Position numbers and translations under genes: made by a program
Assembly (NCBI GenBank): GCA_902728285.1
Contig: CACVBU010001379.1
Location: forward strand, 393,978-457,977
Length of the DNA stretch: 64,000 nt
From: Clytia hemisphaerica
Taxonomy: Eukaryota; Cnidaria; Hydrozoa; Leptothecata; Clytiidae
Direction of reading: 5' to 3'
In this document: positions 1-64,000 of the stretch, piece by piece
How the letters are laid out: each line of letters opens with the position of its first letter
How positions within the stretch are numbered: the stretch's first letter is position 1
Notes under the pieces: generated by a model
What the model was told of the DNA's origin: nothing
The model's database searches: none
The model's input: only the letters and a program-made list of their open reading frames with translations

Positions 1-1640
1 CCGGAAGCCGAAACACGGATTGAAACTAAAATCTGAAGTTGATCAAATTGCCGCGCGGGCGGAAGCATCTAAACAGTGGTTCTTTGGTTTTAAATGTATA
101 TTTTGCTGTTAAATGGAAAAAAATAGTTTGAAGGATGACAGAAAAGATCTTCATCATTCCTTGACTTTTAAAAGTAACCATCAAGTATCAAATAAGAATA
201 AGGTCAATACTCTTAGGTGCCAAATAAACGGGGGGGGGGTGGGTTCCCGACCTCCAGATAGAGCTTTAGCGTGTTGGTCGGATGAAAATTTCACATATAG
301 TGCCAGATAACTTTTAAGTGAAAAACTTACTTTCAAAAACAAGTGGATATTCAATGATCAGGTACGGAAGAATCAACTTTGGCGAATTTGTCAAGAAAAC
401 ATCAATCAAACTGGCCAAGAACCACAACAAGCCATCTTTATAATTTTTCTTTTGTTTACTTTTGATGATTTCGACAGACGCAGACGATTCGAATAAAAAT
501 GTTCGAACGTACGACGAATATCGTTCGATTTTTTAAGGCACCTTTACATTAGAAGAACTAGAATGAAAGAAGATCGTTGCGCAGGTGGCGAGAGTTGTGC
601 CGCCGAGTTTGTGTGTTTTTGGGTATTATAGGTTAAGACCCTGTCTTTTGGGATTATCAGAGTGTCTATTATTTTGCTAGCAACTTGCAAATTGAGGTGG
701 AGTCTGGATCGCTTCGCAACCCTTATACAATACGGCTAGTTCTTTGCTTAGTGGTAAGACAGGAAAAATTCTTTTTCAATCACCAATTACGACTTTCTAC
801 TATTCCTCTCCCTAAAGAAGGGTGTCGAAATTAGAAGAGGATGTCGAGATTAGACCCACTTATGGTCAGTAGACCTAGCTCTAAAACAGCATCTATAACT
901 GAAAAACAGATATGATTCTTCCATGGGAATCAAAACTATAAAGTGCATTAAACACAATTTGTCAGATCTAACAAGTTATAACCGCACTGTCATCATTGAC
1001 AATAAACAAACATTTTCTGTCAAGAGCCTTGTAACATTCCAAAATTCCATCGAAATGATCTATCAGAGCTCAGTCTACCATTTTTAGGCGCTCCGAGGAT
1101 TGAGCCGAGAACGCTCCGCGAACTCCTGGCGGGTGAAAAACTTCAATCTGTCAATCATTTTCTCAGCGAAGAGCACGAAAGCGATTCTAGCTTTACGATA
1201 TGCCGGGGTCATCAATGGATAGTATTCAATTATCATTATTCCTTTATTTTCATTCCTAGAACTTTTGCAAAAAAAAGGAAAAATAGAAAAGTTTGTATTT
1301 TTACTGTTCTATTTAATACTTTGAAAGATCTTTCATGTGGCGTTTTTTTTTTGCAAACTTCAAGAACTGATTTTTGTCCCGCCTTTGCGGGACTTTGGCT
1401 TAAGTGCTTGAGTGCAGCATAGGGTACAAAGTCCAAACATGCGTTTCCCGTAATTTTTGTGTGAAGAGTTAGGTCTACACTGACGGTAGTTAGTAAATTA
1501 TCTCAAATAGGCTCTGGTGATGGAGTCCAGTCTGGAAAGGAGGGAAATGTTACGCCGGAGCTGCGCCAACCTAACTGGAAAAAGTTGATGGTAGTAGATT
1601 TCAAACCTCAAATCTACATCAGAGATATCCGGCGCACAAG
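1..1640. other. Non-coding, no gene seen
   Basis: No exon with convincing splice sites or a recognisable protein was found. Positions about 801-866 match one arm of the MITE that is complete at 28,572-28,803 (shared core GTGTCGAAATTAGAAG). A run of ten G lies near 231-240. The short reading frames here have no recognisable content. Confidence 0.5.
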
Positions 1641-1649
1641 CCGCAATTT

Positions 1650-2300
1650 CCAGACTACTGGGATGGTTGGCAGACGATATCATCCACCAGGATGCAAGTG
1701 AAATTTTTCAATCTGCGGACCTAGACGGGGGTTCGGTTATTATCAGTTAGGGTTAGGGTTGGAGCTCGAGAGTCACAATATAAGGCCGAAGGCCTTTTTA
1801 GGGGCATCCGTACCCTGTGACCTAACTTAGGATCCCGTAGGGATCCTTGTTGGGGCACCGGTAGGGTTGGGAGCTTTCTTAATAAAGGTCTGTAAATTAC
1901 ACGCTATAAGTATTTGTGAGTGACAACTTTCTGCCGTGTCTCGTTGGCGCAAGCGGTTAAGCATTGGGCTTGTAAACCAAGGTTGCTTGCATTTGGTGGT
2001 TCGAGCCGGAGTCGGAGACCAATTTCACCGGTACGATCAAATTTCAGAAAAATACTTAGAAAACAGTTAGAAACACTTAGAGAAAGTCAGAAAATCAGGA
2101 TAGAAGATAGGGAAGTAGAAAATAGGGGGAAAATAAGGGAGGATGCATCCTGGTGGATGATATCGTTTGCCAACCTACTGGGATGGAGTGCAAGGCTGAA
2201 AGCCACATGAATATGGTTCATCCTATAAAAGGAAGTTCATTCTATGGTGGCCTATCTTGAAGTGAAGGTGGTTGAACAAAATGTTTTTGGCATATTGATG
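1650..2300. repeat. Composite inverted-repeat element with tRNA-like insert
   Basis: About 1,664-1,697 and 2,142-2,180 are inverted copies of each other (core GATATCATCCACCAGGATGC and its complement). They enclose a tRNA-like sequence. The segment 2,178-2,300 is a copy of a dispersed repeat (core CATGAATATGGTTCATCC) that recurs twice, in opposite orientations, at 27.8-28.2 kb. Three TTAGGG-like units occur at 1,747-1,760, too few to mean a telomere. The whole looks like nested mobile DNA. Confidence 0.55.
1938..2021 (+). repeat. tRNA-like SINE head or tRNA pseudogene
   Basis: An A box (TGGCGCAAGCGGTTAAG) and a B box (GGTTCGAGCC) lie at tRNA spacing. An anticodon-like loop CTTGTAA would read Thr (TGT). 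The acceptor stem pairs over only five bases and the T stem does not pair, so I read it as the pol III promoter head of a SINE or a dead tRNA, not a working tRNA gene. Confidence 0.5.
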
Positions 2301-2881
2301 GAACTGACAAGAAGGCCGTCACGTTTGACGTTCTCCATCCACAAAACAACTTAAAAGTACGCACAAAGTCATGCAAAAATGACAAAATATACCCAGGATA
2401 TCTCAACCAAACCCTATTGTTCCTAAATTTCAGCTGGAGTAATTAGTTATTGATAACTTATCATAGGATTGTCGCATATTCTCCTGCCAAGCGACTACTA
2501 TCTATTCTGAACGCACCACCACGGACCATGATGCGCATTGCTCAAATCTTGAGTAAGAAACATATCAAAAAGTTGGTCAGGGACATTTTGAAGAGGGAAC
2601 TCAAGAGGGAACAGTGAAGAATCCAAGTTTATGCAAAGTCAAAGTGATTTACCAGTCTATAGTTTAAAGTTTGATGGTTTTCCAAATGAAAGAGATAGAG
2701 CAACGCGGTGAACGAAATCTGATCACATTTCTGATCGCTGAAGAATTCCGCCATATTTGTTGATAAAGTTGATATGGTAAAAGTCTACATCTATTTTGGC
2801 GCCATCCACCGCCCCGGCGGTCATTACGTCATATTTCAGTGCCTGGGCCCGGTGGTGTTGTTCAAAAAATCGATTAGATTA
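2301..2881. other. Non-coding, nothing recognised
   Basis: No exon, tRNA or repeat boundary could be supported here. It ends at the TA that borders the next MITE. Confidence 0.4.
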
Positions 2882-3313
2882 CTTTAGGCGTACAAACTTT
2901 CGCGAGCAGAAACTTTCGCGAGGACGAAAAATCGCGAAATTCACGACATTTACTTTCGCGAATTTAACGAAAAAATCTTTTTCGCGTGCATAAACTTTCG
3001 TGAATCAAGACGTAAAATTGAGAATTTTAACATGAAAAAATGGCTTAGAGGGACAGATAATTCTTGGATTGGCTTGAAACATTTGTCCTTTGACTTATTA
3101 GTCTTTTAGCAGGCTAAAAAGTGCCATAACAGTTACATTTTATTCAAAGTTTGAGGTTTTACAGATTTTCTATTTTGTCAAGAATTTTTCGCGAGCACAA
3201 ACTTTCGCGAATGGTCCTTCCTAGAATTTTTTAAGACATTTACTTTCGCGAAAAGGGCCAAAATTCGCGAAAATCGTGAAAGTTTCTGCTCGCGAAAGTT
3301 TGTACGCCTAAAG
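2882..3313. mobile_element. MITE, TTTCGCGA-rich, copy 1
   Basis: Long terminal inverted repeats begin CTTTAGGCGTACAAACTTTC and return as their complement ending GTACGCCTAAAG. TA flanks both sides, as for Tc1/mariner-type insertions, although the TA cannot be told from the TIR itself. The element has no coding capacity. Its interior repeats ACTTTCGCGA and its complement many times. A second copy lies at 23,519-25,244, split by a Penelope-like insertion. Confidence 0.75.
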
Positions 3314-3337
3314 TAAATCCCGATTAACGCTAGCTAA

Positions 3338-3687
3338 AGGCCGGCGCAAATGAAACCAACATTTGATCCAACATTATTGTTGAATCAAATGTTGGGTTCG
3401 TTTGCGCAAGTCATAAAATTGCAACTTTTAAAAAAAATTGTTGGAAATCATGTTGGATGAAGTTTGATCGCCATCAAACTTTTCATCCAACATTTTTTAA
3501 TGAGATTGACGTCACTTTTATGTTGGCTTCGATGTTGGATGCATTTGCATAATCATGTTGGATGAAATGTTTGACGTTTTTGCGCAAATGACTTTTCATG
3601 CAACTTTTCGATTTTTTCCACGTGACTTTTCGTCCAACATTTTGTCCAACAATGAATTGGAAATGTTGGATTCATTTGCGCCGGCCT
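3338..3687. mobile_element. MITE with TAA duplication (PIF/Harbinger-like)
   Basis: Terminal repeats AGGCCGGCGCAAATGAA and the complement TTCATTTGCGCCGGCCT are bordered by TAA on both sides (3,335-3,337 and 3,688-3,690). A 3-bp TAA target duplication is typical of PIF/Harbinger. The interior is built from repeated TCCAACATTT and ATGTTGGAT words in both orientations. It has no reading frame. A partial copy lies near 42,885-42,985. Confidence 0.7.
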
Positions 3688-3924
3688 TAATCGCGATTAA
3701 ATTTCTGGGTCGCATATGTTTTTTATAAGCATACAAAAATTCGGATAGTGAAAAACCTCAAAAAAACTTTGCTATACAAGTGTCCTTGACTTTATCGAAC
3801 TTACAAATTAGGCAAATTTATTCTCAGATTTTATTACGGTGAAAATTTCATTTTGAGAATAGAAAAGCAGTTTTTGTTTTATTTAGAAATATGAAGTTTC
3901 AAAGTATCAACATATCAAGTAAGT

Positions 3925-4512
3925 CATCTGGGGTAATTACGGGACGATTTTGACATATTTGGGCATTACTCTAAAAGTATTAATCCTAGAGATCCGATTT
4001 TTTGATATTTCATTTATCAGAGTTTGACCTTTACACAAGATTTATTACTTTTCCTTGAAATTTAGTAGATGCTCCTAAAAATTATTTTAAAGATGTCCCA
4101 TAAATACCTTGCATTTTGGGGTAATTACGGGACACCCTCGGGGTAATTATGGGACAGGTAAAAAAATGTTCTTGAAAATTCAGATATCTTTCCAAAAGGC
4201 TATGATATTTAAGGTTTTGCATCCACTTGATGACTTCAAATCCAAGTGCTATCATTTAAAGGACTTTCAACAAAATTAGTGACAGTGTCCCATTTTTACC
4301 CCAGCCTTTTTCCCATTTGGGGGTAATAACGGGACACTTCAATCAATAATATTTCTATAGAGTAATCTAGACCAACTGAAGTATATTTAGATGCAAACCT
4401 TTGCAGGTTTTGAAAGACTTATAGTGTAAATATGATTCCATTAAACTAGAAAATCAAGTTGGTAGTTTTCTTATAAAAAATAAACACTTCAAACTCAAAC
4501 TCCCATAATTAC
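3925..4512. repeat. Dispersed GGGGTAATTACGGGACA motif cluster
   Basis: The motif GGGGTAATTACGGGACA or close variants occurs near 3,930, 4,118, 4,140 and 4,319, and in the opposite orientation near 4,286 and 4,500. It gives an inverted-repeat-like block of about 580 bp with no coding content. Probably a degenerate non-autonomous element. Confidence 0.5.
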
Positions 4513-5000
4513 CACAAGATTAAGAAAATCGGGCTCCGTCACATTTTAGGCATTGCCATTTTGCATCATTGTGCAAAAAATCAGAAAAAAATAATGAGTT
4601 AACATTGAGAAAAGCTATATTTTCTTATTTAGTTAAAGGGAATTTCCCCAAAATACGAAAATCCGTTGTTTAAGGCGAATAAGAATTTTCCGGGAAAAAC
4701 CACTTCAGCCATTATTTAGAGAATCTTGCCCTCCATCTTTGTACAAAAAAGTCAGAAAAAAGTAATGACAGGATTTTGCACAAAGTCCAAAAAACCCTAT
4801 TTTTAGGTAGTTTTTGGTCCAAATTTGCCCAAATAAATTTTTTCTCAAAAATCGGGCTCCGTCACATTTTGGGCATTGCCATTTTGCATCATTGTGCCAA
4901 AAATCAAAAAAAACTAATGAGCCAATCCTGAGAAAAGCTGGTAACAGACGGACATGGGTTAATTTATAGGACCTCCACCGGGGTACCCGGAGGTAGGTCC
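4513..5000 (-). repeat. GGACCTA-ended interspersed repeat, copy 1
   Basis: On the minus strand the end is a hairpin (GGACCTACCTCC paired with GGTGGAGGTCC, 4,969-5,000). It is followed by a body with CTCAGGATTGGCTCATTAG and GCCATTTTGCATCATTGTGC on the plus-strand reading. Further copies lie at 23,237-23,470, 25,347-25,475 and 43,082-43,717. Within this copy the segment containing CGGGCTCCGTCACATTTT occurs twice (4,530 and 4,850). No protein coding is evident. Confidence 0.65.
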
Positions 5001-5701
5001 AAAAATAACTCATCGTGCGATTAAATAATTAAATTGGCACCAAAATTTCTTTCTTTAATTTAAAAACTAATTTTCACACTTAGCGTTCAAAATACTTATA
5101 CTCACTACCGATATTTAAGTAATGGGTCGGATGATTACAGAAAGACAACTTATAATCTTCGGAAACCAATAAATTACGGTATATAGTTTGTATCTTTATA
5201 TCTCAATTTTATCGTACATTAAAACATTAAAATTATATTTCACATTTCTTGTCTATGCAGTGCTGGGAATAAATTATCTAACAACTAAAATTTATACATA
5301 AAAACCAGCTAAAAGGTTAAAACTTTGCAATAATAATTTTCATCTATCAAATCAAACTTATTACGATCTACTAGTATATATATTAAAAATTCATTTGTCA
5401 AATCAAAAGCTCTTAGAGAGAACTTTTCTTTTACAAATTGAGCCCAATTCCTTTGAAATATAATATTAAAACTCTGTTTTCGCGGGGTTTAATTTTTCCC
5501 AAATAGAGGAACTCGCTTTATCACAATTTTGTAAAGAAGTATGATTTCTTCTGTTTAATGGGTAACAGAGCTATATCGAATCATTTTAACTATTAGTTAA
5601 AAAAAATTAAAAATACCGCAAGGTAGTGTACAATAAATAAAAACCAAAAAAAAGTGCGAAATAAAAACAGTTTAAAGTTATAATTTAATTATACAAATCA
5701 A
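5001..5701. other. AT-rich intergenic, 3' side of RP2
   Basis: A/T-rich sequence with no exon or repeat boundary that I can defend. It should hold the RP2 3' untranslated region; no clear polyadenylation signal was picked out on the minus strand. Confidence 0.35.
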
Positions 5702-6724
5702 TTAAGTGCTCATCATCATATCAATGTAATTATAAAAAGCAGCTACATCATTTTTAGCACTAGCATCGTTATTAGATAAGAAAATATCATTCAAAGAGAC
5801 GTTCATTTCTTTAAGAACTTCTTCACATTTCATTATCACTGACTCTCCACTTAATTCCAAACCAACCACACTACCTTGTGTAGACAATTCACGAAATCTT
5901 TCCTTCTTAAAGATTCGTTCCACATCTTCAGGCTCCATTTTAATCTCTTTTGTTTGGATAATACAATAGTCGGTGATCTTTGCCAACTCCTTTAAAAACT
6001 CCTTGCACTTAGATTTATTATTGTCAAAGAACACAATCAAACAATTTTGGTCAGACTTCACTGCTCGTTTTTGTTGTGTAAAAGGCACGACACTCAATTC
6101 AGACTCAAATTTGACATTAATGTCGGCGAATTCTTCACTAGTAGGGCGAGGTACATGTTGCTCTAGGGTGACACTTTGAGGGATCAACGACCAATTCTCG
6201 GACTGTTCAACAGGAGTGAAATCATGAATAGTGCTCCACGTATTATTGTATACTGAGAGGCCAGCCAATTTAAATTGCTCTTCTAGTTCAGGATAGTAAT
6301 ACTGAAAGCAAGCAAATTTCATGCCGGTAGATGACTCAATGATTGGTTGTGTTTGACAATACAAGAATGTTTCAATCTTTTGACAGTCACGTGATCGGAA
6401 TTGTTGACAAGCGATAGCACATTTCAAATTTTTACAATTCCGAATAAAAACACTTCCTTTGATGGGCGCAATGAATATGGTGCAATTCTCACAACGATCA
6501 ATGGTTACCATAGCACTATGATCGTAAATGTAAATAGAGCTATTCTTGCAATTCTCTATGATAAACTGTTGGCCATTGATGGTGCCAGGTTTCCTACCAC
6601 AAACAGTACCATCTTGTTCAGATATTGTGTAATCTTTAGGATCAGGTCTATCATCTCGATCCCAGCTGAAGACAGGCTGTTTTGGTGGCTCTTCAACACT
6701 TTCTGTTGAGGATAAACATCCCAT
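5702..6724 (-). CDS. RP2: RP2 (XRP2): ARL3 GTPase-activating protein, intronless
   Basis: A full-length 340-residue reading frame (human RP2 is about 350). It starts MGC, the N-myristoylation (Gly2) and palmitoylation (Cys3) signal. The TBCC/C-CAP beta-helix domain follows (about residues 28-190, with DPKDY, FIENCKN-type rungs and CACQQFR-like turns). Arg110 in QQFRSRDC matches the catalytic arginine finger that acts on ARL3. The C-terminal nucleoside-diphosphate-kinase-like domain runs from about 220 to 340. RP2 helps deliver lipidated proteins to cilia by stripping ARL3-GTP complexes. The frame has no introns, unlike vertebrate RP2, so it is either an intron-poor native gene or a retrocopy. 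No inactivating change is visible. The ATG is fixed by the MGC motif. Confidence 0.93.
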   Translation of the reverse strand: MGCLSSTESVEEPPKQPVFSWDRDDRPDPKDYTISEQDGTVCGRKPGTINGQQFIIENCKNSSIYIYDHSAMVTIDRCENCTIFIAPIKGSVFIRNCKNLKCAIACQQFRSRDCQKIETFLYCQTQPIIESSTGMKFACFQYYYPELEEQFKLAGLSVYNNTWSTIHDFTPVEQSENWSLIPQSVTLEQHVPRPTSEEFADINVKFESELSVVPFTQQKRAVKSDQNCLIVFFDNNKSKCKEFLKELAKITDYCIIQTKEIKMEPEDVERIFKKERFRELSTQGSVVGLELSGESVIMKCEEVLKEMNVSLNDIFLSNNDASAKNDVAAFYNYIDMMMST

Positions 6725-7541
6725 TTTGTTTTGTATGTTTATTACAGTATTTTAGCAATTATCTAAATGAAAGAAAAACAAATTCAAAAAAATCAACTAA
6801 CTGAGTATAACTAATACCAAGTGCCTTAACAAATGATAGGTTCAGCACTGAGAATTGAGCAAACCAGTGCTGAATTTATGAATCCATAATAGATAGAATC
6901 TTCAGACATTACTAGTTCAAAGCTCGCCAGACGAGTAATTTACAATGACCTATATTATAGTTTATAGTTGTAATTCTCATGGGTGGTCTATGTATGAAAT
7001 ATTGCAATTGAATAACTAATGAATATTCAGAAAATTGTAGAAAAAGAGCAATATATTCTTTTTAATTTTCTAGCTTCTAGCATTGATAAAAGATTTCCTC
7101 TTCTCACGGACCACACACAGACATAATCAATTTAAAGCTTCTCAAAATATTAAATTATTGTTGCTTGGTGGTCTCTGAAACCAAAGCAAAATCGTTTTTA
7201 AAATAATATTTTTTTGGTTGTATAAAATACTATGTTATTCTAAATGATATCTTGTTAATCTAGTCTAGAAGATTTTCAATATCAGTGCTACTATCCAACA
7301 ACAAAACAGTGGCAATGTATTCATAAATCTAGTTTAAAGAATCAACAAAGAAAGAGTTTAGAAATAAGTAAAAAAAAAGAAAGATAAAAGACTACTATAA
7401 ACAATAATATGAAAAATATTTTTTAGTTAGATCTTATTGAGCTAGGAAACAGTAACAGTCCAGTCCACCAATTACTGGGGAGTTGATTTTATTGATCCAT
7501 CCAGTAAAACAAGCAATACACCAAGTCCCTCATCATTTGGT
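6725..7541. other. Intergenic between NUTF2 and RP2
   Basis: AT-rich, with no recognised exon or repeat. NUTF2 ends at 7,542 and RP2 starts at 6,724 on the same strand, so this gap should hold the NUTF2 3' untranslated region and the RP2 promoter. Confidence 0.4.
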
Positions 7542-10500
7542 TTATCCATTGTGAATATTTAGCCTAAATACACTGTTTAATATTATTGGATTTTGTCCGT
7601 CAACTTTAACATGAAATGATTGCGCAAAGCCGTGAGGTGGATCATCATCAGTCTGAAAAATTAAAAGGTTACAACAAAAGCTTTCTTTTTAGTCTGTTTG
7701 AGGTCCTGCACAAAATTTCCAAGCCCAAAACTTCTGCATATTTATTTTTTTGCTTTTCAAACTTGTTTTGGAGCCTTTGTCCATGGTTGGCCCTAGGAGT
7801 GACAGTTTTCTGAAAGTAGTACCTACTGAACTTCCTACTTAAAAAAAATCTATTTGGGAATAGTGCACCAGAGTAAAAAGACATTATCTCTTTAATTAAC
7901 ATACACGGAAACTTGATTTCGTTTTCAGTCAGTTACTTTTAACATTTTGAATTAATATTCATGTTGTATTGAAAAAACAGTATTGAAGCTTTTTAATGTC
8001 TCTTTCTGAGCACAATATTTTAAGCATTTTATCTGCTAATTCACCTTTTCTGTAGTTTTGAGAAATGGGTTACATGAAACCAGGATGAGTTTAAATTTTT
8101 TTTTCAAATTATTTTCTGAGGAATACACTTTTGAAGTCTAAAATTTCAAAGCATCTAAAATCATGGCTACAACATAAGCATCTCAAAGGATAGGTCATCA
8201 AATTTACAGCACAAAATACCTTATTTGGAGTCTGAAAGATTTCTAAAATTGCAGATTTTTGAATTTCGAAAAAAATCGTCCACCCCTTCCCCTAGAAAGA
8301 CATTTTAAAGGACTGACCAAATTTTTTCAATTTCAGAATATTTCCAAGTATTTTTCTAGCAGCTTGATTGAAAGAGCAAGAAACTAATTTGGCCTTAGCC
8401 GAATACTGTATTACTTTGAATAAATTCTTTGAATTTTATGATAGGCCTTTATTAGAGGGGGCGTTTAAAGCTTTATTTTACCTTAATTCTATTTTTCGAG
8501 TCAATTTAGAGATGTGAAATTGGTCAAAACCAGTTGGAATACAATTATTGTTGTATATCTCAGTTTTTCTATATTATACACTTCTTTACTGCAACGCCCT
8601 TCTAGGAGGGTGGCGTTTATTCGAAGGAGCATTTATTTGAGGGGGTGTTTATTTAAATTTGTTCTCTAAAGGAGGAGCGTTTATTCGAGGGGGCTGTCAT
8701 GAGGGCAGGGTCCACCATTTTTATATTTACATTAGTTGTCATGGTAACCATTGAATGGAAGCTCACATTGAGTACGTTAGATAGGGAATTTATTAGGAGA
8801 GAAAACACTTCACCTTAAGCCTTGGACAAGGCAAGCCCTCCCGTCGGGAGTACCGTGTTAATCGACATGAGAAGAGATCCAGGTACCAGGAGGAGAGAGT
8901 AAAGAGTTTGTTTGAAATTGACGCTGGCCAGTCAATAGTGCGTTCCCGACCTCTCAACATGTTGAACTTTATTGGATTTATGTTTATGCCACTTTATGTT
9001 TGGATATTTCATGAGGTATTGATAGAAATTAACTTAACCTTTGTGTCTGCTCCCTCAATCTACTCCATGAACTCCAACTCCTATCTTCTCACGGCAGTCA
9101 GGTCGATATCCGGGAAAAAACTTTAAGTATAAATATTGTTGTCGTGGGCCCAGCCTCAACTGGCCTGGCGCACCATGACACTCGACAGGGAGTTTAAAAG
9201 AAGGGGGAGTTTATTTGAAGTAATACGGTTGGCTTAATGGAAGATTGTTTTACATTTTGAGTAACTGTTACCCTCAAAAATAAAAATTATGAAGAACTCG
9301 TCACTGATTTACCTTTAGCTGTCCAACTACTGTAGTGAAATATCCATTGTAAATTGTTGGGTGAGTATCAACTGTAGACGGTATGAATTTAACTGTTTTG
9401 AAAGGTAAGCCCTAAAACATAACGAAAAAAATTGTAACAAAAAATATCTTGATGTATCATTTTGAAGGAACCATCAAATCTTTCAAGGTAAAAGCCAAAA
9501 ATACTAAAAATTAAATTGTTTATAAAAAATCACAAAGTCCCAATAACGCACCACGCTGGAATCTAAAAATAGATTTTATTTTTGACATAATCATTACTCT
9601 CGATGTGCTTGTACGAGTTCCTATCCCATCAACCTTTGCGTTGATCTCTTTTACACGTTAATTGCATCATTTGACAAAAGGTATATAACAGCTTGCACGT
9701 ATCTTACCGCATTGAATTGGATTGCAACTAGTACAAATGTCAAAAAAAGTGAAAGTAATAATTATGACGTATGTGTTGCGGAGCACTATTTGAAGTTATT
9801 TTTATAAACTTTTTAATCACTCTTGAATAAACCATAAATTAAACCTGATATACAGAGGTTCCAAACAGTTTTTAGAACTCTATAAGATTTTATGTATATT
9901 AAATTCCTTATTTTTTCCTAGTTATTCTGTATTGGTATACAAATTTGTAACAATTCTTCGCCACGGCATGACGTCAGAACTGGGGTACAACAGAACACTT
10001 ACTAAAGATTAATTATGTGTTTTCAGTAAACATAATCTTTTAGTGAGTTAAACCATAGTGTTTGTTTTACCCTTGAGATTATTAAATCTTATTGGTTGAA
10101 AAAGATGTCACATGACTTTCTGTGGCAAAGAATGATATTTTCCACTATCTATCATTTGCCCCATGAAAAAAAATTTAAAGCTTATCAGAATACTTTGAAC
10201 ACTACTTTGATGAACAACAATGTGGTTTTAGGAAAGGATATTCCACTCAAACATCGCTTCTCCCAATGGAAGAGCTCTGGAAGCTAGCCAATGACAAGAA
10301 AGATGTTTTTGGGACACTGCTCATCAACTTATCTAAGGCCTTTGATTGCATGTGTCTGACACAAATTACTTGTAGCAAAGATCAATGCATACGGATTCCG
10401 TGACCTTTCCACTAGGTTAGTCAAGAGTTATCTAGAAAATAGGCAACGAACTGAGTAACTGGATCAAGATCAAGGATGGTGTTCCCCAGCCCCAGGGATC

Positions 10501-11805
10501 CATCCTTGGCCCTCTGGTTTTCAATATTTATATCTCTGACCTCTTTTTCAACATTAAAGACACTAAGATCGCGAATTATGCAAATGGTTGGCAATGCTGA
10601 CAAATGTCAGCTAATAGTTAGCATCATTGACGATTCGCTCTATCTAAATATTAGAGAGGAAACTGTCAACGACGATAAAAAACGTCAAAGATTCTTGGAG
10701 AAACCTTTGATAATCTCTTGACGTTTGAATCGCATATAGAAAATCTTTGCAAGAAAGCTCGTTTGAAAATAACCGCCTTACTCTTGTCTCCCGAATAGAC
10801 GTCCCCCGCTAATTGTTAAGAAAAAAAAAATCCATCCCCCCGCTAATTAAATTTGAATAATTCAATATATTATTAGTGTAGATAGACCTTAAACTTGTCA
10901 AATTTTCCTTTTTGTTAGTATTGGCTCTTATTTTACGTGTTCATTTGTTAAAGTTTTTTTTTGATGTTGAAATTCATATCAGTTAAAAATTATTCGGACA
11001 CCCCCCGTCTATTCGGGAGACAAGAGTAGCCAGAATGAGCACATATGTCAGTTTAGAAAAAAAAGAAACACTTAATGAGTTCTTTCATTAAATGCCACTT
11101 TGATTACTGTCCTCTCATATGGATGTTTCATAGCAGGGCTCTAGAAGATAAAATCAACAATCTACATAATAAAAGATGCTTGAGAATCGTTTACTCAGAC
11201 TACAACTCATCATTCGAAGATCTGTTGAAACTTGACAATGGTTCCACTTTCCATCAACGAGCAATTCAATCTTTATCCACAGAGCTATTTAAGTCAAAAC
11301 TCAATGAATCAGAACGTTCAAAACGATCAAAACAAGAAAAAGGAATTCCTTTTGTAGTAGAATAGTTGAAAGTGAAATAGCTTTCTTGGGACCTAAAATC
11401 TGGGCTACCCTTCCAGATGACTTTAAAAAACTTAAAAACATAGATGAATTTAAAAAAGAAATCAAGCAATGGGGACCCACTACTTGTCCTTGCCGAAACT
11501 GTTGCACCTTTATCTGTGACGTTGGGTTTATTGATTGAATTTAAATTAATTTGTAAATAATAATTGATTTTGAGCATCAACCTTTTCGACCTTTTAGATA
11601 GATTTGTAATCAAAAGTTGATATTGATTAGCCTCGAGCTAAGTACACATTGTACTATTATACATCAACAAAAAAGAAAAGAAACATAAACATAAACATGA
11701 CAACATAAAACAAACAAATAAAACAATACATACTATTAAATGTTTAATTATATTTTGTTGTCCAAGTAGTACATCTGATTCAAATGTAAAGATTGAATTG
11801 CCATC
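7542..11805 (-). CDS. NUTF2: NTF2, nuclear transport factor 2 (3 exons found, first missing)
   Basis: Three phase-0 exons with GT-AG borders: 11,734-11,805 (24 codons), 9,313-9,411 (33 codons) and 7,542-7,652 (37 codons including stop). They match NTF2 in order: the DGNSIFTFE...LLGQQNI block, then GLPFKTVKF...TTVVGQLK, then TDDDPPHGFAQSF...FRLNIHNG. NTF2 is the small cone-shaped dimer that returns Ran-GDP to the nucleus through the pore. The glutamate matching Glu42 and the aspartates matching Asp92 and Asp94 (Ran-binding in the vertebrate protein) are present. Trp41 is replaced by Phe. The exon junctions match those I remember for the vertebrate gene. The N-terminal exon (about 35 residues) was not found; it should lie between 11,806 and 16,970, making the gene head-to-head with DCAF15. 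Confidence 0.85.
8450..9230. repeat. GGGGGCGTTTATT repeat with nested insertion (NUTF2 intron)
   Basis: Sequence rich in GGGCGTTTATTCGA words shares long stretches with 25,899-26,285 (for example TTATTGTTGTATATCT). At about 8,692-9,172 it is interrupted by a block bounded by TGTCATG...CATGACA inverted ends, after which the host repeat resumes. It lies in the intron between the last two NUTF2 exons. Confidence 0.5.
10130..11545 (+). pseudogene. Dead LINE reverse transcriptase fragment in NUTF2 intron
   Basis: Conceptual translation in shifting frames gives non-LTR reverse transcriptase pieces in order: a GF-K region, LINLSKAFDC (motif A), a GVPQPQGSILG-like motif B, a fragment of motif C, then C-terminal blocks FDYCPLIWMFHSR, LRIVYSDYN and FLGPKIWATLPDDFK, ending in a Cys-rich CPCRNC stretch. 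Many stops and frameshifts make it non-functional. It lies antisense to NUTF2, inside the intron between the 9.3-kb and 11.7-kb exons. It is interrupted by a MITE at 10,781-11,026. The C-terminal wording suggests a Jockey/CR1-type or RTE-type clade; I cannot settle which. Confidence 0.8.
10781..11026. mobile_element. MITE inserted in the LINE, TA target
   Basis: A 246-bp inverted-repeat element with ends CTCTTGTCTCCCGAATAGAC and its complement, flanked by TA (10,779-10,780 and 11,027-11,028). It splits the LINE coding region: the translation before (KITAL) and after (STYVSLEKK) rejoins across it. Tc1/mariner-type by its TA duplication. No coding capacity. Confidence 0.8.
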
Positions 11806-12686
11806 CTAAAAGAAATAAAAAACAGATGGGTCAGACATTTACTTGCAAGGCTCTGGTTTAGACAACCAACTTTATGACTTTCCTATTCTAACAGTGAATG
11901 ATGTGAATGATGTCTTTTTAAAATCTGTTTCAAGGGAAGATTTTGAGGACAAACTCTCTGCCTACCCCTACAATTAGAATAGACAGGGCAAAAAGTACAC
12001 ATTCTAAACTGGCAATTATCAATAGTATTGAGCTTAAAGCATAGTTCGCAAACCCTCATAGAAGGGGAGGGATGTCCTGAAAATCACATAAAGTGGGGGG
12101 AATTTCTTGTAGAAAGGGGGAAATTTTTGAAAAGGTTGAGGTTCATCTAGAAAGGGGGTTTAAAACGTGTTAGCAAAGTTCATTGAGCCTATCTTTCTAA
12201 ATCTCTATTTTGGCAGTCTTGGACTGGGTTAAAATCCAAAAGGTTTTCATTCTCGCTTTGCTCACAATCTACTTTAAACAATTTTCAGAAGGAATACTGC
12301 TATTAGACTCAAAAGTACCTATTTTCAAGAGTGAATGTTATCATTAAGTTTACAGTTGGGTATTTAAGATAAAAACTGCAATTATTGCTCTTTTAAGCAA
12401 TTATTGTTGATAACGACAATTTTTTCAACAATGAAATGCTGAATCAGCAGAAAAGTAAAAAAGTTTACAACTAAAAATTGCTATTGTCATTTTTTATTAT
12501 TGAACATGTGGTATTTGACACCCTCCCAACTAGTAGGTCCACTGTGCTTTGTTGTTTAGTTTATTTTTCAACTGCTTTTTATTGGAATTCAGACTAGCAA
12601 AATTCTCTTTCTGGCTGTTCCTTGGCATTGATACAGGATCTTTTCACATATTATTTTAGAGCTTTTTATGTTAGGCCAATGGGATA
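11806..12686. other. Putative NUTF2 5' intron or upstream DNA
   Basis: Should contain part of NUTF2 intron 1 or its first exon, which I could not identify. A short plus-strand open stretch at about 11,834-11,977 resembles coding sequence but has no family I recognise. The rest is AT-rich. Confidence 0.35.
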
Positions 12687-13407
12687 GACCTTTTCACCTT
12701 TCTATCCGCCATCTTGAATTGTATGCAAAAATGGAGGAACGAAAAAGCCGTGGTTGGATTTAATTGGAAAATATGCAAATATACACAAAGATTAAAAAGA
12801 CAACAAAGCATCTTATAAAGAAATATTATAATCATTAGAACAATAAAAGATGGATTTTCTTAATCCAAAAAGAAATATTTACAGAACAACAAAAGCCTTT
12901 TAGAAATTTGTTCTTAAAGACATTGCATATTCTGTTTTCATGCCATCAAAAAATTCCACCAAGACGGAGTTACACATCAAACTGTCAAAACACGCAAACT
13001 GAAAGCAGTAATTATGATGTCACACATTCAGCAGATAAATTTTTTGATTTGATCGTTTGGCGGTTCTATTCCCAGGAGAATAATTTATTGTCAGCCAAAT
13101 AAGGATTATTTTTGTACCTTTGCAGGTGATTTTTCAGCTTGAGTTTATGTCTAATGTTATGGTTTTTGAAGTGCTTGTTCTAAGAGATGAGCAAATTTGA
13201 TTATTTCTAGTTTTCAAAAGAAGCAAATTTAATCTTTCTTCTACAAGATTACACTTTAATATATGCCAATTATGCATGTAAGTTTTATATTAATACTTTC
13301 TTTTTGCATATGTTTTGCATACTTTTTAAGGGAATTTCACCACAGCAATTCGGCCACCATAATTTTTGCATACAATTCAATATGGCGGATGGAAAGGCAA
13401 AAAGGTC
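12687..13407. mobile_element. Inverted-repeat element, about 720 bp, TA-flanked
   Basis: Ends GACCTTTT...TATCCGCCATCTTGAATTGTATGCA and the complementary right end (near 13,365-13,407) form terminal repeats of roughly 50 bp with a few mismatches, with TA on each side. The short reading frames inside match nothing known. Non-autonomous Tc1/mariner-type element by this evidence. Confidence 0.65.
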
Positions 13408-14262
13408 TATTAAATGTTATGTTTACGTGTAAGCTGCCTGCAAGTTCAAAAACCTGCCACACGATGTTGTCATTATTTGAGGTTTTTTTGAAAAGTTGTC
13501 ATTAGTTAAAATAGTCATAAAAGACAGGCTAGCTCTAAAGTTGTACTGTGAAGTCGGGTAACTTGCATCAGTGGAGGGAAACTTCTATTTCTATTTCTAT
13601 TTGGTTGAGTTGCAGGAGGCTTTAGAGGCCTATTCTCGCAACTATAGACGCTTACTAATCAGTTACATCAATATGCCTTCTTACCTGTCTTTAAAAATAT
13701 AAATAAAAGTAATCACGGAAAAGGACGCGAAAAAAAAAGACATAAGTGTGAGAACAGAGTAATCAAACTCGTTAGAAAAAGTACCATTAGAAGTCATAAA
13801 AAATCAACCTGAATAAATGCAATCGAAATCCCAGAGAACTTCATAATTCCCCAAACAACATTACATTACTATGTCAAACTCCCATTACATAAATTTTACA
13901 ATTACGTCAGAGTAGACTACGCTCGCCACCGAAGAGGTTTATTTGGAAAGGGTAATTACATTTTATTGTTCGCTTCTTTTTTAAAGATTGGCCGGGTTGG
14001 AAAAGTATGAATTTCTTTGAACATATTTTACCTACCCCAAATATTTAGGAGGCTGAGTTTTAAACAAATGGTCAAGTTGAAACAAATGATAAATGTATCA
14101 AGGTCTGTTTTATTTACCCCCTGGTGACTTAACAAAAGAGACTTAACTCGATGTTACAATCCAATTATTGAAAGTTTGTCTCGGCCTTTTTATAATGAGC
14201 GAGACATACGTTCTCTGATTACGCAATTTTCATATTGACATTTTCGAGGCATTTTGATGTAA
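13408..14262. other. Non-coding, nothing recognised
   Basis: AT-rich sequence without a supported exon. A short TTCTATTTCTATTTCTATTT run occurs near 13,583. Confidence 0.35.
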
Positions 14263-14264
14263 CT

Positions 14265-14434
14265 GCTAATGAGCGTCCCGTCAGCACCTTGAACTGACTA
14301 CCCAATTCCCCTCACATGGCATGGGTTGACCCGGGCGAAGGAACGTTCACTTGCCAAGTGAACTGCCGTGAGTGGGAATCGAACCCTGGCCGCCTGCACA
14401 GAAGCCAAGGTCGACTACCACTATACTACGGCAC
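14265..14434 (-). mobile_element. tRNA-derived SINE
   Basis: Read on the minus strand, 14,434-14,364 forms a tRNA-like head: A box TAGTATAGTGGTAGT, B box GGTTCGATTCC, and a six-pair acceptor stem (TGCCGT with ACGGCA). The body that follows (TTCACTTGGCAAGTGAAC, CGCCCGGGTCAACCCA) reappears at 28,237-28,345 without an intact head. A head plus shared body at two loci is the mark of a SINE family. Confidence 0.75.
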
Positions 14435-14689
14435 TTGCATAGCCATCAAATGACTGACCAATCAAAGCAGCAAAATTTCAAAACAAATGAACACCAATCC
14501 ACAGCCTTCCATTTTGAGCAACGAAAAATTATAAAAATCACTTTTAAAAATCTGAAAAACCTTTTCCTCTATGTTATTATACAATTTTCAAACACCTTAT
14601 ACTGTTACCCTAATAAGGACAACCCAATTTGCTGACTTGGCATTTTATCTTTGAAAAAATTGCTGTTTAGCAGCAACAGTTTGCGGGAA

Positions 14690-14935
14690 TTTAATTTGGC
14701 GGATGGCCAAAAAAGTTTTTTCAGAGGGAATTTAATTTGGCGGATGGACGAAAAAACTAAAAAATAGCAAAAACATCTTAAAAGAGATCATATTTTCAAA
14801 ATGTTTAATTTGGCGGGAATTTAATTTGGCGGCTGGCGGAAAAAGAAATTTTGGCGGGAACTTAATTTGGCGGATTTCAGTCAAATCCGCCAAATCCGCC
14901 AAATTTTCTTTCCGCCAAAATTTCTTCCTTTAAGG
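14690..14935. repeat. TTTGGCGG array (E2F-consensus-like)
   Basis: Within about 245 bp TTTGGCGG occurs six times on the plus strand (14,695, 14,736, 14,809, 14,825, 14,850, 14,866) and CCGCCAAA three times near 14,885-14,930. The units are joined by GGAATTTAATT. The right half folds back on itself around 14,880. TTTGGCGGGAA is the classical E2F/DP half-site consensus. Structurally it resembles the MITEs at 2.9 kb and 39.6 kb, but I could not fix its ends. Confidence 0.6.
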
Positions 14936-14987
14936 TATTAAATACCCAACTGGTCTTAATCAGCGCTTCTAATCTTCTTATTTTTCA

Positions 14988-15058
14988 ATCTCTAAAAAGG
15001 GTGTCGGAATTAGAAAAGGAATGTTGACATTAGACACTAGACCAACTTACAGTAAGAC
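14988..15058. repeat. Partial copy of the 28.6-kb MITE
   Basis: Shares CTAAAAAGGGTGTCGGAATT and TTGACATTAGAC with the terminal arm of the element at 28,572-28,803. Only one arm is present. Confidence 0.55.
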
Positions 15059-15713
15059 CTTAAAGTATTTTAAAGATATCAAAATTCTATTTGTTTTTAT
15101 CCTAAAAGCCAAAAACTTTTAACTTAAATATCTCGACTTTGGAAAAATAGTTAGGCAAAAATAATTTGAGATTTTGCTCAGGTCAATAGAAGGATCCCAC
15201 ATCTCAAATATTACAAACCATCTGATTATCCCCTTTAACTTACAAAAAATCCGGCTAAAGCTTCTCTATTTGCCTCAAACATTGAGTAGTAATGGGTTAA
15301 AAATGCTTTCATGTTATTGCTAGCTCCTTCGAAATCCATTCTGCTTTTCTTTAATGATCACAAGGCTTTTGACCTAAAATCAAATGAATAATCAAACTTG
15401 AAAAAAGGAGAAACTTAATTTAATCTCACGAAAACCAAAATCCAACATTCAGTCGATTGATCAGATTTTTCGGCTGCTGCAACTTGGACGGACATCGCGT
15501 TGTTTTTATGCGGTGTGAACCAAGTTGGCGATTATTCATCATGAGAAAGTTGCTTGCGTTGAGGGTGTCTTATGAAAGCCAACACTGATTAAATTGCCGC
15601 CTTGCAAGGCTTTGAAATTATGGCTTTTAAATTTAATTTCCCGCCCAAAAGCTAGTGAACTTTAAAAATAAAGGGCTGGAATGACTTGGTTTTGGTGCTG
15701 TTGGTGCTTGCTC
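15059..15713. other. Non-coding, nothing recognised
   Basis: AT-rich stretch with no supported exon. TTTCCCGCCCAAA at about 15,636 is an isolated E2F-like word. Confidence 0.35.
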
Positions 15714-16495
15714 TCCCGGGGGGGGGGGGGGGGTACTACCCTTGTCGACCGACGGGGGTGCTCCGTTCCTAGATTTTTTGAAGTGCTTGAACAATAGCTG
15801 GCTCCTGGATTTTACTCCAAAATTTCCTCTCCTGGAAAAAAAGAACAGATATTTAATATTTAAAAAAATTCTGCCGCTGGCTGCTCCTGCCCTGGGGGGG
15901 GGGGGGGTGGGGTTTTCTATCTTTCAGGGGGCAAAAAGCAACCTCGCGAGCCAGGGCGAATCAAAAGTGAGGGCGGGGATGGCCAGACGATTATCCGCTG
16001 AGCTTCGAAAAATGGACCCTACGTGGGACTCGAAATTTTCGAAAATAGTGACCCTGAATGTTCTCAAATTTTCAAATTTTTCCCCAAATTTTCCAAAAAT
16101 AGGCACCCTATCTATGCCTACGAGCAGGAGCCCCGGGGGGGGGGGGTACTTAGGCAAATGGAGGGTATCTAATCTCAGTCCCACTAAGGGTCGGAAAAAT
16201 AGGTAAAGTTCAACTTTTTACCCCCTGAAAGATCGAAATTTGGTCAAAATTGGTCAAATTTGTCCCGCTAAGGGTCGTGAAATTCCCAAAATTTTCCTTT
16301 GTATTCTCCTTTTTTGAGTCCCGGTAAGGGTTAGTCTGAATCGCAGACCTCTACAAAACCCCTGGTAGTATAGGTATCTATAAGGAGCACGAATCCGTTA
16401 GTGGATGCCAGCAGCCTAGGTAAGGGTCCAAAGTTCGAAAGTTGGGCGGCACCCCCCCCGTCAGCTCGCAACCCTAGTACCCCCCCCCCCCCGGG
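15714..16495. mobile_element. Nested G-run MITEs (poly-G ended)
   Basis: Several ends of one family lie close together: a poly-G run followed by TACTACCCTTGTCGACCG at 15,719, G13-TACTTAGG at about 16,135, and CTAGTA followed by C12-CGGG at about 16,476. The interiors share the words GACCCTACGTGGGACT and CCAAAAATAGGCACCCT with the complete element at 50,301-50,592. Related pieces lie at 31,670-31,900. The long reading frame across 15,742-16,206 is only this repeat read through. Confidence 0.65.
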
Positions 16496-16552
16496 ACATT
16501 AAATAAAGTTTCAAAAATCCACTCTAGCTTTATCTTTACAGCTCGGTGTGCG

Positions 16553-16565
16553 TTTCCCGCCAAAA
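16553..16565. promoter_or_regulatory. E2F-consensus-like site upstream of DCAF15
   Basis: TTTCCCGCCAAAA is an exact classical E2F word about 410 bp upstream of the DCAF15 start codon and outside any repeat I recognise. It may also serve the NUTF2 first exon if that lies head-to-head. It is a motif match only. Confidence 0.3.
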
Positions 16566-16971
16566 TACAACCACGATCTTTTTATCAAGCATGTCACCAG
16601 TGGAGTGTTTAAGACAAAAACGGCAAGTCTTGCATTTTTGCCAAAGATTGAAAACGGCAATTTTTTCAACGATGAAATGATGTCGAAGTCAGCGAGGGGT
16701 CAGGGGTCCTATCTAAAAAATCCTACACTACTAAAGATAGACAAAAAGGACGAAGAATTGCTTGAAGAATGACAAATTTTATATTCCATATTTCATACAT
16801 GGGTCTCATACATATTTCAATCGACAATATTTGCTGAAAAAGGCAAGAATTGCCATTTTTACCTAATAGACCCCACTGTTTCCGTTCAGGTTCGCACTTC
16901 TAAGGAAAATTAAAAAAAAAACGTGTATATTTATCATCCTGATCACATCACCAAAATCACATTTGTTCACA

Positions 16972-19900
16972 ATGAGTGAGAATAATAATCGTAAATTAAG
17001 CCCCTATCCAATTCCAGCAAAGCTTTTTACTCGACAGGTAAGTCAATTGTTCTACAATGCCTTTTAGACAATGTATTTTGTATTTATATTGTGCCGCTTT
17101 GTCTCCTTATTACTCTTACTACAGTCATTGCGGTCATTGTGCGAGTAAGAAAATTATATACCTTATAATATATGACCATTTGTTATAAGGTTTTTGCTGG
17201 ATGCTATATGTTGTGTGTTATGATGCATTGATTACTGATGCAGATTCTAGAAAAAAGAAATGATGCAAAATGGTTGATAACATCTTTGATAACATTCGGC
17301 TAATGCTTCAGATGCATCCGGCCGCGCGGGACGCACGTATATACCGCGTGGAGCGCACGCGTATACCACTCGACGCGTGTAGCGCGTAGTATAGGGTTAG
17401 GGATTTGCACATCCCTAACCCCTCACCCACCCAGCGGTGCACGTACGTGTGGTGGCTTCTTCGGAGTAATATGGCAATCATAACAGTTAGCCTAACTCGT
17501 CAGTCAGACTTATTTATATATAGTACTAAGAACTTCCCCCCAAAATGGACCCCAAAATGGATTCCCAAATGGAACCCAAAATGGATTCCCAAAAATGGAA
17601 CCGGCTGGTTCGGGCTTGGAGGTAATTCCCTCTGTTTAGGATAGAATGATTTAAAAATTAGAAATACAAAAAAAAAACGTAAATTTAAACCAGACGGTGT
17701 CAATCAAACACCTTCGAACAAAAATTGCAATCGCAGGCTGCATCATTTGAAAATTTCAGGCGTGTGGTCAATCACACTCCTACAACCTTAATTTTAGTAA
17801 TTTAGGCGTGTGATAAGGAGTGCTATGCACAACTTTCAGTTGTGAAACTTACTTTATATGGGGTGTGATTGATCGCACTCCTCAGACATTTTAGGTGTGT
17901 GCGGAGGTGTGCGCGTGCTATCGCACGCCTCAAATGATGCAGCCATCAATCGAACCACTCGAACGTAATTGATCGAATAAATGCGATTCGATTGTTGAAC
18001 GTAATCGAAATCGAACGGACGAAATGCTCTGGTTTTTTATTGGTATTTAAATGAAAATTAGTCAAAGAGTGTTAATTAAAAAGGAAAGAATTTTAAAAAT
18101 TTAAACAGGGTTTAAATTGAAAAAGGAATTTCAAAATTCAAAGGTAAAATCAAAATAAATTGGCGATTTTGGGGTAAAATTGGAATGCAAAGGGGAAAAA
18201 AAGCAGGGGGTAAAGGAAACGGGACCCAATGGGAAAGAGAATCGAAAGGGGAAAATAGAAAAAACGGGAAAAGGATAACTCGAATCAAAGAAAAGTAAGG
18301 AGAAAAAAAAAGATTCAAAGAAACAGGTATAAAGAAGGAAAAAAAAGGGAGCAATGCAGTAAAACACGGGGAAAACGGGACACAAAAAAACAAACGGGAA
18401 ACCAAAAAAGGGAGCAACTCACAAAAAGCAATGGAGGGAAATCCTCAAGCAAAGAACCACAAAAAGAAATGCATGAAAACGGGTGCTCGTCAAAGGGGGA
18501 AGGTCAAAAAAACAGAAAGGGCCAAACCAACAGGAATAAAAAAGGATGAAAAGGTTAAAAGAAGTCAAGGTCGGTCAAGGTGCAAAGGGAGGAAAAGGTT
18601 AACCTAACAACATTGCAGGAAATGGGGGAAAAAACAAAAGAAATCAAACATAATATAAAATTTCATCATAAACAACCATTTCAAAGCAAAAATTTAACCA
18701 TGTGCTTTTATCGATCTTTCGCAGTTTGCGCCGTGTATAACGCAGACCAGAAAATATTTGACACATATTATACGTGTAACAGGTATATTACATATTGTAA
18801 TGTTATGATGGTACATATAATGAAACAAGGGTTCTAAATAAAACTCAAATCTTCTGATTGGGGGTAATTTTATATCCAGCCATATTGTTATAATCACATT
18901 CGGCATTGCTGAATATTTTTGGTGCTTTTCTCTTGTAAGACATGATATTTTGTAATTCTGTCAATATTTTTGTCAAAAATTGTCATTAAGTCATTAAAAT
19001 AACAATTGAATAATTAATTTGTTTCATCCTTCTAAAACCACTCTCTTAGGGACCTCACAAGCTTCTGATTGGTGCCGTTTTATATCCATTCACACTATCT
19101 ACATCACATTCTGTATTATAAATATTTTTCGTGCTTTTGTCTTGTTAGGCATCATATTTTATGATTTTGTCATTATTTTTGTAAGTAAGTGTCACTATGT
19201 CAAAATAGGTTTTTTTATTCAATTGCCATTTTATAATATCTAAATAGCATGTATTACTTTTTTGTAATTTAATGCGCTATGTATTGATGTTATGTTATGT
19301 TATGTATATGTTATGATCTTATTTTTTTTCCGGTCTGTACCTTGTTGACCTGTGACCTGCAACCTGTGACCTGCGTTTTACACTAACCGAATGTTTCACT
19401 TTTTTGCACCTATTCTTCAAAATGAAAATATTTAAGATTGTTAAAAGTTCTTCTTATCAATGATTTTTTACGGCACTTTGTTGACAATCTAACTCTTGCA
19501 TCAAATTCCCGCTTTCTTCAGCAAATTGAAGATGAGAAAAAACCTAAGCCACAGATCACGGATTGAAACAAATATATGAAGGGTGGGATTTTACAGCTGC
19601 CCGTTGTGCAAGGCACAAGGGCCATTTGAAATGTGGCAACCTCATTGGAGGAAATTTGATAAACAGCTGCAAAGGAGTGCCGGGAAGCAATTAGTAGAAG
19701 AGACCAATTTCGTTTTTGTTGCAGATTTCGATATAAACTTAACTCAGGGATTACTTGTCAATGTGCATGTGCACAATGTGTTGTGTCAACTTGTCAGCAT
19801 TGTATTGTTGTAAAGGGAAAATAAAAGAGGTAAGACTAGCCTAGTCTCTAATCCTGACATAGGAGTTTAAGTTTAGACTGTTTGAGTAAGGTTAGATTGG

Positions 19901-22900
19901 TTCGATTGATAGTTGACTATATTCGATTGGTTCGATTGATTGTCAATTACATTCGATTAATCTTCAATTTCGTTCTATTATGATTATATGTTCGATGAGT
20001 TTGATTGCAATTAAATTAAATTGGATCACTTCGTTTAGAGCTTTTTAGCGTGAACGGCCGAGCGCTACATAATCAAATACAATCAAACATAATCAAAGCA
20101 ATCGAACAGCAAATCCTGGGTAATATTTGATTGCGATAATCATGGTAGTGAGATAGATTAGTTTAAAGTGCGGTCCAAATTGGGACAAAAAATGATCGTA
20201 AAGCAAAGAACTAAGAATTGTCTTGTGGTTATAACTCTTGACTGCTTGCTCTAGCGGGCTGAAAATTTACACAATCGTCCAGCAAGGCAGGGTGATGTGA
20301 TATTCCTAAGAAACAGAATTAAAAGGGTCCTTAAAATGACAATACATTGTCCTGTAACACAAAAAGTATGGACAGCATAATGCCTATTATGGGACAAAGT
20401 AAAATAAAAGAATTGGAAAATTTCTGACTTCACACTTGATTTTTCTGATTTTTTGCTCAATGATGCAAAATGGTAACTAAATCCCAAATGTTGGGTAAAT
20501 TTCTTGTTTTTAATTTGTTCAAAAACTAATATCAAAACTAATATCAAAAATGTGAAAAGTGAATTATTTTGAATTTTTTTTATTGAAATGTCAGACATAG
20601 TGTGAACCCCCCTTTTTTAAGTGGGGAATCCAACTTTTCAAGAAAGGCTTTATAGGGGGATAAGAGATTTTCCGAGTAAAATGAGGGGTTTGAGTTTTTA
20701 GGGGGTATTGAATAAAAATAGGGGGATAACAACTTTTTGGTAAAAATATGTATTATATCTTAAATTGGTCAAAGAATTGGGTATAGTCCAACAAGATAGC
20801 AATGTAAATGAGATCATGTATTTTATAATTTTTTCGCTGCTAATTTTCAAAGTCAAAATGGTATTGCATCCTTCATCATTTCATTATAGACCGTGGCCAA
20901 GGGCTCACAACATTTCACTTTTCTCAAAATGTAATAAACTTGTGATATGTTTCTTACTCAAATTGAAGGTTAAAAAGACTGGGCAAGCAATAAAAGAAAA
21001 AAGATTAGTGTGAATATCTGACGTAAATTAAAATTTATGATCCAGACAGTTTGCTGGTCCTATAAGAGGCACTTTTCCAGGCATGGGCATTTTGAATAAA
21101 TGTTGTAAAAATTCTTATTTTAGATTAATGGTTCATTCAAATTGAAGAAGAAATTTCATAAACACCGTCTTTTTGAAAAATGCCCCAATCGTCTTCAGAT
21201 TCCACTGAAAAATATATTTGATGCCAAAACTTTCATGAAAGGGTAAGGTTTTTGTATGTAATTGACCAAGGCCTAATTGAGAGCAGGCTTTCCTGGACAT
21301 TTCATTATATTATAATACAGTATTTCTAGATTCAAAGTTGAGCCAAAAGTAGATGATATGTATCTGACTATTGTTAATCTCGTATTGTCATATGTGACTC
21401 CCCAAGCGATTTTAAGTGCCTATGAAAAGACTGGTCCAGACTGATCGGCCAAAATACAGTAAAAGACCCTTCCTTCTTTCTTTGTCTTCATTTTGTACTC
21501 AATCTATTCTGTCTTTAAAAATCTTTTTTTTTTTAACAAAAAGACTCCCTGTCCCCTGTTTGTATTTCCCTTGCAAAAAAGACACCCCCTGACTTAGTTT
21601 AGCCTCTTCTTTAATTATTTCTTCTTCCTGACTAAGCACATACCAGCACATACCCCTGTCTCACTTTGATCTCTATGAGCTGATCCAACTTTGATTTCCT
21701 TGTAGCGAAAAGACACCCCTGTCTCTCTTTGACCTCCTTTATATTCTAGATATTCTGTGTCCTTGGAAACTATAAGTTACCCCAACCTCAATTTGACCCG
21801 CCTGTTTGACCCTCTTCTGTTTTACAATCTCTGTTCTTTATTTCATATACCGTTTGTTTACGACCTTCTATTCTCAACTTCAGTTGAGTTAGAATCTGAG
21901 AATGTGTGTCTGTCTGTGTGTCTGTCTGTGTGTATGTCCCAAAACTTTGGGGCAGCCTGGAGACTTCAAAAATTGTTCGATTTGGCTTAAATTTGGCACA
22001 CTTGTTCCTTGGGTGAATATCTGGGGGTGTTTTTTTCATTTTTCAAAAATTTTGATTTTTGGGGCCTGGGGACGAGTTTTCGCCGAAACGAGGCTAAAAC
22101 TTTGGGGCAGCCTGGAGACTTCAAAAATTGTTCGATTTGGCTGAAATTTTGCACACTTGTTCCTTGGGTGAATATCTGGGGGTGTTTTTTTCATTTTTCA
22201 AAAGTTTTGATTTTTGGGGCCTGGGGACGAGTTTTTCGCCAAAACAAGGCTAAAATTTTGGGGCAGCCTGGAGACTTCAAAAATTGTTCGATCTGGCTGA
22301 AATTTTGCACACTTGTTCCTTGGGTGAATATCTGGTGGTGCTTTTTTTCATTTTTTGAAAATTTTGATTTTTGGGGCCTGGGGACGAGTTTTTCGCTAAA
22401 ACGAGGCTAAAACTTTGGGGCAGTCTGGAGACTTCAAAAATTGTTCGATCTGGCTGAAATTTTGCACACTTGTTCCTTGGGTGAATATCTGGTGGTGCTT
22501 TTTGCATTTTTCAAAAATTTAGTTTTTTGGGGCCTAGGGACGAGTTTTTTGCTAAAACGAGGGTAAAGCTTTAGAGCAGCCTACAGGCCTCCAAAATGGT
22601 CGGATTTGGTTGAAATTTGGCACACTTGTTCATTGGGTAAATATCTGGGGGTCTACAATTGGGCCTATGAATAATTTGAAGCCACTGAAGTTGAGCCCAG
22701 TGCGTTGCGCACGTTCGACTATTATTATAACCGAAACAATATACAATAAAAATTAATTATCTTACCTTTCTTCTTTATCTTTGATGAAAGTTATAAGTCT
22801 TTTTTTCTCATCATAGTAAATTAATCTCACTTTGCAGCTAACAAACTGGTTTTCTAAAAGTCCCACTAGAGTCCCACTGTATAACTGTTAAGTGAAGGGA

Positions 22901-25900
22901 AAAAGAGTGAAAAAATATGAGCACTAGATTTGGTTTCTTGAGACATTACAACATATAAGTAGTGGAAAACCTGAATTTCGGCTCTGGGATTTAAAGGGGT
23001 TATCCCATTGGAAGAAAGTGGAAGAGTTAAATTTCTTTGGACTTATCTTTTCAGGCATATTGCTATTGGATTCACTGAGGATGGAAGATATTTGTTGACT
23101 TATGTTTCTAACATTAAGTTTCAATTATCAGACACTTCTGTTTGCTCTTATCAATATGTCCTGCATTGGTGGAAATTTGATCTTTGGAATAAACTACAAA
23201 AGGTAAGGACTTCATTGATATTTATTCGTAGAATCATTTTTGGACCTACCTCGAAGGTCCTTTAAATTGACCTGTGTCCTTCCGTCCGTCCATCTGATGC
23301 ATTTTCTCAGGATTGGCTCTTTCGAATTTTCTGATTTTTTTCACAATGATGCAAAATGATAATGCCCAAAATCTGAGAGAGCCAGATTTCAAAAACAAAA
23401 TTCTGACTGAAATGTGCCGGAAAAACTGTTTTTGGTGTTTTCTCAAGATTTCATTATCAGTTTTCCAAAACATGGTCGAGTCCAAATTTTTGAGAAAAGC
23501 TTTTTCCTGCCAGAAATACTTTAGGCGTGCAAACTTTCGCGAGCAGAAACTTTCAATTCAGCATTGCGGACGAAGTAAAACTCAGAATAAAAACATACTG
23601 GTTTAAAATATTTCGCTCTCTCTTAGAGCATCTTCAGTTTTTTTGAATAACAAAGACGTTTAACAATTATATTTAACGACGCTAGAACGGCATTACAATG
23701 ACTTCTTCAGTTTTTGACGTCACGGAACATCTGGTACACTTCTTTCGCGTATCCGTGGCAGTCTTTGTTGAGACCTGATGGAGCCAGAGTTTGGAGTCTG
23801 CACATCCATTTATCTTCGGCTCGTTCTCTTTCTGCGGAGGATGAAAAGTCACTTTCTAGGATCATCACCTCAAGGTCAGCAAAGGAGTGGTCGCGATGGA
23901 AATGTTCTGCCAACTCTGAATTTTTCGGTCTCTTTCCAATGTCGTAGCGGTGCTTTGAAAAACGCGTTGACAAGGCTTCTCCTGTGTGACCAACGTACAA
24001 CTTGTCATGGATCTTGCATCTGGCTGCATACACAACGTTCTTCGTTTTGCAGCTACCACCATTGGTTACACGTTTAGTGATACCATCTTCGTCTGCACAT
24101 GGCATCCAGCTCTCAGACACCTATCATCACTTCTTCGTCAAAACTTCAACATGGTCAAAAACGACATCACCTTATCCACCGTCTTCCCTTCAACTCCAAC
24201 AGTCGCCTTCCGCCGCCGAAAAACAATCGCCAACAAAATCGTGCGAAATGATATCTTGGAAAGACCACCACGTCAAAACACCACGAAACCGTGTGGTAAA
24301 TGCAAGCTATGCCCGAACATTGTCACCCAGTCAGAAATCACTCACAATGGTATCACTAAACGTGTAACCAATGGTGGTAGCTGCAAAACGAAGAACGTTG
24401 TGTATGCAGCCAGATGCAAGATCCATGACAAGTTGTACGTTGGTCACACAGGAGAAGCCTTGTCAACGCGTTTTTCAAAGCACCGCTACGACATTGGAAA
24501 GAGACCGAAAAATTCAGAGTTGGCAGAACATTTCCATCGCGACCACTCCTTCGCTGACCTTGAGGTGATGATCCTAGAAAGTGACTTTTCATCCTCCGCA
24601 GAAAGAGAACGAGCCGAAGATAAATGGATGTGCAGACTCCAAACTCTGGCTCCATCAGGTCTCAACAAAGACTGCCACGGATACGCGAAAGAAGTGTACC
24701 AGATGTTCCGTGACGTCAAAAACTGAAGAAGTCATTGTAATGCCGTTCTAGCGTCGTTAAATATAATTGTTAAACGTCTTTGTTATTCAAAAAAACTGAA
24801 GATGCTCTAAGAGAGAGCGAAATATTTTAAACCAGTATGTTTTTATTCTGAGCAGAAACTTTCGCGAGGACGAAAAATCGCGAAATTCACGACATTTACT
24901 TTCGCGAATTTAACGGAAAAACATTTTTCGCAAGCATAAACTTTCGCGAATCAGGACGTAAAATTGAGAATTTTCACATGAAAAATGGCTTACAGGGTCA
25001 AATACTTCTTGGATTGGCTTGAAACATTATTTGTCCTTTGACTTTTTAGTCTTTTAGCAGGCTAAAAAGTGCCATAAAAGTAAGTTACATTTTATTCAAA
25101 GTTTTACAGATTTTCTATTTTGTCAAGAATTTTTCGCGAGGATAAACTTTCGCGAATGGCCCTTATTAGAATTTTTAAAGACATTTACTTTCGCGAAAAG
25201 GGCCAGAATGCGCAAAAATCGCGAAAGTTTCTGCTAGCGAAAGTTTGTACTTCCTTTTCTATTTCCATTCTTTATTTATCATTAGGTAGGTCCAATATGC
25301 ATTACCAGATTGTGCTTGTTTTTTTTTGAAGTATTCTCTTTTTCTTTTTGGACCTACCCCGGTGGGGTAGAGGTCCTATAAATTAATCAATGTCCGTTCG
25401 TTCGTCCGTTCGTTCGTCCGTCTGTTACCAGCTTTTCTCAGGATTGGCTCATTAGTTTTTCTGATTTTTCATTTTAAACCTTCACTTTCGAATCAACTTT
25501 TCTTTCTATTTGATAATATTCTAATTCAACTCTTGAATATATTTTCAACATGCACCAAACCACTGTCTAATTCAATCAAAAGTTACACCTTCCCCCCCCC
25601 CTACAGATTATTCGGAGAGAGATTTTAAGACAAATTTTTGCAGTTTTTAAAGTCTTTTGCTCCTGCTTTTTGTTTCAGGTATATGAAGTTGAATTATTTG
25701 CAAAGGAAACAATTTCAAACGTCAGGATTCTGCGACTGATTATATTGTGGTTCATGCATCTCTTGTCAAGTAACGACTCCTTTTCTCCGACAGACTTTGC
25801 AATTAAAAACCATAGATCAACGATTATAGTTGTTATAAAGTTTCTGTATTACTCCAGGCTATTTCTCTAACTAAACACTTAATTTTTTACATATCGTAAA

Positions 25901-28900
25901 CGCCCCGGGTGTTCATTAAATTTTTTGGATTTTTGGGGTGTTTAAAAGAAGGGGGCGTTTATTTGATAAGTTATGAACAAGGTCACTTTAGTAACGTGTA
26001 TTGGAACCTCATTTTTCCTTTCTATTATTATTTGAATATAAATATGTCAATTTAGGGATGTAGAAATGGGTCAAAACCAGGTCGAATACAAAAAGAGTAT
26101 AATTATTGTTGTATATCTAAGTTTTCTTCATATTATACTTCCTTACTGCTACCTGTTTCAAATAAATGCCCCTCCTAGGGGGGGGGGCGTGGCGTTTATT
26201 TGAAGGTGAGGGGGCGTTCATTGAAAATTTTTCCTTAAAGGAGGTGCGTTTATTCGAGGGGGCGTTTATTCTAAGTGAAACGGTATATTATTATCCTTTT
26301 TCAGTACGGATTCTCAAAGCAATGGAAGAATGTGTTATGTATCAATCGTCCCTAAATATAACAAGAAGAAACCTGAACAGAATCAATATAGTGTCCATTT
26401 CAAATATGAACTGTTACCACCTCATCCACCATTTCTGACCACTATATCTTTGAAAAGAAAGAATGTTATACTTTTAAATTCTGGAGATATGTTGTTTGCC
26501 ATTCTGATACCTGAACCTTCAAGTTTATTTTCTTGCGAATCAGGAAAGGATATACAGACAAGATTGTGTTACTGCCAGCAACGCCAACAAGACGTGCTTG
26601 CAAACCAAAGCAACATAGATGTCAATTATGACGACTCGACTGATTATATTTCATTCATAAATCAAGGATTTAATACAATAAATGATAACGATTCGCAAAC
26701 ATCCCTTCCTGACTCACCTTTTGATTGTATGACAACTGTAATACCATGTGCAATTACTACAGTTGATGGTTTGATACAGTTGAAGAATAGTTATGAACAC
26801 AGATGCTTTCGACATGCTGATAAAGGTTAGGCTCATTGAGTTTAGATTCTATAGATGTATTTATGTTTTTATTAATTTCGCATAGCGAAAGTATTACGAT
26901 CGTCTTTCGCGGCGGCGGTGTAATGAAAAATTTAGAAAACGAAAGTAGTTGAAACTTCTAGAACATTCTCGAAGATTCTAAAATATGGACTCACTCGCTA
27001 AGATAAAATTCAATGATTCCAGTCCGCAAGTGCTAGGTAGGTGGAACCAAGCATTCGTAAACATTCTTGTTTTTTAAAATGGCGGATTCGATCATGCTGT
27101 CAGACTTGCTCTGGATTTTTGTATTTTTATCATGTTTTTGATGTTTTTAGAGTACTTAAAGAGGTTTATATTTGTTTTAGCATAGTATTTTATGTTTGTG
27201 TAGTTAGTAAATGCACCAATGAAGTGATATGAATCTTACAATTAGAGTTGCCCTTGAACATCACTTCACACAACAACAAATACAGACAAACACAACAGAC
27301 AGGTATGATCTTCATTTTTACAGGTAGAATTATTTGTTGATATTTGATTAGGTTGTGTTGTAAGAAAGATTATCGTTTACTTAGCACTTAGTATTTCACA
27401 GAAGAATTCATAGCAGGGGGTGTCAATCTATAAGTGATAGAAGCTACCTTTTGATGTGTTAATTGTCAATCGATGAGCGATGACTAATTATAATAACTAA
27501 CCGATTGATTGGATGTCGATCGATTTCGATAATCGATACTATTCTAACCGATAATAGATTAGTTTTTTAATCGATTGGACTCGATTGGCTGTCAATTGTG
27601 ATCAATATCGAACATCTTTATTATAAATCGATGGAAAATCGATCACAATTACAATTGATAGCCAGTCGAGCTTCCCATAAAATCTTGATTATCGATTGTC
27701 TATCAATTATCGAAATCAAACGATATCCAATCCATTGATTATTTATTGATTAGTCATCGATTGGAAAAAGTTATCGATTGAGAGTCTGGCATGTTGGATT
27801 GGCGCTTCGTGGGATAGTGGTCATTGGACCTTGGCAGTTACAAAAACATTTTGTTCAACCACCTTCACTTCAAGATAGGCCACCATAGAATGAACTTCCT
27901 TTTATAGGATGAACCATATTCATGTGGCTTTCAGCCTTGCACTCCATCACAGAGCCTATTTGAGATATTTTACTAACACCTGTAGCCCAGAGAAAAATTT
28001 TAGACCTTTATTATTTGAATGCATGCCTTTTTTAATGCTCAAATATAAAAAAATTAAAAAGATTTCAACTTGGTCATTAGTCAAAAAAGTCATTAAAATT
28101 GATTAGCCTCTGCGATGGAGTGCAAGGCTGACAGCCACATGAATATGGTTCATCCTATAAAAGGAAGTTCATTCTATGGTGGCCTATCTTGAAGTGAAGG
28201 TGGTTGAACAAAATGTTTTGGCATATTGATGTAACTGCTTGGTTGCTACGCAGGCATCAAAGTTTGGGATTCCCACTCACAGCGGTTCACTTGAAAAGTG
28301 ATTGAGCCTTCACCCGGGTCAACCCAAATGAATGCGAGGGAAAACGGCAAGACTATTGTTGAAGTCAATATCAAAATCTTACTGGAAAATTTGTATCAAC
28401 TTTGCTTGAATACTGATTGTACAATGGATTTGAGTTTTGATTGATCAGATATATAACACTAAAGACAAACTTTTTTATACAGTGTCAGACTCCCACTCAA
28501 AACAATTGATTCATTTTCAATCGATGACACATTGATAACAAATCAATTGACTGGATATCGATTGGTTCTGGTACCGTAAGTTGGTCTAATGTCAACATCC
28601 CTCTTCTAATTCCGACACCCTTCCTTAGAGATAGGAATAATAGGAAGATTGGGATGACTTATAGACAAAAGGTATTTTCCTCTCTGATCGCTAAGGAAAG
28701 AAAAATGGTTTCCATCAGCGATTCTGACCTTGCAATTATCCCTATCTTTAAAGAAGGTTGTCGAAATTAGAAGGGGGATGTTGACATTAGACCAACGTAC
28801 AGTAATTGATAGGTATTTGATAATGTTATGCTAATTATGACATTAAGGAAGGCTCAATTACATTATAGTCAGGTAGAATTGCATAGCTACCCAGACAAAA

Positions 28901-31900
28901 ATGGTGTAGAGATGAAATTTTGCACAGAGGTCCAGGAATATGTCAGGAATCACCAAAAAAAAGCCCCACCCCCATGAAGATGGGAACACCCTCAAATCCA
29001 TAATGGCGGACATGGTACTTTTTTCTACAATTAATCAAGGGGGGACCCTTGACAACTGATTTTTAATTGTTTTCAAATGTCAAAAATAACTAGACAGGGA
29101 GATTCCTCTCGATGAGTAGATAAAGAAAATGGGGTCACTTTTGAGATTTGGACCACGTGATCCCGAGATATGACCTCTAAAGTCCAAAAAATGACGATTT
29201 TGATGACGTCAGCATTTTTACTGAGATGGATAAATTGGAACGTCCATGAGCTAGTCATGTAGCCCTGATCATGGGCTTTCAGAAAAATATATGGTTTAGT
29301 ATGTTTAAACCAACTGTTGGCGAGATATAACGATTTTAAAATCGAAAAAAAGTGCTGACTCAGCAAAAATAAGCGTTTTAAACGATTTTAAAATCATTAT
29401 ATCTCGCCAACGGCTGATCTAAACATATTAAACCATATACTTTTCTGAAAGCCCATGATCAGAGCTACATGACGAGTTTGTCGATGTTTCAATTTATTGC
29501 TGTCAGTAAAAATGCTGACGTCATCAAAATCGTCATTTTTTGGACTTTAGAGGTCATATCTCAGGACAAGTGCACCAAGTGCACTGGGTTGGGGTTGATT
29601 TGTCAGCAAGTGGGAAAAAATGCACTGTAAGGGTGTAAAATTTGGGGAAATACCAAATTTTGAGGTAAAATTTGAGAAATTTTAAAAAATTTTGCCCTGA
29701 AAAGGGCAAACAATTTCGAAAAATTGCACAATAAAGGGTCAATTTTCAGCCAAATTTTTCCTGCACTGTAAGGGTCCAATTTTAGAGACCTGGTTTTTGG
29801 CCGAACGTACGGTCGTTTTCAAAATCGAGTGCCCTCCCCCCCCCCCCCCGGGTAGTCAATCAACAAATTCTCAAAAAATATGTAACTCCACGTCTCAATA
29901 ATATGGATTCAAGGCAAGTAACACAGCAGTAACAAAGTTTTACCTTTAAGGTAAAACATTTTTGCAGAAAAAAAATTGGCCTTAAAAATTTGAATTAATT
30001 TCCATCAAATTTAAAATATTTATGTCATATTCCAAATTTGTGCTTTTCGAGCCTTGAAACAGTTTTTTTTATCTAATAGCAATATTTTGCCAAAAATTGA
30101 ATTATTTTTATATTTATTTTTCAAGGCATCAGCAAAATAAATGCCCGTCAAAGTTGATTGTGTTTGATTTTGTTTTATTGAGTATATATTATGTATCCGT
30201 CATTAAAGTCTGTCGTCTCAAAAATATGTAGATACTTTAATTACCTTTCAAACTAATTCTCAGCACCAAGTTATATTAAAGTAGAAAGTTATGTACCGTT
30301 AGAATTGGAATGATATATTAGAGAGGCCCCCCAGCGGTTTGCGTGATGGCGTGATTGGGACTTTTTTCTTGCGTGATTAGGCGTGCCGCTGGGGGGGGGC
30401 TCATTAGAGGTGAACAATCTATATGACTAAAATGTTCACATTTGGGTGACAATAAAGCTCTAGCCCCGTTCTATTTATTGCATTCTATTAATGGTGACAG
30501 GGGGATACTTAGGCATAAATAGGTGCCAGGTATGTGCTGATGCACACAAGGTTTGGTTTTTAACCTTCCCAAGTCTCTGAATTATTTAAGGTACGAAAAA
30601 CTTGAAAAGTCATAAAAATCTCTAAGAGTCACATTTTCGCCTTGTCTCTGTAACTGTAAGGGTAACTTTATTCTCTATTTTGTCTATGAATAATCAAAGA
30701 CTTTGCGAAATTTTCGACTCTTGAGTCGTCTTGTATTTTTGTTGTTTTCTACCCTGCACCATATATGGCTAGGTACTAAAATGACTCTTTAGAAGGTCCA
30801 GTGTGATAGTGGTCAAGTGGTAGCATGCTTGAATACTTGCTGTCGATCAGTCAGTGATGGTAAACATCTGTCACAGGTCAGTAGATGTTATGTTAAGGTA
30901 ACTACAATACAATATCTCTCCAATAAAACAATGAACAATATCTCTCCAATAAAACAATGAACAGTATTTATTCAATAACACAAGTAACGTTAACTATAAA
31001 ACAATAAAACAATGTACAATTTCACTTGTATAATTCCAAGCTCCTCCACAACCATTATTTTGTTAGTTATTGGTAGTCTAAAGGTAAAAGTATCACTATG
31101 GATTCTTGAGATTAATGATTTTTTTTTTTACCTTTTTCAAATCGTATACCCTTCTTGGGAATGTCCTGAAAACTTCAGGGTCATTGCATAAGTATTTGGG
31201 TTACATGAAGCACTTTAGTGCACTTAGATGCTATAAAAATCGGTCCAGACCGATCGGCCAAAAAGCGGTCAAATATCGGCTTTTTAGCTGCCAAGATTTC
31301 ACTTTTACCGTTCCCGCCTCTATTTCTATCGGCTATGGATTGGCCACTCTTGTTTCACTTTTGAGGCGATTTTTGCGGCTTTGCCGATCGGGCTAAAGTC
31401 CGGTAAGAAGGCTGGGTCTATGCGTTTGCCGGCAACGAAAGAATAAAAACAATCATTTTTTAGTTCATTCTTTCTTTCTTTCATAAAGATCAAATTAAAG
31501 ACAACTGATAGAATTATACAACTGCAATAAAAGGATTGACAAAAGAACTTCTTTTTATAAACCATTATATTTCTGAAGCAAGACCGTTCCTTTGCTTTGT
31601 GGTCTTCATTTGTACTCAATTTATTCTGTCTTTATTCTTTTTTTAACGAAAAGATCCCCTGCCCCAATACGATCCCCGGGGGGTACTAGGGTTGCGAGAC
31701 GGGGAGGGGGGGGTGTGCCGCCCAACTTTCGAACTTTGGACCCTTACCGGGACTAAAAAGGAGAAAACAAAGGAAAATTTTGGGAATTTTACGACCCTTA
31801 GCGGGACAAATTTGACCAATTTTGACCAAATTTCGATCTTTCAGGGGGTAGAAAGTTGAAATTTTTGCCGACCCTTAGCGGGACTTTGGAAATCCCTCGT

Positions 31901-34900
31901 AAAAAGACAACCCTGTCTCAGTTTGACCCAGGCAGAAATGGATGTTGCGATTTTTGTCATCTCAAAAAAGAAGCCGTTGCATTGTTTTCCGCGCGCGTTC
32001 TATTTTGTGCCAATCAAAATGCGTCACGTCACGCATTCGAAAAAATTCGAAAATGTTGCAATCAAAACGAAAAGTGTTTCATTTGTGACTTTGGCTTTGA
32101 AAAGAAAACATGAACTCTATAGAAACTAAAATTAAAAAAATATTGTGATTATTTCATCGCAACATTTCAAACAACTTCTGGAAAAGATCGAAGAACATTT
32201 ATAAAGTTAATTAAATTGAGATATAGAAATTGAATGACTTTCTTGTCTTCGAAATTCAGTTTTCGAAGGAAGCCTTTTATCTTTATTTTTATCAATGGTG
32301 ATTCATTTTTGGACATAAAAAACTCCCAAGGATAACTAGTAAGTTTTTATTTATTTTGGAGATGAAAAATGCCAAAAGAAAACGAGAGAAGAAACAAAGT
32401 CTCAGCGATTTTGTAAGAAGAAGGAATTTCTTTTTTAAAGTAGCGCTATATAGCAATATTTAAAAATTAGGCTGCTAGTTTGCGAATCAAACTCAGCTCG
32501 AGGATTTATTTATTTTGTTGATCAATGTTAAACAAATTTTAGAACTTTGAGTGATATTTGTTATTTTTATAAGAATTCTAAACTAATTCACATGCGAAAA
32601 TTGCTTATATCCGTACGTCAATCTGAGATTTTAGAAAAGTCACACGAAACTTCAGAGGACCTGGTCGTAAGAAAATGTTCTTATAAGCTATAGGTTTATA
32701 TACTGTACATCATTTTTTTAGCATTTTTTATCTTCTTTCTCCAGGGGTATGTGGGGAAAATCGGCTCCAAATTATTATTTCTCTGCAAGCTTTTTGTGTG
32801 TAACTTCAGTTTTCACAAGCAAGAATTTTTCTGCTTCTGAAAAGTGACAAATCCCAAGAAAAATCAAAATCAAAATAACTTTTCTGTATCACTTTTTTTC
32901 TTTGTTTTATCTTTTCTGTCTTTTCAAAACAAAACATTCGAATCTTGATCAAAGCAATCGAAAGCGCATTCGTCAATATGCAATGTCTTCTTTTTTGTCT
33001 CAATCGAACGCGTGATGTCTCTTGTCCAATGAAATCGCTAGAATCTTACTTATTTATATATTGTAACGTTTTAATTTAATATTTAATTACTATATTCTTG
33101 AGAAAAAAAAATTGAGAATCTTACTGATGCGCGATAATTGTGCCTTCTCCTTGACTAAGCACATGCCCCTGTCTCACCTCCTTTATATTCTCGATATTTT
33201 GTTTATCCTTCGAAACTATAAGTTAACCTTATGATAAACATTCGAACTTCAATATTCTTAACTGACGATATCAGCTATCGACTGTCATTGAAAAATCTCG
33301 ACAGTCAATAAAAAGTATAGACACTAGATGAAACTCTAAAATGAAGACTGGAATGGACAATCGAATAGGATTTCTTCATGGAGAGGTTATGCGTCGATGT
33401 CAAATCTAGTCTTAATTTTAGAGTTCGGTGCATAAAATCAAAATAAAAGAATCCTCGGGATCGGAATGAAGTTTTGATGAGCTAAAATTGATTGTCTGAA
33501 ATTATTTTGATATAATACACCCCTTTATAACGAAAGAAGCAGAAAAAGTTTCTAAAGAATTCAAGCAGCTCCAATTTTAATTGTATAGTCAACAGCCTCC
33601 TAATTTAGAAAGGTAATCCCTATTTCTCAAAAGGTTTTCTTCCTTGCAGAAAAACAACTTAAATCATAGAAAACTCTGAACAACACCCAGTCTTTGAAAC
33701 AGGGATGTAAAATAATGAGGATTCCAAGACTAATATTTGATGGGAAAAAAGTCGATCTCGTTTAATTTTAAGATTCAGAGGTACATTGATAGAAAAATAT
33801 CTTTGTTACATCATTATAGTACTAAGACTAAGTTCTAAAGTTGTAAATAAGAATGCAAAATCTTAATGTAAATAGCAGTGGGCTATAGAGACCTTTTTTT
33901 TCAAAATTAAGTTTGCATAATTTTTTTTGGTTGGTTGGGACCCAAATAACATAAATCTAAGATATTTTTGGATATTTCCAAAAAATGGCGGTTCTCCGCC
34001 CTTTTTTATGCCCGAAATGGGCCATTTTCGGGCCATTTTGCTTGGAAAAAAAATCTAAAACCTGCTGTGTTGGTGCTACAACCATCAAATTAGGCTCAAA
34101 ATGATCCTTGGAAAAAAGTAGGATTAGAATGTAACAATTATATACCTCTGCCATATATATAAACTTAAAAAATTAGGTTTTTCGGCCAAAATTGACAAAA
34201 ATTGCGAAAAAACAGGGTTTTGCCTGGAAAAAAATCTAAAATCTGTTCTGTTTGTGCTACAAGCCTCAAATTAGGGTCAAAATATTCGTTGGAAAAAAGT
34301 AGGATTAGAATGTAACAATTATATACTTCTACCATATATGTAAACTTCAAAAAATTTGGAAATTGGGCCAAAATTGACCGAAACTGGGGAAAAAAGGGTT
34401 TGCCTGGGAAAAAAATCTAAAATCTGTTCTGTTGGTGCTATGAACCTCAAATTATACTTAAAATATTCCTTGGAGGAAAGTAGGATTAGAATGTAACAAT
34501 TATATACCTCTACCGTATATATAAATTAAAAAAATTAAGTATTTAGGCCGAGATAGACCGAAACCAGGAAGAAACTGGGTTTTGCCTGGAAATGAAACCT
34601 AAAATCTGTTCTATTTGTGCTACAAACCTCAAATTAGGCTTAAAATGTTCCTTGGGAAAAAGCAGGAATCGAATATAGCAATTACATACCTCTACCACAT
34701 ATATAAAATTCAAAAATTAGCTATTTAGGCCAAAATGGACCGACACCAGGAAAACGCTGGGTTTTGCCTGGAAATAAAACCTAAAATCTGCGCTGTTCGT
34801 GCTACAAACCTCAAATTAGGCTTAAAATTTTCCTTGGAAAAAAGCAGGATAAGAATGTAGCAATTATGTACCTCTAACCATGTATATAAAATTAAAAAAA

Positions 34901-37900
34901 TTAGGTTTTCAGGTCAAAATGGACAGAAACCGGGAAGACACTGGGTTTTACCGGTTTCTGTCCATTTTGACCTGAAAACCTAATTTTTTTAATTTTATAT
35001 ACATGGTTAGAGGTACATAATTGCTACATTCTTATCCTGCTTTTTTCCAAGGAAAATTTTAAGCCTAATTTGAGGTTTGTAGCACGAACAGCGCAGATTT
35101 TAGGTTTTATTTCCAGGCAAAACCCAGCGTTTTCCTGGTGTCGGTCCATTTTGGCCTAAATAGCTAATTTTTGAATTTTATATATGTGGTAGAGGTATGT
35201 AATTGCTATATTCGATTCCTGCTTTTTCCCAAGGAACATTTTAAGCCTAATTTGAGGTTTGTAGCACAAATAGAACAGATTTTAGGTTTCATTTCCAGGC
35301 AAAACCCAGTTTCTTCCTGGTTTCGGTCTATCTCGGCCTAAATACTTAATTTTTTTAATTTATATATACGGTAGAGGTATATAATTGTTACATTCTAATC
35401 CTACTTTCCTCCAAGGAATATTTTAAGTATAATTTGAGGTTCATAGCACCAACAGAACAGATTTTAGATTTTTTTCCCAGGCAAACCCTTTTTTCCCCAG
35501 TTTCGGTCAATTTTGGCCCAATTTCCAAATTTTTTGAAGTTTACATATATGGTAGAAGTATATAATTGTTACATTCTAATCCTACTTTTTTCCAACGAAT
35601 ATTTTGACCCTAATTTGAGGCTTGTAGCACAAACAGAACAGATTTTAGATTTTTTTCCAGGCAAAACCCTGTTTTTTCGCAATTTTTGTCAATTTTGGCC
35701 GAAAAACCTAATTTTTTAAGTTTATATATATGGCAGAGGTATATAATTGTTACATTCTAATCCTACTTTTTTCCAAGGATCATTTTGAGCCTAATTTGAT
35801 GGTTGTAGCACCAACACAGCAGGTTTTAGATTTTTTTTCCAAGCAAAATGGCCCGAAAATGGCCCATTTCGGGCATAAAAAAGAGCGGAGAACCGCCATT
35901 TTTTGGAAATATCCAAAAATATCTTAGATTTATGTTATTTGGGTCCCAACCAACCAAAAAAAATTATGCAAACTTAATTTTGAAAAAAAAGGTCTCTATA
36001 GCCCACTGCTAATGTAAATGTAAAGAAAAGTTAGATAAAATAACAAAATTTAAGGAGATTCCTTTTCCACAATTCAAAGCAAAACCTCCAATTTTTACTG
36101 GCTATCTAATTCTAGTTTCCAAAGTTGAGAAATTTGAAAGTTTTTAATCTAAAGAGCTCAGGAATTCAAAATGAGTTAGCAGCCTTAACTCTGATTATAC
36201 AGGAAAAAACTCTTCACATAAAAATTTAGAAACATTTTGTCATTGTATCAACTGCAACGCATAAATTTAGAGCAAAATCATAAAAAATAGTATCTATTTT
36301 TGACAATTTTCAAGATCTGTCAATGTCACTGGTGCAGAGAGAGAGCTGCAGAAAGTCATTTCCATGCCCAGCAACATTCATTAAATTCTTCAGAATCGAA
36401 TACAATCACGTTTCACTTTACTTTCAATCATATGTCAATTAACTTTCCACCATTTTATTCCTGGAAAATTTTCAAACAAGCGATCAGAGACCACATCCAA
36501 CAGCCAATAAAAACAATAACAAACAAACAGTTCTTCTTTCCACTGGAATAAGTGAGGATAAATTCTTCCAGGTTTCAAGCCATAACCAAAAGATATTCGT
36601 TGCCATCCCAAAGCATACCAAAAGTCCAAACCAAGTTCGTATTCGATCATCATCTATTATTAGCTAGGATCCAATTCTAAGAAATGATTTGATAATTTTC
36701 ATTCACCATGTTTACAGTTAATCTCTGAGATTCTTCAATCCTGTTATGGAAATAACCCAACAACTCTGCTGTTGTTGATGCAATAATAAAATTTCCATCT
36801 TCTTTCTCCTCCTTCCACAGATTCAGCTTATACTGCTTCTTTATTCGATTCGTTTCTTTTCAAAAAAGTTTCATCACTTTTCAAAACAAAAAAAATTCTC
36901 TCAAACAATTTTCAATATTCGAATCCCAAAATTCGAAAGTTCGAAAATCTATTTGAACTTTACCGCTCGAAGCAATGCAATGACTTCTTAAAAATCGGGA
37001 AAAGGCACAAGCGATGGAGTGCAGCTTGCCCAAAGTCACGGCAAATGCACCACGCGGAAGAGAAAATCTTGGACGGACTTTCCCGTCCAAGAACATTCGA
37101 TTCCACGGCAAAAAGTAACAGACGTTAAATTGCGATAAAAAAGCGGTTTTCGTCTAACAGGCTAGAAAGGCCTAAGCGGGCAAAAAGACGGCCACGGGCC
37201 GGTAAAAGAAAGTGAGGTCTTTTGGCCGATCGGCTTTTCAGATACTTAAAATCGCTCGGGAGTCATATTTTTTAGTCATTTTCTGGTGAAAATGGGTCAA
37301 ATTTAGTGGTTTTAATTGGTTACGCTAAACAGCCGGGATGACGCCATCCAACACCATGGAATTCGGAAATATTTGTAATAAATGATATTTTTGTGGACAA
37401 TTTATGTTTGGGAGCTTATTGTAGATTTAGTTTTGCTAAAAGAGTGAAAAAACGATTTTTGATGTTTTTTTAATGAGAAATCCATTCCTGTTTCCTTTTT
37501 TGCTGATTTCCTGGAAACGTTAACATCGACGTTATTGGATATTTCTCAGGAACGGGTAGAGCAAAAGACTTGAAATTTTCAGGAATTGTTCCTTATGAGT
37601 TTTGGCAGAGGATATAAGAAACAATTTTTCAAAAATCTCATTTCCTGGTTTTTAATCTCAAAAAATCCCCTTTTAGGTTCCAGACTCCCGGCGCAAAATT
37701 TTTTGTTTATTTATCCTCTAGCTTTCCTAAATACAAACCTGTATGCCAAATTTCATTCATCAATTATTTCTAGATCTTGTAAAAAATTACATACCCCCCC
37801 CCCCCTGGACTGTAAAACCCCTGTCGTTGGCATTAAAAATGCTTTCTTGTATTTTCATTTCATAGTTGTTTTACCTTTGTTTGAGTGTCTCGCGAGGCTT

Positions 37901-40199
37901 TCAAAGTTTCAAAGTGAAATGATAAAAACTAGTTATTGCACGAAATGTTAAAAAGTAACACCCGAAAGAATCCATAGTACCTTTCTTAAGCTCTACATTA
38001 GTTTAAAATTCTGGTACGTAAGGATTACAAGGTGACCTAACAATATTTTTCTAACTTTCCTACCATTCACCAAGTGCTCCAGAGTACTTATGTATGATTA
38101 CTTATGATTTAGCTTTTTTCACTTTAGGAGAAATGTCCAAATGTGACTTCTTCGTGAATCAAGCTCAATTGGATGCAGAAAACTTTATGAACACAGAGCT
38201 TCAAAAGAGAGAAGACATAAGCAAACGATTTGTTTCCCTCAAAGACTATGACATGCAATTTATTGAGGTAATTTTAGCTTTAAAACAGCAGAAATTAATA
38301 CCCATTTTATTTATTTTTTTAACTGTTTTGGGCTGGATACATTTTCAAAAAAAGACGATCATCACAGTGCACCCGTTAGATCAGAGCAAATTCCTAAGTC
38401 CAAGTCCATTGCTATCATGTGGAAACCACCCACCAGGGAATTACTATAATTACGTTGACATGTTTTCCACATTGAAGCAAAAGAGTACAAAAGTATTTGT
38501 CTCGAATCTTCCGCAGAGTGAATCGACTGACAATCAAGTATTTGATCAAAGTCTGAATATCAAGTATTCGATGCAACCTGCAACCAATAGATTCAGCGCG
38601 AAAAGAAGATAAAGAAAATAGGGTTCTTTGCTAAGTTTTGACAATCCGGCGCCGAGAAATGGCCTTTCAAGGTAAAAAATCAATGTTTTTAGCGTTTTAC
38701 AAGGACGTTAGTATTACCGAGGAACATTTTTCAAAAAAAACAACCTCACAGCTGGAGAGTCAGGGCTGGTCAGGACTTAGTAGTATCCAAAAATGAAAAG
38801 GTTTGTTAACTTCGGTCAATTAACTTAAAATCTATTCATTTGAAAACTGCAGGAGTTTCGAGATGCAATTCCTTGTTAATTCTACACCCTATTAGGAGCT
38901 TAATGTCAAAATTTTCCCTGATCAAAGTTAGGAAAGTCATACTTTTAACACCCCCCCCCCTTGCTTTTGGTCCATCCAAGACCCCCCTCCCCTAAATGTA
39001 GGGGGGTAGAAACTATGTAAGTGACACAATTCACTACCTCGGCTGCTGGTCCAAGCTCTACAATAGAGTCCTTGACAATTAGAGTACTAAAGTAAACGTC
39101 AAATTTCCGTAGTCAATACTTTTAAAACTGAATAGCTGCTAAATGTTATTGATACTTTTCTCTTGAATTCATTTTCAACCAATTGAATATCATTTTAGTT
39201 TTGCACTGAAGATGACTCTGCTATCATTTTGATCAATGCATTGGTCGTTTTAAGAAACACTTCAAAGCCACGAGATGATACTGCGACTAACAATCCCGAA
39301 CCATCCTCGACCAAATTTGATCTATTTGAAGAGCAGAAATCAATGAAATTAGTGTTGTACACCGTCGGTTATATCTTGGCTTGGAATATATTTACTGGAG
39401 AAGTCAAAGTCTTGAGAGAATTACCAATCACCGAAAGACCGAGCAATTACTGCAAGTGAGTTTATTTCAAATTGACGAAAAGGAAGCAAAGACAACGCTA
39501 TTTTACAATTAATTAAAAATTAAGCTAAATGTCTTTAGCATGATTAAAAAATACCCTCTACCTTAAGGGAAGAAATTTTCGCGAGATCAGAGTTTCAAAA
39601 TGGCAAATTTCGCGGAATTTAATTTCGCGAATGAACCGATTTCAAAGGTTTCACGGAATTTAATTTCGCGATTGAGAAGAAGTTATCAACTTAGATTAAC
39701 TTTTAAGCATCCCGGAGTTGTTTATATTTGTTTAATTTGATAAAAAATACACGTTACAATGCTTAAAAATCAATTGTGTCGATCTTTTTTGGTAACACCT
39801 GGTCAAAAACAACAAAATAAAAGAAGAAGAAAAAAAATCGAATTTCGCGGAATTTAATTTCGCGATTTAACAATTTTGGTGTGTTTCGCGGAATTTAATT
39901 TCGCGGAATTTAATTTCGCGAAATTTAATTTCGCGAATTACGCCCAAATTCGCGAAATTAAATTCCGCGAAAATTTCTTCCCTTAACACATGACGTATCT
40001 ATCCAGATCTATCCACTTACATTTTAGACCAAGAAACTTCGCTCCAAGTTTCTCTCAATCAACACAACTCCGTAAAAAGTGGTTTGTTCCTTCATCAAAG
40101 ACTTCTTCAATATCTGTGTTATCAAATCATACTGTATTGACGGGAAAATCAGTTCAGTTTCTCTTCCATCCAGAGTTTCCCGTGGCTATTGTTCTGTAA
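16972..40199 (+). CDS. DCAF15: DCAF15, CUL4-DDB1 E3 ligase substrate receptor (8 exons)
   Basis: Exons by GT-AG borders: 16,972-17,037, 22,838-22,878, 23,055-23,202, 25,679-25,769, 26,305-26,825, 38,128-38,267, 39,199-39,455 and 40,028-40,199 (stop), for about 478 residues (human 600). Matches run in order: IAIGFTEDGRYLLTY, VLHWWKFDLW, HFKYELLPPHPP...SLKRKNVILLN, FFVNQAQLDAENFMNTEL, SLKDYDMQF, ILAWNIFTGE and the terminal KKWFVPSS...FPVAIVL. The family binds DDB1-DDA1 and presents substrates to CUL4. All junction phases agree except exon 4: it enters in the frame VYEVELFAKE but must leave in the frame DYIVVHASLV, a one-base discrepancy. This could be a sequencing indel, an unusual splice or a lesion. 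Exon 2 is short and less certain, and the acidic middle of the human protein is much reduced. Intron 5 is 11.3 kb and full of repeats. Confidence 0.85.
17736..17944. mobile_element. Short MITE in DCAF15 intron 1
   Basis: Terminal repeats GGCTGCATCATTTGA and TCAAATGATGCAGCC bound 209 bp. The interior repeats GTGTGATTGATCGCACTCC-like words. No clear target duplication was found. Confidence 0.6.
17945..21389. other. DCAF15 intron 1: purine-rich tract and old repeats
   Basis: From about 18,060 to 18,660 the plus strand is strongly purine-rich (A and G runs such as GGGGAAAAAAAGCAGGGGG), giving spurious pyrimidine-coded frames on the other strand. About 18,848-19,010 and 19,060-19,215 are a diverged tandem duplication (shared CTTCTGATTG, TTTTATATCCA, GTGCTTTT). 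At 19,890-20,110 there is a cluster of ATTCGATTGGTTCGATTG-like words. No exon was supported. Confidence 0.5.
21390..21790. repeat. Dispersed repeat, GATCGGCCAAAA family
   Basis: Shares segments with 31,230-31,660 (CGATCGGCCAAAA, TTGTACTCAATCTATTCTG), with 33,140-33,225 (CTCCTTTATATTCT, GAAACTATAAGTTA) and, in inverted orientation, with 37,200-37,270 (AGCGATTTTAAGT). All copies sit in DCAF15 introns. I see no coding sequence. Confidence 0.5.
21873..22695 (+). repeat. 156-bp tandem array in a short inverted-repeat frame
   Basis: Units begin at about 21,943, 22,098, 22,254, 22,410 and 22,566, a period of 155-156 bp. Each contains GGCAGCCTGGAGACTTCAAA, CACACTTGTTCCTTGGGTGA and a TTTTGGGGCCTGGGGACGAG stretch. 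The last unit is the most diverged. CTCAACTTCAGT (21,873) and ACTGAAGTTGAG (22,684) bracket the array in inverted orientation, and a (TGTC)n-like microsatellite leads in at 21,903. Long reading frames here are products of the repeat. Confidence 0.85.
23237..23470 (+). repeat. GGACCTA-ended repeat, copy 2
   Basis: Starts GGACCTACCTCGAAGGTCC and carries the shared body words CTCAGGATTGGCTC and CACAATGATGCAAAATG of the family at 4,513-5,000. It lies in DCAF15 intron 3. Confidence 0.6.
23581..24852. mobile_element. Penelope-like element remnant as a head-to-head palindrome
   Basis: 23,581-24,084 and 24,349-24,852 are inverted copies of each other, 504 bp each, with about one mismatch noticed. 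They are separated by a single-copy spacer at 24,085-24,348. Both arms carry the GIY-YIG end of a Penelope-like protein and the same 3' tail. No reverse transcriptase part is present, so the copy is 5'-truncated. Confidence 0.8.
24085..24726 (+). pseudogene. Penelope-like GIY-YIG endonuclease domain, 5'-truncated
   Basis: The spacer plus the right arm encode the end of a Penelope-like protein: a WHPALRHLSSLLRQ linker, VAFRRRKTIANKIVR, the zinc-knuckle-like CGKCKLC, then the GIY-YIG nuclease core (NVVYAARC, LYVGHTGEALSTRFSKHR, AEHFHRDHSF, REDE-like AERERAEDKW) ending TAC-AAA-type YQMFRDVKN. The frame is open across this region. The left arm holds the last 130 or so residues on the minus strand (23,707-24,084). 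The RT domain is absent, so it cannot act alone. A frame that appears to extend upstream to 23,986 is antisense arm sequence. Confidence 0.85.
25347..25475 (+). repeat. GGACCTA-ended repeat, copy 3 (partial)
   Basis: GGACCTACCCCGGTGGGGTA, a (GTTCGTCC)n-like run, then CAGCTTTTCTCAGGATTGGC, as in the other copies. It stops after about 130 bp. Confidence 0.6.
25899..26285. repeat. GGGGGCGTTTATT repeat, copy 2
   Basis: Shares several long words with 8,450-8,695 (GGGGGCGTTTATT, AATTATTGTTGTATATCT, AAAGGAGG-GCGTTTATTCGA). It ends about 20 bp before the DCAF15 exon 5 start, so the polypyrimidine tract at 26,289-26,302 directly abuts repeat sequence. Confidence 0.6.
27415..27795. repeat. ATCGATT-rich palindromic element
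   Basis: Dense in ATCGAT, ATTGAT and CAATCGA. The left part (TCAATCGATGAGCGATGACT, about 27,467) pairs with the right part (GATTAGTCATCGATTG, about 27,754) around a centre near 27,630. A fragment of the same family lies at 28,478-28,575. No coding sequence. Confidence 0.6.
27847..28215. repeat. Inverted duplication of a dispersed repeat
   Basis: 27,847-27,953 and 28,109-28,215 are inverted copies (107 bp, one or two mismatches; core CATTTTGTTCAACCACC). A third copy is at 2,178-2,300. The right copy runs directly into a SINE fragment. Confidence 0.75.
28237..28345 (+). mobile_element. SINE fragment, same family as 14.3 kb
   Basis: Contains GATTCCCACTCACAGCGGTT and CACCCGGGTCAACCCAAATG, matching the body of the 14,265-14,434 SINE. 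The tRNA-like head is mostly lost. Confidence 0.6.
28572..28803. mobile_element. MITE with about 60-bp terminal repeats
   Basis: Left arm (GTAAGTTGGTCTAATGTCAA, CTTCTAATTCCGACACCCTT) and its complement at 28,735-28,803 bound a 232-bp element. Single arms of the family occur at 801-866 and 14,988-15,058. The target duplication is not clear. Confidence 0.7.
28804..29159. other. DCAF15 intron 5, nothing recognised
   Basis: No exon or element boundary was supported here. Confidence 0.35.
29160..29566. repeat. Palindrome centred on TGCTGACTCAGCA
   Basis: Arms 29,163-29,345 and about 29,379-29,566 are inverted copies with scattered mismatches (shared GACCTCTAAAGTCCAAAAAA, ATGACGTCAGCATTTTTACT). 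The short spacer holds TGCTGACTCAGCA at 29,353-29,365, a perfect T-MARE palindrome around an AP-1 core. Each arm also carries TGACGTCA, a CRE-type octamer. Confidence 0.7.
29567..33863. other. DCAF15 intron 5: degenerate repeats
   Basis: No exon supported. Contents seen: a C-run at 29,837; a hairpin near 30,331-30,400 (CCCCCCAGCGGTTTGCGTGA with GCGTGCCGCTGGGGGG); short direct repeats AATATCTCTCCAATAAAACA at 30,920 and 30,948; a dispersed-repeat copy at 31,230-31,660; a poly-G MITE end at about 31,672-31,890 (TACTAGGGTTGCGAG); and another dispersed-repeat piece at 33,140-33,225. Confidence 0.45.
33874..36010. mobile_element. Foldback element: two 1,060-bp arms, 9-bp target duplication
   Basis: Arms 33,874-34,933 and 34,951-36,010 are inverted copies in perfect register. 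One substitution was noticed (in the KKGRRTA/KKERRTA reading) and the loop is only 17 nt. The termini AGCAGTGGGC...GCCCACTGCT are bordered by AATGTAAAT at 33,865-33,873 and 36,011-36,019. Each arm is made of about five diverged tandem units of roughly 182 bp (marker TGTGCTACAAACCTCAAATT). The short reading frames inside are repeat products. The 9-bp duplication plus tandem units inside the inverted arms resembles foldback (FB) and Mutator-like elements. It lies in DCAF15 intron 5. Confidence 0.9.
36020..38127. other. DCAF15 intron 5, right part
   Basis: No exon supported. 37,140-37,270 holds an inverted partial copy of the GATCGGCCAAAA repeat family. A C-run lies at 37,794-37,805. Confidence 0.4.
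39567..39982. mobile_element. TTAA-flanked MITE, TTTCGCGG-rich, in DCAF15 intron 7
   Basis: Ends GGGAAGAAATTTTCGCG and CGCGAAAATTTCTTCCC form the terminal repeats. TTAA lies on both sides (39,563-39,566 and 39,983-39,986), a target typical of piggyBac or Kolobok elements. The interior repeats AATTTAATTTCGCGGAA. It ends 45 bp before the last DCAF15 exon. Confidence 0.8.
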
Positions 40200-41229
40200 G
40201 ATTGTTGTTGTGGAGCTTGACGTTCGTAAGATATCTCTATTCTAGTTAGTTTTATTATCATTTTGTTTGGTTTACGAGCAGCGTTTTCTCCATGTGTTTT
40301 GTGCGATACAAATCATCTGTTTGATGAACTTCATTAAGCGAACAATTAGAAAGTAACAAACGAACTACAAGTTGGATCTTCAGAAAATGGTTTAAAGGTG
40401 GTGTACAAGTTATTGTCTGCACAATAGTTTCCCCAATTTTCTTCCTGCTTTAGGCTAAATCATCCTAAAATCTCTATAAAGAAGTGTGATCAACCATAAA
40501 TTCTGACTTTACTATTAAAAGTGGCGGATAGCACGTCTCAAAAAACCCGGTGTTTTTCGGGTATTTCCGTATGCAAGATTACGTCATGAATATCAAGAGT
40601 AACACGTCTTCAATGACTTGAAATTTTTTGAAAAATTAAAAAATAGAAAATCTTTTTTTAGTTCTCCTAAAACTCTGAATAAAAGTAAAGATTTTCATTA
40701 TAATGTTCATTAGTTATAATTCTGACGATTAAAGTTTAAAAAAATTCTTGTTTGGAATCAGAATAACTTTTGGTGAAAAAGAGACATGTAGTAATATGAG
40801 ATACAAATCCTTTCATGCATCTTCATTAGCCGTTCTTTATTCCCCTTTCATGTCCAATAAATAAATAGTTCTAAAATGAAGCTCTAAATGAAAAACCAAA
40901 TATTTAGTAGCAAAGGCTATTCTCGTTTGTTTGAAAATAAGAGAGACTTGAGTTTCAATGTAGGCAATCAATTTTTCATCCTCACTCTGGAACGTTAGCT
41001 TTGATGTTTTCAAGTGAATGAGTCTAATAAAGAATTTCAATTTCTGTAAGAAGATCACGTGTTAAACAGATGGTATATATCAAAACGCTGCTCAACTGTT
41101 AGCCGACTGATTGGTCAAGTTTTGAACTAATTGGATTTTGAAGGAGATGTTTTGCTTTATTTTGACCTATTGAGAATAAGTTTTCACTTTCTTCTTATCA
41201 CTTATGTCACTTATCACAATTTCAAGAAA
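40200..41229. other. Intergenic between DCAF15 and receptor gene
   Basis: Holds the DCAF15 3' end and the upstream region of the receptor. An open frame extends upstream of the chosen receptor start to about 41,131 but has no earlier ATG. No repeat was recognised. Confidence 0.4.
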
Positions 41230-42207
41230 ATGCTTTACAGTACATTACCACAAAGCTTGAAAATTGCTCTTTTAGCTGAATTTGTTTTATTCCCGTTCGG
41301 CATTTTACTACATGCTTTGGCCGTCTTTGTTATTCACCGAACCAATGAAGATGCTGTGTTTACAGAGATACAAAAAATCTACTTGATCAATCTGAGTTTG
41401 GTTGAAGTATTATTATCGTTGACCCAAATGATAAGTAAATCCTTCAATTTCTTCAGCGAAATGTCTGGCTCGAGTTTTGAGTTTATATTCGAATTACTTC
41501 ACGCAAGTTTCTTCTCCGTATGGTACATGCTCATCATGGTTCTGATATCGTTCGACCGATTTCTAGTCGTTTATTTAAACCTCAGATATCCATCTTTATG
41601 GACTCCAAAGAAAGCGAAGATTGTTGTTACTCTGCTACCATTTTTGTCGTTAGTCATTACCATGGTTGCAAATTTCGTCATTAAGAACAATCATCTTATG
41701 AACGATCGCTCGAATACATTGACTATTTATCGAATGTTTCCTTTCATTGATATGACATGTGCCCTTATATTTTTCTCAGCGTACGGTTACTTACTGCATC
41801 GGCTTCTTTATTACAGAAAATTTGCTGTCAGATGTCAAGTTATTCGTGTCGATGTCCTTAATCACACCTCTCAAATGACAAATCGAAGCCACTCAACTGT
41901 TCAGAATTCAACTAGTGGAACCTCGAGTGACTCGACTTCCTCAACAAGACCGTTGAAAGTGAATTTCTTCTACCCAGCATTGCTTGTTATCTCCTTTATA
42001 TTATTCTGGATGGTTCCGAATTGGATTCATTATCTCTACTATAAAGACGATCAGAAAATCCCGGTTTCGTTCCACTGGGCAGTTGATTTGTGCTACCCTA
42101 TAGCTTTTATACTTGATGCGTTTATTTACATATTCTCATCGAAGAAGATCAGAAACTCGTTGCGCCGTTTCTTGAAACGAACGAGAGGCTATAATACTAA
42201 TTCCTAG
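41230..42207 (+). CDS. Orphan class A (rhodopsin-like) GPCR, intronless
   Basis: 325 residues from the first ATG. Seven hydrophobic spans lie at about 11-36, 49-70, 86-115, 130-152, 167-194, 245-270 and 281-303. The DRY position reads FDRF (Asp109-Arg110) followed by a cnidarian-style YLNLRYP loop, and NPxxY reads DAFIY (296-300). The third intracellular loop (198-243) is rich in Ser/Thr. A basic tail KKIRNSLRRFLKR follows TM7. The usual TM3 cysteine of the conserved disulfide is absent, and the N-terminus is very short (about 10 residues), so an upstream exon is possible. The frame stays open upstream but starts there only with non-ATG codons. Ligand unknown. The wording of TM3-TM4 looks most like orphan receptors of cnidarians. 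Confidence 0.82.
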   Translation: MLYSTLPQSLKIALLAEFVLFPFGILLHALAVFVIHRTNEDAVFTEIQKIYLINLSLVEVLLSLTQMISKSFNFFSEMSGSSFEFIFELLHASFFSVWYMLIMVLISFDRFLVVYLNLRYPSLWTPKKAKIVVTLLPFLSLVITMVANFVIKNNHLMNDRSNTLTIYRMFPFIDMTCALIFFSAYGYLLHRLLYYRKFAVRCQVIRVDVLNHTSQMTNRSHSTVQNSTSGTSSDSTSSTRPLKVNFFYPALLVISFILFWMVPNWIHYLYYKDDQKIPVSFHWAVDLCYPIAFILDAFIYIFSSKKIRNSLRRFLKRTRGYNTNS

Positions 42208-43081
42208 AAAATCACGACCTTTTTTGAAGAGAAAAACATGGAACATTTATCAGTGCTGCTCTAAAGATGCTACATTGTAATTACCACGCGACAAGATTGT
42301 TTCGACACCCAATTTTATTCTCTTAATTTTTTCAATTTATTTATGCCAAGAATAATGATCAGGCTTTTTCCCTTTTCTTCAATTTACCATTCAAATTATT
42401 TATTTGAAAGGACCTGCTTTTTTGGTGCCTTTCAACTTCTTACATCATATCAATCAAGTATTTTGTTTCAAGTAAGCTTTTGAATCCTTGAAAAGCTTTA
42501 CTGCCATCATTTTTCATCACTGTTACATGTTCATATAATACAAAGTTGTGTCTTTTGAAAGGGTTGATTGACTGGACAAAGTTACCAATCCATTTTCTAG
42601 TATTAACTCCTATAAAATTTTCATACCTGATCTAATTTTGTTAAATTGTGTTAAACAGTGTATTAAGTTTGTTAAAAAACTACAATCCTCTCAAACTACC
42701 ATGCTCTCTTCTCTTAATCTACTCTCTAATTTTTCCTCTAGTTGGTTTTTCATTGTCTGAATCTACGAGCTCGTTGAGCAACACCACCACCATTATTGCA
42801 TTTCTTTTCTCGGCCGCCATTTTGTTTTGAAAGAATAAATGAACTAATTATCGTTCGAATGGTTTTTTCAAGAAGTCCCACAAATTTTGCTTCATCCAAC
42901 ACAAGTTTTTCAATCCAACATTTCATCCAACATTGGAAAATCATGTTGGATGAAATGTTGGACTGGTTTGCCCCGGCCATAAGCGGTTTGGTAGCCGATA
43001 ATAACAGTGATTTGGTAGCCATTGTTCAAGTTTTTGATTGCATTGAAATTTCTTGCAAAACATCAGATTTTCATTATTTTT
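42208..43081. other. Intergenic, includes a half MITE
   Basis: About 42,885-42,985 carries repeated TCCAACATTT and ATGTTGGATGAAATG words ending TTTGCCCCGGCC, a diverged half of the 3,338-3,687 MITE. Nothing else is recognised. Confidence 0.45.
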
Positions 43082-43717
43082 GGACCTACCCCGATGGAGG
43101 TCCTATAAATTAACCTTTGTCCGTTCGTCCGTTCGTTCGTTATTAGCTTTCCTCATGATTGGCTCATTAGTTTTTTCTGATTTTTTGCACAAAGATGCAT
43201 AACAAAAAACGCATGTTTATCTATAATAATCACTATTAATAAGCATACATCAATGTTCTTAGTCAAATTACTCAATTGTTTTATGAGATAGATGTTTTTT
43301 TTGCTCAGGAGGGCTTACTTTTAAGAATTATATGTGTTTAGACATGAAATTTTGGTTGCTTGGCGTGTTTTTATAGGAAAAGTGGCAAAATTTGATATTC
43401 TTTTATAAGCACATTATCAATTACTTAGGTATTAGCTTTTCTCGAGATTGGCTCTTTCATTCTTTATGATTTTTTAAACAAAGATGCATAACTATAAACC
43501 CTCGAATGTGGCGGAGCCCGATTTTCGAAAAAACAAATTTGGGGGCAAATTTCAGTTAAAAAACGGCTAAAAAAAGGGTTTTTGGACTTTGTGAAATATT
43601 GGATCATTGTTTTTTTCTGACTTTTTGCATGAAAGTAGGTAAATCTGAATGATTGTTTAATGGTAACGCTTATGTAGATATCAATTATATGTGTTAAATG
43701 CATAACCAGGTAGGTCC
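43082..43717 (+). repeat. GGACCTA-ended repeat, fullest copy
   Basis: Begins GGACCTACCCCGATGGAGG and ends TAGGTCC at 43,711-43,717, so its two ends are short inverted repeats. The body matches the copies at 4.5-5.0, 23.2 and 25.3 kb (CTCATTAGTTTTTTCTGATT; GTTTTTGGACTTTGTG). No convincing protein. Confidence 0.65.
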
Positions 43718-43952
43718 ATAAAAGTATCACTTGTTTTATTCTTGAAGACTTTTTTATTATTGGAAGTCATAATGCAAGTATAATCTGGGACAAAGCGTGC
43801 AGAAGCAGAATAAGAAGTAGATGATAATGAACGTAAGTAGAAATTCTGACGAATGTTGGCACTCCTACGCGGTTGCGCCGGGCTATAAAAAAAGGCACTG
43901 TGACGTCTCCAAGAAAAATTACCAAAATTTTGTGTAAAATAAGAATAAGTAC

Positions 43953-44110
43953 TAGTTATCGCATGATTTCGAGTGCAATACGAGAAATATTTTACGAGTT
44001 CCGAGATTTTTCCGTAATATTTTTCCGAGCCTTTAGGCGAGGAAAAATATCGGTAAAATCTCGGAACGAGTAAAATATCGAGTATTGCACGAGAAGTCAT
44101 GTGATAACTA
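43953..44110. repeat. 158-bp palindrome
   Basis: TAGTTATCGCATGATTTCGA pairs with the complement ending at 44,110, with further pairing of TTTTACGAGTTCCGAGAT around a centre near 44,031. Short MITE-like hairpin with no target duplication identified. The minus-strand frame across it is not supported as a gene. Confidence 0.65.
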
Positions 44111-45519
44111 ATTTATTGTCGACTCAAAAAAATTGTCCTCATTTTGTTTCAAAACTTACTTCCGCCTTCTTCTGCTTCTGTGTAGTTTCGAATGTTTTTA
44201 TTCGAAAATCTAATTCGAACGTTAGATTCGAACAAAAACATTCGATAACTTCCCGCTGAAAATATTCACACAAAAACAAAACTTTTCGATCATTTTCGAT
44301 CCAGAAGTTTTGTTTTGAAAAGTTGCAGATTTTTCAGAGATGTATTTGAAAGTTTCTAGATTGATAATTCAAAATGCAGATGATGTACAGTATTGTTTCG
44401 ATGGAGAAGAAACCCTCCATCATTGGATTAATCAGATTGATAACATTCAGTCATTTTCTATTTTTTTGTTTCGATGACATATGGCCATGGGAAAGAATAG
44501 CAGAGGAAAGGAGTCCCACGATGGAAATGTATACTTGTAATAATGGTTAAAGAACAACATTTTTTCAACAGAAAAACAATTTGGATACTTTCTTGATTAT
44601 CGTCAAGCTCTAAATGTTTCGAATTTCAGAAGGAAGATGTAATGATTGTTGAGTTGAAAAGATAAGGACGTACGTTGTTGTCGAGAACGAGAATTAGGAG
44701 AGAACTTTTATAAAAATCACTCGTCATTTGGTTTAATACAAGACATTACACTTTCCTTGTTATGTTATGAGAAATTTTATTGGCCAACATTCAAGAATCT
44801 CAAGTTATTTCGTATGCATTGATAAAAAACTGTTTGGTTACCACACGGACAAATTTGCCAAAAGTTGGAAATATTTGGGTGGTGTCAAGTAGTTTTATAA
44901 TTTCTTAGTTCATCAGATTTGATTTTAGTGTCTTTTATGGAAGAACTCCAAAGTAAAAGTTAATCTGAACATATTTTTGTTGCGTTTTTCCCTTTGATTC
45001 CCAAGTCAGTTTCTCCAAAAGTCAGTTCTTTTCGGCTGTTTTGTTTTGATTTTTCTCCCGCCGCTTACCCAGTCCCCCAAAAGTCAACGCGGTCATATTT
45101 CCAGACTAAAGAAATATGAAATATCGCAAATATCTCGATGCTCTCGACCAATCAAAACGCTGATATTTTTTTGGGTCGGCAATAAAAGTAAAAAATATTT
45201 GTGACTCTTGCGTGTGAGTTCGTGAGTTCTGTCTCAGATATGTTCAATTCTCTGTTCCAAATCGATCGAGAGCCGCGAATACATAACAGTAAGGGCCTCA
45301 ACAAACTGAAGGATATATGTACGGCGCAATGGATTCATGGAGGAGTACACCACGTTTTTCGGCAAGCATTAAAGCCAAACGTTTATAGAAGAATTGGCAC
45401 TCTTTCCCCATGCCTCCGTTCGTTGAAAACACCAGTGGGGTAAAGGTACCATACTCAACATTGTTGACGTTCTCTCGTTATAGTGTCTCTTTTTCTCGGA
45501 TTCGTTCCGTTGAAAGCAC
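44111..45519. other. Non-coding, nothing recognised
   Basis: No supported exon. Several TTCGAAC and TTTTCGATC words occur near 44,190-44,320. An open plus-strand stretch at 45,201-45,443 starts with GTG and matches nothing I know. Confidence 0.35.
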
Positions 45520-45714
45520 TTACTGAGCGCCTATATCGAAAAATGCTCTTTGGCCAGGTGTCCAGAACCCAGTTGCACTTATTATGTCGAGTCGAGCTCC
45601 TTCAGACGTGTTTTTAGTCTTGTATGCGAATTCCTCACCTTTGATGGTAATTAAGACACCATTAATTTGCGTTTTTTGAACTTGGTTCAATTTGTCCTGA
45701 CCTTTTGCATGCAT
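45520..45714 (-). pseudogene. Fragment of a mobile-element nuclease-like protein
   Basis: The translation contains a GARLDIISATGFWTPGQRAFFDI stretch, here quoted in parts: ARLDIISATGFW and QRAFFDI. It resembles a conserved block of proteins common in coral and hydroid mobile elements, where an acidic residue before FW and an FFDVRV strand suggest a PD-(D/E)XK nuclease fold. Only about 60 residues remain and it ends abruptly. Confidence 0.4.
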
Positions 45715-46149
45715 GTATGTGGTTCTAGATTTCAGTTCTTAGCAGAGTTGGAAGGACTAAGGACCTAATTCATCGTCCTTGATAACCTCGAAACCTCTGA
45801 ACCATTTTAAACATTCAAAAGATCCCTGCAGTCCAGGTTTTCGCCTTGCTAATACAATTCATTTCAGGAATTCATTTTTGGAATTTTTTGAAACAACATT
45901 CGGTGATTATTGTTCTCCATTTGGTTCAGGTTCCATGAGACTAAGAGGATCTCTATAGTTTTTAAAATAGTATTTTTTCAGTTTGGTAGCTGAAGGTCTC
46001 ATCAGTAAAGTGGCAGAAAGGAAAGGTGGTTAATTCATTTTCTTTTCTTTTTTTGTTGTTGTTGTGGGTGGCACAGTGGGTGTTGTGGACGACTCAATGG
46101 GTGCGGAGTCATTTAATGAAAGTCGACAAAAGACGACGTTGGTTCTGAA

Positions 46150-47235
46150 TGTTTCATGAAACTTTAAGCGACAAAGACACCATGTCCAAAAGCTGACGTA
46201 GAAGAAGTAGAAGATGAATTTTTATTCAATAAATGGTGCTGAAAACATCAAACTCAATCAGGTTATTCCATTTTTTAGAAATGAATTACAAAATTATTAC
46301 TAATTTACTCATAGAATACTAGAGGATAAGTCGATTACTATAAAAACCTTAAACAATGTCAACAAATGAGAGTATAATTCCTCATTTAATAAGTAGAATT
46401 TTTCTCCGTGCTGCCATCAAAGTACGGTTAGTTTACTTGTCTTCGGATTTAGAGCTCTTTTAGTTACAGCTAGGCGCTCACAAGGTAAGTCTAACTTTCC
46501 TTGTTCCTCATCTGTCGGTGAATTTGATTCCATCTCGTGGAGTATTCTTTCTTTCTTGAACTTGTGCTCGATGGGTTATTTCTGAGCAACTTCACCCGTA
46601 TGTGAAAATGATTGACCAAATGATTTGAAAGTACTTGTTGTATTTTTTTCTTTCTTGAATTTGTGCTCGATGAGCGGTTCCTGAACGAAACGGTAGATTC
46701 TTCCGAAACGAACCCAACTTCATTCTTGTTTGCCAATGATTTGAAGGAACTTGTTTCATACGTTGTTTCACCCCCAAAGACATGACGTTGTTGGTTAGAA
46801 GTGTTTTTGAAGACTTGGTCAGCAATAAAGACACAATGTCCAAAAGCTGACCTTCTTGAATATCTTCTTCCTCCATCATCGTACATAATCTAGATTCAAA
46901 GAGTAAATTAATTTTTTTTAGTGAAAGGTACTGAAAACGCTAAACTGGATCAGACGATTCCATCCTTTTCAAACAAATTAACAAATCATTTATACTAATG
47001 AAATATTAGACGACTAGTAAAAACTTGAAACAATGTCACCAAATGACTACAGAATTCTCCATGTCTGTATTTTCCAAAAATTTCAATTGCACTTGTACAA
47101 CAATGACACGCAGAAAAAAACTTTATACTTGACACTACCACTAGCAGTGACATTACTTATAATAACACTGATATTTAAAAGAAAACTAATGATCGTCTTC
47201 CTCCATGCTGCCATCAAAATATGATTAGCTTACTT
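46150..47235. repeat. Old tandem duplication, about 0.7-kb spacing
   Basis: 46,157-46,440 and 46,828-47,235 share ordered blocks: ATGTCCAAAAGCTGAC, then GGTRCTGAAAAC-type, AACAATGTCA-CAAATGA and GCTGCCATCAAARTA. The second copy has extra sequence. Within the interval a minus-strand frame (46,491-46,886) contains an internal repeat around SSTNSRKKK and SSTSSRKK. It may be a decayed gene, but I recognise no family. Confidence 0.45.
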
Positions 47236-47474
47236 TTTGTTCGACTAAGTTCAGCCTAAGTATCTTCCTTTGCCACTACGTGCTGGATGTTAAATCCTTT
47301 TCTCTCCAACGCCAAAAAAAATGAACGCATGGTGATGATTATTACTGTTTTCGCCTGTGTAGGCTAGAAAGGTAATTGAAAATGTGTCAAAGGCTGAGTG
47401 TTGTGTAATAGAACTTATGTTACGAATCTACGAATCTTGAAAAAAATTAGCTGGGGGTTATTTTCCTTAGCCCC

Positions 47475-47550
47475 CCCCCCCTGAAAAATGCTGGGGGCTG
47501 GAACCCTCTGCACACTATGGTTATCCACTGCGCCAACTGGCCTTAGGTTA
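47475..47550 (-). repeat. tRNA-like sequence (SINE relic)
   Basis: On the minus strand AGTTGGCGCAGTGGATAACC resembles an A box and GGGTTCCAGCCCCC a B box, at shortened spacing. No cloverleaf forms. Likely a SINE or tRNA relic next to a C-run. Confidence 0.35.
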
Positions 47551-48229
47551 CATTAATTGGGAAATATTTTATTCTATGTATAAATGGCGAAGGCCCCTTA
47601 AATGGATTATTTTCAGAAGGAGAAAGTTTATGAATAATGGAATATTAGGAAAATATAGTAGAGAGAAATGTTCTCACGTTGACAGGCGATTGTCGAATAA
47701 TAAACAGTTGACGAGTGTGCAGCAACAGCAGCGAATAACGATATCAAAGAAAAATGTATAAAAACGACTGTATAAAAACGATTAGATTAGGTTATTTGTA
47801 AATGAATCAAATTTTTCCACTAGCTTTGGGTGCTCTTTACAGGCTTTTTGATAAGCTTACTTTGTTGTTCCATTTTGAGCTTTTTCTCGTAAACTTCACC
47901 CTCGATCACCTTTTTTTCATCGTTCAGTGACAGTGAGTTTTGAAAAATCGAGGCTTACCTGTTCGCCATTCTCAAGGATTGGGTATATTTCAATAAGATT
48001 TTTGACGGATATATGTGATCCTTAATCAGTTTTGCACGTTGATCGTGCAGGGTAAGCTCCAAACGAGTCGCAATAAGCTCAGTCTTTCTTTTTGCTTTTT
48101 GAGTTTCAATATGCTTTGAAACCGAATGTTAATCTTCTCCAGCAGGGATATTTGGGAGATCAATCCCCAAAGTTTTTTTGGATTTCTTCAGCATCACGAA
48201 ATAATAACAAAAGAGAGATATGTTACAAA

Positions 48230-48343
48230 CTATCTTCATTTTTCTCCAAGCCACTAAATCATGATTCAAAATAAATAAACAACACAAAAATTTGATTCAA
48301 ATTTTTGTGTTGTTTATTTATTTTGAAAAAGATATGTTACAAA
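48230..48343. mobile_element. Hairpin insertion with 13-bp duplication
   Basis: Copy A has GATATGTTACAAA at 48,217-48,229 and again at 48,331-48,343, while copy B has it once. The inserted 101 bp contains a near-perfect 29-bp hairpin (48,265-48,327; stem TTCAAAATAAATAAACAACA). The empty site in copy B proves the insertion. Confidence 0.75.
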
Positions 48344-48425
48344 AACAGAGGTACAAAAACACTAAAGACTATGTATTTACAAGAGTAGGAAAGTATATTT
48401 ACAAAAAACAGAGCAATAAAAAACA

Positions 48426-48680
48426 CTAAACACTTTCATCGTACGAGGACACAACAATTACTACTTCGTCATCTACAAAGTTTTGTGGTGAGCAATATCC
48501 ATCATCGTCAGATTTGTCGTCTGATATTATAATGGGTGGTACTATTGGCATGTCTTCCAAAAAATTGTCCAAGATCAAATTGTTTATAATCATCTCATCC
48601 AGCACGTGGTCCACAAAATGTTCGTACATTTGAAATACATGATCCAAATCGATATCAATTATGGCAAATGGAAACGTCAA
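48426..48680 (-). pseudogene. Acidic C-terminal relic, copy A
   Basis: An 84-residue frame with a DIDLDHVFQMYEHFVD start and an acidic SDDKSDDDGYCSP tail. It is repeated in copy B at 54,719-54,970 with small differences (SSDESDDDGYCSPENF). Position after the DDE-like relic on the minus strand fits the acidic segment that follows the DDE-like region in the 58-kb gene. No function is assigned. Confidence 0.4.
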
Positions 48681-49180
48681 GTCTAGAATGAAATCACCTA
48701 ATAGTTAATAAATAATCTAGTCTGAATTAAACTAGTTCACGCTCGATCATCTTCTTTTTATCGGTTAGTTGGCTGATAGTGAGTTTCGAGACACTCTGAC
48801 GCTTCCATAAGGTCTGTTTCAACCAGTTTGTTCTTCTCCGTCAAATCTTCGATGATAAAACTCGATTCTGAAAGCTTCTGACAAGGGATATCGTGCGATA
48901 AATCTTCCATTGAGGTGTCATCAGAGCTTGCTTTAGGGAAGGTTCTGGGTGTTTGATCAGTCTCAAGGGCACGATGGATGATCGAGTTTGTATAAAGAAA
49001 TTAAAGATTTTAGTTTGAAGGTTTTTGCAAAGTTCATAGTTATGAATTTTTAGCCTTGAATCGTCCGTAAGAATCAAGAAAGAATTCACCAACACAAAAA
49101 TATCAAACTTATGAACAATTTGAATAAATCCGTTTTTCAGAAATCTTAGTTGGTTCGTCAACGATCCCAATCAAAAATAG

Positions 49181-49483
49181 TCATGCTTTCGTGAGTCTAA
49201 AAATTAAGGGTGATACTTTTCTCCACTGGTCGAGTGACTGAGGCTCATATTTCACAAGGAGTGTAAAGTTTTCGGAAAAATCAATATCAATATAAGCTGC
49301 GTTAAATAGTTCATTAAACTCTTTGGTCAGGATCCGCTTTACTAACCGTTTATCAATGAAGTCAAGGATTGCTCTCATATAAAGATATTTTTTCACAGTT
49401 TTCAGTTTGTGTTTCAGTTCACCTTTTTTTGCTTTAGAAGGTAGACACCAACTGGTGTTATACTTTAATTGATTGAGTGCCAA
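49181..49483 (-). pseudogene. Transposase-like relic (DIDFSEN block), copy A
   Basis: The 100-residue frame carries GELKHKLKTVKKYLYMRAIL, FIDKRLVKRIL and YIDIDFSENFTLLVKYEPQS. These match GEIKEHLKTV, FMDKMLIHFI and DLDIDFSENLTLPVKYQAQS of the gene at 58-63 kb. The aspartate of DIDFSEN is a candidate first catalytic Asp. The frame stops right after the block, and downstream motifs are not readable in one frame. Confidence 0.7.
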
Positions 49484-50300
49484 AAATTAAAAAAATGTGA
49501 GACATAAAATTTCACCTATATTTCCCTTGTGTAAGCCACATTTTTGCCCACTTAACAAATTGTAAGTCTCAAATAAAAAATGTAAAAAAATTTCTTGGAA
49601 GGGTAAGCCACATGACCAGTATGTAATGAATAGCTAATTTCCTCAGCTTAACCATCAAAGCAATCCTAAGTGTAAGCCACATAATGTTCTCAAGTTATGG
49701 TCAATTTAGTGGCGGGCAGTAAAAAAGTCACAAAAAGGGGTTCATTTTTGATTGGGATCCAACCCAAATGCTATTAAGACTCCAATGACAAATAGACATC
49801 GGCGTTTCCCTCTAGTTTTTTAAGAAATTTATGATTGTCATGAAGAGAAGGTGATCTATATTCTCTGCCATTGTTGTAGCGGTACATCTTGGTGCTAAAA
49901 ATGAAAATTGAGATTGCAGAGATTGTCGGTACTCTAATAGAAATTAGATCTTGTATAGAGGGATCCTCAAGTTGTGAATTATTTTTCTCGAGCAAGGAAT
50001 GAGTAGTAGAAAGAGGTAGATATGAATTCTTGAGTGTTGAAATGTGTTAGGAGTAGAGATTATACTCAATGAAATGCGTGACTTTAAAGATTGGAAAGAT
50101 TCAGTGGTAGGCTTAGGTTTGGAGAACGTACGGTCCAGAGATAAAAAGTCTAGTCATGTGGGTTTGTGTTGGAACGTTGGAATAGTGTTATAGTGATAAT
50201 AGTATACGAAATGATAGAATTGTTTTAAATTTAGCTGGAATGTTATTGTTATTATAATTTAGTGTTTCAAGTGTTAAACTTTTAAAAATAGAGAATCATT

Positions 50301-50592
50301 CCGGGGGGGGTACTAGGGCAAGATGGGTTACGGGGATGCTCCGCTGGTCAGGGTACCTACCTTTTTTAACATTCACGAGTCCCAGGTAGGGTCGCAAAAA
50401 CACCAAAATAGAAAAATCAGTCCCTCGTAGGGTGCCTATTTTTGGAAAATTTGGGGAAAAAGTAGAAAATTTTGGAATTTCAGTCCCATTCAGGGTCACT
50501 TTTTTCGCAAATTTCAAGTCCCACGTAGGGTCCATTTTTCGAACCTCAGCGGAGCACCCCCGTCGGTCGACAAGGGTAGTACCCCCCCCGGG
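50301..50592. mobile_element. Poly-G ended MITE, 8-bp target duplication (hAT-like)
   Basis: GAATCATT occurs at 50,293-50,300 and 50,593-50,600, while copy B (near 56,648) has a single GAATCATT, so this is a proven insertion of 292 bp. The ends are CCGGGGGGGGTACTAGGG and TAGTACCCCCCCCGG. An 8-bp duplication suggests hAT. Relatives are at 15.7-16.5 kb and 31.7 kb. The interior has repeated GTAGGGTC-type words. Confidence 0.85.
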
Positions 50593-50852
50593 GAATCATT
50601 TGCGTTCTTTCAGCGTGTTAAAAAAAGGTGAGGGAGTGGTCGTCAGATTTTCTTTGGAGGTAGATTGTGGTGTGTAAATGCTGGATTTGGTATTGGTCTG
50701 ACTGGGGGTTGCCATAGTATCTATTTCTGGTGTTCGCTGGTCAATGGTGGTTCGGACTGTCATTTTCTAGGATTGTTGCAATTTGAGATTGTGGGTTCTT
50801 GTATAGTGTTTTGGATTTCGTCTTTTGCGTGTTGGTTGTTGAGTGGTGGCTG

Positions 50853-51213
50853 CAATGCCGGACAAAAGGTTGTAGACAAATGAAATTTCAGTGAAAAATG
50901 ATGAGAAATAGAGCATAATGACTCTTCAATGTGTCTGAAAGGGATGGAAGTTAAGAAAAACACTTTTGAAGTCGTTGCATTGCTTTTGAATTGCTTTTGA
51001 GGGAACCACAAGCAAAAAACCAGCGTTTTGATACTGGTGTAAACCAGTTAATCAAGCCCTTGTGGTTTGCCCTTGAGGTTAGACTTTCAAAGACTTTGAA
51101 CAGCTTTGGATAGGTTTGGAAAGCACCCAGAGCCTCTTGGGAACTTGTCTTTGATCGATATTGAAGTATTTAGCAAATATTGCAGAAGTCTACAAACCTT
51201 TTGTCCAGCATTG
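50853..51213. mobile_element. MITE with 2-bp TG duplication
   Basis: Copy B reads straight across (GGCTGAGGG, about 56,910). Here 361 bp with ends CAATGCCGGACAAAAGGTT and AACCTTTTGTCCAGCATTG intervenes, bordered by TG on both sides (50,851-50,852 and 51,214-51,215). A 2-bp non-TA duplication with CAATG ends does not fit Tc1/mariner. The superfamily is unclear. Confidence 0.8.
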
Positions 51214-51735
51214 TGAGGGTTGCTATATTGAGCCATGTATTGTCGATTTTTGTTTTTTTCTGAGGATTGTGTGGTATGGATCTTCGTTTAAGTGGGTATT
51301 GTCATGGCTCCCTTCTCCTTTCTTTTGAAGTAGATTGTGGTTGTGGTAGATTGTGGATGTATTGGTTCTTTATACGAGGCTGTCTCCTCTTCGTTTTGAA
51401 TTGGATTTGGATTTGGATTTGGATTGGGGTTTGATTTGGGATGGACAAGTTTGGCCTTCTTTATGCAAATAAAATTTTTAATTGCTTCTACTCCATTTTT
51501 AAGATTCAGTACCAGATGTTTGATCTCTTCATTTGATTTCTTAAAAAATAAGTTAGCTCGTTGGTCCCAGCATGAAGTTAAAAACGACGCGGACTTCATG
51601 GTCGGATTTGTTTTCGGTTTTATAGTACTCTCCTTCAGGTTGCTAAATTGATTGAAGTAGCGTAGCGATCGTAAAAATGACTCAGTATGAAATTAAACAT
51701 GTTACAAAGGTGAGGCTCTGACCTGCCAAACTTAC

Positions 51736-52049
51736 CTGCATGGAAGTGCAAGTCTTCGACACAACAAGCAAAAGAGCTCAACAATACTAGTGTGAATGTA
51801 GGCTGGCCTAGGCAAAATCACCTCATCGCCAAGCCCAAGCATGGCAGCAATCCTTAGCATATCCCTCTTTCGGAATCTGCAGTCCACCCAGCATTCTTTA
51901 TCACTCCACAAGTCGAAATTGAAGTTTCCCCACCTAGCACCATAGTCCTTATCAACTGCACCTACAAAATTTACCTCTGTAACATCAGCCAGCATGAGGT
52001 ATTCTTCATCAGAAATAACTCCATTTACATATGCATCTCTTCCAGCCAT
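51736..52049 (-). CDS. Exon with PIF/Harbinger-like transposase N-terminus
   Basis: Starts MAGRDAYVNG and contains ARWGNFNFDLWSDKECW, CRFRKRDMLRIAAML and ELFCLLCRRLALPCR, the helical N-terminal signature of HARBI1-like and PIF/Harbinger nucleases (the part before the DDE domain). It ends at a strong donor (GCAG followed by GTAAGT), phase 2. No downstream DDE exon was found on the minus strand below it; copy A of the other transposon begins about 300 bp away and may have cut the gene. It could be a domesticated gene fragment or a truncated element. Confidence 0.55.
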
Positions 52050-52878
52050 GATAACCTAATTAAAACTTTTCACTTACTGCTTTCAAAGTCGAAAGAATAA
52101 AGTCTCAAAGAAGAGGGAGGGAGGGTAAACAACTTGCTCTCAATGGGGTCACCCTGCGTGTTGCCTTCGGATCATAGAATTTCGACACCACCGAGGACGA
52201 AGAGTCTGGACGGCGTATTATAGCAATTCGAGGCAAGTGTTGCTATTGAGGGGCAGATGACTTTTACGTTGTGTAAGAATGCTTCACGGTTGAAATCCCG
52301 GTAAAATGTGTAAAATGGGAATAACTCGCGAAAAAAATAGATTGTCAAAAAAATGAAACTGAAGTTGAGAAATGTTTGAATGATCTTTTTTTGTGACCTT
52401 TTGTGACTCTATCTCAAGAAATTATTTAAGGTCAAAGTATTAGGTTTGTGACACCTTGGCCAGGTGTTCTTCTTTAATTTTAACCCGTTATTCAAAAGTC
52501 TCTTAAAGGCGGAGATCTCTTAAAGGCGGAGATCTCTAATTAGCGGATACCTCTAATTAGCGGATACTAATATGACTCCCTGATGTTGTCCGTTGATTAG
52601 AGTCTCCACTGTAATTTATCTGCTACTTATTTCTTCTTTTTATCAGGCCTGCAAAAATTTGATCAAGAATTTTGAATGAAAATCATGGCATTCCTAATCT
52701 AAGGTCTAGCAAACTTCTTTCTAAATTGAAAAACCAGCTAAAGTGAATGAAACGGAACCAGTGCATTGTTTTGTTTAGCAAGTTGAAGAGTTTTCGTGGG
52801 GATTTATATTTTTGGAGTGACACCATAAGATAAAGTTAAAATAAAATTATTTACTTATTTGATGATTTTTAGAAGTTT
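52050..52878. other. Non-coding, nothing recognised
   Basis: Short direct repeats TCTTAAAGGCGGAGATCTCT and CTCTAATTAGCGGATA near 52,500-52,570. No exon supported. Confidence 0.35.
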
Positions 52879-53135
52879 TCATTCCCTTAATTCCGTGGAT
52901 GGGAAACGATGTCCATTCGGGAATTGATGATTTGAAGCGACGATCGTTTGACCATGATGATGGTTGTTAGTCTTTCTCAATATCTTTTCAACAAATTTTT
53001 GTTCGAGCAGAACATTTTCGTTGTTCAATTTTTGCAAATCTGCTTTTTGTCTTTTCATTAAAATATTGGCTTTGTTGATGTTATGTTCATCATATTGGTC
53101 TTTTCGTCGTTTGTTTCTTGGACAGAGGCCAGCAT
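52879..53135 (-). CDS. Possible terminal exon with basic region and coiled coil
   Basis: Opens after a plausible acceptor (CTCATAG) and runs 85 codons to TGA. It reads CPRNKRRKDQYDEHNINK, then MKRQKADLQKLNNENVLLEQ and KFVEKILRK: a basic stretch followed by a leucine-bearing heptad pattern, as in bZIP-type proteins. A canonical N-x7-R basic signature is not clear. No upstream exon was found, and it may be a coil without DNA binding. Confidence 0.35.
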
Positions 53136-54045
53136 CTATGAGATGAGAATATATTATATATTTAGGAACAACTAGACGGTACCCGTCGTCGCAAACGCCG
53201 GTTAAGTGATTTAGATATCGTCTAGATCATTCGATATAGCTGACATTATAAGATGTTGACAAAAATAGATACCTCCACGTTGCTCTTCAACTATGTATGG
53301 CTGACATCAAATTTCATTTCCCAATTTCCATTGACGTTTCTGGTTATTTGAATATTTTTCTTATTATTTTTACTGAAAATGAAAAGAGCATATAGCGTAT
53401 GACATTAATTAAATCAACACAAATATTTGTTTTCTTCTCGATCCCTAGTCGTCATCCATTAATAATAGCAGTCACCATTATTCGTCATGAATTTCCGAAA
53501 TAACAGAACGTGATGCCGAAAATTTTACCTAGTTCATCATCTAGCTTGCTCTATAATTTTATAACTGGCATAAATTTATGGAACCAGAAAATAACACAAC
53601 ATTGATTTAAAATTTTAATCACTTATTTTCTTTGTTCAATATTTACATAATGATAATGCAGTAATCTAATATAAATATCTTAAAATAACAGAACAGATTA
53701 AAAGACCAGATTTAAAGGTTTATTTCCTCAGACAAAACTTTGTCATCACTGGAAATACTGAATAGAATGAACTAAATTTTATTTGAAATATTCAAGAAAT
53801 CTTATTCATCACTGGCTTCAGAGCTTTCTAATCTCAAAACGAATTAAATAAATTAAAGATCACAATGATAAATACACAAAATAAAAAAATAATGTATACT
53901 TTTTAAAAGGGCCTTAAATTCTATAAGGCGATCGAAAAAGTGATTAAAAGACTGAATTGAACAAAGTGCTAAAAAAACTGAAACTTATGCTCACAAATCA
54001 AAGCTACTATCTTACGATTTTCCTCAAGAAATACACAATCATCAC
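53136..54045. other. Non-coding, AT-rich
   Basis: No exon or repeat supported. If the exon at 52,879-53,135 is real, its upstream intron lies here. Confidence 0.35.
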
Positions 54046-57000
54046 TAGGAAAATATAGTAGAGAGAAATGCTCTTACGTGGATAGGCGGTTGTCGAATAA
54101 TGAACAGTTGACGAGTGTGCAGCAACAGCAGCGAATAACGATATCAAAGAAAAATGTATAAAAACGACTGTATAAAAACGATTAGATTAGGTTATTTGTA
54201 AATGAATCAAATTTTTCCACTAGCTTTGGGTGCTTTTTTTTACAGGCTTTTTGATAAGCTTACTTTGTTGTTCGATTTTGAGCTTTTTCTCGTAAACTTC
54301 ACCCTCGATCACCTTTTTTTCATCGTTCAATGACAGTGAGTTTTGAAAAATCGAGGCTTACCTGTTCGCCATTCTCAAGGATTGGGTATATTTCAATAAG
54401 ATTTTTGACGGATATATGTGATCCTTAATCAGTTTTGCACGTTGATCGTGCAGGGTAAGCTCCAAACGAGTCGCAATAAGCTCAGTCTTTCTTTTTGCTT
54501 TTTGAGTTTCAAACCGAATGCTTTGAAACCGAATGTTAATCTTCTCCAGCAGGGATATTTGGGAGATCAATCCCCAAAGTTTTTTTGGATTTCTTCAGCA
54601 TCACGAAATAATAACAAAATAGAGATATGTTACAAAAACAGAGGTACAAAAACACTAAAGACTATGTATTTACAAGAGTAGGAAAGTATATTTACAAAAA
54701 ACAGAGCAATAAAAAACACTAAACACTTTCATCGTCCGAGGACACAACAATTACTACTTTGTCATCTACAAAGTTTTCTGGTGAGCAATATCCATCATCG
54801 TCAGATTCGTCTGATGATATTATAATGGATTCTATTGGCATGTCTTCTAAAAAATTGTCCAAAATTAAATTGTTTATTATCATATCTTCCACCACGTGGT
54901 CCACAAAATTTTCGTACATTTGAAATACATGATCCAAATCAATATCAATTATGGCAAATGGAAACGTCAAGTCTAGAATGAAATCACCTAATAGTTAATA
55001 AATAATCTAGTCTAAATTAAACTAGTTCACGCTCGATCATCTTCTTTTTATCGGTTAGTTGGCTGACAGTGAGTTTCGAGACACTCTGACGCTTCCATAA
55101 GGTCTGTTTCAACCAGTTTGTTCTTCTCCGTCAAATCTTCGATGATAAAACTCGATTCTGAAAGCTTCTGACGAAGGAGAGAGGTCTCGTGTGATAAGTC
55201 TTCCATTGAGGTGTCATCAGAGCTTGCTTTAGGGAAGGTTCTGGGTGTTTGATCAGTCTCAAGGGCACGATGGATGATCGAGTTTGTATTAAGAAATTAA
55301 AGATTTTAGTTTGAAGTTTTTTGCGAAGTTCATAGTTATCAATTTTTAGCCTTGAATCGTCCGTAAGAATCAAGAAAGAATTCACCAACACAAAAATATC
55401 AAACTTATGAACAATTTGAATAAATCCGTTTTTTGAGAAATCTTAGTTGGTTCGTCAACGATCCCAATCAAAAATAGTCATGCTTTCGTGAGTCTAAAAA
55501 TTAAGGGTGATACTTTTCTCCACTGGTCGAGTGACTGAGGTTCATATTTCACAAGGAGTGTAAAGTTTTCGGAAAAATCAATATCAATATAAGCTGCGTT
55601 AAATAGTTCATTGAACTCTTTGGTCAGGATCAGCTTTACCAACCGTTTATCAATGAAGTCAAGGATTGCTCTCATATAAAGATATTTTTTCACAGCTTTC
55701 AGTTTGTGTTTCAGTTCACCTTTTTTGGTTGTAGAAGGTAGACACCAACTGGTGTTATACTTTAATTGATTGAGTGCCAAAAATTAAAAAAATGTGAAAC
55801 ATAAAATTTCCCTTGTGTAAGCCAAATTTTTGCCCACTCAACAAACTGTAAGTCTCAAATAAAAAATGTAAAAAAATTTCTTGGAAGGGTAAGCCACATG
55901 ACCAGTATGCAATGAATAGCTACTTTCCTCAGCTTAACCATCAAAGCAATCCTACGTGTAAGCCACATAATGATCTCAAGTTATGGTCAATTTAGTGACT
56001 GGCAATAAAAAGGTCACAAAAAGGGGTTTATTTTTTATTGGGATCCAACCCAAACGCTATTAAGGCTCCAATGACAAATAGACATAGGCGTTTCCCTCTA
56101 GTTTTTTAAGAATTTATGATTGTCATGAAGAGAAGGTGATCTATTTTCTCTGCCATTGTTGTAGCGGTACATCTTGGTGCTAAAACTGAAAATTGAGATT
56201 GCAGAGATTGTCGGTACTCTAATAGAAATTAGATCTGGTATAGAGGGATCCTCAAGTTGTGAATTATTTTTCTCGAGCAAGGAATGAGTAGTAGAAAGAG
56301 GTAGATATGAATTCTTGAGTGTTGAAGTGTGTTAGGAGTAGAGATTATTATACTCAATGAAATACGTGACTTTAAAGATTGGAAGGATTCATAAAAAGTC
56401 TAGTCATGTGGGTTTGTGTTGGAACGTTGGAACAGTGTTATAGTGATAATAGCATACGAAATGATAGAATTGTTTTAAATTTAGCTGGAATGTTGTTATT
56501 ATAATTTAGTGTTTCAAGTGTTAAACTTTTTAAAATATATATTAAACTTTTTAAAGTTTTTTAAATAGTCACGTAGCAAAATGTTGTATGCTGCTTGATT
56601 TAATTTGTGTCAGTTTGTGTTGTATTATCTTGTTGATGTATTTTAGAGAATCATTGCGTTCTTTCAGCTTGTTAAAAAAAGGTGAGGGAGTGGTCGTCAG
56701 ATTTTCTTTGGAGGTAGATTGTGGTGTGTAAATGTTGGATTTGGTATTGGTCGTTGGCTGACTGGAGGTTGCCATAGTATCTATTTCTGGTGTTCGCTGG
56801 TCAATGGGGGTTTGGACTGTCATTTTCTAGGATTGTTGCAATTTGAGATAGTGGGTTCTTGTATAGTGTTTTGGATTTCGTCTTTTGCGTGTTGGTTGTT
56901 GAGTTGTGGCTGAGGGTTGCTATATTGAGCCATGTATTGTCGATTTTTGTTTTTTTCTGAGGATTGTGTGGTATGGATCTTCGTTTAAGTGGGTATTGTC

Positions 57001-57117
57001 ATGGCTCCCTTCTCCTTTCTTTTGAGGTAGATTGTGGTTGTGGTAGATTGTGGATGTATTGGTTCTTTATGTGGCTGTCTCCTCTTCATTTTGAATTGAA
57101 TTTGGATTTGGATTTGA
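54046..57117 (-). mobile_element. Degenerate transposon copy B
   Basis: Direct duplicate of 47,646-51,424 without that copy's three insertions. Minus-strand relics in order: 55,780-55,478, 55,391-55,131 and 54,970-54,719. About 110 bp near 56,533-56,645 is present here but absent from copy A. The two copies are close to identical over most of their length. Confidence 0.8.
55478..55780 (-). pseudogene. Transposase-like relic (DIDFSEN block), copy B
   Basis: Same 100-residue frame as 49,181-49,483 with a few substitutions (for example KLILTKEF for KRILTKEF). It keeps YIDIDFSENFTLLVKYEPQS. Both copies share the same stop, so the frame was already broken before duplication. Confidence 0.7.
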
Positions 57118-57285
57118 TCCTGGTCAAAAATAGTGTGACATTTTTTTTATTTATAAAAAGTGTCAAATTTCAAGTTTTGCCAATATCTTTTTTTCTACCG
57201 CTTCTTTTGTCTTGATATTTTAGGAGGCTGTAGGGCTTGGGGCTGGGAACCCGTCAATATAACTATTTGTGTTATATGAGCCATA

Positions 57286-57961
57286 TTTGAGGTTGACAGG
57301 GCAAAAATGACTCTTTTCAGAAAATGTCATCCTCAAAAATAGGACTTAACAAGAGAAAGCGGAAAATGCTGAAAAAAAGCCGCCGAAAGGTTGCTCCTAG
57401 TAAAAAGTGTTAAAGGTACAAGGTTCACTTGTTATATGAACCTGTTTTGAGGTTGACAAATTGACGATATTTCAAAATGAATTTTGCAGTTTCTTGTCCT
57501 GTTAACCTCATAAATGCCTTTTTATACTTTCAAAATGGGATTCTATGTTTGCTATGTAATTTCGAAGGGTTACAAATCTGCGTAGCAGGTTAAAGGAGCC
57601 AATTTTGAGGTTGACATTGCTCTAAAATCAGAAAACATATCATGTGGGCAAAAGTAATTACAAATCGATGATGATTGGTTTTCATATTGCACAGAAAGAT
57701 TCTTTAACTAATAATAAGATATAATTAAATGTTAACAAAACATTTTTGAGGTTGACATCCTCAAAATAACCTAAAAATGATCAAGTATCTCCAAAACATT
57801 GACATATATAATGAAAATGCACTATCAAAATATTATGAAATAACATACTTAGGAACAGAGTGCAAGTACAAAATGAACTTGAAAACTTATGCTAGTAAAA
57901 ACTATTGAACTTAGGAATTAAACTTTCAAGACTAGTCACCATAAAGTTTTTGAGGTTGACA
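57286..57961 (+). repeat. Left subterminal array of TTTTGAGGTTGACA
   Basis: Exact or one-off copies at 57,286-57,298 (last 13), 57,445-57,458, 57,603-57,616, 57,744-57,757 and 57,948-57,961. Inverted variants lie at 57,325-57,338 and 57,500-57,513. At 57,744 the motif overlaps its own inverse. Spacing is roughly 150 bp. Confidence 0.8.
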
Positions 57962-58201
57962 AGATCAGTAACAAATAGCAGCGTCTGATGTCCTTAAACT
58001 GGCAACAAATATTTTCACTACTATTGAAAAAATGCGGAAAATTATCCAAAATAAACAAAATGTTTTAACTATTGGAAAATAAGATAAAGCAGTAGGAACT
58101 ATTGGTCTGTAATCTAAAACAAATCAAAGACTAAAAAGCAGAACATACTATCTGGAAATACCCCAAAAACACTAAATGAAATATTGCTACAGTACAGATT
58201 T

Positions 58202-61200
58202 TTAAGTTGTTTTAATCCGATCCATATAGTACAAGATATCTGTCAAGTCTTTGTTTTCCAATCTAAAGCCTTTCTTTGTCTCCTGAAATGGAACAAATGG
58301 ATAGACAACACTCTCTCGATAAAAGTATGTTATTGTTTTGGAAAGTTTAAACAACTGACAGTTTTTATTTGTAAATTGACGTTCAAGGAAATGTCCCTGG
58401 AGATGTTCCATACCAGCAGGAATTGTATTTCCATAGTTGTCAGAAATATTATAATCAGTTACTGCACTTTCAACAACCTTGATGAACCAGACAATGTCAT
58501 CAGACTTCTCACTAGCAGCAACTGCAACAACTGAACCCTCTGGCATAAAATCTTCCAAATCTTCTCCGTCCCCGTCACCACCATCATCATCATCTTCTTC
58601 AGCTCTCTCATCATCAAGATCATCATCTACTATTTCAGGAGCATTTTTTGATCGAAGAATTCGCGGATAGATTTCACTTGCAGATATAGTAAATTCTCGA
58701 AAGAGAGCACATGATCCAATCTCAAGCTCACATTCCTTGCAAATACAAAGCCTGTCAGCTGCTTTGAAATATCCAAGACCTTAGGATCAACTTCTTCAAT
58801 CATGTAAGGAACTGATGTGGAATCATCGAACTTCTCATGCAAAAAATTGATAATATCATTTGTGTCAAGGATAACTCGTCCAGCTGCTATTTCCCTTCTA
58901 ACTGCAACCTTCACGATCCCACCGACATGGTCCACTTCCCCCTTGCCGTGTCCCGAAACGCTATAGATTCTGATGACCATAGTGTTTAGTTTTGTTGCTA
59001 GCTGCTGCAGGTCATAGACATGTTTATTCGATTTGTATTGACAACGACAATTATCACTCTCGATGATGATTACTTTGTTTCTTAGATCTATCCCATCGAT
59101 CATTTTGTCAATGCAAAGTTTGACAAAAACTTGATCATGTTTGCGGTTGTCGGAAAAGTATGGATGGTATGTCTTTTCTCCTTCAGCCCAAACAATTCCA
59201 GAATGGACTGTTACCTGCGTATAGGACCAGTGCAGGGATTGTGCTTGGTATTTCACAGGGAGTGTCAGATTTTCACTAAAATCGATGTCAAGGTCAACTG
59301 AGTCGAACATACTGTAAAAATCTTTAATTGTTGACCGGTAATTTTTCAGTTGATTTCTATGATGTATAAAATGAATAAGCATTTTATCCATAAACTTTAT
59401 CAAGTATTCTGCATTGGAAGGTGTCTGGACAGTTTTTAAATGCTCTTTTATCTCCCCACGTTTGTTTTTAACCTCAACCTTCTGAAAATGCATGAAGGGA
59501 ATCGTTGTATCAAGATCACAATCCTTGAAGCAGGCTTTGATACCATTCCATTTGTTGAGGATTTCAGCACACACAGATTTTTCATTCGGAGTACAGTCCC
59601 AGGATATGTATGTTGTGGTCTCCTTTTTGCAATCAGCATAAAGGTGTTCAAAAAAAGAATCGTAACCATCAAATGGAACTGAAATTTTCAATTTACCAGC
59701 CAAATCAGCAATAGCTTTCACACACCACCTACCATGCAAATGGTATTTACAACAGCACATTTGGAGATCCTTGCTTGTGGTGTGTCTTACATAGAAAGGT
59801 TTTAAAGCAAAGAAGGTCCCATAGGACACCGTTGGGTTACCTTCCCTGAGGTATTTGAGGTATAGATCTTTGAATGGCTTTTCTGCAATACGATGAATGC
59901 ACTGGTAAAAGTTTCGATTTCTCTGCTGGATTATGATGACACTGGACGGAAGCTTCTTATCAAAGGAGAAAATGGACTAACAGCAGACCCAAAGGAACAA
60001 AGTGAAATAATAGCTACATACTTCAAAGGAATTTTCTTCAAAAATCAAGAACAACCAACAATCGTACCACCAGCACCTATGCTAGCACCGTTCACGTCAG
60101 TCGAAATCAACAAAGCTGTTAAGAAAATGAAACGAAACAGAAGCCCAGGATGAAATACCAATTGAACTGATAAAATTTGCTCCAGAAACTATCCACCAAC
60201 AGATAGCCAACATCTATAACAACATAGCCGAAACAGGGAACATACCAAAAGAGATCACGTACGGTATCCTTAAACCCCTGCAAAAACCCAACAAAGCAAA
60301 AGGACCACCATCAAACTTACGACCAATCGTTCTACTTTCATCACTACGAAAAATCCTTGCAGCTTGCATTATCAACCGAATCAGAGACCGACTTGACGCA
60401 GAAATACCACTCTCTCAAGCAGCCTACCGAGCGAACAGATCCACAACCGAGCACGTCTTCGCGGCAAAACTTGTAATTGAACGGACTATAACATCAAAAT
60501 GTGAAGCCGTTCACTTAATACTTCTTGATATGAGCAAAGCGTTCGACAGTCTTAATAGAAACAAACTGCTGCATGACTTGCAATCTACCATCTCACCAGA
60601 CGAACTCCACATTATCGCAGTCCTCCTTAATGTATCGCTCAGCGTCAAATGCAACCAAACTCTAAGCTCTGAGTTCGCAACTGACACCAGAGCACCACAA
60701 GGAGACTGTGTAAGTGCTAACGAATTTACGTACTACCTAGCAAAAGCACTACACCCGATGAAAAACCACCAAATACCCAACCATCCTGATGCACTTCCTA
60801 CTGTACCATCCATTCCTGTTGACCATCTAACAGACCACAATTACGCCATTGTCACAGAAAAAGAACAAATCGATATTGAAATGGAGTATGCTGACGATAT
60901 CGGGAAAGTAACTTCAGACTATCGCGCACTGCAAAAGTTTAAGCAGACCGTCCCAACAGAACTAGAAAAACGAGATCTAGTAATAAATCAGGACAAAACG
61001 GAACAATTTACCATCACAAGAAATAACAACGAATGGAAAAAGTGCAAATATCTCGGCAGTATGCTTTATACATCAGAAGACATCAAAAGAAGAAAAGGAA
61101 TATCGATTTCAGCTGCCAACAAATTACGAACGTTGTTCTGTCATAAAAAGTTGACTACACAAACAAAAATGTCAGCATTCACGACCTACATCGAACCGAT

Positions 61201-63351
61201 ATTTCTGTATAACTGCGAGCTGTGGAGTTTAACAACCTGCCAAGCCGAAAATTCCATTGATGCATTCCAAAGAAGATTGTTGCGAACTTTCGTGCTAAAT
61301 GTGAGCTGGCCAGAAATCGTGAAGAATGCCGAAGTGTATCAAAAGACCAACGCGGTAAAGTGGAGCAAACGTATCAAAAGTAGAAGACTGAAGTGGCTGG
61401 GAACTGTATTACGAGCAAATAGTTCAACACCTATGAAAAAAGCACTCGAATATGCCAACACTAAGTACCAAAGACCGCGAGGGAAACCAACTACAACTTG
61501 GCTCAGTGTTGTCAAAAATGACCTTAAAACATTAAATATTGAATGGGACGACGCAATAGAAATTGCAAAAAACACTAAGGAGTGGAACATTATCATAAAT
61601 CGTTGATAGTTATACAACTTTTTTCTACTGCTTCTTTTCGATAATTATCGACAAAGCTGATAATGCCTCAATTCCTTTCGTCGGGAGATATTTTATTATA
61701 TATTTTTATTCTTTGTACCTACCGGTAATGTAATCGTTTTTTACGGAAAGACCGAATTGAATTGAATGAATTGGACGGAAATTCTAGACCATTTTGCACT
61801 CTTGGTTTCTCGTTTAATCTTAACTTTGAAGTTTGATTAGAGTTGGTGGATTGAATAGTATTCTCATGCCAAAATTTCCAAACATTTTCTCTGGTTTCTA
61901 ATGGGAGAAGCTTTCTACCAGCTGATGTAGGTTTCCTTGTGAAACGAAATTGGTCAAGGATATTGAGTTTTCTCAAAGCAAGCTCAAGAACATCGACTTG
62001 ATCACATTGCTCCAGTTCCATACTTTTGATGAATTCACTTACATCATCAGCCAGACGACTCTTTCTTTTTCGAGTTTTCGGGGTCATAGGGTCAGCAATA
62101 GTTGTATTGGAAGTATCTTTCGATGGTGTACCAGCGATGGATTGCTGTAGCAAAAGTTGAAATATGTCAGTGAGTATGGGTATTTAATTTAAAAAAGTAA
62201 GAGGTTTTATATTCTAGTGACCTTGGTTGAACGATACAAAAGCTGTGCGCCTCTCTTTAATTTTACTAATCAAATAAATGACAGCTAGTATATACTCCTG
62301 TAAAATCAAATTGTACCTTTTTTCTAAACCTGACTGGAGTTTCACAAGCTAACTCAACATCCTCAATGTTACTCGATTCCTCATCTGTTACATCCTGTAG
62401 AAATTAAAATTTGGTACTTAACTCAAAATACATGACAACGAAAATCTAGATAACTAGTGCCTTCTTAAATGTCTAAACATTTACCTGTCTTTCAAAATCG
62501 ACTTGTTTGTTAGTATGCACGATAACACTCGACTCCTTGACTTGTTTATCCTGTAGAAATATGTAAAAAATTAGAGTTAAGCTGTAATGTAAAAAAGTAC
62601 ACTACTCTGAGTTTCGTGCTACCTGCATTTGTCAATTGTACAAAAAATTGATATCAAAATAACTATAGTGCCTATAATGAGTATAAATATTTACCTGACT
62701 TTCAAAATTGACTTGGTTCTCATTAGTTTGCTCAATAACACACGTCTCTTGAACTGATAAAACCTCATCCTAAAAATGAAAATATAAAGCTTTAACATAC
62801 GGACAATTCTAAAAGATTGCTTACTAACGAGCTAACCAATAAATTACTTCACGATCATACCTCATTAACAGGAATAAATGCCATTGAAACATCTGCCAAA
62901 GAGTATTCTTCCTCAAGTTCGAGATTGTTCAAGTTGTTACCGTCTGTATAGTCTGTAATATTTATATTTAAGTTCGAAAATCCTTTCTTCTTGCATATCT
63001 TAACGTGTGCAATGAAATGATCAATACGCTGATATTTCTTGTTGCAAAACTGGCAAGAGTGGTCCATTTTCGCATGTGATTTTAGATGACGCTGGAGACC
63101 ATTTTTCCTGTGGAATTCTTTGAAGCAAATATGACATATCAAACTTGTTTTTCGTACTTTCAATTCACAATTTCTAGTATGTCTATCATGGTTATCTTTC
63201 CTGCTACTCTCTTTTCCACAGTTTTCACAAATGAAGATCTTTTTGGAAATCCCACAAGAACTGTTAACATGTCTTGATTTGCTTGCCTTGTTTTAAAAGT
63301 TAATTTGCATTTGCCACATTTATACACTTTATTTTCTTCCTTTTTATTCAT
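58202..63351 (-). pseudogene. Zinc-finger plus DDE-like transposase, spliced, inactivated
   Basis: Exons: 62,861-63,351; 62,695-62,769; 62,485-62,550; 62,317-62,394; and 62,144 downward, all with GT-AG borders in phase 0. Exon 1 encodes four C2H2/C2HC fingers (CGKC, CENC, CHICFKEFHRKNGLQRHLKSH in part, CQFC). Exons 2-4 are short, each starts with Asp, and they resemble each other (QVNFESQ, QVDFERQ). The last exon has a TRKRKSRLADD basic stretch, then, beyond the LINE, FFALKPFYVRH, a CCCKYHLHGRW motif, DIDFSENLTLPVKYQAQS, VIIIESDNCRCQYKS and SGHGKGEVDHVGG: probable first and second catalytic Asp and a His/Glu/Asp-bearing third motif of an RNase H-like fold. CICKECELEIGSC and an acidic tail follow. 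Lesions: a frameshift after finger 1 (near 63,285), one near 58,783, and the LINE. Confidence 0.7.
59895..61770 (+). mobile_element. LINE insertion, 5'-truncated, nearly intact reverse transcriptase
   Basis: Inserted in the coding exon of the minus-strand transposase. One frame (59,893-60,151) ends at RNRSPG with a stop. A one-base shift restores DEIPIELIKF, and the frame is then open from 60,149 to 61,606. Motifs in order: PSNLRPIVLLSS, AAYRANRSTTEH, LLDMSKAFDSLNR (A), APQGD (B), EYADDI (C), KCKYLGSML, and a C-terminal AFQRRLLRTF...RRLKWLGTVLR domain. The endonuclease is missing. The tail near 61,750 is GAATT-rich. It reads as a young non-LTR element of RTE/CR1-like affinity; the clade is uncertain. 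Exact ends are not fixed. Confidence 0.85.
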
Positions 63352-63666
63352 TTTACTGTATCTGAAAAAAGTAAAAAGATACCTCTGAAACAATACAAAA
63401 TCTTAAAAATCAAAATCAGTCATTTCTGCAATAAAAGCAAAACTAGAATGATTGAATTGCTAAATCTTTTGAAAACATTTAAAAAGCTGCACTACAACGA
63501 CTTCTATTGAAAAACACTGCAATGACCTCCAAAAAAGAAAAAAACTGCAAACAATCTGAAGTAAAATCAAACTAAAAATTTGGTCCAGTGATAGCAATCA
63601 AAAACTTGGAAAAACTTCTTCTTTTAGCCTGAAAACTATTTTACCTTAGTAATCTGATAAGTCTTT

Positions 63667-63842
63667 TGTAAACCTCAAAAGTTGCTCATACAATAAAAGT
63701 TACCCTACTTACAGTTCAGGCACAACCCATACTTACCTTTTGAATCGAGAAAAACAATAACTTAATTCAAAAAGTCATTATTACAACCAAAAACTTGTGT
63801 AAACCTCATTTTTGGGCCTCTTAACTAGAGTCAACCTCAAAA
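63667..63842 (-). repeat. Right subterminal array (inverted)
   Basis: TGTAAACCTCAAAA (63,667-63,680), TGTAAACCTCATTT (63,798-63,811) and GTCAACCTCAAAA (63,830-63,842) are inverted versions of the left-side TTTTGAGGTTGACA. The array may continue past the window end. Confidence 0.7.
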
Positions 63843-64000
63843 TAGCACCTGTAATAGCAAACAGCAATCTTTCAATAATATTGATTGACTATTAGTAGTG
63901 TTTACTTTCAATCAAAACTTGACTCAAAGAATTATAAAAAACATTGTTATTATCAAGATTGGAGACCTTTTAATTGATATTGTCTTACCTACCTAATAAG

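Follow-up and report, generated by a model that had tools for sequence, protein, structure and literature searches.

A decayed cut-and-paste transposon in Clytia hemisphaerica whose zinc fingers and subterminal words appear to change jointly among sister families

To our knowledge, it is an open question how related transposons that share one genome distinguish their own ends from the ends of sister elements. The question is raised by a minus-strand gene near the end of a 64,000-nucleotide stretch of Clytia hemisphaerica DNA (the window), for which a first-pass annotation, made from the letters, had proposed an undescribed family of DNA transposons that combines zinc fingers, spliced mini-exons, a DDE-like core and inverted arrays of a 14-bp word. 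The locus is a real cut-and-paste jumping gene that is damaged in this copy. It is very probably the decayed copy of an autonomous transposon with a DDD transposase, whose subterminal words are read by zinc fingers and keep their spacing while fingers and words change together.

Extent, termini and decay of the element

Comparison of genomic copies placed the left end of the transposon at 57116, and following the host contig, on which the window occupies C941:393978-457977, past 64 kb gave the right end at 64519, so that the whole element (57116-64519, minus strand) measures 7404 bp including a nested retrotransposon, and its part inside the window is 57116..64000 rather than the 57250..64000 first given. 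The ends carry an 18-bp terminal inverted repeat, GATCCTGGTCAAAAATAG (57116..57133, plus strand), with its partner at 64502-64519 (minus strand, past the window end), and are flanked by the 4-bp target site duplication ATTT, at 57112..57115 on the left and, past the window end, at 64520-64523 on the right. The terminus GATSCTRGTCAAAAATAG has 58 exact matches in the host genome, and its reversed control has none. A long terminal inverted repeat within the window was rejected: the best left–right alignment scored 30, 100 shuffles reached up to 37, and the right end lies past 64,000. The joined flanks of the transposon match an uninterrupted repeat copy near 51,420, which provides a paralogous empty site (51414..51424, plus strand; junction near 51420) in the first copy of the repeat that the transposon entered. 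The two repeat copies (47646-51421 and 54046-57116) are 93-97% identical in aligned pieces, and the second holds the transposon; within the first, 49229-49435 on the minus strand aligns with query positions 161-240 of the transposase at 46% identity (E 1.7e-5).

Alignment of further copies defined the termini and the duplication. Among 20 fetched stretches, both ends were recognised by script in 14, and the target duplication was exactly 4 bp in all 14, of which at most 13 are independent because L013 and L014 have a common flank; non-autonomous relatives of 1.2 kb make up 12 of these copies. The six stretches that were not scored comprise five without a recognised end (L011, L012, L015, L018 and L026) and L021, in which one end carries an additional base and the duplication, judged by eye, is GGGT/GGGT. 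In the sister elements described below, the duplication is 4 bp in L059 and L060, imperfect in L062 and not matching in L061. The multiple copies, terminal inverted repeats, 4-bp duplication and empty site bear out the original claim of a DNA transposon, and the copies, termini and empty site contradict the alternative named with it, a single-copy host gene without terminal repeats.

The window copy is dead. A 5′-truncated non-LTR retrotransposon (RVT_1; 59952..61771, plus strand) lies in the last exon, flanked by the 9-bp target duplication TGGACGGAA at 59943-59951 and 61772-61780; the reading frame of the exon is restored on removing the retrotransposon plus one copy of the duplication, and copy L011 is without it. 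In addition, exon 1 has a frameshift near 63286, and 91 bp are absent at about 58770 that are present in L010 and L011, the frame of L011 being continuous. Introns and a long conserved open frame would suit a host gene domesticated from a transposase, but we regard this as highly improbable in view of the repeated copies with termini and target duplications, the empty site, and the retrotransposon, frameshift and deletion that the window copy has accumulated.

Elsewhere in the window, a perfect inverted repeat at 33873-36011 (1,067-nt arms, 5-nt centre, units of about 181 bp in tandem) may be real or an effect of assembly, and a second inverted repeat at 23581-24852 (506-nt arms) overlaps an open frame with a weak GIY-YIG match. 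A minus-strand frame at 5702-6751 has a strong TBCC domain and presumably resembles protein RP2, and an open frame at 41131-42207 has a rhodopsin-type receptor match barely over the Pfam cut-off.

The transposase and its sister families

The transposase gene begins with exon 1 (62861..63351), whose C2H2/C2HC fingers are legible as three here and as four in copy L010, continues with three phase-0 mini-exons of 75, 66 and 78 bp (62695..62769, 62485..62550 and 62317..62394), and ends in a last exon of two parts (61781..62144 and 58202..59951), all on the minus strand; the second part encodes a Cys/His region, the DDD core, a Cys motif, an acidic stretch and a C-terminal domain that may have a BAH-like fold. 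The exons have AG/GT borders, and the anatomy proposed at the outset, a spliced minus-strand gene with fingers, three phase-0 mini-exons and the series DIDFSEN, ESDNC and GHGKGEVDHVGG, was confirmed. Mini-exons 2 and 3 may be internal duplicates, since their 3′ ends are alike (82% over 45 bp, intron bases included).

The three motifs are strongly conserved in relatives and, in the predicted structure of one relative, coincide with the catalytic positions of an RNase-H fold, so that the model agrees with the earlier suggestion that the aspartates are catalytic. The predicted catalytic codons (minus strand) are those of Asp 1 in DIDFSEN (59281..59283) and Asp 2 in ESDNC (59053..59055), both placed by the relative's model and conservation, and of Asp 3 in GHGKGEVDHVGG (58930..58932), placed also by alignment with the sister family treated in the last section. 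A Glu as third catalytic residue was rejected: P0019 has Pro in its place, five more of the 126 sequences aligned likewise have a different residue, some of these sequences breaking off at that point, and that sister family has Val, two residues before the third Asp, on account of which we take the enzyme as DDD. By sequence, the putative BAH-like C-terminal part matched neither BAH profiles nor the chains of solved BAH structures. When solved structures were searched by sequence, the core matched none and the C-terminus one chance row, and a fold search of viral models yielded no match at E 0.001. A prokaryotic or viral origin was also rejected: none of the matches to the pattern (114 and 41, in viral and genome contigs) was confirmed, and phage gave no match.

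The transposase core matches at least 103 places in the genome, with three copies of this family (92-100%) and sisters that range from 63% (short pieces) to 21%. Several sister transposases have open frames of more than 700 codons, and the sister elements are 5.0-5.6 kb long. Stop-free sister frames of 716-730 codons stand at C128:1243973, C25:17978, C277:31133 and C594:3658831, and these four are possibly recently active. The open frame of L062 contains the 666-aa Clytia hemisphaerica protein P0016 letter for letter; a further frame (L062 5885-6713) lies beside family D, just outside the element, and its start resembles a PHD finger. In five families, that of the window copy (A) together with B, C, D and E419, the cores are about 45-54% identical, and the sister termini are similar (B GATCATGG, C GATCATAG, D GAACACAG, E419 GATCACTT); no terminus was located for G, H618, C215 and C901. 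A, F, G, H618 and I870 group together in a tree of the transposases (support 0.96), in which C and D fall elsewhere and several inner nodes are weak. The inverted termini, the 4-bp duplications, the short non-autonomous relatives with similar ends and the open-frame sister families support an autonomous cut-and-paste origin of the window copy.

Subterminal words, their register and the zinc fingers

The word TTTTGAGGTTGACA occurs eight times in the window at up to one mismatch, every time in the two flanks of the element, and 14 times at up to two mismatches (10 in the flanks), compared with a shuffled mean of 1.54 and a largest value of 5; genome-wide (417 Mb) the motif occurs 94 times and its reversed control six times. 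The left array (57285..57961, plus strand) has inward sites at 57285, 57445, 57603, 57744 and 57948, spaced by 160, 158, 141 and 204 bp, and three extra outward sites, one with one mismatch and two with two. The right array starts within the window (63667..63842, minus strand) with sites at 63667 and 63829 and a weaker third, detected by its 9-base core, at about 63799; eight further sites lie past 64,000. Left and right sites point in opposite directions, so that the inverted 14-bp arrays described earlier stand, confined to the flanks at up to one mismatch.

The distances of the words from the element ends recur between families. On the left they are 174, 334 and 492 in A, 175, 335 and 491 in B, 175, 332 and 491 in C, 175, 332 and 487 in D, and 174, 334 and 490 in E419, which was read at its left end; on the right, read for A-D, they are 81, 205, 221, 344, 375 and 506 in A, 81, 206, 223, 345, 376 and 504 in B, 79, 219, 328, 359 and 501 in C, and 80, 205, 219, 358 and 513 in D. 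Each family has further word sites that do not coincide, and A-D have no words more than 1.3 kb from either end. With words and mismatch limits chosen after inspection of the data, the three left slots common to A-D within 7 bp arose in neither the 20,000 random placements nor the 20,000 rigid rotations, and the two common right slots in none of the placements and one of the rotations. In pairwise comparisons with one array rotated, the left arrays gave about 0.008, the floor of the test, for each of A-B, A-C and B-C, and the right arrays gave 0.007 for A-B and 0.08 for both A-C and B-C. E419, read later, matches the three left slots; among 100,000 random sets, 6 do so. I870, whose terminus is poor (9 of 26 bases differ), repeats this spacing with an offset of about 8 bp, and F (L061) has the word 13 times outside the register, with bases beside its ends that do not match.

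The period near 158-160 bp is close to 15 DNA turns. It is also close to the nucleosome scale, and the left flanks of A-B and A-C are 0.05-0.07 more identical than shuffles (terminal repeat included), both of which would suit a common spacing that stems from shared flank ancestry or a nucleosome-related feature of the DNA instead of protein binding. We consider this origin unlikely, since, of the 12 flank comparisons among A-D, the remaining 10 show an excess of at most 0.03 or a negative one, and since the changes in the words track residues of the fingers.

The subterminal words differ between families: GAGGTT(G/T)AC in A, GTGGCTTAC in B, GAGGTTAC in C and D, and TTGACTTAC in E419. In the C2H2 code, the first base of a triplet is read by helix residue 6, the second by residue 3 and the third by residue -1, and the order of the triplets runs opposite to that of the fingers. 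GAGGTT, GTGGCT and TTGACT vary in ways that fit the helix residues of two fingers. Families with GAG as the first triplet have finger 2 residues (-1, 2, 3 and 6) RDNR (A and D) or RENR (C). With GTG in that place, the residues are RDSR (B, F and G), RDVK (H618) or RDVR (I870), and E419, with TTG, has RWYS. In finger 1, residue 6 is Arg (A, B, C, D, F, G and I870) or Lys (H618) in the families whose second triplet starts with G; E419, whose second triplet starts with A, has Asn. Residue 3 of finger 1 fails to separate GTT from GCT, Ser occurring with both, and finger 3 does not fit.

The nine families of this set are not nine independent cases; the split in the tree between A, F, G, H618 and I870 on the one hand and C and D on the other makes it likely that fingers and words changed more than once. 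The words of H618 and I870 come from 3-4 sites each, and finger 2 of I870, with its first Cys spoiled, was read by eye. Because J430 (RDNR, GAGGTT) is near D and K882, in which no fingers were found, is near B, neither was entered as a separate case. The comparison leaves out C853 and L046 (RDSK), in each of which two words are equally frequent; L039 and L041 (RENR), whose examined stretches show no enriched word; C901 and C327, which lack either a clear word or a canonical finger 2; C893, which has a word but yielded no fingers; and loci with neither fingers nor a clear word. The C215 word, GCGTGGGTC, was dropped because it belongs to a tandem repeat, whose steps measure 17-21 bp apart from one of 37, and not to a spaced array. 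In L037, an array of GCGTGGGTC in tandem, with steps mostly of 17-21 bp, lies beside a sister transposase (2795-2962).

The similar spacing across families, the absence of words from the interiors and the co-variation of their letters with finger helix residues suggest that the arrays are binding sites, as had been proposed, and from these sequence patterns we read the fingers as probably addressing the transposase of each family to its own ends. The transposase would bind the subterminal words through C2H2 fingers 1 and 2, finger 2 reading the first triplet and finger 1 the second, and would depend on their set positions; their constant spacing, about 158-160 bp for the first left sites, would align several transposase molecules and draw the two ends towards each other. 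The DDD core would then cut at the GATC-type terminus and join it to target DNA with a 4-bp stagger, and the C-terminal BAH-like domain may touch chromatin. Across families, fingers and words would have changed jointly while the spacing stayed.

Comparison with known transposases

At E up to 1, the window core matched no transposase family in Pfam, and neither did the relatives scanned, for which one scan listed 25 of the 37 families matched by any of 54 members. Ginger and retroviral-type integrases are defined by a Pfam rve match, which was found neither in the window core nor in P0004 and ten relatives, again with 25 of 37 matched families listed in one scan. DUF7869 (PF25273) matched one of ten relatives scanned (P0080, E 2.6e-4, below the gathering score) and did not match the window protein. 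A query for another animal transposase motif, ATSHGKGVVDG, found 728 proteins at E up to 1, and the 120 of them listed, for example from Asterias, Lottia, Holothuria and Homalodisca, are ‘uncharacterized’ or unnamed. A profile of 26 such proteins aligned with this family over 445 columns (hhalign E 1.4e-34, probability 99.9). The two share a homologous core in which all three Asp align, but are 18% identical, and the sister family has the Val for Glu noted above and, in the three members scanned, no Pfam match to a C2H2 finger. The open-licence literature searched yielded no description of this family, none of a DNA transposase with a BAH domain, and no paper in which HGKG stands together with transposon and transposase.

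Target duplications are 7-9 bp in hAT, MuDR and P elements (8 bp in hAT). The 4-bp duplications found here, and the window protein, which read by eye has no C/DxxH between the second and third Asp, agree with the first-pass annotation in setting the element apart from hAT, MULE and P; that motif lies between the second D and the last E in hAT, MuDR and P (excerpt of PMC9587614). Its exclusion of Kolobok and piggyBac is likewise upheld, as TTAA-specific target duplication marks Kolobok (excerpt of PMC9587614) and piggyBac (excerpt of PMC5199201) and 0 of the 14 duplications here are TTAA. Academ, with a 3-bp duplication, and Tc1/mariner, with TA (both in the excerpt of PMC5199201), differ from the 4-bp duplications here.

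That the family is undescribed, as first claimed, is not proven, given a large sister family in many animals and a DDD triad and 4-bp duplication that fit Sola. Sola is defined by a DDD triad and a 4-bp target duplication; the predicted DDD on an RNase-H fold and the 4-bp non-TTAA duplication liken the transposon to that superfamily, and we stop short of filing it there. Membership of Sola (Sola1 or Sola2 type), to which we give slightly better than even chances, would be compatible with the proposed mechanism and leave only the array spacing and the finger match as new; the triad and the 4-bp duplication without a TTAA target fit, and Sola1 elements are long, with a mean of 5445 bp in bivalves (excerpt of PMC10294476), compared with 5.0-5.6 kb for the sisters here.

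Returning to a DDD transposon whose words are read by its fingers, we tentatively offer a wider reading, somewhat short of an even chance: the lineage would carry an address code, in which each family has its own zinc-finger key and a matching word at fixed distances, selection holds the register (about 175, 333 and 490 on the left; about 80, 205 and 220 on the right), and key and word turn over jointly, so that sisters avoid moving each other's copies; the lineage may form a superfamily of its own next to the ATSHGKG transposases. Because the protein and DNA sides appear to change jointly while the geometry is constant, both the recognition code and the role of the spacing are testable by swaps, and a large unnamed set of animal transposases would gain a firmer footing.

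In Hermes (hAT), the subterminal repeats are bound by the N-terminal BED zinc fingers of several protomers (excerpt of PMC10368747). The element described here is alike in principle, with zinc fingers that, judging from sequence, would act on subterminal repeats. It is unlike Hermes in having C2H2 instead of BED fingers and a duplication of 4 bp instead of the 8 bp of hAT, and, unlike in Hermes, the word changes from family to family at a conserved spacing.
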